A stretch of 64,000 bases of DNA from Paragonimus westermani (Eukaryota; Platyhelminthes; Trematoda; Plagiorchiida; Troglotrematidae), in contig QNGE01001313.1 of NCBI GenBank assembly GCA_008508345.1, positions 98,545 to 162,544 of the forward strand. The letters run 5' to 3'. The translations under genes were made by a program, and so were the position numbers. Below are positions 1 to 64,000 of this stretch, piece by piece. How positions within the stretch are numbered: the first letter of the stretch is position 1; the number at the start of each line of letters is the position of its first letter. Under the pieces are notes generated by a model. It was not told where the DNA came from, searched no databases, and saw nothing but the letters and a program-made list of their open reading frames with translations.

Positions 1-2
1 AA

Positions 3-972
3 GCAGCCTTCGATCTATCCATTAATGTTGCACAGCCCAGAGCGCCACCAGCAAAAGCGTGTACCACTGCGGCTGTGACTGTATGTCTGCGTGTTCCTGA
101 ACGGGCCCACATGCAACGGGACTCAGGAATGTTGCTGATCAAGATCCCGATGGTAAGTGGTTGGCAACCAATAGAAAAAGAGGTGTTCGGACTGATGAGC
201 GCCGGTCCGCGTGACTCGGAGTTGGTTCGCATGGTGGAGATGAGTGATGATGGTACACTCTGGCTGTACTTTGATGCCTTTACTTCGTCGGAGGCCACCA
301 GTGCAGGCGGATGGTCCAACTTGAAAAGGTGTGCAGAAGTGAAACTAAAACAAAATGTTTACGTTGAAAACACCAGGTCTGCTGTGGTGACTGCTATGGA
401 CTATTACGCAACGGAACGGTCTATCTCACGTAATTATGGCCTGGACGACTGCAAGTCCGGTTGGAACATTGATACACATCTCACTCGGTCAAGAACCCTT
501 ACTTCAACTTATACACCCGTTAGTGGAACCACAGAACTCATTACCGAACAGCCCTCTCTCTGTCCAGCATGTGAAATGACTGAAGATAGAAACAGATCGA
601 TTGTGGACGAGCTGATGACAACGCTTTGTGATGACTACAACTATATGTACGTGCTGTGGATCCACGACGGTTCCGACGTTGCCTACAACATTACAGTATT
701 CACAGTTATGAGATCTAACTACTCGGCTATGTGGAACGCTACGTTGCATCTGACAACCGACTCTGCGCCTTGTGATTGTCCTCCGGTTAAAGTAGGATCT
801 AAACTGCTTATGTTCTCTCCGGAGGGTTTGGATATTCATCTTGGACAGCCTGATCTATCGCTTCGCAATAAACAGCCAAATGTTCTACTCTTACCGGTTT
901 CCGATTTCTTTCCTAGTATAAGGCTGGCATTCAGTCGTTCGCTGTCCAATTCAGTCTCACCCCGGGAAACAG
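3..972 (+). CDS. Thioester-containing protein (A2M/C3 superfamily), C-terminal exon, partial
   Basis: The frame is open from base 3, so the exon starts upstream of the window. Residues are counted from the GTG at 75. Residues 1-140 match an alpha-2-macroglobulin/complement receptor-binding domain: the strand IKIPMVSGW, an alternating beta pattern, and the MDYYATER segment before a Cys (CKSGW). A spacer leads to a netrin-like C345C module starting CPAC (163-166), with further Cys at 185 and a CDC at 233-235. Four N-glycosylation sequons (NRS, NIT, NYS, NAT) suggest a secreted protein. In the family such proteins are secreted protease traps or opsonins; C345C is found in C3/C4/C5-like members and not in classic A2M. 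A consensus donor CAG|GTGAGT follows base 972 (phase 1), so the last part of C345C probably lies in a later exon that I could not locate. Alternatively translation reads on to the TGA at 1056-1058, giving a 327-residue tail. Confidence 0.82.
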
Positions 973-1058
973 GTGAGTCTGATGACACAAATCTGAGACA
1001 GTTGGCGTGCAGTCAGATCCGCACTCTCTACTTATTTTTAAAGACAAAATTGTTGTGA

Positions 1059-4000
1059 GTTCCTACCGGATGAGGTTTGACGCTATTCTGTTTTAAAATG
1101 CCATTTTTGTTCGATTAAATCCCATGTTTCATTTACAAACCTCCATTTTGTCCGCCAGTCAGATTAGGATTCTCTAGCTTTTAGGTATTTTACTCGGTCG
1201 ATTTTGCAATTCCTGATATTTTTTGGCAATTGTTGTATCACCGAGGATATTGTGTCCCTCTTACGATCCTTCTTTCCGTTATTATTTGTGAACCTATAGG
1301 TTCATAATTTTACATCGACAACCTTCATCAATTACTCTCATGAACCACTGTTGCAGTGATGTGCTGTCGCTAACTTTCATGACTATGAATTTGGTAATGT
1401 TGGCTATTGATATCTGTCCAATATGCTGTGGTGACTCCATCAATTGTGTAATTTAGATGCAATAATGATGTTTCATTCATAATCCGCCAGTCTGTTTCTC
1501 CCCACTAGGCTTTACCCTACTTTGACTGAATGTTTCTTAACACGCTCACAACAATCATGGAATAGGCAGAGAGAACTTGTGCGTAATGTTGTGTAGACTG
1601 AGCATCAGTCACCATAATTGTAGTAAACCCGATATTTATGTACACAGCGTGAGATGAACCTGTTGCCAGGCTATGGGGCTGGAAAGGAATGTGGTCATAA
1701 AACAGACCCTTAAAAGCGTGGAAGAACGTTCTGTATGTTTGCTACTCATCGGTCATCTTGTGATTTGCAAATAGTCATTTAAACAATGTTGCTACCGGAA
1801 ATTATTCATCTCCCTCTGACAGTGGGTACACCACATTTGGCTTGCATTTTAGTTCAGAGTGAATTTAAAATCATGAGATATGCAAGTGTCTTGTAGGTTG
1901 AAGAATCACAGAAATTTGCAACTGTAAATGAAGCGCGCACAAGATTTGCCCGCTCTTTCGAATGACATTACCTCTGTGCTGAACGAAGGTTGTGCATTGT
2001 GCATTGATTAGAATCTGCTATATCACATCAAGACAATAACCTCACTTTTTCACCGAATTCATCCGGCTGCTGACGCCAAGTATTCGGCATGAAAGAGCAA
2101 GGCTGACCATGTGTCTGCAGAAATTAAGCGTATCAAAGTAAATGAACGTGGTGGTCTCAAACTTGGAATGAAAGATGTTGAATTTGCTTAAGTTTGTTTG
2201 GTAGATTTATGGTTTTGTGCTTGGTGCTTTGTCGAAGTCGTTGAAGTACGCTTGGTTTGTTTGTAAGAAGCAGGGTTTAAAGTTTCTATTCATTCACATT
2301 TTGCTGCGTGAATTAAACAACTAGGCCGATCATCATATCATGACTGCACACAGAGAACGCAGCTGTTATCTCTTTTTATGACAATCAATAAGATTGCCCG
2401 CGTGGTATTTTCGACATGTACAATACTGAAAGGCCAGTTTTGCGTTGACCTGTGGCCATTTTAAAGATCGCTTTTGGTTGTTTAATGTTGGACGCCTCTC
2501 TGCTGGATAATCTGAGAACCCAGTTAATTCCCATCACAATTTTTGCTAATAGTACCGTATAGTAGCCAGTCATTTCGATCGTGCTTCTGACGTTTTTTTC
2601 TGATTTATGAGTCAGCTCAGTTAGGCTAAACCGTCCGCCATTGGAACCGTTAAATGTGTTTTATCGCGTGATTTACCCGATATCACCAGGAGCGATTGAA
2701 CAGAGGATGCACAGCCGCCCAAATTTGTTCTCCGGTGACACGTGAAGGTGGACAGCCTAACACCACATTACAAGAGCACACGATGCCTAGTAAGTCAGTC
2801 CAACAGTAACCTGAATAACTAATTATTGGGTGGAAGGAGACTTCGAAACTTTCGATATGTCATCCGATTAGACACTGAACTTTGAAAGACGACCACATAT
2901 TCATTTCACTAATGATATCCTTGTCGAATTTTTGGCATCGCCAAAAACTGCGAATTCATCTGCATAGTCCGCTCACGCTGAGTTTACAACTGACTGGGTA
3001 GCCCCAATAAATATTTTCAGTAACAATGTTTCAGATCTGTGGTGTTCACTCAGTCAAGAAAACTGACATTCTGCAATGGAATTCGATTACAGGAAAGGTT
3101 GATGTCAGAAAGTCTCGACGTAACCTTCTAAGCAAGTAAGACTGACAAAATAGGGAGAACTATCTCAACACACACAGAAGATACCTCACAAAACTAGTCG
3201 CAAAATCCAATAACTGGCAGTGTCGTTCGTCTAAGGCTTGAATGTACCCGGTTTATAACATCTACACCTACGGTCAACTGTGCTGCAACAAGGAGGTTGC
3301 AATACAGAATTGTGTGGTACCAACAGGTGGATACACCCGTGTAGAGTTATGCATAGAAAACATGTAAAAATTTGGCCCGTGGCCTGTTGAAACTCACGTT
3401 GTAAATGTAATAGAATAGCTGTCAAATGATCAGAGATTGTGCGTGCATGTACTTTTCGGACAGTCTTCTTGTAGGTAAATTGCACAGATTTGCTGGAACT
3501 TAAAACCAATAACCATAAAAATTTGCCGTATTTCACAAATCTTTTCCCTTTGCACAATTGGAGCGGTAGTATCTGAATTTTGTAGTTTAGGTCCTAACAG
3601 ACATTTATCATTTATATACAACCTAAAGTCACAAAGTGGAACAGCGATGTACCTTGAAAAGTGTTCACCTATCTAGCAGCGTTATATAGCCAGGACTGTG
3701 AATTAGGGCTGTCGCCAATATCCGAGCGCACCGTATCGCCTTCACCCCGCATAAACAAGAGACTTTACGAAAAACTTGCAGAATAAATGATAATATGATG
3801 TTGCAGACAAACCAGTGTGTGGTTGATAACCGTTTAAAACCACATGATGTCGGTGTCTTATTTTCGGTCGTTTCGTTCCCTGTGGCGCTTGAACGAATTC
3901 AAACTTTAGCATCCGTTTTTACCCAAGTTTTAAGTAGAGTCTTGTTTAAACAATACATCCCAGTGTTAGTAATCACCTCCACCGTAATGACCTTCTGGTT

Positions 4001-5674
4001 GCCAGCCTGAAGTTGGTGTGTTTCAGGTAGTAATATGGATTATCGTTAGTGCTCAGCGGTAGTTTAGGTGCTTTTCCGCCACATATGAGGTGAGGTGAGG
4101 TTGATAGCCTGTTCACTACTATACAAACACGGAATGGATTAAATAATTAGGACCCGCCAATTTCTGTATCTCCGGATTAGGATGAGGAATTTCTGTTCGA
4201 AATTTCAATCTCAACTGATCGCAATTTTTCGTAAGGTAGCACAAACAATTATACCCACCTAGTAATATTGCATAAAATAACCTTGAAAAAATTATCATTG
4301 GCTAAATCATATGAATCAGGCTAACAATCTGTTACCCGTCGCGTTTGATCGCCCGTCGAAACAACCTATACCTTAGTTTCATATTGACATGAATGCAGAG
4401 CTACGATCTATACACTGACACGTGGCAGCCACAGTTCCGCGGTTGATTTTAGTTTGCGTTGGTGGCTGAGATGTAAGGTCAAACACAACACTGACACTGA
4501 TCGTTGAACAGTGTTTCCTGTTTATCCGTAGATAGATAAACAAAGAGTGTACCCGTAAACAGTTTGGGTCGTGCGCATTCCGGCGATCATGCCGCTGGTG
4601 CCCTGTTTACAGAACGAACATGAATCATAAAATATTGTTGTGTCTGGATGCAAAGAAACGTGGGCTTCTTAATAACGGTCTACTGTCATTCGACGGAACA
4701 AATGTTTGTTGACTGTTGTCTGGAAATTCTTGCGACAGTAAACTAGTCACACATTTACAGAAACAGACAAAACTCATGATTCCAGTTGATTGAGCTCACG
4801 TAGGCTACGCTAATGAGTATGTAACAATAATTGCATAACATGATAAAAACTGCACTTAATCCCGCTACGTTCAGATATGGCTACCATGATAGTTGCACTG
4901 ATGCATCATAACTGTACAGATTTTTGCGAGAGAAGATGTTACATTTCAATTAGATATGAACCAGCGCTATCAAGAAAAGTCACCTTTCATTGAATTTTTG
5001 CTCGTGCTTTACATCCAAGTTAAAAGATTGAATTATCGATCCGCATACACGCAAAGTCAACACCGCTGGATTAACACGGTTCAAATGCTTTCAGTTCGTG
5101 CCAAAACATTAAGCAAAACCGTTAATAAACCACTGGATTTACTGAAGATCACATCGGAGTGAAATTTTATAACCTGAGTGTTTTGAACGCGATGAAAGGC
5201 CGACAGCCGCCAACAAACGTTCGTGTGATTGACTAATTTGGATAGCTTGTTTAATCGCAAACTGTCAAGACCCTGGCAAGACCCATTGTTCAAGTGGGTA
5301 CTTGATTGCAGTGTGACATCGAACTGATTGACCTCATTAACCACACGTCCCCGTTTACTCCACTAATGATTCTCCTGTGAAATGTGTGATGATGAATAAC
5401 TGAAAACGAGCTTGTTCTCTACACATTTTTTTCATAATCTTAAACTGTGTAGGTGAACTGTGACCACTAAAGTAAGCGTTCAATTACCCAGCACCCAAAA
5501 TGACTACCACTATGCTTTTGAAAATCCTTTGTATTGAGGCTTGCCCTCTTAGTCACTTTAAATCAACTCAAGCGGATAGTACGTTTTGGAAATTATGATA
5601 TGTGTAGCTTTGTCTTTTTAACTAGTGACATTTTCAGTGAAGTGAAACAGTTAATACAATGGAATAGAGTTACA
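1059..5674. other. Non-coding stretch, no gene seen
   Basis: Presumed intron or 3' flank of the TEP gene. The open frames here are short (at most 108 codons) and have no recognisable motif. No convincing terminal C345C exon with paired Cys was found. A short GGTGA tandem occurs near 4087-4102. I see nothing else. Confidence 0.5.
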
Positions 5675-5862
5675 TTTTATTGAGAGTCTGAATGGAACCC
5701 ATGGGGTAAACCTGAAGTCCGGATGGATTTGAATTAGCGACTGGAACAGCATGCTCGGATGTGGCAAGTGCTCTACCAACTGATCTACGAATTTGCAACG
5801 GCAGATCAAAGATGTCATACTTGGACCTAATTACTCACCCAACCCACTGGGTCATATGGAAT
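5675..5862 (-). mobile_element. tRNA-derived SINE, family 1, minus-strand copy
   Basis: Read on the minus strand this holds an internal pol III promoter: a box A-like TAGATCAGTTGG (5787-5776) and a box B-like TAATTCAAATCC (5736-5725), about 50 nt apart as in a tRNA gene. It aligns along its length with the plus-strand copy at 23720-23935. Shared features include the head CATATGAC-CAGTGGG, the block GTCCAA-TGA-AT before box A, the TTGCCAC stretch between the boxes and a similar tail. A tRNA gene is unlikely, because the acceptor-stem halves do not pair and the homology runs well beyond tRNA length on both sides. The exact ends are approximate, and no target-site duplication was identified. Confidence 0.72.
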
Positions 5863-8800
5863 ACGCCAAATCATTCCCGAGATTGACTGCTTAAGCAAAA
5901 TTCCTCGGTCATTCCATGCTTGAATCCGCCACCACGACCGATGAACAGCGAAGATACATTACTGATAATCACACTAATCAACATGAATCTTATTCAAATG
6001 CTTTTCTATCAAAGGGGAAAGTTACCGGTTTGAATTAACGTTTAAATCAAGAACGAAACTGATCAACTGGAGTACGAATCGAGCCAAATGATAAGTGACA
6101 GAAGAAGAATTGCACCGGGCGAGTGCAAATCGATGCACTTGCCGAAGTCTGGTAGGTCAGGTAAGAGCACACATAGAAAGATTCAGATAAAGAGCAGAAA
6201 TTGGGTCAATTAAATTTTTGCACCAAATTTTTGTTTTTCGTAAAATAGTAGGGAACAATAAAATCAACATATCCTTTGACAACAAACCAGAGAAAAGAAC
6301 TGGCGAGTTACACTTCTAGTGGAGCGGTACACCAACTTTGATAAAGTGAGTGGCTGGTATGATGGGAGAGAAAATGAGTCTAGACGCGAGGCCTTATAGA
6401 CTTTGACAAAACTATTTCTGAAATGAGATGACTATGTCATAATGCAACCCAAAGTGATTTCTAGACACTGACCAAACCTGACACGGTAAATGTTTAGTAC
6501 GTACATGAAAAGGTGTGTGTACTGAAATCTTTTGCACTGATTCTCCATATTAGGCGAATAAAAAATATCAACATTTTTTGCCTTATTTCCGTGGGGCAAC
6601 AACTAACTTTTCACAAAAGATGTCAGCGCATAAGACTTGCAGGTTATCCGTTTAAACTTGGCTGTTCCTCTGTTGTACAACAGTTTTGCGTCTTGCGAAA
6701 CAATGAGTGGTGGTTCCTCTATAGGTTGGCATAAAGTGCCAGTACACTCCTTTAAAACGGCTGTAGCTTAGTCGTCACGTTTCCCGAATCTGAATGTTTA
6801 AAAGCAGCTAACTTCAAGGACTCATTTCGAGTGTTTGACTAATGCTTCGAGGACTCTGTAGTATAGAGTATAGTGTAGGTGAAACACCAGACTTTACGTA
6901 GAATGTCTGTTAGGTATATGCGTGAGCTGTGTTGCACACTCGAGGTAGATAGACTACGCAGTTGATAAAGCCTACTGGACTGAAATACGATTAGCACAAA
7001 CATTGAATTAGCATAAGGAAATAATGATTACCTATATATATCACCAAGGTAGACACCGATCGTCTTCCAGAACAGGGCTGGCGAAGTTTTGTTTGATGAC
7101 GTTAAGGAAGACGCTGACTGACGGTACTTCTTTACCATGAATACCGTCTTTGAGTGTTTGGGTTGGTTGTGAAGCGGAGACAGCTGTGGAGACGGATTAA
7201 TGTGTTCAAATTTAGTCACTTTTTTCAGGTGTCATATCACTTTCGTAGACAAATCCTTTGTTTGTGTACGATAGCGTCCAACTTCATGATGGAGGTTCCA
7301 GTTCAGATGCAGTCAAATTTTCACACCATGTTTCATATTCCTTTAACCTTTCCCGCTTACTATTTTGACTCGTGAATGTACAGCAGTTCGTTTTCAGTGC
7401 CATACCATGTTGCATAGCTGTGGGTGACGATAGTGATGTTGCTGTTCGTGACGTTTAGGATCAAGATGATGGAGCATTGACGCATTAAAAAGAAAAGCTA
7501 GTTTAGACGAAACGTACCGTCCATAACGTCACCTGATTTGGTGTCACCAGCTCAAGTACTAGTAAAACTGCCCATTACATACCAACAATAGCAGCGTTCA
7601 TAGCAAAACAAATACCTGACTTCTAGTGTTAGCAATATCACTGAGTACTGTACAACGGACTGTTCGCTGTTGAACGTGACCGGTGTGAGGTCAGGACATT
7701 TATGGTACAGTGCAATAAATGGTCTTAATAACCAACAGGAGTATTTGAAACTTCCAAACCTTCCTTCACAAGAAGTTGAGGTGTTATTTTCTGTACGTGG
7801 GGAAAATTTTCCGAATAGATTCAAAAGACTGTTTATCCTAACTGCAATATTTTCGCCGTGGTAAATCCCTCGGATATTCCAAACTGCAACTGATAACAAG
7901 CGCCCATAAACACTTCAGGCAGTTCTATATAAAATGCACCGTTCATTGGTGACTGATATATGTGAGATTTAATTTCAACACATCACTTCGTTTAGAGGAA
8001 AATTCTGTTGCATGGGCACTGTCCGTGTGTAAGCTTCATGTATACATATGTCGGAGCATAAATCAGGTAGCCGATGAACATTCATGATGAGAGTTCGTGC
8101 ATTCGGACTGACTCTTCTGCACACACTAGATTCGAGGTTCGTTTTGCTACAGCTGATCACCATTTTCACAATTGGGAACTAAACTACAACTACCGTGAGG
8201 TTGTAATGACTTTCATCATGCTAATAACCTCACACTGGCAAAATCGAGTAAACATAACTAAATGTTTAGTCACATTTTCTTGTGGGCAAAGCTTTCAGCG
8301 CGTGGTCAATTCAGTAAATGTTATAATAAGTTCCCCGTTGACTTTCACAGACAGCCCAAGATTAAAACTTCTCGCCAGTCATGAAATATAACAAGCGTAC
8401 TTGTTCAATGCAGCTTACTTATTTATGAATTTCCGAAATGAATGTCGTCTAATAAAATGTTCGAGATTAGTCCAAATTCACGCTGTTATCCGGCTCTCTT
8501 AAGCCTATGAACATCAGCTGTACGTTAAATGCCTCTGTATTGAATGGATGATTCACTTAATCACCAAAGCAGCTGAATAGACTAGACGGAATTTTCCTAC
8601 CCATACACTGTTTGTCCAGGTAACTTGGTAAAGATGAATGTGGCAGTGACCAACGTTCTTTCGAGGATGCTTTTGTTCGATTCAGTGATACTCCGTCAAC
8701 AGGATTGGACGTTCTGCCTATGTAAACATAACTGTTTTTGACAGCCAGATGATCTACAATTATGTTAACATTTGATTCCTTTTAATTCGCTCTGGTGCAC

Positions 8801-9540
8801 ATAGGCTGATGCTCTCTGGCTGATTTCTACAAATGCGGAACTATGTAACCTATGCAGATTACTGAACACTTGCGATCGAACTAGTGGATCCCCGTAAATG
8901 CGTTGTGATCCGGCAATTTATCCTTCAGCATTGAGACGATTGTAATGACTGGTTTGATTGCAGCAAATATCCAATTGATGAAGGTGCATATACGACGTGA
9001 AAACAATTCAGCCACCTTGTCCACTTTTCAGAGCAGCCGCCCAAAAGAGGTTCTTTCTAAAGTGCTGGGATCTGAACTGATCAGTTGGCACAGCTTTCAC
9101 ATGTTTGCTCACGAAGCCGTCAGGGTCTGCAAATTGTATTTCAAACTGTCCACACGTACGGATTCTTCATCAAACTGTGCATTATGAAGACGTGAACACG
9201 TTGGTCATACGTCGTACTTATGTATACTTATGTAAACCACTATATTCGTCCATAATGAGTTTAACCAACCTCATTGGTGTAAGCTGAATGTTGCTGTTTT
9301 GTTCAAGTGGATGTCAACAAGATTGCACGGGACTACCAAATCTGGAACGAAGGTTTAACACCAGGTCAAATTCAAAGAGATGCAGACAAGAGTCCATAAG
9401 AAGTCAATTGTGCGAACACCTGCTTTGTGTAATTCTCATTAGGCGTTTACAGCCACATAGGGTACACGCGATTTATATACGAAACAAATAGAAAAAGTCA
9501 AGTGGGTCATTAAAATCATAGACGTGGGTCGGATCAGAGT
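5863..9540. other. Non-coding stretch, no gene seen
   Basis: All frames are broken by frequent stops. The longest open frame is 115 codons (7552-7899, minus), has no motif I recognise and is within chance length. At 8874-8895 there is a short chance resemblance to a cloning-vector polylinker, discussed under rejected items. Confidence 0.5.
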
Positions 9541-9830
9541 CTACTTGTAGGGGTGGAAATGTTCATGTGTGTGGGTGTGGGTGTGACACTATCGCACGTG
9601 CCTGCTGTGAGAAATGCGTTCTTTGGTGTCACGTGGTTCACGCGTGCTTGGGTTTCAAGTGGCTGTGGCCTAATTGGCCAAGGGAGACTTAAAGTCTATA
9701 CGAAGTGTCTTTCGACACAGGCAACATCGTAGAGTCTGACGCCTATGGAGTGGGCTTCTAAATGATTCCAAATGTTCCATCCGGCTCACTTTGATGGCCG
9801 GTGTCAATTAAGAGGAAAACGATCGCACTG
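9541..9830. other. GC-richer island with a run of small perfect hairpins
   Basis: A (GTGGGT)-like simple repeat (about 9568-9584) precedes three consecutive short perfect stem-loops: TGGCC/GGCCA with loop TAATT (9666-9680), AGACT/AGTCT with loop TAA (9685-9697) and GTGTC/GACAC with loop TTTC (9705-9718). A fourth stem, CCGGC/GCCGG, spans 9781-9801. There is no long open frame on either strand. The base composition is visibly richer in G than the flanks. I do not recognise a known RNA family. It could be a structured RNA, an old repeat, or coincidence. Confidence 0.3.
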
Positions 9831-12800
9831 GGAATGAACGTCCTAGAACCATTGTGAAACCCTATGCTGAAACGAATATGAACCCATAGATTTTCGCACA
9901 TTTTGTTTACGTGCATATGCTAGACATTTTGTAACCAAACCAATCAAGCCAGTTATGTATGCAGCTGATTCTCGGAGCCGAACATAAGTGTACAGAATTG
10001 CGTATCATGAGTGGATTCTGGAAGAACGAAGTTTATGGTAAATGAACCAATCTGCATTTTATTGGAAAATTCAAAAGCAGTTAATTGGTACAACTGGAAC
10101 AAAGTTTGATTCGTTAGGACATTCATCTGCCGTAGTCTCAAAATAATGTGCCATCAGGTTATCATGATTTATAGGAGTAACTAGCAATTCATTTTGAATT
10201 CGAACCGTGAACTTGCAAGACGGTTTTCGAAGCTACTTTTCCGCAAAGGTGTGCACAAAGACGATCGGCCAACAATAACTTAGTGTTAGTAGGCTAGCAT
10301 GGTAAAGGAATTTGAACAAGAAAGTATGTGACTGTATGGCATTATCGAGATAGCTCACCTGGTAGACTACCATTACTTGGTAACAGACTTACTACTACCG
10401 GCTGCAGTTGCAGTACTCAAATGGCCAAGAGACACGTGCTTAGATGTATACCAGCTGCTTTTGCAAGGCAAACTGGTTGGTTTATGACGTGCCCCATGGC
10501 TGAAAGGTGACATTTTTTGAACGGTCCTTCGTCTACGTTCATTTTCCAGCAACTTTCATCTTACAAATTTGCTGTTAAATGTACTTCCAGTAGTGGTTTC
10601 GCCGCAATTGTGTACTAACAGGTGCTTCATTTGTAAAAAACCCCGTTTTCATATGTTTATCGTGTTCTATTTTAAGATTCTCATTCTCCTTTTTGTCACA
10701 CCATTCACAACTGAGTATTCAGTCCTTTTTCACGTTACACATACATTTCTGTGTACTGTCACTGTTTTACAAATATATGCTCACTAGGATAAGAAGAAAG
10801 CGTGTTCCACGAGATGCCATCATTCATTATCTTTCTATCTGCCGTCAAATATAGAACCAATATGAAAATATGCACCATGGTGCACGGCACTCACACTTGA
10901 GCAACTCGTTTCTATCACGTATGATCGACTGAAACTTGAGACACACAGCCTTGGCCGAATGATATTCATGAAACGATATCCTCTAAATTGCATATACCCA
11001 CTTTTCTGCTTGCCTTGATTATCTGTGAATGTGCATTTTTATCAGTAATGTTTTCTGTCGTGAGCTCAGCCTTCTTTCACAAACAATACTTACTGTAGAT
11101 GTTTGCACTCCTCTGAACAATTTTTCATAAGAAAATGGTGGGCACTGAAGTACACGTTTGGCCATTCTAGAACTTTAAAGGAAAACATGGGAGCGCAATG
11201 TAGCGTCTTTGTATAGGCCAGGCTGAAATTTTTGAAGCGCTTTTCACACTGAATTCTACGTGGTTTTTGCCGTATTAACGTTGATTGCTTTTGTGTTTTG
11301 CTTACATGGGTTCACTGTGAGCGAAACCACCAGCCTGCAAATCACAATAACCTGTCTCGGAATGTCAGCATTCCGCGTAATAAGTTAGCTCACCCATTTT
11401 TTCAATGCTGTGTCTAGCTAGTCACTGGAAAACCCACTTAGTCTGACATTTTTTCGCAGCGCACTTGGCATCCACCTTAACCGTACTTGGTGGACCTTCT
11501 TAATCTAATTTTTCATTTCGAAGCATAAGCTAAATCGACTTGTGGATCTGGGCTTAGGACGATTTGTTTGCTGACGTGTAAGAGCGTAGGTACTAACCTC
11601 ACTTTCTGCTATGTATCAAAATTACTTAAGCTATCAGTTCGAAATTAATTAATCAATTAATAGTTATAGATCCGGCGGAATCCAACGCTTTATAGCGTGG
11701 TGTAAACCTGAGTCGTCTAAGTTTGAATCATGTGCATATTATGGTTTTACAAGACCTGCCGGGTTCCCGATTCACCCAACTGGTTCCCACATGACTCGAT
11801 AAGTAAATCGGAATTAAGTGATAATCAGAGTGTAGATATCTTGCCTGGCTGATTTGAATTACTGACTTCAAACCCCAGTCAGATTCCATAACTAGTGTGA
11901 TGAGAAAAGTACAAGCAGACAGACGCTAAAAGTACAAACTATTGACGATGACGGGACCTAATCAACAGCTGTCAAAACACAAAATTTTTCGATGAGTACA
12001 GAAGACCTACTTTTTGTTTACATGCATAACACCACAGTAGTGTTACATTTACGCCGAGCTTGACTATAGTGATCAAGAAGAATTACTGGGTAATTTGGAA
12101 AGGACACGAAATTGTTGAAAGCGGTACGGTTAACTGATCCACTCCACTAACAGTCCTTAGGCACATGATTTGTATACAGTTGATATTGCTGAAATACACG
12201 AAAACGGAACACCACCATATAAAATCTGTATGATATGGTAATTCGTTGTTTAATCAATGTGCTACATCAAGCAGCTTAATATGTTTACCGGCTAGTCACC
12301 TGATGTTTGGCCGTTTTTTCCGCAGTTTGCTTTATAGCAAAAATACGCTTACCAACACAGCTACATATGGCAAACTGAACTCTAAAGGCTAAACGGAACC
12401 GACCCGTTTGGATACGAGTCATGTGCCTGCACCTATCCTTGAACTGCTGGTTTATGACGAACTTAATTCAGTTGTGGTTGGCAAACCTGTTTCGTTTTGG
12501 CGAATACAAACCTAAAATCGGACAATTGTTTTTTCGTTTCAGTTTGGTTTGTTATGTACTCTTTATAGTGAAATTACGTTCATTCTACATTAGGGATTCG
12601 TTTCTTAGAAAATCCTTGCATTGAATCTAGTTACAGTGGTGTTCTAGTGAACTTCAGTTCGAACAAGGGTTTCCTCTCAAACCACAGAACTGGTCAGTAG
12701 CTTTAGTCTAAACCGTTAAAAGCCTAACTTTGTAAGTAGGTTTCACTTGTTCCTATGTAACTATTTACCAAGTTGTTCAATCAACCTGAATGAAGGAGAA

Positions 12801-14641
12801 ATTGATTGAAGTTCATCAGGGGTTGTCTGTGCAGTCGTTTCACGATGAAGCCAGATGTGCATACGAGCAGAGTGAACCCGTGATAGTAACGAAAAACACT
12901 ACTGGAGGTACACCTCATTACATATTCACCTAATCTGTTAACCAATGAGAATGACTTTCAATCTGTTTATAATAGCACTATTTTATGCAGTTCTAGGTAT
13001 CGATGGATATCGATGTGACTAGAAAAATGATTTTAATAAAGGACAACTTATCAGGACCTCAATCAAAGGCAATGCACTTTAATTACCACTTACACCCTAC
13101 AAGATCAAGATTACTGCATTAGGTTTCCGGATGTTTGAATCAAGCGCGTGGTTGTCATTTGTCAAGGGATATTTACAGCATTTTGCAGCAACTCGACACC
13201 AAAGTAAGTCACTGGTTACGCCCCTCATGTGAAAGTACACGCATAGCGCACATTGTGTAGGACCTCGTCAAGTGAACATCAAACACAATCGATACGCCTG
13301 ACACATAGCAGAGCTGCCACACTCATACGAACGCTCGAGAAAATGGTATTCTCGTATGACGTAATGTCACGTATAGGTTAAAATTCTACATGAAAAAAGA
13401 GTTAATTTTCTAATTTCAAGATGCGATCAAATCACCTCGTACACAGTTCGCGGAGTGTTGTATGACTTTGTTTCGCCTCTGGCCTAAAAGTATACAGCAG
13501 CAAGAATACTCAGTCGCTTCGCTAACTCTTATGATCACTTCGTCAAAACAGCCCAGGCGAATGTTGTCAGATGAATATGTTACAAAATCTGTAAGCTTTT
13601 ATCTAAGGGGAACTATCCATAAGAGTACATTACTTAGCAGAACAGTGTGCCGACAGGTATCAATATATGGCAAACCGATGTATAAGTGTACACTGATGAT
13701 TTAAAATTGAATTCGCGGAGTTGGGGGGCGGTAGACAGTGAAACAGTCGTTGACCTACTGCCTTACATCTGTGGTCCTGCTTCGAGTGTTATTCACTGAG
13801 TACAGTCAAACCAGGTTTGTCGGAAAGGGAAGTGTAATATGTAAATTCTACCACCCTCAATACTACTGATGAGAACGACTGATAACACTAGTGAGGTTAA
13901 AACGTTTCCAGTGGAAAATGCACTGAGAATTAGGAATGTGTATCTTACTGAGAATAATAAGTGATTTGATTTGATAGCTGACTTGCTGCGAAAAGTGTGA
14001 CATACATGTTTAAAATAATCGATAAAAAGGTTCGATGTGTCTGTGGGATCTAAGGTTTTACATTAGATTTTATTAAGTCCATTGACTCGAAAATGCGCTG
14101 GGTACAGTCACAAAGAGGTTCCGGACAAAGACACGTGACTAGGAGTCAACGTAAGAAGCGGAAGAACCAAACGTGACTTGGGCTGAGATACAACGGTACA
14201 TTCTTCTGACAAACTGTAAACCACACTTACTCGGCCATGCATGTGCAGCAGTTTATTAACTTTGCGTAATCAATGATTCTTACGGTAAGACACTCTTCTC
14301 TGGTGAGTAAAGCACTGACAACTTCTCCCCACTAAGCATTTTAACGTGAGTTTGAGCTCTCTTCTGGTCTACAGCGAGAACATATACTCTGGTTTAGGCA
14401 TCTCTGCTTAGCAGAGTCTCCTGAAGGATAAGCGCTTTCTTGAATCACGTAAGTATTGTGCAGAACATCAGGTTCTCAATAAAAATGTAATTTGGTTTCG
14501 CCGCATTTGTGTGCAACTCTTGCAAAAATGGCGGAGCACAACAATAGTCGAGTTGTAGTAGATCATTGATTATAATTTGTCTTAAGGAGTTAAAATTGTA
14601 GAAAAACGATTATTAAAACTATGGAAACCAGCGATCTTGTA
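9831..14641. other. Non-coding stretch, no gene seen
   Basis: Only short open frames (80 codons or fewer), without recognisable domains. A tRNA box A-like string occurs at about 10350-10374 without a convincing box B. No other structure was seen. Confidence 0.5.
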
Positions 14642-14667
14642 GTTGCCTTGTTGTTGCCTTGTTGTTG
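14642..14667. repeat. Short tandem repeat, 11-bp unit
   Basis: The unit GTTGCCTTGTT occurs twice perfectly, followed by a partial third copy GTTG. It is probably a small replication-slippage repeat in non-coding sequence. Confidence 0.85.
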
Positions 14668-15922
14668 TACAGTTTGAACGGTAGCATGTTCATGTGATGA
14701 CAGTCACGTGTTTCAGGTGTACAACTGATGCAAAAAACCATCTTCACGTCATACTGCTGCTATTAACTATACCGTTTTGTTTTTCACGGGAGGTTAGTCA
14801 ACTTGGAAAAGCTTGCTTCCTCAACTAGCCTGGACTTTTATCCAGCTGTACTGATTCATTTAACTCACAACCACATTGCAGTCGGTAATTACGCATTTTG
14901 TTATTGAAACAAGTGTGAATAGTGATTTACAAAAGCAATACTAGTGTGATACAGTACAATAGGTGAGTGAGCAATTCGACGAACAATGATCAGTCTTTTT
15001 TACATCAGATTATCATAACTTTTACCACTGCTGTAAATAATCGACACTCTAAATGAGAAAAGTTATGCAATCAATGTGTGATCAGAGCATACTTACTGTA
15101 TATCGTTTTGATAACTTTGCAGTATAAAAAGGATATTCAATCGGTATTCGGTACGACTCTCTGAAAGTCGAAGATGTGCTAACCAAAGCGAACTCACAGG
15201 TTTCTGAAATATAAATTTTTAATCCCTGCCTGTCTAATAGATTTGCAGCATATAGGTCCATTTGGTGAGCTGCGCGAATTTGTCTTCGGAAGAATGCAAA
15301 ATGCCTCAGGATCATCAAAAACAGAATAATATGGCATTTTACGTAACAGAGAAGCGCTTATTACTGCGTTGGACAGCACTGTCGTTTATCATTGCATTAG
15401 GAACTCAATTTCATATATTGACGACCAGGAGAACTAAGAGATTTGATTGGTAGTTCATTAGTGATTTCGAGCACTTTGCAGATCAGGTGGCGTCACCTGA
15501 CTCGAAATTAATGAGCCGTCTGTGAGATCAAACTAATATCATCAGTTTTGTTCGAAAAATTTCACTTCCCCAAATTTATGCTCTAGTTCTTTTTATCTGG
15601 GAGTGATGTCTGTTGAGTGGTGAGGCCGAGAGGATATAAAACGAAAAAAGCAAATTATTACTGACCGTGTTGTGACCTTCTGAATTGTTTTGCCTATGTG
15701 CAATGAGGTAAACTGTTTTCATATTTCCGCAAACGTCAGAATTGTCATGGAAACTCCAATAATCAAGCACCGCTGGTAGGTGACAGATTGTAGCTCCTTT
15801 TAGGGAAGGCGAATACACATCCGTCGCGTTGGTGTTTTGCAGCCGGGTGTAGTTCACTTGTGACGGATTTGCTTACTTCACTCTGGTTTTCTGAAATCCG
15901 GCCGATATACAGATGATATGCA

Positions 15923-15958
15923 CTATATACATATACATATGTATATATATATATATAC
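15923..15958. repeat. TA-rich microsatellite
   Basis: An imperfect (TA)n tract with interspersed TATACA units. It ends in a pure TA run of about 16 bases. It sits in non-coding sequence. Confidence 0.85.
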
Positions 15959-17607
15959 GCGAAGATATCCCCAACTTAACATCCTTTTAAAACTGGCTCC
16001 AAGCTGACGTGTGTATTTCACGAAATGTATGCTGAACTTGGAGGTGTGTGTTATGACACAACCGTTCATTTTATCCACGAAATTATATATTCCGCACATA
16101 AAATATCCGTCAACGAGCCGACTATTGCTCCTGAACTTCAAAATTAATATAAGGAGCTTATATGATAAGTCTACTGATAGATGGCAAATCGGTCTGTGAA
16201 GACAATAATCAGCTCAGCATGCCTTGCTGAACTTTAATAACAAAGCTGAGGAATCTATAAAAGACGAACAACTGAAGGTGTGTCACTTAGATGTTCACAG
16301 TAAGCTTGCCTAATTCGTTTAAACAGAGTAAAATAGTGAACCGTCTGATAGATAAGATTTTTAGCACAATTTAGCTAAGTCTGAAATCACGGAATTAATT
16401 AACCCAAATAAGAGAAAACCAAAGAGAGATAAAAGATGTGGTATGAGTTTTTAGTAAATTAAGGAGCTTATGCTATAACGCGTTCGATAACTACTAATCT
16501 ACTTTGATGCTGATACCTAAGCGCCTGATTCCACGTAATCGTTGGGTTTTCTAAGTACTATGGACTGTTAATCTATATCGGAAGTTTTACAAACCTCAAG
16601 AAAGCATAAGTCAACTGTGTCGACTGTGGATTCTCTTCAAAATGTTTGTGAATGACCAAATGTAGACAATAGACCAAAACGTAATGCTAACATTTATGCG
16701 AATTTCACAGCGGATATTTTCAGGACCAACGGAGCCAGGGAGCTTTTATGTTCTTAGTTCTTACTAGTGGAAAAAGGCACGTGTGCAATTCGCTCAGGCT
16801 GCGTTCATTTTGCTCACTGATAATTCGAAATGTGCAGCTGCGCTCTAATTTAACCACAGTGTACATTGTGTCGTTTTTGCATATCAGTAGCTCTGGCATA
16901 ATCCTGAAGGGGCATATCTCCGCCAGAATAATGAAGTGTATTGTGAGTTCGATGTGGGGTGGCTTAGAATTCATTTTCAGCTTTTGAGCGAGAACGTGCT
17001 CTGACAAAACTGACCATGTCATATAGCAACAATTTTCTGACTGTGCCACATAAAGCACTAGTGAAAGGTGGGATCTGTATGATCCAGTTGCAACCTGTTT
17101 GATGTGGTGCTTCTACGCGACCTTGTGGTTGGTGCGGATTTGAGAGTGTGTAGGTGTAAAACTGGGAAAGTACAGTTAGCTAAATATGACGTGGTCGCGG
17201 AGCATAAGGCGGCATCTGCAACGACCAATTAGTGTCAATCTGAACTCAGAGAGGGAATGTAGCGGAGCCATGTAATGTTGCCCACCAGTGTGGTTACTGT
17301 TTATGAAATGATCTTTTGTTAGGTCTTCCTTGAACTTTACGTCTATCTTGGCCTGTGTTGTGTACGCGTCAAGGCCGCCTGTGTGCCCCACACTCATGCC
17401 AAGGCTCTAAGAGTGTTCTGATTGGTCGCGGCTTCAACGACCAACGGCTCACTCATCCATGTACTTTAAAATGACCCGATTGCATGTAAATGCGACAATA
17501 CACAATGCATTCCTGCTGAGTGACTTGCTCTCACTAGCGTTGTTATTGTCCGTAAGGCATGTAGTGGATGGGGCTCGGATACAGATACAACAGCCTGGTG
17601 GTTAGGC
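15959..17607. other. Non-coding stretch, no gene seen
   Basis: The longest open frame is 112 codons (16720-17058, minus) with no motif and within chance length. The string AAGGAGCTTAT recurs at about 16151 and 16461, but no larger repeat is visible around it. Confidence 0.45.
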
Positions 17608-18510
17608 TTGTTTGTTGTTTTGATACGGATGGCTATGCTGACTAAGACCTCAGTCTTCGCAATTTCGATCAAGTCAGTTGCTGCCCGTCCTGAAATAGCT
17701 CCAGTATCCACTCACCTCAAGAGGGTGTGGCAACAGTTGAAAGAACAGAACACGGCAGCAGCCACCGAAACAATTGATATCGAGCGCGAGATACACCGCT
17801 ATCCCCAGCTTGGTATTAATGAAGAGTGCAGCGTTTGCCGTCTCCACAGTGGACCCGGAAAGTGGAGAAAAACTTTGACATTCCGGATTTTCGGCTGTCA
17901 ACTTACCGAACGCGTTCGTGAAACGAAGGACGACTGGCGGATGGAGTGAGGTGAGTGGATGCAAGGCTACGCCGAATCGCTTGAGGCGATTTTTGGCCCG
18001 TCCGTTCAGTCTACCCAAGCATTGATTGACGTGGACACGGGCCCTTCTTGAACCTAGCCAGAAGACCTCATCAGATTTCGGCGCAGACACTTTCGTGCCG
18101 TACCAAATCGTTTTGCTACCACTGATCGGGTGACTTCGAATAGATTATCGCAGCAAATTGTTAAGGCCTCGATTGTTCTGGTTTCGGATTTGCGAAGGGT
18201 GGAGAAAGTGTTTGGAGAACTGTGTAAAGAAGAGGTTGCAGGCGAGGATGGATTGCCAGGTGAAATACTGAACAGCAGTGGATCGGCCTCGGAACTTGTT
18301 TTGTTCTATCTTGTTTACTCCATCTGGTGAGAGAAAGAAATCTCGCCAAATGTCAAGGATGCTCTAATCGTACATTTGTTTGAAGGAAGTTTGAGTAAGC
18401 ACTACCCCGACATTTATCGTGGTGTTCGTTCTCTGAGGTGTGCAGGCAACACGCTCTCAAGAGCTCCTCTGGACCGACTGTACGATCTTCCGCGATGACG
18501 ATGAGCAACG
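17608..18510 (+). mobile_element. RTE-like LINE, decayed reverse transcriptase region
   Basis: Reading frames on the plus strand carry a non-LTR reverse transcriptase N-terminal region. The clearest part is GEDGLPGEILNSS (18241-18279), the expected G-x-DGLP-x-E-IL block. After a +1 frameshift near 18330 come KDALIV-LFEGS, DIYRGVRSL and AGNTLSR-PLDRL, the usual 'WKDA.I.PLFK...YRGISLL..AGK.L.RILL.RL' region of RTE-type elements. Upstream, 17608-17949 is open and probably represents the linker before the RT. The palm motifs with the catalytic aspartates are absent, so the copy is 3' truncated as well as frameshifted. Boundaries are approximate. The 138-codon minus-strand frame over 17674-18090 is a shadow. 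Confidence 0.75.
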
Positions 18511-21500
18511 CGTAGCGATAAACCAATGATCCCAAACGTTCAAAACAAGATTGGATCGTAATGTCACGGTACTGTTGAACAAATTATCAATGTGAATATT
18601 TAGACAATCTCAACAGTTTCGATCGACAGATCGTTTCTGGGGGATGGGTTAGAATTTTCTGCTGAACGGGCCAAATATGAATTATAATAATATAATAAGG
18701 TATTAATGCCCAAAAGAGCTCTTCTGAGCAGTCAACAGGCTCAAAACACTGGGGACGAGCCTAGCTTCAAACAATGGGGATGCACGCACCACTCAAATAA
18801 AGTACAATGGTTGACAGCTGGCTATTCGCACAACCCTCAAATTGTCGTGATAAAACAAAACCCTCTAGGTCGAGTTCAGAAATAGGGGAGGTTGAATGAA
18901 GAAGTGTAAATGTTTAGGGGAATGGGGTCGGGTCGGACTTTCATATGATTTCAGTTCAAAAGGTTGATACACCGACTGAATGCAAATTTTTCGGAAGCCG
19001 ACGTTCCAGGTCTCCAGCTCCTTCAATCTTCTTCTCCAGATTTTCCAGCCCATCGTTGAATTATGCTTCGTTTCCTTAACCTATTTAAAGTTAAGTAATA
19101 TTGCAGTAATGTCGCAACGAGAAACATTCATTTACATATAACATTGAACCTAGGACGTCACTGTGGTAACGGTTGCCACTGATTAGTGGACCATTTCGTG
19201 CTATGATGCCCTGCAATGTTTTTCGTATTTTTCCCTATTCAGTTTCAACATCCAAATAAGTGTTCATGCCTCATTACTGAGTGGTTATATGAGTAGTGCG
19301 ACCGTTATTCCTCAATACACTAACACGTACCAGTATCATGAACTACCTGTTGTATACCATTTTTACTATTTTTCTTCCCGGTAAAAATCTCACCTCCAGA
19401 ATTCCCCTATATTTTCCGAGAGATAAACGTTTCATTTTCGTGCAATCCTATCAGTTTTCTAGTCAATACTGACCGGATCCAAAGGCCTTACCTACATACC
19501 ACCTGGTCCTATTCCTCTGCATCTACACTTGGTATTTGGTGTATGATAAGCACCATAAGTGGCGAAGCGCAAGTCACTTGTTACGATGGTTATGTGTAGG
19601 AGTTGTTCTTTCTAGCATTGGTCAATATGATAGTCCAGTCCGAAATGGTATTCGCTAGCCGTGTTAAGAACTTATCCTGTATGCCGGTAACAACTTGTCT
19701 ACATTGCGCGAACATTCAAAATCTCCTGTCACGTTTCCTGTCAGCAAGTGATATTGTTACCGCCAAATTTTTCCAAACTATCCTACAAAGACCGACCTAC
19801 TAGTACGAATATCAGCACCTAAATTTCCAGTGCAGCTGGGTCTGCTACTCCTTTGGCACAAGTCACCTCGTCGGTTATCAGTTGTCCAGTGTTGGTGCCA
19901 AGCTTCAAAGATGGTTTACCTTGATTTTATTTCTTGTGTATGTTCTCTTTTTCTTGCCACCGTCAAGCCGGTTCAATTTGAAGAACAGTCCAGCAGCATA
20001 TGGAAAGAACTCGCGAAATGATTCCGAAATGGTTCCAGAAAGTCCAGTTTGAGTGCTAGTGACCCACAGCTGAATGGCACTAACCACCAAATCAAACTGG
20101 AGAAATCATTCCAAACTACCTACATAATTCACTACGCTTACTACAGGGCTGCTACAGTTTCACTGTTAACAAGAGTTTCGCCAATCTCTATAAACTACGT
20201 CAGAGTGAGCAGAAATAGTGAATATAAGCTCAGATGGTCAACTCTCCCCAAGCCACTTGAAGCTCGGGTATGGATGACTCTATTCGCATCGAACAACATC
20301 TAACTTTCAGTAGACAAGTGTTGCATCTAAACATTCATTCACATTTCCTTGTTCTTAATAAAAAAGAATTGAGCTAGGTGTGTTATTTTTAATGACGTGC
20401 ACGAGCGGTCCTATGTTTCAATAATAATTCTCATACATCGTTTGAAGTTATAGGCGCCTGGCGGAAGTGATTGGAAATCGCTGTTTGCCTCATTGACTAA
20501 TTACAAAATGCTAGGTTACAAATTAAGCATCAATCGGCATTGATGCCAGATTTCGCGACCTCACGGATATTTTAGGCTGCCGTTTTCGAAAAGAAGCAAC
20601 CAACTTGGGTTTCTTCGATGTTAGAGTTCTTCGGTTACACACACTTACTACGGTTTGGAGGCGAACTCCGGCCACGCTTCCAGTAGGCAACCGTGAGGAC
20701 CTATGTACTAATGGCTTCAAATTGGGCATGACAGAATAAATAAATATGAACTTTCAAACGCATTTGCTTGTGAATAATAGCGAGTTTGCCCGTTCTTCAT
20801 GTTAAGCGAGAACTGTTACCTGTTAATTTCGGTAGAAAACCCCACAAGCAAGATTCATATTCTGGTTGAAATTACAGGACTTTAATGGCTGCATCGGTTA
20901 CTGTGAAAACTGAATCCAGGAAAGATTACCATTGATTCTCTTATCAACCAATTTGTTCGTGGATATATTCATGTTGACTAGTTCTAGTAGATTAATGGGT
21001 AGTAACACTAACTATAATCTATGAAATCTAGCTCGAGGTGATTAAAGCCTCCTATGATTCAAACATGAGAGTAACCCAAACATTGCGTTCTTCACAGGCT
21101 ATCTATTCTCTGTTAGTTTCTGTACACATAGAATGCGATCCGCTTATCACACTGAGTACTGAAATAAGATTTAGGGTGACTATGCTTACTAGTTAGGCTG
21201 ATTCACCAATATCTAGAAATGCTCAGCACGAATACGATATAGCTCACATAGAGAGCCACAACACCTCATTTACCGACTTTCCTCTCACGATGAAACACAA
21301 TGCTCACGAGAGCGAGTAGTTTACCATCTCGCAATTCCAGTGTATCACTTGTGATGAACAAACAAGAACCAAGCATCCATGGAAACTGGTATCTATAGTT
21401 AGGTCTCTCATCTCGTTAGATTACGTGTGACACTGGTCACATGTTTTGGTCGTCTGGAATTAGCATAGCCTTGAAGCACTCACTTAAACTATGGAAGAAT

Positions 21501-21856
21501 CGAGTGTGAACTATCGGGTACCCAAAAAACAGATAAACGGCCTCACCGTGGAAATAACCATATCAAGTTTTCGAGAGCTTTCTGAGTGGTGGTTACAACC
21601 TTGAATGAATGAAAAATTCACTTCGTCAGTTATATAATTATTGCAATTCAATGTGAGGAACTGCTTGAAAATCGTGGTGTCCAAGACATAAACTAGCTTG
21701 GTATCCACATAAATTACCACTGCTCGAAAACAGACACCTTAGATGAGATGGTTTTTCCGTGTACTAGATGGTTAAATTTTCATCAGTGTGTATGCTGGGG
21801 AAGACACCAGCTTCCCGAAATTACTGTGTGGTAAGTACTAACAGTACACTTGCGGG
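18511..21856. other. Non-coding stretch, no gene seen
   Basis: 18560-18850 is possibly a 3' remnant of the upstream LINE, but I have no homology to show it. Elsewhere the frames are short and motif-free (84 codons or fewer). Confidence 0.45.
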
Positions 21857-22296
21857 TGACCTTCATAGTCGGTGCGTTGATGTGCCACTTCGTCCTTCAA
21901 CCTAAATCTCTGGTACCCCACCTACGCGCCTGAACGCTCACACGCCTACATCCAGCCTACGCGCATCACTTTAATGTTTGGTCCTTAATTTGCTCCATCT
22001 TTCTACTTGTTCATCTGAAAAGTCACAAACCCTTCAAATATGATCTTGTTTGTGGCCGAGTCGTTTTCGGATTGAGTGACATAAAGCAGCTCTGTCCAGG
22101 GGATAGTCTTTTATGTGTTCATAAGTTAGTCTCGGGTGGTTGGGTTGGCCGGGAAGTTAAGAACCAGTCGTGCATACTCCGCAGTCCGTTGTTCATTACT
22201 GTTGAACGTCGTTCCGTTATACGCCGTTTCACTAACCCTTATTCCGTTATATATTTACGCGCTCATAGGTCGTTGATCCAGTTACAACGGTGCTGC
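21857..22296 (+). repeat. Unclassified dispersed repeat, copy 1
   Basis: This stretch aligns with 31916-32352 in the same orientation over its whole length, with indels. Shared blocks include GTGACCTTCATAG at the left end, CTACGCGCCT...CGCTCAC..GCCTACATCC, TTCGGATTGAGTGACAT, GGTGGTTGGG-TGGCCGGGAAG, AGTCGTGCAT and CGTTCCGTTATNCG. The open frame at 22072-22305 falls inside the repeat and is not conserved as a frame in the other copy, so it is probably not coding. No terminal inverted repeats, poly-A tail or RT motifs were seen, so the class is unknown. Similarity may start somewhat further left, near 21826. Confidence 0.75.
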
Positions 22297-22639
22297 ATTC
22301 AGTGAACTGAAGTCATGCACACAGAAAAAAACTTTAATTGGGTATGAGGGAACTGTGTCAAAATATGTTACTTCAATCCCTCAAGATTCTTATTTCTCAT
22401 CTCCACATGACAAATCGGCAACTGCGGGCGCAAACACCTGAAAAAGTTTTGGAATGGGAAAACTATGGGCAAATACAGCATAAAGCAGACAAAAGACTGG
22501 AATTACACGTTTTATGCCCGAACAGATTTCGCTGCATCTCTACGGGTGTTCATTGCAGACGCGCTAAAATGTACAAAATTCCGAACAACAAGGCAATCCC
22601 GAAAGGTTAAATTTCCAAACCAATTCGGTTGCTACCAAG

Positions 22640-22951
22640 GCAGCATCCGTGTCATAAACAGTGCTTTTTGTACGCACTAACTGGGGTCTCGGCATACCGT
22701 AGCAAACGTTTCTTTCGACTCGGAAACAGAGCACGGAATGATCGTGGTGAGTCAGTCACATGTTGCGCCATCAAGTGACGCTTTGCAGTCGATGAAGCTG
22801 GTTCCTTCCGGGTGTTTGCTGTCAACTTGTCTGATTGTGTGACCGTTTGTTGAACCCACTTAGGTAAGTGTTCGGCCACCCTGGTTCCAAGCTGGCGCTC
22901 AGTCCAACCAACACAGGGTGCTCGGTATTCACATTTGTATTCATAGATTAC
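22640..22951 (-). repeat. Left arm of a perfect 312-bp inverted repeat
   Basis: The reverse complement of this segment equals 24039-24350 base for base in my line-by-line comparison, with no mismatch or gap. It covers the GIY-YIG-like C-terminal part of the Penelope-like element, and identity stops abruptly at both ends. Spacer length is 1087 bp. The left arm is continuous with the longer PLE copy, so it is the probable source and the right arm the duplicate. Confidence 0.95.
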
Positions 22952-23715
22952 CTTTGATTTGGCGAACCAAAACGTCGGTTGCTTAACCTGGGGTTGTGGG
23001 ATTTCGGAGCGTTATGCACACGATCACTGAGTTTACGGTAAAGAACTTACGGGCGACAGGTAACCTTAAGCGATGTTCAACTATTCGACACACATTTTCT
23101 CCCCTGAACGGCAGTTGTAAGACTGATTCCTTTTCGTGGGACTGTGGTTTGATAATTATTTCGTACATTGTTCATGTTGAATTTTCTTACAAATCCCCTC
23201 GGAGAGCCGTTGTCTAATCAGGCGTGGTCTACTTGACGGAGTTCATAATCCGGTGTGTTAATAGCACATAGCAGTCTGGCCCGGTCAAACAGTGTTTGTG
23301 CCAATCCCTTGTATGCTACCGGAACAAAGCTGTCAAAAAGTAGGCACTGACCGGTCCATGTATTCTTTCGAAATGCGACACGTTGAATGGATCCATCCAT
23401 TCTCCTAATCATGTTGGCATCCACAATCGGTAGTCAGCCGCTGGTCTTACTTTCTAAGGTGTGCCAAAAGTTTGGATGTAAACAGTTCATTTGGTCTAGC
23501 ATATCTTTTGCCTGCGTCTGATCATTCGTCGCTACGAGTATGCCACATACATGTTTTGCAGAGGACCAAACTATCCAATTTGCTCGCCATTTGCTTACCC
23601 AGTTTAGCCACAAGGATATCTGCCAAACTACTGATTAGTAATGCAATTTCTATGCTCAGCCGTGGTGTTGGTGGATTCCAGCGTGAATTTTTTAAGAAAT
23701 CCTGCCGGGGCAGTC
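22640..23715 (-). mobile_element. Penelope-like element, 5'-truncated, minus strand
   Basis: Read on the minus strand with frameshifts. (1) About 23620-23450 is an RT palm segment (SSLADILVAKLGKQM) running toward motif C. The YVDD-like catalytic box is expected near 23550-23535; I read Tyr-Val followed by a small deletion that removes the aspartates. (2) At 23424-23218 is the thumb, with the Penelope signature VAFRKNTWTGQ...FDSFVP and then a helix F-DRARLLC. (3) At about 23130-22983 is the block LQLPFRGENVCRIVEHRL seen before the endonuclease. (4) At 22951-22652 is the GIY-YIG-like end, with CVGWTERQLGTRVAEHLPKW standing for the usual Y-(I/V)-G-T-T...R...H region. The copy is dead: it is frameshifted, lacks the catalytic box, and is truncated upstream where a SINE begins at 23720. 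Confidence 0.85.
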
Positions 23716-23719
23716 AATC

Positions 23720-23935
23720 CATATGACACAGTGGGACGGGTGGTTAACAGAGTCCAAATGTGATATTTCTGAGCTCCTAGTGTGGTTTCGTAACTCAGCT
23801 GGTACAGCGTTTGCCACGTTGAGGCATGTTGTGTCTGTCGCTGGTTCTAATCCAGCCGAAGCCCTGACTTACCACAATTGGGTCTCGTCTAAAACGAAGA
23901 TATATGTTAAAACTATACCAAGTGGACTGCCCATC
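23720..23935 (+). mobile_element. tRNA-derived SINE, family 1, plus-strand copy
   Basis: Internal pol III promoter: box A-like TAACTCAGCTGG (23791-23802) and a near-consensus box B GGTTCTAATCC (23843-23853), with about 52 nt between their starts. It is homologous over about 190 bp to the minus-strand copy near 5.7 kb. A roughly 70-nt leader precedes box A, a common layout for tRNA-related SINEs with a 5' extension. It abuts the truncated end of the Penelope-like element at its left, and its right end lies about 100 bp before the right arm of the inverted repeat. The open frame at 23723-23953 is incidental. Confidence 0.78.
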
Positions 23936-24038
23936 GCGACTCCATCAATTTGACGATAAGCCTTCACTTGAAAGTTAAAGCTTACGATACATATACACAG
24001 CTAAATTAGATATTTTAATTCACTTATCGGGATAGAAC

Positions 24039-24350
24039 GTAATCTATGAATACAAATGTGAATACCGAGCACCCTGTGTTGGTTGGACTGAGCGCCAGCT
24101 TGGAACCAGGGTGGCCGAACACTTACCTAAGTGGGTTCAACAAACGGTCACACAATCAGACAAGTTGACAGCAAACACCCGGAAGGAACCAGCTTCATCG
24201 ACTGCAAAGCGTCACTTGATGGCGCAACATGTGACTGACTCACCACGATCATTCCGTGCTCTGTTTCCGAGTCGAAAGAAACGTTTGCTACGGTATGCCG
24301 AGACCCCAGTTAGTGCGTACAAAAAGCACTGTTTATGACACGGATGCTGC
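24039..24350 (+). mobile_element. Penelope-like element 3' fragment, right arm of the inverted repeat
   Basis: This is an exact inverted copy of 22640-22951. The frame is open for about 98 codons from the first bases of the arm (VIYEYKCEYRAPCVGWTERQ...) to a TGA at 24336-24338, the same stop as in the left arm, so the duplication happened after that stop arose. It encodes only the GIY-YIG-like end of a PLE protein. No RT sequence precedes it on this strand. Whether either arm is expressed is unknown. A transcript across both could fold into a 312-bp duplex. Confidence 0.9.
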
Positions 24351-24968
24351 TTTGAGAACCGTTTTCTCGTAGGCTATTTCGAGTTGCACAGTCCTGGAGA
24401 AGATAATTATGGGCTTTGGTGAACAAGGTTACCTTCACCACAGACAAGTGATGAAGACATACACATTTCTTGAGAGAGTGTGACGTTGTGGTTAGCACCA
24501 CGATGTCGACAACAAAATAGACGACATATGATCGAGCAGGGATGCAGTAGGATAGAGATGAACGACCACTACAAGGTCATCCATAGCTGGTTGTTTCACC
24601 ACTTCACTGTTCAGGAAATTATTTTTCAACTGCCTTCTAACAAATGGATTCAGATGAGAGTCAGTTACGGACGATCTTGCGAAGCCAACATCATTCGACC
24701 ATTAATTCCTGAGGTTCAGACAATGGTGTTCACGTTAACTGTTCCATTGTTAAACTTCTTAAAGCCATAATTTCCTCGTTAGCCACCAAACTCATGATTC
24801 TCTGTATTTGATCGAATTCTCATCAACCTAAATTTTGGCCTGATCGAGTGACATTTCGCATATAAATGGTAGTCAAAATTATCAAGCAACTCTTGATCAG
24901 AAACTGGTGGCAATATCTCCAAAAGAGAGGTTACTGGAAGGACAGCGTTCGTGCTTTAGGATGAACAG
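24351..24968. other. Non-coding stretch, no gene seen
   Basis: Open frames of 63 codons (24310-24501, minus) and 96 codons (24480-24770, plus) have no recognisable motif. Confidence 0.4.
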
Positions 24969-25285
24969 CTAACTCAAATGCTGAGATGAGCACACGATAT
25001 CATATGGCGGATATTTGATTTCCTTTTCTGTAACGATAGCTACCGTCACTGGATTCTGAATGTCGAGCAAAGATTTTGTTGTTCCATCCACACTGATGTT
25101 CAGGGTTGAGTAATTCACCTTGTAGTTTAGTATGAACACATCTATCAAAGTCGGTTGGTAAACATGATTTCCTTCAATCAGTATGATACTGTGTTCTTCA
25201 GGTTTACCAGATGGGACGGCAGTGACCGTGAAATAGGTCATACTATTCCCACCATCTGTCCGTACATTCCCAACAATCTATGGAT
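24969..25285 (-). CDS. Candidate exon of an unknown secreted or adhesion-type protein
   Basis: The minus-strand frame is open from an AG (CCATAG) next to 25285 to a stop at 24969. Read from the putative acceptor it gives IVGNVRTDGGNSMTYFTVTA followed by hydrophilic/hydrophobic alternation and three N-glycosylation sequons (NST at the MTYF side is absent; NYS and NIS are seen in the strand-rich half). The pattern recalls a beta-sandwich extracellular domain (fibronectin III or MG-like). I do not recognise a specific family. No strong donor was found at the 3' end. The length is within what chance allows, so this rests on residue character only. Confidence 0.22.
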
Positions 25286-28200
25286 GTGTGTTCATGCTGG
25301 ATCATTGTCCTTTGGTGTCGTCGACGAAATTTACCAACAGGAAGCAACCTAAACATTGAAGTATTTCCGGTTGACAAGATGCAATTCTACTTTTATATAT
25401 TGTTACGCATCAGTACCCACCTGACAGACTGCTTGTTTAAATCTACCATCGTTTGACTACACTCACCAACAACAAGGTTTTTGATGCGGTTAATCAAATG
25501 CCGATTAGTGATGGCTGGCGAAATGCGTGACACGTTCATCCTACCACAGTCTGGTTCAAATCACACTATGCGCTTCTTAATGCAGCAAGCAGGCTTCCCA
25601 GCACCACCCTGAAAGAGATGAATACAGGTTGACTCCAGAAAACCTGACAATTAATATTAGCACTGACAGTGTCCGTAAACTCTTTGTAAAGCTATCAAGT
25701 GACTCCCGGCTATCCCTAGTGGACTTCTGAGTGCAGTGTTTACGTGCAGTAACTTTTACGTGCCTCGAAATATAACGTCTACTTCCTCGTCAGAGCTACC
25801 CTCATAGCCTCTGAAGGTGCCCTCGCTGATGAGTACTAGAATACTGGCTTACTCAAAACCTGTTAAGTTCCCCAATATTGCTAACTGATTGCGGATCTAG
25901 GTGTCCTGTTCAGGGTGTGTGTGGCGCAGGCAAATAGGTGGTAAACAAGTCAGGCCAGACGCACGTCACCAAGCACCGTCCTGGTGCTTTCCTACTGAGT
26001 CCCGTCCGAACTCACTGATTACGGAGTTAAATTACAGACAAGCGTCCGCTGTTGAACCCACAATCCTCAAAGAATAGGTATTGATAACGGACAGTGGACG
26101 GGTGTACATTTAAGCATTCTAAATATACGCGTACTTTCTCCATGCCACCCCCATCTTAGTGCACCAAACTGGACCATATTTTCGAAGCACTGTCCAAGGG
26201 TGTCTAAATTTTATGAACATCCCTCACTATGCAATTGCCACTGCTTTAGAGATCCCCCTCAGGCCTGCAGGATTAGACGTCTTCAAAAGCAACACACGAG
26301 TTTGCACCAACTGAAAGTGCATTCCATTCACTTGCAGAATTGTTATTTTTCTGACCAGACTTGAGCAGCCCCTTGAACGAGCAATCGGCCCAAGTGACAA
26401 TCACGGAAATCTGCGATTTATTAAAAATAAAAGTCGACACCAAGGTCGTTTCGAAAGAGCTCGCTCTACCAATCCACCATCCGATCTGCATCCCACGGGC
26501 TGACCTTCGTACGGCCATTTGACTAATACCGTTAACTCCACTGTGAATAAAACTTCCAGAACGCTTCAGGAAGCGGATTAGCCACTGGATAGAAACCGGT
26601 GACAGTTGCGTCAAACGGACCCACTGATTGGCCAGTATGTCGATCGGCAAAAACTTTGGTTCACCCACGTAATCTCCTTTCGAGTCCGGTCGCGGGACAT
26701 TCTGCAGCCTGGTATCCAGTCCGATAACTGGTCATTTCCTTTTAAACGGCAACGGCATGAGTTCAGACGGAAATTTTGGCTTGACAACTACATTTTGGAC
26801 CCTGCCACTGACGACATGTGAGCAGGCATTAATTCAAACCCAAGCAACTTATTCCGTTCGCTCGATGCTCGCAGACTTTTCAATAAGTTGAGTACGAAAC
26901 AGTCCGTTAACCGAAAGTAAACCACCTCTCATTTGACCCCACCCCCACGGGTACTGTATCTTCTGGACTGAATCCTTAATGTAATACGCGAAAAATGAAC
27001 TGCCTACTTTCTGTAATCCCCAGATTTATGCTGAGCTGGTTTTCCTAATTGCTGCTAACATTCGTGTGAATGGTTATAGGAAATGATAAGTGTATACTGC
27101 GTGCCTGTGGCGAACTGAAGAGTACGGTGGGACGATCGTTTATTCACTAATTTTTCTAAGGGAATATTCAAGAGTTATAGGGTTCTCACCTGTTTTCTGT
27201 GCAAGATACACGTTGAATCAACATGTGAACTGGTTCCTTTTTGGTCCAGGAGATGTAGAAGGAAATTCAAGGTAAATTTGCCTAATCTGTATAGTTGTCT
27301 TCACGTCGGACAAGGGTTAGTGTGTGTTGCAGAAAGTTTTACCCAGTAGCTTTCGTATTCGTAGTCTTTTCGATTATGCGCATATGCCAGCACAACTCCT
27401 AGCCAGAAAAGATTTACAAAGCCAATTGAAACGACTAGCTCACTATCACTTTAACAGTCGATTGACATGAAATATGTTGATAAAAAGACCACAGGCTCTA
27501 AACTTTTGAGACAGTATCCAGTAACCATGGCGATTCCGAAAATAACTTCGTCGACCAGAATGTTGCTTAATTCTCTGTTAACCAGGGCCAATCAAGCAGA
27601 CGTTCACGATGAAGCTACGTGAAAACCCAAGGCACACTTGCAACTGCGACTAACCCACCTAGTCAAAGTGAACAAATAGACGCGGGATAAACCTATCCCA
27701 TTCAATTTGACCGACACTGGAAAACAAACGCGGTGAATGCAGATATTAGCAGAAGGTAGGGTTATATCTCCAAACGCACCCATAGTTGTGTGTTGGTCAG
27801 TAGCTGTGCTCAATCTACCTGAGAGTAGTTCAACGATGCTAACAGGTGGGGACAAACATGACAGGATGAGAATTTAACTAATCAAAACAGCTCAGTTTCG
27901 CTGATATCGCTCAGAGCCACATCAAAGACGACGAGAAGGCTGTAACCGTAAGTACGCTCTCACACAACATCGCCCACGGATTATTCCTCATGCCGTAGCT
28001 GACTTCGAGAAGCTGAAGGCGTTGCAACAAGTCAGCCACGACAGAAGTGTGAACTAAGTTGGGATGCGGTCTGAATCAGAAAAATACACATGATGGATCC
28101 GTCACCTATTGCTCACGGACTCGATTAACACGGGTGCAGGAGCATTGGTATGTCCACTGTGCCTACTGCTGGGAGGACTGATCACGTAGTGCGTGATCCA

Positions 28201-28932
28201 GGCCAGTGGGCATCCCTAGCATCACTCAACGACCTCTTCTGCCCACCGGTGTAAATGGTTTGCCAAGGCCGGCCTACTTAGCCTGGGTAAATGCGCCTCG
28301 ACTTTTAAGAGCAAACTGCTGAACAGAAGAAGTGTCGGAACACACGCTCACAGTTACCCATCGGAATCCGGTACCATTCTAACGGATATTCTGATGAGAC
28401 AACTGGTCCGAACGGCGGCAACCGTGAGTTATCATAGAAATCCAGTGTGATTCCTTCAAATGTTGTCCCGCGTGACCCATAAAGGGCAGCTTGGTCCAGT
28501 GCAGGTGTCTAAAACACCGACCGAGTGCCACTGTGGAAAGGGATGGCGGCCTCAATGTACACTACAACAAACCAACTCAGCCCATCTCACTCGATGAATT
28601 TGCCCAGTAGATCTGTCTTTTGTGCTTACTGCAGAGAGGAGAACTGCCTTCTAGTATTGTTTAAACACCAACGCAGCTTCACTCATTAACGAATTGGACA
28701 GGCTTGTAAATCCTGATCCCAGTGAAACCTATTCGTAGTGGGCCTCTCAAGGAACTGGTATTAGGGAGTGGTGCATGGTGGTAAACTATCCATCCCTGGT
28801 ATGTCAATATTGTGCAGTGAATGAGATATCGGTTAGGGAGGTGGGCTATCTTTCGATCACGGATCATACCTAGAATCCTCAGTTTTTAGTGATAGGTTTC
28901 TACTGGATCTTTCGGAATCAGCATAGGAGGTA
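25286..28932. other. Mostly unassigned; possible old repeat remnants
   Basis: A minus-strand frame of 131 codons (26273-26668) and a plus-strand frame of 71 codons ending at a GTGAGC donor-like site (26606-26821) overlap in antisense. Neither has a family I recognise. 27,900-28,620 is GC-richer than its flanks and may be the 5' part of the LINE fragment that follows, but I can show no homology. A short palindrome GATCACG/CGTGATC lies at 28180-28198. Confidence 0.35.
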
Positions 28933-29431
28933 GTGATCTACATTCAGAACTTCACATGTTTTAATGGTATGGATAGATATAGCTTTGTGTGCAAGGGAAC
29001 TCGGAGCGGCATTACACAACACTACTTAGCATACTATCCTCATTTCGTATGCAAACAGATAATGGGAGATTTCATTCAACTAGAGCTGGACATCACAGAA
29101 CATTCAAGTAGTATTGCGGTCTTCCTCCGCACAGGATTTCCTCGAGGTGATACTGGAAAGTAGATTATTCCAGTACTTCAGGGCGAATACGAGTTGATTG
29201 ATGGGCCAAGTGTAGTCATGTTCCGATTACATTCTCACCAACGAGGCTGACATAATGAACAATATAAATATCGAAGTTCCCTTTCGTCCCACTGATCACG
29301 TGGTAATTGAGTTCACTGATTCACACGGAGCTGCATACTCTATCCAGGGGGATGTCACAGAAGAGAAGACACAACTCAGCAAGGCTGGATTACCTGGCTC
29401 CATCACCATACTTAGCGTAGATGAGCAGTGA
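28933..29431 (+). mobile_element. LINE endonuclease-domain fragment (CR1/Jockey-like)
   Basis: Two plus-strand frames carry the C-terminal half of an APE-type endonuclease. The first holds IMGDF (29060-29074), matching the conserved GDFN motif with the Asn replaced. After a frameshift near 29225 comes LTNEADIMNNINIEVPFRPT and then DHVVIEF (TDH at 29291-29299), matching the family pattern 'D.(V/I)(L/F)TNE...I...PLG.SDH..(I/L)...'. The SDH box keeps its Asp and His. No matching reverse transcriptase follows, so the copy looks truncated or broken up. Boundaries are approximate. Confidence 0.68.
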
Positions 29432-30806
29432 CAGCTCATGGCTGAAAAGCTGTCGATGCCGTTAACAGCTACTTTCCATTAAATGGTGCCCAGCCTGGTA
29501 GAAGACCGAGAAGTCTGGAACATAGACTGAAAACCTGATCATGCTGGAATATCTGTCAGCCTGGACAACGTTTAAGTGTGACACAGCGCAGTCGTAATGC
29601 TGCCGCTATCAGAGAAATGAGAGTTTGTTATCACAGCGGTCTTGTTGAATGCTGAAGATGAAACAAAAGCCTTTCACACAGACGTCACAGCGCACACACA
29701 AGGAGTAATGTTGTCATTTTGCAACCTCAGTCTTTTGTTTGATTGAACAATGCGGACACAGAGGTGACCATTACTGTTGGTAAGTGTAATACTCGGAATT
29801 TAAGACCTCAGTTAGCCCTAGAAACCGTACTCGTATTCAAGCCTCCTTAACCAATAACGGGAGACCTCATACTGGTTGTAATGAGCAGTTTTTCATCCGC
29901 GAGACAAGAAGCCACATTTATAAACGTGTGACAGTATACAGAAATTACAGTCCGTCATTGGCTGATCATAGCTGAATCTGCAAGGTCAAACTGTAAGCAG
30001 ATTGGCGCAATACGGAACAAAGAACTTCGCAAATAACGGAAAGTGTAACACTGAGGCTTTTCGTCCATTCCTGATGAGGTATTTCAACGTGACGTTTGGA
30101 TTGATCCTCTGTTAGACCTTCTATTTAGTCGGGGTTTGAATGAGTGCCTGTTTAGGTAGATTTTGATCAAAACATGCCAAGAATAATTTCGGCATTTTAC
30201 AAACGTAAATATTCGATGGACTTGCCACCGCAGATGTTGGGTGTCTAACATTCTAGGTAGATATTATGGAGGTGCGCACAACTGTAAACCTCGAGTGACG
30301 TTTGAGTACACAGGTAGCAGCTTAATTTATTTTACCGAAATTTGAACGAAACAATTCAGATCCAAATTAGGCGACCGTAATATACATATATAAATATACG
30401 TAGTTCTCTTGTATTAAATGAATACCTATCTGCATATAACATACCAAGACCCCTCTGAGTGTCAAACACGTCACAAACAGACTTCCGTCCTTCGCTAGAG
30501 TAAACAACGTTCTCTATTAAAGTTCTCCAGTATGATTTCGTCCCCGCCAGGAATCCGGTAGTGTCTCACTGAAGCAAGTTTGTTTGTGAGTGCTTTCACA
30601 CGCTGAACCCAAGTCAAGGATTGACCACCGGACTACCAATTCCAGTTTAACCCACCACCCTCAAACAAAGCACGATGTGGTAGGTGACAAGTTAGCTCTG
30701 AGTTTTAATTTTGCTTTTGGTCGACTCCGTAGGTAGAGCATATTCAAACCACGGTTAGTGGCACTGCAGTTCATTTTCGGAGGTCAAAATTCCCTTCGAC
30801 TGACCC
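29432..30806. other. Non-coding stretch, no gene seen
   Basis: Possibly further LINE remnant just after 29440, but unproven. A TA-rich patch occurs at 30379-30401. The frames are short. Confidence 0.4.
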
Positions 30807-31170
30807 TGTCGCGCCCTGTCACTTGACCCCATTCAACTGCACGCACAACACCTGCCTGGAAGTACTGATTCCTCCAGCCCGCCTCCCCCAGCCATTGAAT
30901 CCCACCCACCTGCCACACACCTATTGTTATCTGTCAGTCTCATCCTCCCTACCCTCTGTGAATACGGTCCGCTATTAAACTGTCATCAGCTAATCGGTCT
31001 GCCCGAAGGCCAGGTATTTAGACACACATCAGACCGATCTGATCGCATTCCGTCGGTTCGTCAATGCCTGTCGTTCGTTTGTGCCTGTGCTTGTCGTGCC
31101 CTGTGGACCACTGGAAGCCTATTGCGGTCATACATTGTTTTATGCCACGAACGCAAACGAATTAAGGTTT
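30807..31170. mobile_element. Candidate solo LTR
   Basis: The sequence changes character sharply: it is C-rich and pyrimidine-rich on the plus strand (repeated CCCACC, CCTGCC and CCTCC strings). It then has a TATTAAA box (30972-30978) and a CTGTCG/CCTGTG-rich segment that ends near a putative AATTAAGG. This layout (pyrimidine-rich U3-like start, TATA-like box, downstream R/U5-like part) resembles LTRs of gypsy-type elements in flukes. I found no second copy, no target duplication, and no primer-binding or polypurine tract, so it is only a candidate. The 86-codon frame at 30924-31184 is probably incidental. Confidence 0.25.
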
Positions 31171-31915
31171 GTTCTTGTAACTGATTATATTATTTATGTC
31201 AATGGTACCACGTTTCCAGCGTCTTGATTTGGTTTTGATATTTGGTGTCGTTGGTCATCCGTGCGTCACTCAACGTTCGTCGGAAGAAAGTACAATCAGA
31301 ATTGCGGCGAAACTTTCATGGGGCAATCGTATTGAAGTTGGAGTAATTACCTCCTCATCAGGCACGGCTAAGTGGTGAGTGAGTGGAAGATACACGATTA
31401 CGAGGCCAATGACCAGGTTCCTCGGGTAGGCGTAATTGTTTCTGAAATCACGTGGGCGTCTGCTTTACTTAAATGTCATCATGGAAAACCGGTCTAGTAC
31501 TGCTTTCTTCGGATACGCCATTAATGTTGCAGCAGTAGACATGAGGAAAAGGAAAGCCTTTTTTGAAATACTATTTCTACCAAGCAGAAAAATTTGTAAC
31601 AGATTAATATGAATTCTAGAACAAGGATTAGCGACAATTCGCGGACACTAAAATGAGTATGTTAATGAGTTGATCGCGTTACGCAAACGCCCAGTCATAT
31701 TCTGTGTTATTAGTGCTCAACCGGATCATCGATTTATTCTAATGTGTAATTTACTTGGCCTATGGGATTTCTAATTACCTTAGAGAACTTGGGGTTTCCA
31801 GTGTACTCGGTGCATATCAATGTTTGCATTTTGTTTCAACTTCCACTGTAAAAACTTCATGGTACCTGTCTGGTAAGTCGCCAGTACCCCCGAAAACATT
31901 GTGCGACAAAGACGA
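31171..31915. other. Non-coding stretch, no gene seen
   Basis: A 60-codon plus-strand frame (31196-31378) ends directly at a donor-like GTGAGT (31373-31378). It has no recognisable domain. Nothing else stands out. Confidence 0.4.
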
Positions 31916-32352
31916 GTGACCTTCATAGGTGGCACGGCCATGCGCCACTTCGTTCTCCAACCCTTTTGACAAATCTCTGGCATCCCACCTACGCGCCTCC
32001 ACGCTCACATGCCTACATCCGGCCTACGTGCATCACTGTGCTATTCGGCTCATCATTTGGTCCGCCTCTAATTTGGTCTTCCTGTTAGTCACATACCCTT
32101 TACGATCTGGCTTGTGACCGTGTTGTCTTCGGATTGAGTGACATGAAAGAACTCTGTCCGAAGGCCAGTTTTCTCCCTGTGTTCATGCGTTAGCCCTGGG
32201 TGGTTGGGATGGCCGGGAAGTCTCGAACTAGTCGTGCATATTCCGTAGTCCGTTGTTTGTTACCGTTGACTATCGTTCCGTTATGCGTCGTCTCACTGAC
32301 CGTTATTCTTAGGTGCCCTAGGACAAGCGAACCAGTTACAACAGTACCACTA
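31916..32352 (+). repeat. Unclassified dispersed repeat, copy 2
   Basis: This is the second copy of the repeat at 21857-22296, in the same orientation and about 10 kb away. The two copies differ by many substitutions and several indels, so neither is recent. Overlapping minus- and plus-strand frames here (60-68 codons) are not shared with copy 1, and I treat them as incidental. Confidence 0.75.
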
Positions 32353-32764
32353 GTACGATGCCAATATTTCTCTTGTTTTATTTTCACTCGCAATCAGTGC
32401 GCATAACAATACACATAACATGCAGACAGCAGCAGCGTACACTGTAGTAGACGAGTTGCTGTTGTAAAAAATTATCAGCGCAAGCGAGCCAAAATGTGTG
32501 AAACTTTACTCGAACTCGTTTGAGTTTGTGGTCATTTGACAAAAGAGGGGATTTTATGTGACATCGAAGTGAACGGAACGTTGTGTTGAGTCGTCCAGTA
32601 GAACTGATAGTTTCGGTTAATACAGGATTGCAGTTTCCTTGTAAAGTTAAATTAGCCGGCAGTAAATGCTACAGCTGCGACCAAAATATCGTTCAACAGG
32701 TTAATACCTGTGGTTTCAACAGGAAGAGAAGTTTTAGTCGAGGTATCATTGACTGGGATTAACA

Positions 32765-33062
32765 GGACAGTCAATGTGTCTCCCTTCGAAACGATCAGAC
32801 AATCAGAGCATTACCCACAAACGAATATGGTTGAGCGCTCACATCTGGTGAGTCAGTTGTGACCAATGTGAGATCAATGGCACAGTGGTCAACACGGTTG
32901 TCTCATGAAAGCGTGGCCAGATTTCTAGTTCCGGAAGTAGCAAGGATACGCACTACTGACGAGCTGCTCCAACAAGAATAAAACCTGAATCTGGTGTTTG
33001 TTTCCAAAAGAGGACAAGTGGTAGGTGCGATCAGATATGAGTGGTGTTCAACTTATAGGAGA
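32765..33062 (+). mobile_element. Hammerhead SINE-like element, family 2, decayed copy
   Basis: It aligns with 55139-55448 over about 300 bp. It has a perfect box A match, TGGCACAGTGG (32878-32888), and a degenerate box B around 32920-32932. It then has a decayed hammerhead region (32950-32997) and a tail sharing AAAGAGG, CGATCA and TGTTCAACTT with the other copy. About 110 bp upstream of box A are also shared, so the element has a 5' extension. In layout (pol III promoter then hammerhead ribozyme) it matches the Sm-alpha type of schistosome SINE. That is a similarity of architecture; I have not compared it with a database sequence. Confidence 0.75.
32950..32997 (+). ncRNA. Degenerate hammerhead ribozyme
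   Basis: The stem I 5' strand GCACTA (32950-32955) is kept. The core reads CTGACGA (32956-32962), so U7 is replaced by C. Stem II no longer pairs cleanly, and the cleavage triplet has become ATC. The stem I 3' strand reads TGGTGT in place of TAGTGC. It is recognisable only by alignment to the copy at 55324-55368 and is almost certainly inactive. Confidence 0.6.
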
Positions 33063-36000
33063 AGATGAAATATTTCATTTGCATTTCAGAAATTTAGAAA
33101 GATTCTCATAGGCAGAAATTAACAGATCATGAGAAGGAACAGAATGATTGTTACTGGTAAAGCTCCAGATATCATCCATGTCGGGCAGCTACAAGTCTGC
33201 CATGTCACATTTCAATTCCCTGAAGCTCCAAAGAATGGATTCAGGTTCGGTTGATGATTAGCTCTTACTGACTCATAACCGTTCTTAAGGACCAGTAATG
33301 CTCCTTAACTTCAGGCTCTCAAGTATCTGAGCGTAAATAGATACGAGGTTTCTCATACAGTCAAAAATTCCTTGTTGTAGTCTGGAACAACACAGTTTAC
33401 GAATGAAAGATGTGAACCACCTGCCCGGACGACTCTTACAGACATTGCTTCGGATAACGACACTCCGAAAAGGAAGCAGAATACGATGGAGCTGAAAACA
33501 CCCTTCCACATAGATACCCCTTCGATGTTCACAAGTGAAACTGGAGGGACTCCGTCTACTACGGTTTAGAAGCGTTCAGAAAACGGACCAACGTAATATA
33601 CCAATGAGACCGTATCTGTGCTTAAACGAAATCAATATTACACGAGCGTGCTAAATGGATAGTAGACATTCTCAAAATATTTTGCTAAATGTTTGCTTCC
33701 CATTGTATAGAAGAATGGTTTTGAGCAGAACGAGCAGATCAGTAGTGAGCACGACAAGTTGTATTGTATAGATTTCGATTACTTCGTAAGGAACTGCGTT
33801 CTAACATGGTTCCATTTTCGGCCAGAATTTGTCTTAATTGATCACTGTTATTTGTGCTACCGTACTTAACTTTTCCCCGTAAAAAATCCGTTTTGATTTT
33901 TAAGGACCTTTCATCAATCAAACTGACAGCGTAGCGCCGGGAAGTCCAGTATTCTTAACTCAACTGTATGTTTCCAAGAGCGATTTAAACAAAGCTGTCC
34001 GAAGCATTTAGCCGGTGTCATCATTGTGTGGATGACATTTTAATATTTTTCACTGCCGTTTATTCTGTTACACCTTGAAATTCTCATCATCCGCTGATGA
34101 AACTCTGTTTCTCAAAAAGAGAGACAAAATTACCATCTGCTCTTTCTGGACAGTTTATTCACGTGACTGTGTGACAGTCAGCCGAATCTTTTGACGTTTA
34201 TAATTCTGGTCACTTTCAGTGACTGCGCACAAACGAGAACCAGCCTGAACACTGTTTTACAAAGCCGGCATGCTTGCACTGATGACTGCTCATAGAATAG
34301 ACAGGAAATGTAAAGGAAGGTCATATTTGCCAACAGATGTCTGCAACAGTTTACTGGTATTTACAGAACGCAAACTTCGACCAGGAATAGTATATCTACA
34401 GTTCCAATTTGGCAGGTGATTTTAAAACTTCCTTTCAAAGATAACACGCCCTACTCTACAAAATGTAAACCTTCAGTCTCTCCCGACTCATACCTGCCCA
34501 GCAGTTTAGCTACAGTCAATATTAGCATCTCACCTAATCGTATCTTGTTAAACCTCTCTGTCTGTCTCACGATGTATCATTGAATTATATTGGCAGGATA
34601 GATAGATTAACACTAAAAAGGATGGTTAAACTCGGTTCAGGTGATTAATACGTATAAAGACGTTGTGGAAGGCAGCAACATGGAGTGGGAACTCAAACAC
34701 GACTAACTCACGACTCGCTTACTGCAAAGTGCACCATGGCAACAGATCATGCGGTTGCCCGGTAACCTCTCCTGACGTATCGGTACGTAATCGAAACCCA
34801 ACATTTTCCCAGAGGACGCTAGCCAATAACCGCCGTTCTGCCCCGTGTGTGTATGGACTGTTAACTTAGTCAGTATGTCTGCTCTGGAACTGGAAACTCT
34901 CACTAATCTTGTGTGCGAATCAAGATGGCTGACAGTTTACCTTGCTGTTGTCCGCAAACTATATATGCTTTTAGGTTTTTTGTTCTCAGCTGAAGTGAAT
35001 GAACAAAATATTAGCACCTCGGGAAACGCCTCTACCTCATTAATTGTTAGTGAACTACACTTAGGAGTCTCGCTGATTCGATTAACCTCTTACTAATTTT
35101 CGCTGACATCCGAACATTGACTTTTCCCTATTCCAGTTGTCACTTTTCTATTATGGCCTTTTTTGAGAGATATAAGATGATGGTGGGAAGTAATTTAGTC
35201 ATTTCGGACAGCAAAAGTTAGTAACTCATGTTGTGTTGATTGCTGGATACCCCGAACTTACTGGAAAATTTTTTATTCATACGTTACTATTGTCGACTAA
35301 GAACACGTGCCTCAATCTTTTCGAATGCTTGGAGATTCTACTGTTCACCCATAAGTGGTTCATCTAAATTCAGCTACCTTTTGTACCGCTTATACTAGCA
35401 ATGCGTGAATAGGTCGCCGGACAATGTATCTGTTTATACATTGCTTGAACGTGTAAATGGCTGAGTTAGACAGTGAACCTAAATCTATGCAGAATATTTT
35501 TCCGCTTAAGGGTCAACTGAAATGTTTTGTTTCTTCAATGGCCACCGACAAAATAAATCAGTGTTCATGCAGGCGCGTTCAAATTTGAAGACAGTGGAAT
35601 GGTTGACGCGTTTACTCAATTTGCAGATCTACCAGATGTGCCACGAATAAAGGTTTCATCCAATTTGCCTAACGTCCAGTTTCATAACACATGAACTATC
35701 GGTATGTACTTCGTTCTTACTTGGAATTGGTTCACCAGTTTCTGATAGCGACAACAGAGCCCCGCACTTCATAAAACGTATCCGGAGTATTATTTTAATT
35801 GATGCACTGAAAATATGGGCACATTACAGCGGCATTCTCACTCATGAGTTTAAAAGTGTTCGTCAAACCAATGCCGATCGCGCCTTCTAAGTGGTCCACT
35901 GCATGCTGAACAACTCAGTAATGACCGCCATCAATGAAACGCTGAGTCGCTGAGTTTATAGGGATTTTGGCAATTGGTTGCAAATTACGTCGTCAAAAGT

Positions 36001-39000
36001 GGTTCCCAAGCTAACCGGACCTATGGATACACTTCACAGTTCTGCTAGTTCTTCAGGGTTGGAGAAGAATGATCGAAAGTATATGTTTGATTGTGTGTGC
36101 TCATTTGCTGTATCACAGTGGTCATATGGAGAATGACGGGAATATCACTTATACTCTATCTACGTGAACATGTTAGTGTATCAAATACATTTGTGTTATT
36201 CCACGCCGATTGTACCACGATGTTGGAGATCGATGGAACACACAAGTAATAGTTATTTTATAACAACCGTGTGTTTCGATGTTCACAATATGATAGTGAG
36301 CTGTTCTTCAAATCGGGAACACAAGATGCAAGCCAATGGCTAATCAGTGATTCGATGGTGCGAGATCTGAGTGATAGTAGACGAACACTGATTCAAAAGC
36401 GGCACGCTGAAAAGTCTTTGGCAATAGAAGCACTGAAACCAGATTAATTCTGTCTTCTCAATTCGTTGCGCAAATACATTCGCATCAACGGAATGATGGA
36501 TGAGGAAAAATAATTGTACAAGGCTTTGTCCAACCGTGAATTCAATATTAATAAGTGTGACACCAATGATCATTGTAACTCATTTACTTACGTAATCACT
36601 GAATTAAACAGCATAATCTGAATCCAAATGTAACGTTGTTTTTAAACGAATTGCGCGCTGCAAATCCACTTCAGTTTTTGCAGTTTTACTGCTAATGAAT
36701 ACAGATTTCTTTCACCTCTACAGAAGTAGAGGGAATGAGTGAACAAAATTTACATGCAAACTTGGTGTCGCACGGCTAAAACATGCATAAACGCAATGTC
36801 CTGAAAGCATTCAATGTTAGTGACAACAACGGTTCTACCAGCAAACAAGAGTAAAATAATCGATCTACTGCCATGGGAAATTTAATCTATTTCAACTGCT
36901 GATGTTTAATTGCACTGATCACAAGACCTGTGAAAAATGGTGAAGTTGTTGCGTATGATGAATATTCCAACAGCCTGTCGTTTACTAGTATCAGCTGTGT
37001 ATGCGAACCAAGGAATATGCGCGAGGAAACCATTGTGCACGTACAGAAAAAGTATTGCAGTAATTCAGCTTAGAACATAATTTTGAATACTTTCAAGTGA
37101 AACGTAACACACAATCGAACAAAGAACGGTAAAGACAGATTGCATATCAGATAATTCTAGGAATCGAGTAATTCCACTTTTAGTTTGTTGACTTGGTGTT
37201 CGATATATACGCTTCGGTTCAAGATTAAATGAAACACTACCATAGTGACAAAAGACGTGTCTAGCATTGCTCAATATTCATGGTATTTGTAAGGCAGATC
37301 ACAAAGTCGACCTCCGCAAAGCCATGGAAGCGTTTTTACCCTCCCCAAACACCTTCGGAGCTTGAGTATAAGACTCTTTGAACCGGTCATGTGACCGTCA
37401 ACCGATGAACCCACAAACATCAAGAGGCAGAGAGCTTTTGGTGAGGATTATACTTCACAGGTAGGTCAGTTAACTGAGATAAGCACAAAAATGTTGGCGG
37501 TTGCCCGGTGGAAGCTTTGGAGTTGTTGGGAAAAACTTAATCCATAAGGCTCCGAAATCTTCATGCACACATTCATGATGTTCTTCACAAGCGGCTGAGC
37601 AGAAATTATACAGTAATCGTCATATACTTATTGGTGTACCTAAATTAAACAAAATTCTCCGAAGACATTATGGAGCCGAAAATTTAGCGAACAGAATGGT
37701 CCTCAATAAATTCTCGTCTTAGGCCGGTAAAAGTAAGCTGGTAAAACTAAGCAAAGACAAGGAACCCACTTCAAGAAGTGAAGCTACTGACAGAGCTGCT
37801 GAATGGACGCAAAGCACGACTTCTTTGTAGGGTCACAATGCTAAACGATAGTGCAGTTGAGCGGGGATTAGTTTGTTGCGTGGGTTGAGTTTGTGTTCAG
37901 CGATGATAATCTGAAGGTGACGTACTTTGCTGTAGACGTACTGTTTCAGTCGATTTTTCGTGAAGTTGTGGTTTGGATGTGCTAGCTGAGCTGGAATTGC
38001 CACTTCGTGTCACAGTAAATCACATGTATCAAGAGGAATTAGTAAAAGTTTCACTTTGTCCCAGAGTGAAGCCATACGCGGCGTTTTCCATGGACACTTT
38101 TTGGCTAAATTCTGGTAGTGTGATCTACAGAAGTTGATCCAAAAGCGTCGTCAAACAAAGAGGAGAGTATAACGTAAAATATCGTCCACCAACTTAGATA
38201 TCATGATCGGTTTGGAGTTGAATATAACAACAAAACTTAAGATGTAAAATGTGCGACTGATCCCATCATTTATTCGGCCTTCTGTCAGCGCGGAGCCATT
38301 TCCTATGGTCTTATGTCAAATATATAAATGGTATTTGTATATACTGTCAATCGTGTTACGTCAAACAGTACTGTTTCCTGAAGCTGGCGTCTGCCTTCGT
38401 TACATGTTACCGCTAGTAAACTTCCGACGATGTATATTACCAATTGGGGTAGCACGTGATTTTCTCAGTTTCCCTTCAAATGTATCATGTTTACATACTC
38501 CCAATACTTTGTTAATCGAACAGCTTGCAGAGCGATATCTGAGAGTGTCAGCACATAACTTTAGCAGTTCAGCTATTGGCAATACCAGGTTCCCATGCAG
38601 CCATGATGACATCTCCTGGAAACCTAAGTGTGTCACCAGCTGGGTCCGATACGCCGAACACACAATCCACATAACTGTGATAATAACTCGTTGTTTTTGA
38701 CTTTGTCTAACTTATCATTCTTGATCACACTCACAAGGATGTTTTCTAACGCTAAGTCTGACAATGGGACCACAGCAACATTCTCAACCTAATGACAAAG
38801 CCCATCGAGCTGTTGAAACGGAACATTTCTGGGGCAGAATGACAATCATTTCTTTGGTTCAGCCACCAGAAGACGGACAATCATCGAACGAATGTTAATG
38901 CGGTCATGAGGAACATTCTTCGTTCAAACTGAGCGGACCGTGGCAAACAGCAGTGACATATCGAAAGGCAATATTTTCATGTCAGCTACACGGAGTCCCA

Positions 39001-41939
39001 AGGTGTAGTCAGTGATCTGTAATGTGATGTTCAAAATGTTGTTTGTGGTCTGTTTCCTAGCTGCTTCAAGAATTACAACAGTCCACTGCACAGCAGCATG
39101 ATAGGGCAGTTTACACATGTCAAATGTCCGACGAAGTCATAGTATCCGTGTATGTCTGGGTGTTTGTGCTTGTCGGCTTAGTAAGTGCTCTCTCTCTGGA
39201 TTAGCGAAGTAACTATCTTAAGTTCACTAGCCGGTCAGTTTAACACATTTTCCCAGCATTAATTTTGTGTTGGTGTTGCTAATTTGAACTGTGATGTGTC
39301 GTGTTTGAAGAAGACTTACACTAAATGACAACAGTAACAAAGCTAATTGTGATATATTACGTAGCCTCAACCAGTGTCTGTGTGCATTTTCTGTAAGCAA
39401 GTGACGAAGCAAAGCACATACGTTAACAGCTCTGTCCTCAAAGTCCTCAAAGTTAGCTTTGAATGCTTTTATGATCGCCGAAATGCATTGATGTACATAA
39501 CTGAAATCCTCTTTTGGGCTGTCGAACAACTACAATGATCGTTAACTTCAGTCTTCTTGTCTTGCCTATTTGTATCTTGTCTAGTGTGTGCGCTGTTTGA
39601 CCTGAAACCGTGTTTCAAGTGTTAGTACGTTTAATGAATGCATACTTTGACATAATAACTTAAGTGGCCACTCATCCCGTGAGATCCTCGAACGGCGTGT
39701 TTTATTTACACATCCGATTGAATTGGGAAACAGCTGAAAGCTGAGAGCGGTCGTCATGCTGTAGCACTAGCTGGTCCTGAGTCGTCAGTCATGTTCAGTG
39801 AGGCCGGAAAGTGCCTTCACAGGGTGTATCTCCTGAGCATATTTCGTTGTCTGTCACCTAAAATAAACGTTACATATATCAGCTTATAGTAGGCAATGAC
39901 CAGTCACAACTTGATGTGTATTAGCCTTCAGACCACCTTGGTACTTGTGAGGGGAATTTTTATTACGCAGGGATCTGATTTCTGCCTATTGAAATTGATG
40001 TGTCCGTGAGCTGAAGTGACCTTGTATATATTCTTGCGTATGAATTATTTCTACGCATTCTACTTAATACGGGTAAAGCTACTTGTCGTACCGACAACTG
40101 GAAAGCTAATTGTGCCTGTTCAATTTCCGAACAACGGCTTCATCCATTAACTAAATCTTTACTTTGTGCAAATCAAACTGACATTGTTGAGTTCAAAATA
40201 AGCCACTTCAGACCTCAGCGAGTAAAGTACGCATCAAACGTGCTATATCACAATAGTATGATGGAGCTGGTTGTTAGCATAAATTCAGAAATTATCTTTG
40301 AATAAAATTATGAACCTTGTTCTGACTGGTAGTTTGTATTACCGCCGCTAAGGTTACGTTGGCTACCTAAACTAACGGATACTGTGCACTGTAATTGTGG
40401 GCGGTATGGTGGACGTGTTTTAGGCCATTAAATAAGCACTTATTTATGGACAACTCAGAGGGGGTATCGTAAACAAAAACACAATTGCTTTAAAATAAGA
40501 GAACTCCAGCCGTACTGTTGAGAAAGCTCACCTGACTTAGGATGTCGTTAACTAGATTGAAGGAAACGTTCCGATTTGGTTAGATTTCGCATTCGAGTCG
40601 AGTTAGTGAAGTGCAACAATGACAGCATGACAACTGCAGGCCACCAGAGAATATTGCATCTCAGAGAGGATTGACGTAGCCTGAACAGGTTGAATTTCTC
40701 AAATATTTTTCAATCCTATTGAATTCCCTGAAACGAACTAATTGTAGCAAGAATTGCGGATAACTTATTATCCACTTAACATTCCAATATCCCATGACGT
40801 CCTGATGTAATCTAACAGAATAATCTTGTATAATTTGTGGGCTGATATCATGATGATGCCTACGATCCCATCAATAGGAAACTGGTGAATATTCACGTGC
40901 GTCACGTGTCGTCAAAGTGAAACTAGGAAGTACAATGAACACACTCATCATCCAGATAAGATATAGCCTTAACTACGACGATTTTGGAAATCGCAGAACA
41001 ACGTTCACCACATCATGGTTTTTCTCTACCTTTTGGCCAATCATCAACCATTGTGAAACACCCGTCATTTGGCACGACCATGGCTTCACTTTTGCCCTGA
41101 AAACCAGTGATCAAAACCAGTTTCAGCGGATTCACGCCTCTTTCTAACTAATGAATTCTGAATAGGATTTTCTACTCATTTCAAATTTCATTCATCGACA
41201 CCTTCAATGGTTACATGCTCAAGCTGAACGGCGATGCTATTTCTGTGCTCCTGTACTGATCAATTCCACGGTGGTTGTAAGTGGGCTCTACAAAGCACGA
41301 GATTGTGAACTTGCTGGCATCAATATTTGTCTTATCAATTTGGTTATTAGTCGTCCACACACACGCACAAATACACATGAATCTCTGCGTCGAGTTGCCA
41401 CACTCAAAAGGTGCCTTAGCGTAGCATTTTCTGCCGGTTCAATCCGATCGTTTCTCCACAAACACCGCTTTCCAGGGGTCCAAATTCCTCTTTATGAAAC
41501 TTGTGGCTCAACTTTTGTTAGTGAACACCTGAGGGTTTTGTCCCAGTCTGTGGCGCTCGTTATATTTTTCTCCAGTTATCTTAACGCTCTTCCTCTACGC
41601 ATGGACGCGGTTCATTCAAAACAGGTGTCGCTGAGCGCTTATATCTTGTAGGTTGTTCATATTTAATAGGAAGCCATGACAACGTGGTCAACCTGAAGAA
41701 TATATTAGCGTTCAAATTCCGGTGATGGGTTCTGAGGGTAATGACACCAGAGTCTAGTGCTCATTTCATTCATTAGTGTGTGGTGTTCAATTAATATCGA
41801 CGGAAATTTGCCAGCCCAATCGGCCAATCAGCTCGCCTACACATTTCTTCCCAGTCTGAACCAATCAGAACAATAGTCGTTTAAGAATGGAAAAGTTAAC
41901 TGAGAAACCAGAAAACATACACAGGATTCAGCGTACTCA
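33063..41939. other. Non-coding stretch, no supported gene
   Basis: The longest frames are 149 codons (38251-38700, plus), 126 (41271-41651, plus) and 100 (39227-39529, minus). None carries a family motif I recognise. The last is helical and Leu-rich with a patch FEDRAVNVCALLRHLL, suggestive but unassigned. These lengths are within chance. No repeat structure was detected. Confidence 0.45.
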
Positions 41940-42413
41940 ATGAAGCAGGCATGCGACCCTTATTTGATCAAAAATGTAGATAATCTTGCCCATCCCACGA
42001 AGGAACTTTTTAATGAATCGCACTTCATTTATCATAAACCCTCAACTCTCCCTACTGTTGTACATCCGAGATCACTGTGGCGATCCCGAAGTCAAACGTG
42101 CAGGGAACATGTTCTCAAGGTTGTCTACCTCACATGTGCAACCGTGATCACAACCAGTTTAATTGTCGAATGCATACTACTCCATTTAGTCATTATGCCC
42201 TATCGACATGAGTCCGGTTTCGTCCCAACTGAATGTGCCTACGTTCGGGCCCGAATAGCTGGCGATGCTATTCGATGTGAGAACAAATGTTCGAAAGATC
42301 GATCCAGCTTTCAGTGCATTCGCATTACAGTAGCTTATCGCAAGCAAGATCGGAATTATACGGCGATTCTTTTTGACAATATTGCCACTTATCAACACTA
42401 TCACTTGCTTGGA
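41940..42413 (+). CDS. BK channel beta-subunit-like protein, probable first coding exon
   Basis: ATG at 41940, with an in-frame TGA upstream at 41901. It encodes about 60 polar residues, then a hydrophobic segment (VVYLTCATVITTSLIVECIL and a few more residues) as transmembrane helix 1. A Cys-rich extracellular loop follows: TEC, then about 13 residues to CENKCSKD, then F-x-CIRITVAY and an N-glycosylation site NYT. The spacing E-C-x(n)-C-x3-C-x2-D-x(n)-C-(L/I)-x-(V/I)-x-V is that of KCNMB subunits, which modulate calcium-activated K+ channels at the plasma membrane. The exon ends in a strong donor GGA|GTAAGT at 42413/42414, phase 0. The second half of the loop and the second transmembrane helix must be downstream. 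Length alone is not significant; the call rests on the motif pattern. Confidence 0.55.
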
Positions 42414-45195
42414 GTAAGTTTACATAAGAACTGTCAGTGAAAATTTTACCACTTATTTTTGAAAAGCTATCCTAAACTTGCTACGTAACTAAGTAACCAA
42501 CCATTAATTATGTGCGACTCTCTCTCGATCGGTCGTCCTGTAAGTCAAAAACCACAATCCCTAAAACTGTGAAAATATGAGGCATGTACGTGCATAGTAA
42601 CTACAGCACATTCAGCAAGTTCAGTAACGTGAATATAAACATGCTTAGGTTTCCAAACATGCAATGATAGAAGGTTACAATTCGAAATATCTGAAGTGTG
42701 ACTGGCTCTGGTTGGGGTTTTTTGTGGTAGATATTATGTATGAATGGGGAATCAGAATTTAATTAGTGTGAGAATGACCGTGGAATAACAGAGCCTGTGT
42801 GATAACCAGCTTTCCACAGAGTTCTGAAAATCACATTGCGAAGAATACCTAGTTGTTACCTGAGGATTTCTTTGAATTATTCTTCAATGAATCCGTTTTA
42901 GACTATTCAGTGGACCCCGTATAACACCGCTGGCCAGATTACCTGACGCCCTGGACCTAAGTTTCATGAATATAATATTGAGTTTTAGACATGTGTAAGA
43001 CGAAATCTACGGCTAGCAATGACTTCCTAATCAAAACAATCCGGTGCTGAATTACCACAACACTCATTAAGTGTGATAAACAGGAGCAGCCTAGGGATAA
43101 AACGGCCAATTCGCTTTCTTCTAAGAAACTGGGCTCTTGAGGTCAACCAGAATGTTTCATCGGAGCAGGGCAATTCAAAACAATGATTGATTCAATAAAT
43201 AAATTTAACAGTATCTCCGTGGAGAACGTCTACCACGCAACTGTTGCTCACAGTGTGATATCTCAAACTATGTGCCCAGCGGTTAGGCCACGATGAGAAT
43301 ATAATTACATGAGATAGGAAGACAATTAAATAGTAACCAGCCATGTTTTATAAAAGGATGCACATTCGTTTGCTACCTTAACACACAGGATCTCCACTCA
43401 CTCAGAATGTAATTATATGAGGATTGTGCGTTTTTGAAACTGGGTGTATCAACCTCTGATAAAACACAATCCGAAATTGAGGTAGGAAGTAGCTATGCAC
43501 TAATGTAATGGCTTTCTTCCAGCGAGACTTGTAGTGACTTGTGAACAGCAGAATCAATGAGTTAAAACAGAGGTCCGCGATTACCATTAGTCCATGCAAG
43601 TCTGCTGTCGCAGACCGTGAGCGAGGAACAAGTTTACTCGTACGTGGATTAACATCTCACTAATAAGAAGCAACCCCAACAAAATTACAAAATATGACAA
43701 CATTAAGTCATTATATACCTGAACGTCGCCCTAGCAACGAAAACGTCGCAAATCGCCTGGTTGGTCAGTAGTCACATTAAATGAGATGCTATAAATAGCA
43801 AATTATGTATCAAAGGTAAGATTGCTGTGGATGGGCTTACAAAAGGAGAACACACACTACTAAGTTGCAATCCGATATATTTGATCCAGCTACTACGTTA
43901 TGGTCCTTGCGAGGAACAATGATAAATAGTGTAATTGGTAATTAGTCGGGGTTAAGTTCGGGCGTGCTTGCCAAAAGTCTTCCACTCTGTAGCACACTGA
44001 AAGAAACAGGCCACAAAAGAATCAAAGGTACCTAAAAGATTACGATAGTGTGGAGATGGGGTATTCTGATCAATAGGCAAGAATCATTTGCGTTACAAAC
44101 TTCGCACAATACCCGTCATAAACGTCATCGACTTGATTATGACGCACGACGATTCCTTCAACTATTAATGTGGTGCAAAGGCATATTCTGTGCAGTGAAT
44201 ATTTTGACACCCATTTGGCAACATCGTCTCAATCGTTTTGTGCCTCAGCCCAGATATTGCGGCTGTGTGTACGATAAACTACGCACACGGCGCTGCCAGA
44301 ATAGTCGACTACACCGATATTCACAACGACACTAGGATGCGTTTACTTGACAAAAATGTACACAATCATCATCGCTATCATCATATGATGAAGCAGTAAA
44401 TATTAGTTACTTTTCAAGCAGGTAGATCAAATTAGCGCATGCATAAAATGTGGTTTATTTCAAACTACACTTGAGAAATGTATTTCATGTTAATTTGATA
44501 TCAAAAACTTAGAAAGTATAAGGAACCAGGTTGAGCAAGCAGCAACCTTTCATGACAGATTCAACACTTATAACATTTACTTAACAATGCTGCCTCTGTG
44601 TACAATCGGATAGATGAAGTAGATTTTCAAAGTCTATCTTGATTTTTACTGCCTGTTGAAATTTTGGATGGTATGACTAAGGACATGGACTCTAGGAACC
44701 ACGTGCAAATACGGTTTTGTTGATGAACCAAAACTGGTGGTGATCGGATAAGGCAAGCAATAAATCTTGCTTTTAGTTGTGGTTATTGCAAAGCCAACCG
44801 ATGCACGTGCTGGGTTTGTCACTTAGAAATACTCTACATGTGATGTTAAACCACTCAATATTTGTGGTCAGTAAATTTATGTGACAAGATTTTCCGGAGA
44901 AATAACGTAACCCAAACTATATCAGAGGGACCATAATTCCGATGTCAAATGAAATAACACAGCAAACTTTAGCGCCTCACAAACGTCGTCATGCTGTGAG
45001 TAAACAGGTCATACATCGTTTAAACAGTACACCCAGTTAGTATTGTTACATGTACCAGTTAGCGCATAAATGCAACACAAGTATGTATTGCGAATCCCAC
45101 GTACAGCATGAACGAAGAAATGAAGGCAATTGCCATATTCAGGGATTAGTTGTTGCATACGGGATATTGAAATCAGAGTGGTCATTTATGACGGC
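42414..45195. other. Presumed intron, nothing identified
   Basis: If the exon at 41940-42413 is real this is its intron. A plus-strand frame of 95 codons with several Cys (44048-44335) was considered for the missing loop half but lacks the expected pattern. Confidence 0.4.
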
Positions 45196-45520
45196 CTAAA
45201 TTAGGAAGGAAGCTTTCCCGATACAGATGCCCATTTGAGGCCTATCAGGATGGATGTCTGCTGTCCAGTTCAAACGAACCTTGGAGTAGTTTGCGTACAC
45301 CGGATACAGAAAATATGTACTGTGCTGAGGATCAGCAATGCATACGGTCGCTTCCAGCATAATTCCACGTTTGACTATACATAGGTGCTCAAACCAGTAC
45401 TCAGAATGTTCATCAGGACTGACGATTTCAACCTGAATGGAGATGCTGATCTCTGATTTATCAGTTGAAACTGCCACGGCCGCTCCAGAGTTAATTTCCA
45501 CATCTACCGCACAGTCTGAT
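45196..45520 (-). CDS. Candidate exon of an unknown extracellular protein
   Basis: Minus-strand frame open from a plausible acceptor (pyrimidine-rich stretch then AATCAG) at about 45521 to a TAA at 45196. It reads CAVDVEINSGAAVAVSTDKS and continues with beta-strand-like alternation, Cys residues in HLCIV, TVCIA and GICIG, and two possible sequons (NYS, NWT). It looks like part of a Cys-stabilised beta-sandwich domain, but I recognise no family. Terminal exon or internal exon cannot be decided; the only donor-like site near the end (CT|GTATCG) is weak. The length is within the chance range. Confidence 0.25.
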
Positions 45521-46480
45521 TACTAAGGGTGAGCAGTTGTCGCCGAGCATTTCGATGTTTGTTCAGCTAGATTTGACACGAATTCAGTTGAAAACATTTC
45601 AAAGACCTTGACTAGCACGTACGGGAGTGTTACACACATTGGTCTGGAAAATACTGTACACCACTGATGAGCACTTTCTGTCTAGTTGGACGGACGGAAA
45701 CACTTAGGTCAGCACAGTTGATGTAATCAAGTTTTATCATGAGAGAATTCAGAACAATCAAACTTTTAACCACCCTGTAAAGCACGGGGATCAGACATTT
45801 GAGAGGAGACAGCTAAAGCAATGTACTATACGATGCAAACCTTCGCATTCTGTCAAAGTTTATCTTAAAAAATGAAATCAGTATTTTGGTTTACTCACGA
45901 CAGCTCTCTTCCCACTGAATTTGTAGGTCGAACGGTAGACAGCATCAAATCATTAGAGCCTATTATGCGCTCTTCAGCTTACACTACTCGACCACATTTT
46001 CACTAGTCAGCAAATGTGGAATCTTTCAAGAAACTGTTGGCTGGAATAGCCATAGTAGAACCAGCATACTTACATTCCGAGTTAGGCAATCAGTGAATTG
46101 ATCTTAATTGATTTTAACACCTCGCAACCTTCATCTCCTAGGAACCTTTCGAGATCCGGTAGCATAATTTTACCAACCCCCGCACTCACGTGAAAGCTTA
46201 ACAAATTAACAACAAAAGCTATTGTCTTTGATAGAATGAGTTTTCATCATCACATAACCTCCTATGTCATGCACTCTTATCTCCTTACACATAACCTACT
46301 TTTCGAATCATGGTATTGTAGCAAGTTCGCTGTGTGGTGGCAACTCTGGCTGACTGACTTTTCGAGACACATCCATCCAAACACCCTACTAACAGACTAT
46401 TTGGTGGGAATCAAAAGCGCAGTGAGATGATTACGTAACGGTGTCTGTTGTGTACGTGCGAACCACCGCACGTTCATTAG

Positions 46481-46717
46481 ACTTTCGCACCGCTGCATTC
46501 TGATATGGCCGAACACACCATAGCTAATATATTAATAGTGACAAGTGTACCCGTTGTTCTCTTGGTGGGATTACTTTACCCTGAGGCCCACGGTATTATT
46601 ATTCGCTGTGGCCAATCTGTGCAGTTAGTCACCCGCGTAACATACAGAATTGCACGCGCATTTTGCCTTGTGAATCACATTAATACAGAGTCCAAACGTG
46701 AATTGTTTCAGATCTGA
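46481..46717 (+). CDS. Candidate membrane exon, possibly second transmembrane helix of the upstream gene
   Basis: The frame is open right after an AG (CATTAG, 46475-46480) in phase 0, the phase left by the exon ending at 42413. It encodes a short polar lead, a hydrophobic stretch ANILIVTSVPVVLLVGLLYP, and a basic tail to the TGA at 46715-46717. That would suit the second transmembrane helix and cytoplasmic end of a KCNMB-like protein. At least one intermediate exon for the rest of the loop would still be required and was not found. The pyrimidine tract before the acceptor is weak. The link is speculative. Confidence 0.18.
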   Translation, partial: TFAPLHSDMAEHTIANILIVTSVPVVLLVGLLYPEAHGIIIRCGQSVQLVTRVTYRIARAFCLVNHINTESKRELFQI

Positions 46718-49700
46718 AATGGAATCGTTTATCATTGGTACCGCACATCTTCGGTAAAGTCACTCTGTTTATGCCTGTTTAGATTGTTTTATTCGATAAG
46801 CCGATTCCAGCTGAACCGCAGAATTTTCCCACTTTGGTCTCAACACGATACAAAACGTGGAGTACCCTTGTTCAAATCCCCTAGACTGCCAAGAAGGCAT
46901 GTGATGACAGATATTAGCACCTGTGCTTTATTCCGTCACCCACTCACTGCAAATTACTCTGGCTGGGTACTCGTAGCAGCATGAAAACACTGATTAATGT
47001 GGATGAGAGAGATGGTGGACTAAACCGTTAAAAACAAAACGATAAAAGTTCCATGCGATAGAAAATAATCGCCGTGGTAACAACATTTCCTCTCTGGATG
47101 AGTATGCAGTTCGTCCTAATGAATGTAAATGAACTGTTTGGTATACACTGTCGAAATAGTTGTGCGTGACTGACACTAGGACTCCAACGCGAACGTATGA
47201 TAAGCCTCCTGATAGAAATTATACCGTTGGGTAATCGTAACCTGCCGTCTGTGAACAATATCTGATGGTTGCACAGTGATTAGGGCTCATACGTTAAGAG
47301 AATATAATCATACTATACAAATGCTGCTCGTTTTAAAGATCAGAAATATTCGAAGCAATCGGTGACACAATTCAGCATGTAGCATCACGACTACACGCCA
47401 AGTGGGGGTAGTATAACCACACCCACGTTTGAACACGATCCAAATCACGTTCGTTCGAAAGGTCAGAATAGCAAGACATCTAAACACCACCGTTTTATCC
47501 GGTTCAGGATTAGTTGAAGAAAACCAGTTTTCTGAATCAGATTGTGTTTTGGTGAATGCGAAACAGTTACCTGCTAGTGCAGGAAGCCAAAACATGGGCA
47601 GAACTTGGATTGCCCCAATGTTTCTCTGCAGTTACTTTTCGTATATCGTGGAACAGCGACAGCTGAAGTAATCATTCACAAATCTCAGATTTGAAAACGG
47701 CGCGTTTATTATTTTCTGCAAGTTCACGTCTGTGACAGATCACAATTGAGGAGCCTCGTAAACATATCGTTGAGTGCGGATTGGTTTGAAATCTTTCTTG
47801 AAAAAATCTACTGTAGAATAATCCCAAGATTAGATTTCGTAGTCGAGTGAGGATCAAATTTTTACTTGTTACAGAGGCGGATAAAACCTTTTGACAGAAG
47901 CGTTTTGTAACATGGTGGTCCTACTTTACTTCAGTGCGTAATCAAGCCGGGTTTGAATAGTACGGTTGCTGCATCATTTCCTTCGATGGAAATTATCTCA
48001 TTTCCAATATCCTGAAGTCGGGTCTACATGGTTCTTAGCTGCTTGTTACACAGTGCAAACACGTTGTGTTCGTCGGATACATTCGTTGACGGGTGCTCTG
48101 TGACGTAACCTAGTATGTTTTGCATACATTATACTGGTTATCAGCATCAGAGAATGTGCCATAATGCGTATTCGTACTTCTTAATACTTACATAAATCCT
48201 GATGTAGTTGTAACTTCATTCTAGTCCAAAATATGCTGTGAATTTCTTTTTCATTTCACATAATCCATTCACTTAATGCAGTCAACCATCCATAATGAAA
48301 ACCATATTCATAAATGCAAGTTTTTCAATTGAGCTTTTCAGCTGAGTAAACAAGAAGGAAGGAAAATTGTTGGTCCGTAAACTTAAACTGTTTTGCATGA
48401 GTAGCGCACATCCCAACGGAAGCTTAGAGAGTAAGAGGTGTGGAATCGTAAATTTTTCAGAAATCATCGGAAATATCGGATTTTTTAAGGTTCGGTGGCA
48501 GCCGCCTGACTCAGAGTTGGGTGGCAGTATTTGATAGCAAGATACAGCCAAAGGTGTATACACATAAGCATTGCCGTGAGTGTCGTGAATAGTGGACTTC
48601 ATGTGATTAGGAAATCCAGTAAACGCAACTGAAATTTGGTTATAGAAACATGCACGAACAACCCTACGTGAAAACAACACAACGATTCGCTAGAACCGGA
48701 TAGAGAATTTGTATATCAAATCAAGGTTGATTACGCTAGCAGGCTGAACTGTGATCGCGAATATCTTGAGTATTGTATACATGGTTAATATGTACACCAG
48801 AGTCGTTTCTACTTAAAGTTTAAACGATAGAATTAAGTTTGCTGTTTCAAATGGAGCGTATCCTGCTTCCGGACAAATGTTGGTGATCGTCTTGAGTATG
48901 CCTCTGGTGTTGCTGCGTCATCAGATGATCTCGATGTTAGATGTTCCGACTGGAGGTGGAATTAACATTTTGTGATTTAAAATGCGTTGGAATTTTACTG
49001 GTAGACAATGCAGGAAGAATTGGTGAAGACTATGTAATTTATCTGAAAGGGGAGTAAAATATCAAACCATTGATTAGTGCCTATCAGTCTACTTGTACTT
49101 TCTGCTGAGTTTTTCTACAAGGTGTCTGCTTGACTCAAGATGAGAGTCAATCTGCAGAGGGAAATTCGTGGTGCGCTTTTACTGAGTTACTCACAAACAA
49201 GCGTGACAGTTCCTTCCATCGAGACGCAGTTAGGAGACAGTCGGAGTAATTTTGTGCCTATCATATCTATGCACCACAAGTACATAACATTCCGAACCCC
49301 AAAGTCCGTGTCTAGTGAGCACCACTTTAACTCTGGAGACGTTTCCAAGTAACTGACGTAAACTGCCAAGCCATTCTCAGAACAAACTGGATCGCCCTAT
49401 CTGCTGAATACAACTGAACGGGTAGGTGAAAACGTGTTTTATTGCCTCTATCACAGATTCTGCTATCTAATCTGGCTCTTAGGTATCTTCCGATTCTCTT
49501 TTCTGTTTTGTAGGCCACAAATCACACATAGTCGTTGATTTTACGCACAGTAGGTTCCATCCATTCCTCTGTTTATTTCCTGCTATAGCCTGTTCATAGT
49601 TGCACGGTGCGAAAAGCTAGTTTGTTATTGTCCGTGGTTATATTGTCGCTTTCCTTTAGTAGATAAATACCTCGAATCACACAATCCGTTAGGAGTATTT

Positions 49701-52700
49701 TGATTAGGTTACTCCGTTTTTCCTTCAAGTGCAAGAGAGTGGGGCTGCCAGGAAATCGTTGTGTGCAATTAAAGCTGATTTAAAAGTGTTGGAAAAAAGA
49801 CATTAGTCAGTAGCTGTTTCTCAATTTGAAGGGTTAATACTACTATTGCTTGGAAGGGACAGAGTTTTAGGAGAATAAAGCGAGAATTCTAAGCATTGCC
49901 TATCAAACCCATTGCAGGTTTACTTGATAGACAACAAATAAGAACGTGCTAAATACAAGCAACGAGGCATCGATAGCCAAGCTGTCAAAAGACTCGGCAT
50001 GATATCTTGAAGTCATGTGTCAATTATGCTCTCGAAATTATAAACTGGTTAAGCTGTTACGAAAACTTCGGTGAGCTGCCCATGATCAAATATACAATGA
50101 TGCCAAAATGGCTTTCATTGCAAGTAAAACTGTACGCTTGATGCAGTAGGTTTTGCGGGGTATTTCTTTAATGGGGTACGTAGGTGCACGTTTCGTGATG
50201 GATGATGAAGTCCCCTCTGGCAACTTAATAGTGCACCGTTAGTTTACAGAGGCCACGTGGGCAAAACAATGATCCAGAAGCTGTCAGTTGCTTTCTGGCT
50301 CTTCAGTTTACCTTTCCAATGAGAGTAACCACTATCAGGAGGTGATGACTTCAAAATTTCTCAGTTGTTTGAAGATGAGACCGTACCAGCAAGTTTAAAA
50401 GAATTGAAAAACAGTCTGAGAGAAGCGATTCTAACGACCTGATTAGGGACTCAATCACCAAATCAGCTACCCCTCTACTGACGAACAGTTTGAAAGCATT
50501 TTAAAGAAATTTGAAACAGCTGTTCTTAAGTCTCATATCCATGTGATGTTATACAGCCTTGTCCATTTCCACAGAATTTATGTAGATCTAATGAGAGGAA
50601 TGTATAAATTCATTTAGTTTTATTTTCAAAGGCATCGGGTTTTCCACATTCCAGAAGTATACGAAGCCTACGTTGTTCTTTTCAGTTCCTCGTCTTTTGT
50701 CTAGTCTTTGTCGGTTGGCGTATAGTAGTAACGAAAACTTGAAGTGCTACGTGATTGTGAACAGCTTTACCATAAGGCGCAGAGATCCTAGTACTGGAGT
50801 CTGTGCACACTGCAAGATGTACAGTATCATGCGGAAAATACAAAATTGATTTTTACCTTGGTATTATGGCACAGCTACCCGTGGAACTTAATGCACTTGA
50901 TCTGTTGGGTCGGAGAATGTGTGAATCCTAGACGGTCGGTATAAACCGACTTGCCTACCTCATCCTCATTTGCGCATTCCTCCAAAGTATTACGTAGTTT
51001 CATTCCATATAAACATTACTACTGAGGTCTATCTCGAATGCCCGACAGCACAACACGCTCAGTATGATGGTTTCTGGTGTTTTGAGCTATAGTGATGCAG
51101 AATGGATTCAGATTGACCAGTGTCTAAAGTTTCGCAAGTTGGTTTACCCGACTTCCAACTAAGCAGTATTCAGTGCATGATACCTTAAGTATGCGTGCTG
51201 CAAAAGTACCAGACTGCTTACACTGCCGACATGAGATATTGCGTCCGAGTTGTCTAGATTGTTTAGTTGCAGTACAACTATAGATATGTTTAATGATCAA
51301 GTCCACTGTGAATGACTTATGCGCTGTGACATCGGGTTGCTAGTTAGAATCGGGCTGTTGCAACAATGATATGCAGTCCGATTTGTAGAGGCTGGCTACA
51401 TAGGTTACCGACGGGAGAAAATCTCTGAGTCTTTTCACCTCATTAAAACGTGAATAGTCTTTGTTCTCTATGAACAAGGGATCTGTTAGTTCGTAAGCCG
51501 TTAATCCAGTTTGTATTCATGTCACACGAGATTACTCATTACCTCTTGCTCTGCTTTATATGGTGGTTATTGAGCATTCAGCTATTTCTACTTCGAACCA
51601 ATGACTACACCTAAATTCTATTGTGAATTCAGGGATCAACAAAGCATATGATCCGACAACAAGGTGTGAACTGAAGAACCATCGAGGGAGATGCTGGTAA
51701 AAATACTGATGATGGGATTATACTTATTAAACTGTATAAAATTAGAGAAGCGAGGATAGTCGTGCTTTACCTAATTTATTGACAACCACTTCGGAAGGAT
51801 GTGAGCAGAGGACGTTTCCGGAGATATGCAGTCGTTTGCTAAACCTTTACAAATGAACCCCAAGAATTGCAGGAAACGATTGTACTCAACAGGCTGCACG
51901 CAAGCCTGAAATAATGGCATCTTCTCTCGGGTGATTTGGAAGAGCGCATTAGGTTAGATGTGAGCCGACAACCTTCTGATGACACGGAGTCTTTCACACA
52001 ATTAATGCGTGTGTTTAAAAAGAAACATGCACGGATTCAATCTAACCACGTCAGTTTCTCTCTTTGCCGGTTTTCGGAATATTGCTTTATTAAGTTAATT
52101 ATTATTGCACAACACTCGTTCTGCCTCACTTGGTTGTTGTTGCCAGAAACATATTCACTGATAGCTAACAGTGTGATCAGTATTGGGAATGGTGATGATG
52201 ATGATGCTGAATCGTCAGTTGTGATAAAATTTGTCACTGGGATAAATAACGAAGCAATGGACGTTTTTCCTGTGTCACACACTGAACGCACTCACAAGTG
52301 CCCACAACATTTGTATTCAGATAAGCAGTTCAGCTGGCTCACTTCATCAGGAAACAATAGATTTAAGTTTTGCTCTTACTGAAGCACATCTGTGATACAT
52401 ATGTACTTCAGGACTGTAATTGATATTCATGGCCTCATAACTGTGCAGTGACCGTTGCAACCAAAAATTCTTCAACCTCTTAACATATGTGACCAAAGCA
52501 TCAAATTCAATCGCTCAATGAGAAAGTCGTGCGAATAGATCTTCCCACTGAACTGCACAATTCACTACTGTCATGGTGTCCGCCCTCAGAACAACATTTG
52601 TCAACTGGTTTAATCTAGTATAGCCCAAGTAAGATCTTGGACTCTCTAACTGTTATTGAGTAACATACGGCACAAAACATATTTCAGTTTCAGTCGATCG

Positions 52701-55138
52701 TGGCCACTTTTACTGGACGTTGGTTATGTGGCTCTCTTGATAATGGGGCAGCGAGTCTACACACGGGCGAATGAGTACTAAACGTCCCCCGGCTGAACTA
52801 GGTTTATTCGGAACTCGATTCTCCGCGTCTATCACACTGATTTCATTATCTGCTGTAAGATATTTCACAGTTTTGTTTGCACACGTGCAAATCCATTTCA
52901 GGCGGCAATTCGCAATGAGTTTGTTTCAAACAGTTCAAACGGGATTGTGCAACATTGAGTTAGACTGGGGTTACAAGTGAATTCAATCAAGTATTTTCAA
53001 TTCTATTGGTTATCGACTTCACATCTGTTCCCCCGTTTCTGATTGCGAGTTTACAGTGGCAATTACCACAGAAGACTATCATAACTAATGAAAAGTTGCA
53101 GTAAATCAAAATCGACGCAGTAATTGGCACTCTACTGGTCTGTTGCGACCAGTGTTTGAATACAAAACACGTCTTTCTAGTAGCACATAAGTGACCGGTG
53201 GGCGATGAGAATGCATTCGCTGGACTATGCGTCCTTGTCAGCTGGTTTTCCAAACACATGCGTGAGAATACACGCGTTCATACCGGATTTGGTAAACACT
53301 AGAAGGAATACTGCGTTGCTATTTTTGACGATAACAATAATATTGTTAAATGCGCAGAAACTCACAAACAACATAACCGGAAACAACTTTTGTGGCCTTA
53401 CAGAAGGTTGGATTTCCTGTTATCAGATTGGGGAAATCAAATGTCGAAGATGAGCGCGATTTAAAAACATCATCCACATTAAGCACATTTGCGCGTTACG
53501 TTGTCACGCAAGATGTGAGAAAACAGTCGAGCGACTGGTACATCTTCACTGTTTCAAATTAAACCCGCCTAGGTAGCAATAGAGAATAAACTGGGAGCGT
53601 GTAACGATCTAGAAGATTTACCAGTTCATAACTCAGAATGATGGAAATGAAAATTCAAAGTGCAACTTGAGCACCTGTCCGTTTTCCGTCCGACTCTTAC
53701 TGTCTCTGAATGACATCATGTCTGTCTGCTCTTTTGAATCAGTTCAATTGACTTCAGTGACATTGTGTTTTGGGACCTTTTGAAATTCCATCCACCCAGC
53801 CGGCGGAAATGCTTAGCTGTAATTAAAGGGATAGCAACGTAAATCACTGTATTTTTCTTTCGATATGTAGCACAAATTCTGATGTGTATTAACAAGCGCT
53901 AGTGAAGGCAATAGCAGAACGTCTAAGCATGTAATCACTGTACACACAGAATATCCTGAAAAGTGTCTGTGTTTTATCTGCGGTGCAAGATGCTCCTACC
54001 ATTTTGTTTCACAGGTGAAGGAAGCTGTCATGTTTCTCGGTTGCATCATCAACACCAGTGGCTAACTCAATACTGACGTAGATAACAGAATGACTTAGAA
54101 ACACGTGAGATATTCACACCATTGATCAAGCAAACGGAAAACTTACATAAGAAAGTGTCAAAAAAGCAGCATTTTCTTGAAATGAGAACATGTTGGAATG
54201 CTTCGTAGGAAATTCACAGAGCAATCGGCTTTACAGATGTGAAATTTCTCATACTCGACAGACAGTCTTCTCTAGCTAAAATGTATACTCTGATAAGTTC
54301 AAAGCGTGCGAAGAGACCGCTGGTGGTCATCGAGTTAAATCAAATTGTAAAGAATGGGCTAGAAATTCGGGTACCTGTAGTCACTATAAGGAACCACACA
54401 TATGACATTATCAAGTGTTTGTCTTCATCAGTCCGGCATCCCGATTATATTCCCATTCTCAGCTGTCAATTCAGTCCATCTTGATGATCCTGAAAAACAA
54501 GCTGTGTATCACCTACACCCATATAACTGAATGAAAAGTAGTCACATAATGCACTAGGTTGATACACACTTACGTGTTGACCACTGACGCGACCATAGGA
54601 CAGTGACTTACTTTAATGATATAAAATAACCGACCTGGAAAGCAAGAAATGTCGCAGCCCAAGAACACAGAAACTTTTCGAAATGCAGTAAGTTATGGCC
54701 ACATGCAATTAACAAATATAAAGAAGTATAACGGTTCACATGTTTCTCTTACTGGTAGGTGAAGTCTTGGCAGGACACATCGTGCGTCAACTTCCTATGC
54801 ACGACCGGATTGACATCAACTCAGGCAACAATATCGTTCGACTTGATGAGGTCCTAGGTTAATTGTAACCTGGTTAATAGTAACCTCGATCGTTTCGTAT
54901 CCGACTAGTGCACGACCGAATGATCAAACCTGAATGCACAACCGCTTTCGCTCGTGAACAATGATCAGGTGGCCCGATCGTCTCGAGAGAAGACACAGTA
55001 ACTGTCCTGTTAACTCCAATGGATAACCCCACGATTAGGACTTCCAGGACAGGTCGAAGTCACTAACCTCATTAACCCTGCGAGGCGACAGTTTAGATTA
55101 CTGATGGGAAGACGGGGATATGGTTTATTTTCAAATTC
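46718..55138. other. Non-coding stretch, no supported gene
   Basis: The longest frames are 148 codons (51936-52382, plus) and 132 codons (48282-48680, minus). Neither has a recognisable motif and both are within chance length. No repeats with a second copy in the window were noticed here. Confidence 0.45.
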
Positions 55139-55448
55139 GGACAGTTACTGGGTCTCCTATCGAGATGATCGGGCAAGCTCATCATTGCTCACAGGCGAAA
55201 GTGGTTAAGCGTTCAGATTTGACAAATCGGTCGTGCCTAGTGTGAGATCAATGGCACAGTGGTTAGCACGGTCGCCTCAAGAACGGGCAGCCGGAGTTCA
55301 CATCCAGGCCATAGTAAGGATATGCACTACTGATGAGCTCTAACGAGAGCAAAACTCGAGTCTAGTGCTAGTTTTCGAAAGAGGCTGGCTGGAAAATCTA
55401 TCTGAATGCGAAGGCTACGATCATGTGTGATTGATGTTCAACTTGAAA
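55139..55448 (+). mobile_element. Hammerhead SINE-like element, family 2, better preserved copy
   Basis: Internal pol III promoter: box A TGGCACAGTGG (55252-55262) exactly fits the TRGCnnAGTGG consensus. A box B-like AGTTCACATCC lies at 55295-55305, 43 nt downstream, normal tRNA spacing. A hammerhead fold follows at 55324-55368, then a tail with AAAGAGG and TGTTCAACTT shared with the copy at 32765-33062. About 110 bp upstream of box A align too (GGACAGT, GTCTCC, GGTTAAGCG-TCA). Such elements would be transcribed by pol III and amplified by a LINE's machinery. No target-site duplication was recognised. Confidence 0.8.
55324..55368 (+). ncRNA. Type I hammerhead ribozyme, nearly intact
   Basis: Stem I GCACTA (55324-55329) pairs perfectly with TAGTGC (55363-55368). 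The core CTGATGA occupies 55330-55336. Stem II GCTCT (55337-55341) pairs perfectly with AGAGC (55346-55350) around loop AACG. Next comes AAAA (55351-55354) where GAAA is expected. A tiny stem III follows (A54-T61, C55-G60, T56-A59 with loop CG), then C17 at 55362 as the GUC cleavage site. Every core position fits the hammerhead consensus except position 12, where A replaces the catalytic G. This copy should therefore be folded but inactive or very slow. The short stem III is typical of retroelement-borne hammerheads. Confidence 0.82.
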
Positions 55449-58400
55449 ATAAACCAAATCTCCCATTACTCATCAGTAATATGGAAGTTGTCAGCCTACT
55501 CTTACCATCGCAGAAGTTCTAGCCAGCTAGGCACATCGAAAAAGTTCAGCAGTAGCTAGTTTCAACAAACCTTTCATGAGAGCTCGATCCAAGATAAAGG
55601 CGTATTTGAATACAGTATGTGAAGGTGACATCACATGTGTAATATCATGCAAGTAATTTTGAACTTCGTCATATGAACAGTCGTCAAGACAGAGTCTCGT
55701 ATTCCGTCCAACGTGTCCACAAACAAACACACATCGACCGATCATGCAGCTAGCGGGCAGAATCATACGTTTGGTTACCTTTGGGTAGGTGAATTGTGAC
55801 GAGGTTAACTATGCAGATCTGCAGTTTGTTTCAAAAGCTCATTGGTCACCCTTTCTCTGTTGGTGAACGGAAAAAAGCAACTTACTTGCATAGCTATGAC
55901 GTGTTTGTGATTCGGTCGAATTAATGGCGTCCTCACAGAAGAATACACACCTGGTTAAATACTCCTCACGTTGGCAGTTCACAAATCGCATGGTCTACAA
56001 CCATTCCATTTTAAGCCTCCAAAATATTGTGGTAACGTCCAGTAACTGAGTTACTTTCAACAGCTGCATCCAGTTAGCAAAATAACAGATTTACGAACAA
56101 ACCGCGTGCTATCGCCAGCCTAACACAAGAAATGTTGGTAACATATCGTTCATGGGAAGAAATAACGCATTCACTTTCATCATAAAACAAAAGCGTGTTA
56201 CTGGCTCCCTTCATTCTGACATTGTTTGATAGCCCAACATGGTAAACAATGAAGGCAGAAGTATGTAGGACGTGTTTAAGCAGTTTGATTAGCTATCGGG
56301 TAAAATTTCTTGTTAGTTTAGAATGAGCGACTCGCATAGGATTGTGAAGATAAGCGAATCGTATGCGTTTATTCTACATAGATTAATTGAGTGAGGTCAA
56401 CTGCTTCTGTGTGTGTATGTCATTTATTTCACTCAGTGTCATGAACATAACGCAACGTGGAAGAAACCTATCTGAAATCTGTCAGTTATTGTTCGAAGTC
56501 TTCCGGATACTCTCAGTAGACCAATACGAATAAAAGATAATTCTGTCACTACTTTGCAGTGACTTTCGCTAGCAGTTTTTTTTATCACAGATCGCCCAAG
56601 TAGACTATAACTGACAGTGCACATTGTTGAACGAAACAATTGTTTGCAAGAACAAGCAGAATGGAGCGATCGTTCACGGAGCACAGTGAGGCTCTATTAT
56701 TGAAAACTAATGCGTAACCGAAAATTTGACGCACATTTCCTTACGGTCGTTGTCAATTTTTAGTTTTCCAAAATTGATTCTATGTGCACGAAAGTTCCGT
56801 ACGAGCTTCAGCAGTGCTCAAATTAATTACGCATTGAGACAAGTATTTGATGTCGTTACAGGCGTGTAACATCCCTACATTGCGTTATGGAATGCCACAA
56901 GTGGTATCAAATCGTGCATTGGTATCAGCAAAGACCAGCACAGGTGAATTGTATCTAATAAAACCGGAAACGAAGGTACAGATCATCGTAGACCGTAAGC
57001 GTCAGTTAAAGAACACAGTAGTACCTTCTGCCACCGCAGTGTCTAATTAGAGACCAGTGCCTGTAGAGAAGCTTGTGAACGTCATATAAACGACGTTTGT
57101 CCAGCGGTCGACTTTCAAAACCCGAACATATGTGGTCGATCACAAACCCAAAGTCCCAAATTTTACCAACCGGCCGTTCAAAAATTCACTATCCCATGAA
57201 ATCAAAACCAAAGAAGCCTGTTAAGGTTACTTACAACGCGTTGAAAAGCATATATCTGGCTCGCCTCATTTGGCATTTCTATTGGTGGTCACATAACAGC
57301 ACATATTGCCACTAAAGATCTTCCTCTACCCGATTAAACAGTCGCATTTTTATGTGCGTAAAACTTCAAATCATCCTCCCAAGCTGAGGATTCTGAAGGG
57401 GACACCGAAGCCATAATTCGTGACGTGAAAAACACCAGTAAAGTGTCAAGTTGAATTGTTGAAGTATGCTCAGACAACAATGTCGCGTTCGCAGCCACAT
57501 AATAACAACTCGGCACAATTTCCTCCTCGGCGGTAGGTTTTAATCCAAAGTCCTCCCTCGCAAACTTCTTTCCCTCTACTTACAGCAACAACCGAATAAC
57601 AACTTCTACATGCGTGTAAATGACCCGCCTTTGTCAACTCGATACAGTACCGGAACTCGGAAAACTGGTTCACGATACTCAGCCCCAGATCTTCGCTTTG
57701 TTGGAAACCTGGCTCACTGTTACCATCAGTCATAGCTTACCGAAGTGTCCCTGTTGCAAGGAGAATGGGAGTCTCTGTGATCATCTTTAAGCATTCTTTG
57801 GCAATTTCACTATCTTGATAAATCTGACGTTCTGTGGCTTCGATTAGCATTGCGCAACCAAGAAACACTTAGTGGGATTTACTTATCGGTTGAAAGCTTC
57901 CCTGGGATTACAGTTACTCTCGTCTTACCATAGGTGACTTAAGTGCACCGAAGATAGGATAATCGTCACTGTTCTACTCCGAATATTAAGATACCCTCGA
58001 CCACCCTATCAACACTGATATGACGGAAAGTGTCATGTCAGCTTCCCGACGCTGCATCGTCTTGATCAGGTTTCACCGTGTCTGGTCAGCCTACCACAAA
58101 TGAGTGTCACCTGGTGCAGACAGTGATCACCACTCGGACTCCGTAACGATTCTGGGTGGTCTTTGACCTTACATGTTGCATGTTAAATCAAACAGCATGA
58201 GAACTACAGTCTAACACTTCGATCGGGCTTATCTTAACAGCCCTAGAAACCATTTTGGTACACTCCATTTTGACTATGGTTCTGGTGAACAGACTTACCA
58301 TGTGTTTCTAATGATAGCTCGAAATACGTGAGACTTATTCTTATCGCACAAACTGTGTTACTTCACTTCTGTCACACACAAACCTTTGCGTGTCCCCTTA

Positions 58401-58529
58401 ACACCTCAGTAGAAATAAGAGCTTGCACATGACCGGGAATAAGCACGAGCAGGATATCAAAAAAAGATTCTACTAAGAGATTGCGTGAACGACAGCTTTT
58501 ATTTAAACAGAGGCTTTGATCGACAAAAA
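55449..58529. other. Non-coding stretch, no supported gene
   Basis: Several short frames are seen, such as 56847-57050 and 57097-57315 on the plus strand and 57470-57733 on the minus strand (87 codons, six Cys). None carries an identifiable domain or convincing pair of splice sites. Confidence 0.4.
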
Positions 58530-59420
58530 TAAGCCCTTATTTTTTAATGCTACCGTCGGATGGAGAGACTTCATCTGACTCCGGTTGTTGTCGAGTCATT
58601 TTTGGAGCACTATTCCGTGGTTTTAAACGTAGCACCGACAGACTGGGACACTAGTGTATGTGGGGCGAGCGTTCAGCAAACACTCTTCACAACTATCCTT
58701 TCTGCAGAAGACGCCGGAAACGTCTTTTTCGGGGTCAATTCATATAATGCGGAAGGTCCCAAATAAATTATTCCCAAGATTTTCAAGGAAGTCGTTTGCC
58801 AGTCTGGCGGAGTGGCGTTCATCCTAGTGTGCAGGAAGAAGCCAAGGTCAAGCCGATGTTCACGGCTAACAATCGGCACTCTTTCGCCAACTTTGGGCAA
58901 ACCGGCCGTACAAGCACCCCATGCAAGACGACGGAACGCTTTTGCTGAAGCACACAATCACAAGATTTATTAAGGAATGGCCTTTGTCCTCCGCCCCACA
59001 TGACTTGTTTCTAGGTAGTCACGTGTCACAAGCATGCTTATCTTCATGGATAACTTAACGGGCGCCGCTTATTTTACTTCCACTAGGGCTTTCGATCATA
59101 TACCATATGACTCACTTATACACAAACTGAAGGCATACAGAAATCAAGTATGTTCTTCTCTGGACTACCTTCATTTTTGGCAATGAAATATTTGGAGCCA
59201 AAAGTCTGTGAGACCTTTCATCTGTCTCTAATTTTTGGGAGATTTCTCCAATGGTCAGTGATTGCTACTCAATTACTTCCAATTTATCTCAACGACTCTT
59301 CGGATAATAATTTCTACATCGCTTTTCTGTAGGCTGACCATTTGAAAATTCTGAACAGTTGTGATTCTAGTATACTACAGACTGAGGTTGACACAATCAA
59401 ACGGTTGGAATCTCCAAACA
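58530..59420 (+). mobile_element. CR1/Jockey-like LINE, decayed reverse transcriptase fragment
   Basis: Plus-strand frames with several stops and shifts carry, in the order expected of a non-LTR reverse transcriptase: FFGVNSYNAEGPK (58727-58765), in place of 'L...K..GPDG'; then IIPKIFKEVV; then a 'HGF..G.S...L' region near 58,995-59,050; then palm motif A as YFTSTRAFDHIPYDSLIHKL (59069-59128); and LLPIYLNDSSDNNFYIAF leading to a motif C remnant ADHLKIL (from 59333). In motif A the usual Asp is Thr, and the AD-D of motif C reads A-D-H after an in-frame stop, so the catalytic aspartates are lost. No endonuclease lies upstream. It is a truncated dead copy. Confidence 0.75.
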
Positions 59421-62400
59421 AACGCAAATAACTATGCATGCATGTCATTCAGGAAGGGCTCTGGTAGTACCTTCGGAAGTCACAGTGCACATAACGCAGG
59501 ATAAAACAGTAGATTTGGGCTGAAAAAGAATTCCCATAACTGAATGCCAACTAACTTAGCTTTCACCAGTTATCATGAGATGACTGGAAGAAAGGGACTT
59601 GCTATTCATAGGATGAGAAATCGCCCTTTTGCTCCACGCGGTTCACATACGGCTGTTACTTGAATATGAAAATCAAGTCACGTACAGCGACCAGATGAAA
59701 GACTTATTCACCGTTAGGTGAATTCAGCGTTCAGCTAGCAAACTTGTTCTGGTCTTAAGAAATACCGCTTACGAACCTCAACCAGTGTCCACTTGAATTG
59801 TGACAAGGTTGCTTGAATTCAGTTTTCCAAAACTTCTACAGTGGGTCTTGTCAGGCAGTTCGCCACTGCGATGGCTGACCACGGTTGACGAGAACATGAT
59901 GGGAAACTTTTCAGGCCTTATCCTACGACCAACTGTAGATAGCAGTTCCTTCCTCATAGAATTATCAACTACTGTAGCAGCCTTCCCTCTGAATCGGTTG
60001 ACTGAGTTTATAGAAATCGTCCTCAAGCACGGATAGATCCTCATTTAATTAATACATAGTTGAGCTGGTAACTTTATCAGGGTTTTCTTACCTGTCATAT
60101 ACTCCAAGAGCGGTGCATTAACTTGTTTCCAGTGACTGCTTTTTGAATAAAGTAAAATCAACTGTGTCTGTGCAACTTCGGCTTCTGGATTTAATCGCTG
60201 AAATCGCTTAATTTGTTCCAGCGTAATAAACGACTGGAATAGTCAGTGAGGGAAGGAAACAACGTCTACACGCCACTACATGACGAGGCCTTGGGAATCT
60301 AGGATTCAAAGAGCCAGTTCGTTTCAACCAACTGTAATCCGTTGCTTGCACATTTATGGTGGACGCAAGCAAGCCGAACAGTAAAATTTGTCGCCCACAG
60401 TTCATTTCATACTGTTGAACAGATTGTTATGTGGATCAGAGGATGGCTAGTGGTAACAAATGAGATTGAGTGTAACGCTAAGAAATTCGTACAATTCAGT
60501 TATTAGAGAGCGGATAAGTATTAGGCACGAAGTAAGATTGTTATTTCAACAAATTCGACGTTTGTTACCTAGCGATATACTGATATATGTGTAGAACTAA
60601 GCTTCGTCGGAAACGAATTCGTATCAGGGAACCTCGGTTTAACTCTGCCCGTCCTTTATTGTTAAACGTCTCAGCAATGAACACAGATGACCTTCAGTCC
60701 ATAAAAATGCATCGTTTTGGGTTTAACCAAACACATGAAGTGTTCGGCAAATTCTACTTGGGGAACTGTCAGTAGCTTCCTGATTCGAAAACACATTTTT
60801 GTTCTGTTCGTTGTTGCGCGGTGTAGCTTGTCACAGGACGCCGAAGTCTGCCGTCTTGATTTTGTCATTACTACAAATTCGAACAGATCCATTTAGTCAG
60901 TCAGAAAAATGACTGTAAACAGCCGGTTCCCCTCAGAACTTCTCTCCTCACATACCCATGATAAACTCTTAGGAAAGAAAGTGGTGCGCACACAGGCGGT
61001 TCTCGGCAGTTACGTTGATATTAATGCCAATTCAATCACAGTACGGTGATTATCCCGAAAAACGAGTGCAGTGTTACAAAATGTGATTCTTCATCGCCAG
61101 AATCATACTTGTCAAGCAAGATAACACTAGAAGAATCAATTCAATCCACGACATTTAGTCATCAGGAATGGCCTTATCCTCCAGTGGGCGTTGATGATCA
61201 AGGTTTGAGGCACCGACTGTAAAAGTCAGTGTTACGGTTGCAAGAGATCATCAGGTACTTCGAGAACGTGAATTATCTTGACATCAATTCATTAGTGTCC
61301 AGAGGGTGTTATCATCTTGGACAGCAATATCACAATATCACGACTAGACTGGTCCGATAAGTCATACGGCGATCGTTCAGGTGCCACCATCTCAGACTCC
61401 TAAAGGGTTTAAACATACATTTCTCGTAATGCCGAAGTGGTTTTCTATGGTAACGTCACCCTCGGCTATTGAAAAACCTTTTGATACATGATGCCACATT
61501 TGTTAACGTCTCACGAGCTGATTTGTGTTTTCAATCACAAAAGAAAAATACTCCATACCCGATTCTAATCGATGAAATTTCTACCAACCAGATGGCAGAA
61601 GCACCATACGGACGTGTACTATTGTTGGCGTGGCAAACACCGGAATCTCAGGTTACATAAGGAACGGAAGGCCAGTTTTGTTATTGCCTGGCAAGTACAT
61701 GGTCTCCTGATGATGACAATGCTCGAACCATGCTTTCAGCTAAACCTGCTACTGTTCTTGTTTAAGCGAACCTGATTACGGCTTAAATGCAAGAACCCGT
61801 GTGGTATAAGAAGTGCACCAAATGTGGATACAATCCAAACAACCCATCTGTTTTTGGCACTGTGTTCTCTTTCTCTGTCCCGTGTCCATGTACTCAAAGA
61901 CTCCCGTTAAGAGAAGTACGAGAAAAAAACACCGCATTCCACGTCAGGCATACAGATAACTCAACAGCCAAAAGTGCTCAAAGGCATGTGCTTATTAAAA
62001 GTAAGCTCAGTCATCTAGACGAGCTCGTACTCTGAGGTTTTAAAAGTTTCAGGTACAAAAGCAGCTCAGCGCTAGAAGAAAGAAATATTAGGCTTCCACT
62101 ATTTTGTGCTATTATAGGGGCGCACAGCTTGGTGCAGTGTGAACACACCGTTTCGACGTTACAAAAAGGGGAAATCTTTACTGCTTAACTGAAGAATGCA
62201 GTCAGGTGTTATTTTATCGGTGCATTTTGCAGGAATCAAAAAGATTAGTATAACCAACAGATGGACTGGATTTTCCACCGTTCAGATAATGGTTTGCAGT
62301 GAGGAGGTGTGTCTTTAAGGAGAATGGTGGTTACGATCTACCAATATCCCTCCGGTGAAATGTTCAAAAAACTGAGTGTCCAACGGAATGGTTTCAAATG

Positions 62401-64000
62401 TTTTCGGCAGAAACCTACAGTGTGTAGAGCAAGTCTAAGGTGCGACAGACTCAAATTTTCTCTTATTCAGTCCTGGTATGAAGAAATGGTGTGCGCTTAA
62501 TGTCGCTGTGCGTACATTTACTTCTATTGAATCGATGCGTCGGACTATTTAACGTGATAATTGCAAAGGAATTGGTTTGGACAAACGCATCGGTACGAAA
62601 TACAACTAACCTGATGCGTCACTGGATGAATTGTAATCACACTGTAACGTTCACAGAATTATTCCACATAGCTACAACTAAGGAGAACAACTTTCAGGTA
62701 CAATATCTGCTGACCATGTTACGACAGCTGAACAGACTGTAAAGTAAGGCTGTACATAACTTCTTCACAGGTGTCACATTGATATACACTGCACTTGAAG
62801 GGTTCGGCAGTAATCCAAAGAGATGTAAAAACGTCATCCTAAACGGTACGGAAAAACCTTCTACTGCGATCGTAAAACATTTAGGTGAAGACTGTCATGT
62901 GACAAGCGCTTAGTTCGATGCAAGCATATTTCGTCCCACTGTTTTTTGGGATGGCACAGGAACACATGTGCAACCGAAAGTAAAAATGATAAGGATTTTG
63001 TATTTCAATTCATACAACACGCGGAACTTCAAGTAAATTTTAATTTAATTCTCGTAAACATAGTTCAATAGTACAAAATAAGCTGTCACGTTACAGGTCG
63101 TGATTGTTTAATATACACATGTGTTTCGAAGCTATCCGTTAAAATTCGTTGGCAAAGGTAGACAGACTAGAAGGAGACACGAAATGACCTGGAAGCATGT
63201 AACGTTTCTTATACTCTAATGACAAAACCTATCACTATGAACGCGGGCCCTCTAAGTAGACTTTTTGCGCTCTTTCAGGGATTGTGTTCCTTGGTGAAAA
63301 CTGCCTAGTAACACTGCGTGGTATATACGATTATTTTGCAGGATAAATGAACTTTTAAATCTTTTGTTCTCTTATAGATATCTCATACGTCAGGGACGAT
63401 TACGTGATAACTGTTTCATCTGTGTAGAACTTTCACTGATCGCAAGAAAGGGCAGTAAACCAAAGTGACTACGCATAGCTACACAGACATTTGTAGGCAT
63501 AGTTCAGAGGTCCTTGTAAGACCACGCACGAAAAAAAACAGGGTTTGAATGTAGCCGCCGAGAAAATTACATCAAATCTGAACCGTACATGTTCTGAAAC
63601 TATCTTATGAGAACCCATCCGCTTCAATCCATCGACCTGGCACACCGAAAATTGCGCTTTCACCAGCACACTATTGAAGACTACTGAGTAGTCAGTTGAA
63701 ATCCGCCTCATTCAACCTTCCATTGGCAGCTGCTCTCCGTACCAAAAAGAATCTGGGTTTCGGTAACGTAAAGAATAATGTACGTGTTTCAAGGAGTGAA
63801 TGTCTAGATGTGTGATGAATGGAGCAATATAAGCACAACTGCGCTAATATGGAACAAGCGAATCAGGACTTTTCGCTCTTGATACGATAAACCGCTGTAA
63901 AGTGATTGCCGCTGTACATATAGGAATACTCGGAATCAAGCTGGGCGGTGAATGCCCAAGCGGAAGCGACCCAATTTAGTCTGGTTAAAATCGATGAAAC
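59421..64000. other. Non-coding stretch, no supported gene
   Basis: 59778-60044 is open on both strands (88 codons minus, 78 plus), and neither translation is recognisable. A 65-codon minus-strand frame (60405-60208) starts with a signal-peptide-like segment. 61469-62035 holds three adjacent plus-strand frames without a known domain. Nothing here passes the chance level by length. Confidence 0.45.

What the first reader, a model, noticed from the sequence alone, without database searches (positions are those of the whole stretch)
22640..24350. Perfect 312-bp inverted repeat made of Penelope-like element ends
Arms 22640-22951 and 24039-24350 are exact reverse complements over 312 bp with sharp ends and a 1087-bp spacer. 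All other repeat pairs in the window are strongly diverged. The left arm belongs to a dead, frameshifted PLE copy, and the right arm carries the same terminating TGA, so the duplication is younger than the decay. Possible causes are a recent inverted duplication by template switching, gene conversion keeping the arms identical, or an assembly error. If transcribed through, the RNA would form a 312-bp perfect duplex and could act as a hairpin-siRNA source against related PLEs.
Basis: partly seen in the sequence, partly recalled or inferred. Interest (0 to 1): 0.78.

Follow-up and report, generated by a model that had tools for sequence, protein, structure and literature searches.

The report
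Self-homogenised inverted retrotransposon arms
A perfect 312-base mirror repeat in what is probably a flatworm genome comes from the usual back-to-back way a jumping gene inserts itself, and its two halves seem to have been made identical again long afterwards, one copied over the other.

Summary
The inverted repeat is real: 22640-22951 and 24039-24350 are exact reverse complements; with edge mismatches allowed it spans 319 nt. The spacer is the body of one decayed Penelope-like element (PLE) on the minus strand. The right arm is an inverted piece of the same element, joined head-to-head to its truncated body. This architecture is ordinary for PLEs: 18 of 36 fetched sibling loci show it and none is tail-to-tail. 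The identity is the unusual part. Both arms share 32 private substitutions and a frameshifting deletion. No inter-locus comparison of the fetched copies exceeds 86.8%, and an insert in the spacer has diverged target-site duplications. In this pair and three sibling pairs, the remaining differences lie at the arm edges around a clean tract; here that edge signal rests on two mismatches. Best reading: an old head-to-head PLE insertion whose arms were recently homogenised, most likely by arm-to-arm gene conversion. A young insertion from a dead master is unlikely. Assembly collapse of nearly identical arms is not excluded, because no reads were available. The hairpin-siRNA idea is untested.

The parts
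22480..24038 (-). Decayed, 5'-truncated PLE copy: reverse transcriptase core to endonuclease region and 3' end (tailless)
22640..22951 (-). Left arm: endonuclease-coding 3' part of the PLE ORF, perfect tract
24039..24350 (+). Right arm: inverted copy of the same part, joined head-to-head to the PLE body; its outer end is missing
22952..22954 (.). Inner edge beyond the perfect tract: left arm has a private base where the right arm (24036-24038) has the family base
22636..22639 (.). Outer edge beyond the perfect tract: right arm (24351-24354) has a private base where the left has the family base
22480..22635 (-). PLE 3' part beyond the arm, present on the left only
23630..23896 (.). Private insert in the spacer, absent from three uninterrupted siblings (L013, L037, L039); SINE-like by eye, not classified
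   Evidence: part of it matches 5720-5860 at 70%
23897..23914 (-). Target-site duplication of that insert, first copy
23612..23629 (-). Target-site duplication of that insert, second copy, diverged from the first

Best explanation
An old Penelope-like retrotransposon inserted here head-to-head: a 5'-truncated copy on the minus strand joined to a short inverted copy of its own 3' region, both 3' ends outward, as reverse transcription primed from both target strands or a template jump could give. Both copies decayed. Later, arm-to-arm gene conversion (or an equivalent templated repair between inverted arms) copied one arm over the other across about 312 bp, leaving only the edges different. The same process homogenised all or the middle of the arms at several sibling loci. 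Shown: architecture, its recurrence, shared decay, edge-restricted differences at sibling loci. Inferred: the conversion event itself, its timing and the insertion biochemistry.
For: Architecture: 18 of 36 siblings plus this locus head-to-head, 0 tail-to-tail. Arms sisters in 12 of 14 same-locus pairs on the tree. Here 32 of 306 sites changed in both arms, 1 in each arm alone, body 84 of 655; tips 0.003/0.004, stem 0.102, against a median tip of 0.114 for 23 single-copy siblings. Shared changes by codon position 8:10:14. Best other copy 85% for the arm (40 of 299 candidates scored), 82% over a short stretch and 77-80% over longer ones for the body (40 of 152 scored). Highest of 1249 inter-locus comparisons 86.8%. 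Diverged target-site duplications of the nested insert. Edge-restricted differences: L034 9/65 and 9/42 around a clean 116; L041 6/87 and 5/41 around a clean 128; L042 1/8 and 3/22 around a clean 348. Edge clustering reached by 0.0002, 0.0004, 0.0004 and none of 5000 shuffles for this locus, L042, L041, L034; not clustered in L009, L019, L043.
Against: No reads: 100% could partly be an assembler's collapse of arms that are about 98-99% identical. Here the edge signal rests on two mismatches, each followed by only 2-3 matching bases, and local alignment can add such ends by chance. L010 shows no significant edge signal (p 0.10-0.14) and L012 has one mismatch (p 0.02) and an N right before its right arm. 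L026, not homogenised, gives edge p 0.006, and a 63-bp piece of L024 0.014; p values are uncorrected over 18 rows. At L041 the edges also carry 10 shared changes besides 11 differences. Two same-locus pairs (L024, L035) are not sisters. No target-site duplication of the whole insertion was found.
Confidence: 0.72

Rival explanations
1. Young insertion from a dead master: a decayed PLE RNA was mobilised in trans recently, so both arms were born with the shared decay and are identical because young.
For: Arms and body all carry decay, and arms are identical.
Against: No close relative: best 85% for the arm and 82% or less for the body (capped candidate lists); all 1249 inter-locus comparisons at most 86.8%. 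The nested insert has diverged duplications. It does not explain diverged edges around clean tracts at L034, L041, L042.
Confidence: 0.1
2. Assembly collapse or mis-filling: the arms are real but differ in the genome, and the assembler wrote one sequence twice.
For: The assembly has single-N joins, one right at the arm of L012. Collapse would also spare differences next to unique flanks.
Against: The assembly keeps arms at 73-96% apart at many loci. Arms as diverged as the L034 or L041 edges should not collapse in their middle (inference). The window has no N.
Confidence: 0.12
3. Recent inverted duplication: the right arm is a new copy of the left arm, placed there by template switching or repair.
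For: The right arm stops at the ORF end rather than the element end. No target-site duplication.
Against: The arm begins exactly where the PLE body is cut off, the family's usual head-to-head junction. At the inner edge the right arm has the family base where the left has a private one, which a fresh copy would not have, though this rests on a few bases.
Confidence: 0.06

Closest known systems
Penelope-like elements with inverted pseudo-LTRs (Adineta vaga Pen families, PMC3846280; passages and Discussion read)
   Same: Endonuclease-bearing PLE, 5'-truncated, head-to-head as the most frequently observed inverted arrangement, optional ~31-bp tail on one inverted end
   Different: Here the right arm lacks its outer end, no target-site duplication was found, and the arms look homogenised after decay; in the parts I read, gene conversion is mentioned for the bdelloid genome, not for PLE arms
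Gene conversion between the LTRs of plant LTR retrotransposons (PMC7251063; abstract and outline read)
   Same: Terminal repeats of one element look younger than they should, and similarity rises with repeat length (here Spearman 0.58, p 0.04, 13 pairs)
   Different: Direct repeats of LTR elements in plants; here inverted arms of a PLE
Arm-to-arm gene conversion in sex-chromosome palindromes (PMC3723533, PMC8981503; search listing with abstract starts only)
   Same: Inverted arms kept alike by conversion
   Different: Here arms of a few hundred bp made by a retrotransposon; no GC bias seen in the shared changes (15 W>S, 12 S>W of 32)

Membership tests
Penelope-like element (endonuclease-bearing) | PLE-type reverse transcriptase core | tested here: met
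   Pieces joined with X find 23 proteins, best E 1.3e-71, PF00078 listed for 22 of 23; invariant RQIDG..M.SPL block. The single pieces alone matched no relevant Pfam family.
Penelope-like element (endonuclease-bearing) | C-terminal GIY-YIG-type endonuclease region | tested here: met
   Aligned with PLE proteins through that region; a near-invariant Tyr and Cys are replaced in both arms. No Pfam hit for the arm itself; the GIY-YIG name for this region is taken from the PLE papers read.
Penelope-like element (endonuclease-bearing) | tandem or inverted partial copies, tail on one end | tested here: met
   Head-to-head here. Of 15 head-to-head siblings with both ends complete, 13 have the tail on one end, 2 on neither, 0 on both. 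At this locus the left end is tailless and the right outer end is missing, so the tail itself cannot be judged.
Penelope-like element (endonuclease-bearing) | target-site duplication | tested here: not met
   No shared word of 8 or more between 22400-22491 and 24350-24469. Expected if the right outer end was lost; some published PLE insertions lack one (PMC3846280), so not a strict requirement.
Penelope-like element (endonuclease-bearing) | hammerhead ribozyme motif | tested here: inconclusive
   No Rfam match at gathering score in the window; the 5' region is truncated here.
gene conversion between repeat arms of one element | arms more alike than element age allows, sharing derived decay | tested here: met
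gene conversion between repeat arms of one element | bounded tract with older divergence outside it | tested here: inconclusive
   Clear at siblings L034, L041, L042; at this locus only two edge mismatches.
gene conversion between repeat arms of one element | identity confirmed in reads or a second haplotype | not testable with these tools
   No reads; the flank search that could show a second haplotype did not complete.
hairpin-siRNA source locus | transcription through both arms and 21-23 nt RNAs | not testable with these tools
   No RNA data held.

The most novel reading that the evidence does not exclude
Head-to-head PLE insertions are self-renewing hairpin loci: gene conversion keeps long perfect arms of PLE endonuclease sequence, and the host gains because read-through transcripts of such loci feed the siRNA pathway against live PLEs, so that arm identity is partly maintained by selection.
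Probability: 0.05. Interest if true: 0.75.

Novelty: new member of a known kind. Interest (0 to 1): 0.42.

Why it matters
If right, arm divergence cannot date PLE insertions, as has been argued for LTRs, and PLE inverted arms become natural reporters of ectopic gene conversion: each pair starts identical, decays at the family rate, and records conversion tracts. Arm pairs of one assembly already range from 73% to 99.6% identity. It also warns against reading a perfect inverted repeat as a recent duplication or as a working hairpin.

Tried and rejected
Young dead-master insertion, assembly collapse and recent duplication are treated as rivals. A near-identical copy elsewhere was looked for with the arm and the body and not found among the scored candidates. 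A target-site duplication of the insertion was sought and not found. The search with the short arm frame found nothing, and the search with the ORF at 75-1058 named no organism. GC-biased conversion: no sign in 32 shared changes. Younger pairs may simply keep longer arms, so this is weak. The sibling sample was picked by similarity to this locus' arm. L012 was merged with an unrelated piece (77%; body 0.356); its arm alone gives 28 shared and 1 private change of 231 sites and 99.6%. Pairs with fewer than 100 comparable sites were dropped, and segments under 110 bases. Of three loci fetched later (L048-L050), one (L049) is head-to-head with 91-nt arms at 86% and a tail on one end, L050 has no inverted partner, and L048 has two opposite pieces without overlap; they are not in the counts.

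Full report
WHAT IS THERE. The two arms are exact reverse complements over 312 bp, 22640-22951 and 24039-24350, and the next base mismatches on both sides. With one mismatch allowed at each edge the block is 319 nt. The repeat finder reports no other inverted repeat of 60 nt or more; a gap-tolerant self-BLAST adds six other pairs, 66-82% identical.

THE SPACER AND ARMS ARE ONE PLE. On the minus strand the spacer and left arm read as a broken Penelope-like element: reverse transcriptase core from about 24036, then the region leading to the endonuclease, which ends in the left arm. The genome is therefore probably that of a flatworm, perhaps a fluke (inference); the assembly has 823 Mb in 9701 contigs. 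The right arm is the same 3' part in the opposite direction and starts where the PLE body is cut off; the PLE proteins match nothing on the minus strand between 24355 and 26500 at E 0.05.

THE ARCHITECTURE IS ORDINARY FOR PLEs. I fetched 36 sibling loci, those of the 40 scored matches to the arm that are not this locus. Against an unedited sibling copy as ruler, 18 of the 36 have opposite copies with the 3' parts outward within 3.5 kb, none has them inward, and three have other inversions; three of the 18 (L014, L029, L031) rest on short partners of 33-81 bases. The family end lies at ruler position about 2462 or, with a tail of about 27 bp, 2489. Of the 15 head-to-head siblings whose two ends both reach 2430 or more, 13 carry the tail on one end, 2 on neither and none on both. 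Head-to-head as the most frequently observed inverted arrangement, and an optional tail on one inverted end, are described for Adineta PLEs (PMC3846280; passages and Discussion read). An Anolis PLE protein cleaves and extends both DNA strands and starts reverse transcription at two internal sites, the stretch between which is the tail (PMC11167929; main text read). At this locus the left end is tailless (22480) and the right arm stops about 155 bp short of the element end, so its outer end is missing.

WHY 100% IS STRANGE. Both arms carry the same 22-bp frameshifting deletion, a replaced near-invariant Tyr and Cys, and other changes not shared by most siblings. Counting substitutions against the sibling majority (at least 70%), 32 of 306 sites are changed in both arms, one in each arm alone, and the body has 84 of 655. 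The shared changes fall 8:10:14 on codon positions 1:2:3, as expected in a dead copy. On the tree of 51 segments the two arms have tips of 0.003 and 0.004 and a stem of 0.102; 23 single-copy siblings have tips of median 0.114, range 0.081-0.164. At that rate two arms decaying apart since insertion should differ at about 70 of 312 sites (inference). The element does not look like a fresh copy of a dead master: the nearest other copy is 85% for the arm, and for the body 82% over 357 bases or 77-80% over longer stretches (only 40 of 299 and 40 of 152 candidates were scored). The highest of 1249 inter-locus comparisons among fetched segments is 86.8%. An insert of about 270 bp in the spacer is absent from three uninterrupted siblings, and its two target-site duplications differ by several changes in 18 bases, judged by eye.

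CONVERSION TRACTS. Same-locus arm pairs range from 73% to 99.6%. In L024, L026, L021 and L043 changes are mostly private to one arm; L009, L019 and L044 are mixed; in this locus, L042, L012, L034, L010 and L041 they are mostly shared. Where the more alike pairs still differ, the differences tend to lie at the edges: L034 has 9 in the first 65 and 9 in the last 42 positions around a clean 116; L041 6 of 87 and 5 of 41 around a clean 128; L042 1 of 8 and 3 of 22 around a clean 348. Within the clean tracts both arms share 17 of 110, 10 of 127 and 51 of 345 changed sites, and here 33 of 311; outside them L041 has 10 shared changes and 11 differences, L034 7 and 12, L042 3 and 8 (majority at least 60%). 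With the differences shuffled, edge clustering as strong is reached by 0.0002, 0.0004, 0.0004 and none of 5000 shuffles for this locus, L042, L041 and L034. L009, L019, L043, L035, L036, L029 and L044 are not clustered, nor are L010 (0.14, 0.10) and L021 (0.06). L012 has one mismatch (0.02), L026 is clustered (0.006) without a long clean tract, and of two pieces of L024 one gives 0.014 and one 0.27 (18 rows, uncorrected). Local alignment can add chance matches at its ends. At this locus only two to three bases follow each mismatch, though the right arm's inner edge has the family base (30 of 35 rows) where the left has a private one.

LIMITS. No reads, no second haplotype and no relatives were at hand. 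The assembly has single-N joins, one directly before the right arm of L012. Collapse of nearly identical arms remains possible; of arms as diverged as the edges of L034 or L041 it seems unlikely (inference).

KNOWN OR NEW. Head-to-head PLE insertions are known. Gene conversion between repeats of one element is known for LTRs (PMC7251063; abstract and outline) and between palindrome arms (PMC3723533, PMC8981503; search listing). A full-text search for Penelope-like, gene conversion and inverted repeat gave 9 papers; of these I read parts of one (PMC3846280), which does not describe conversion between PLE arms in those parts, and did not open the other eight. The library lacks most subscription journals. 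I therefore file it as a new member of a known kind, not as a new kind.

HAIRPIN IDEA. Nothing here tests transcription. Ago2-enriched sense and antisense siRNAs from Sj-penelope1 in Schistosoma japonicum (PMC3409120; passages) show only that worms of this phylum can make such RNAs.

Noticed in passing
window 8725-9859 (-), 19718-20192 (+), 33560-34008 (+), 38184-39217 (-): Further, more diverged PLE fragments matched by the PLE proteins at E 0.05; several PLE remnants lie in the window besides the one studied.
   Followed up: no
window 21853-22244 and 31913-32308: Direct repeat pair, 76% identical over about 400 bp, ending about 240 bp left of the PLE end; nature unknown.
   Followed up: no
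window 54904-55007 and 55139-55241: A second, short inverted pair, 82% identical; the right part also matches 32765-33013.
   Followed up: no
window 75-1058 (+): 327-aa ORF with an alpha-macroglobulin receptor-binding domain match, E 1.5e-10; no homologue at E 1e-5 in the protein search.
   Followed up: partly
G000:C9083:7051-7713 and G000:C1635:27745-28407: Two PLE body copies with the same score, identity and query range, possibly duplicate haplotype contigs.
   Followed up: no
L012:3664: A single N exactly before the right arm of a 99.6% arm pair: probably an assembly join at a repeat edge.
   Followed up: partly
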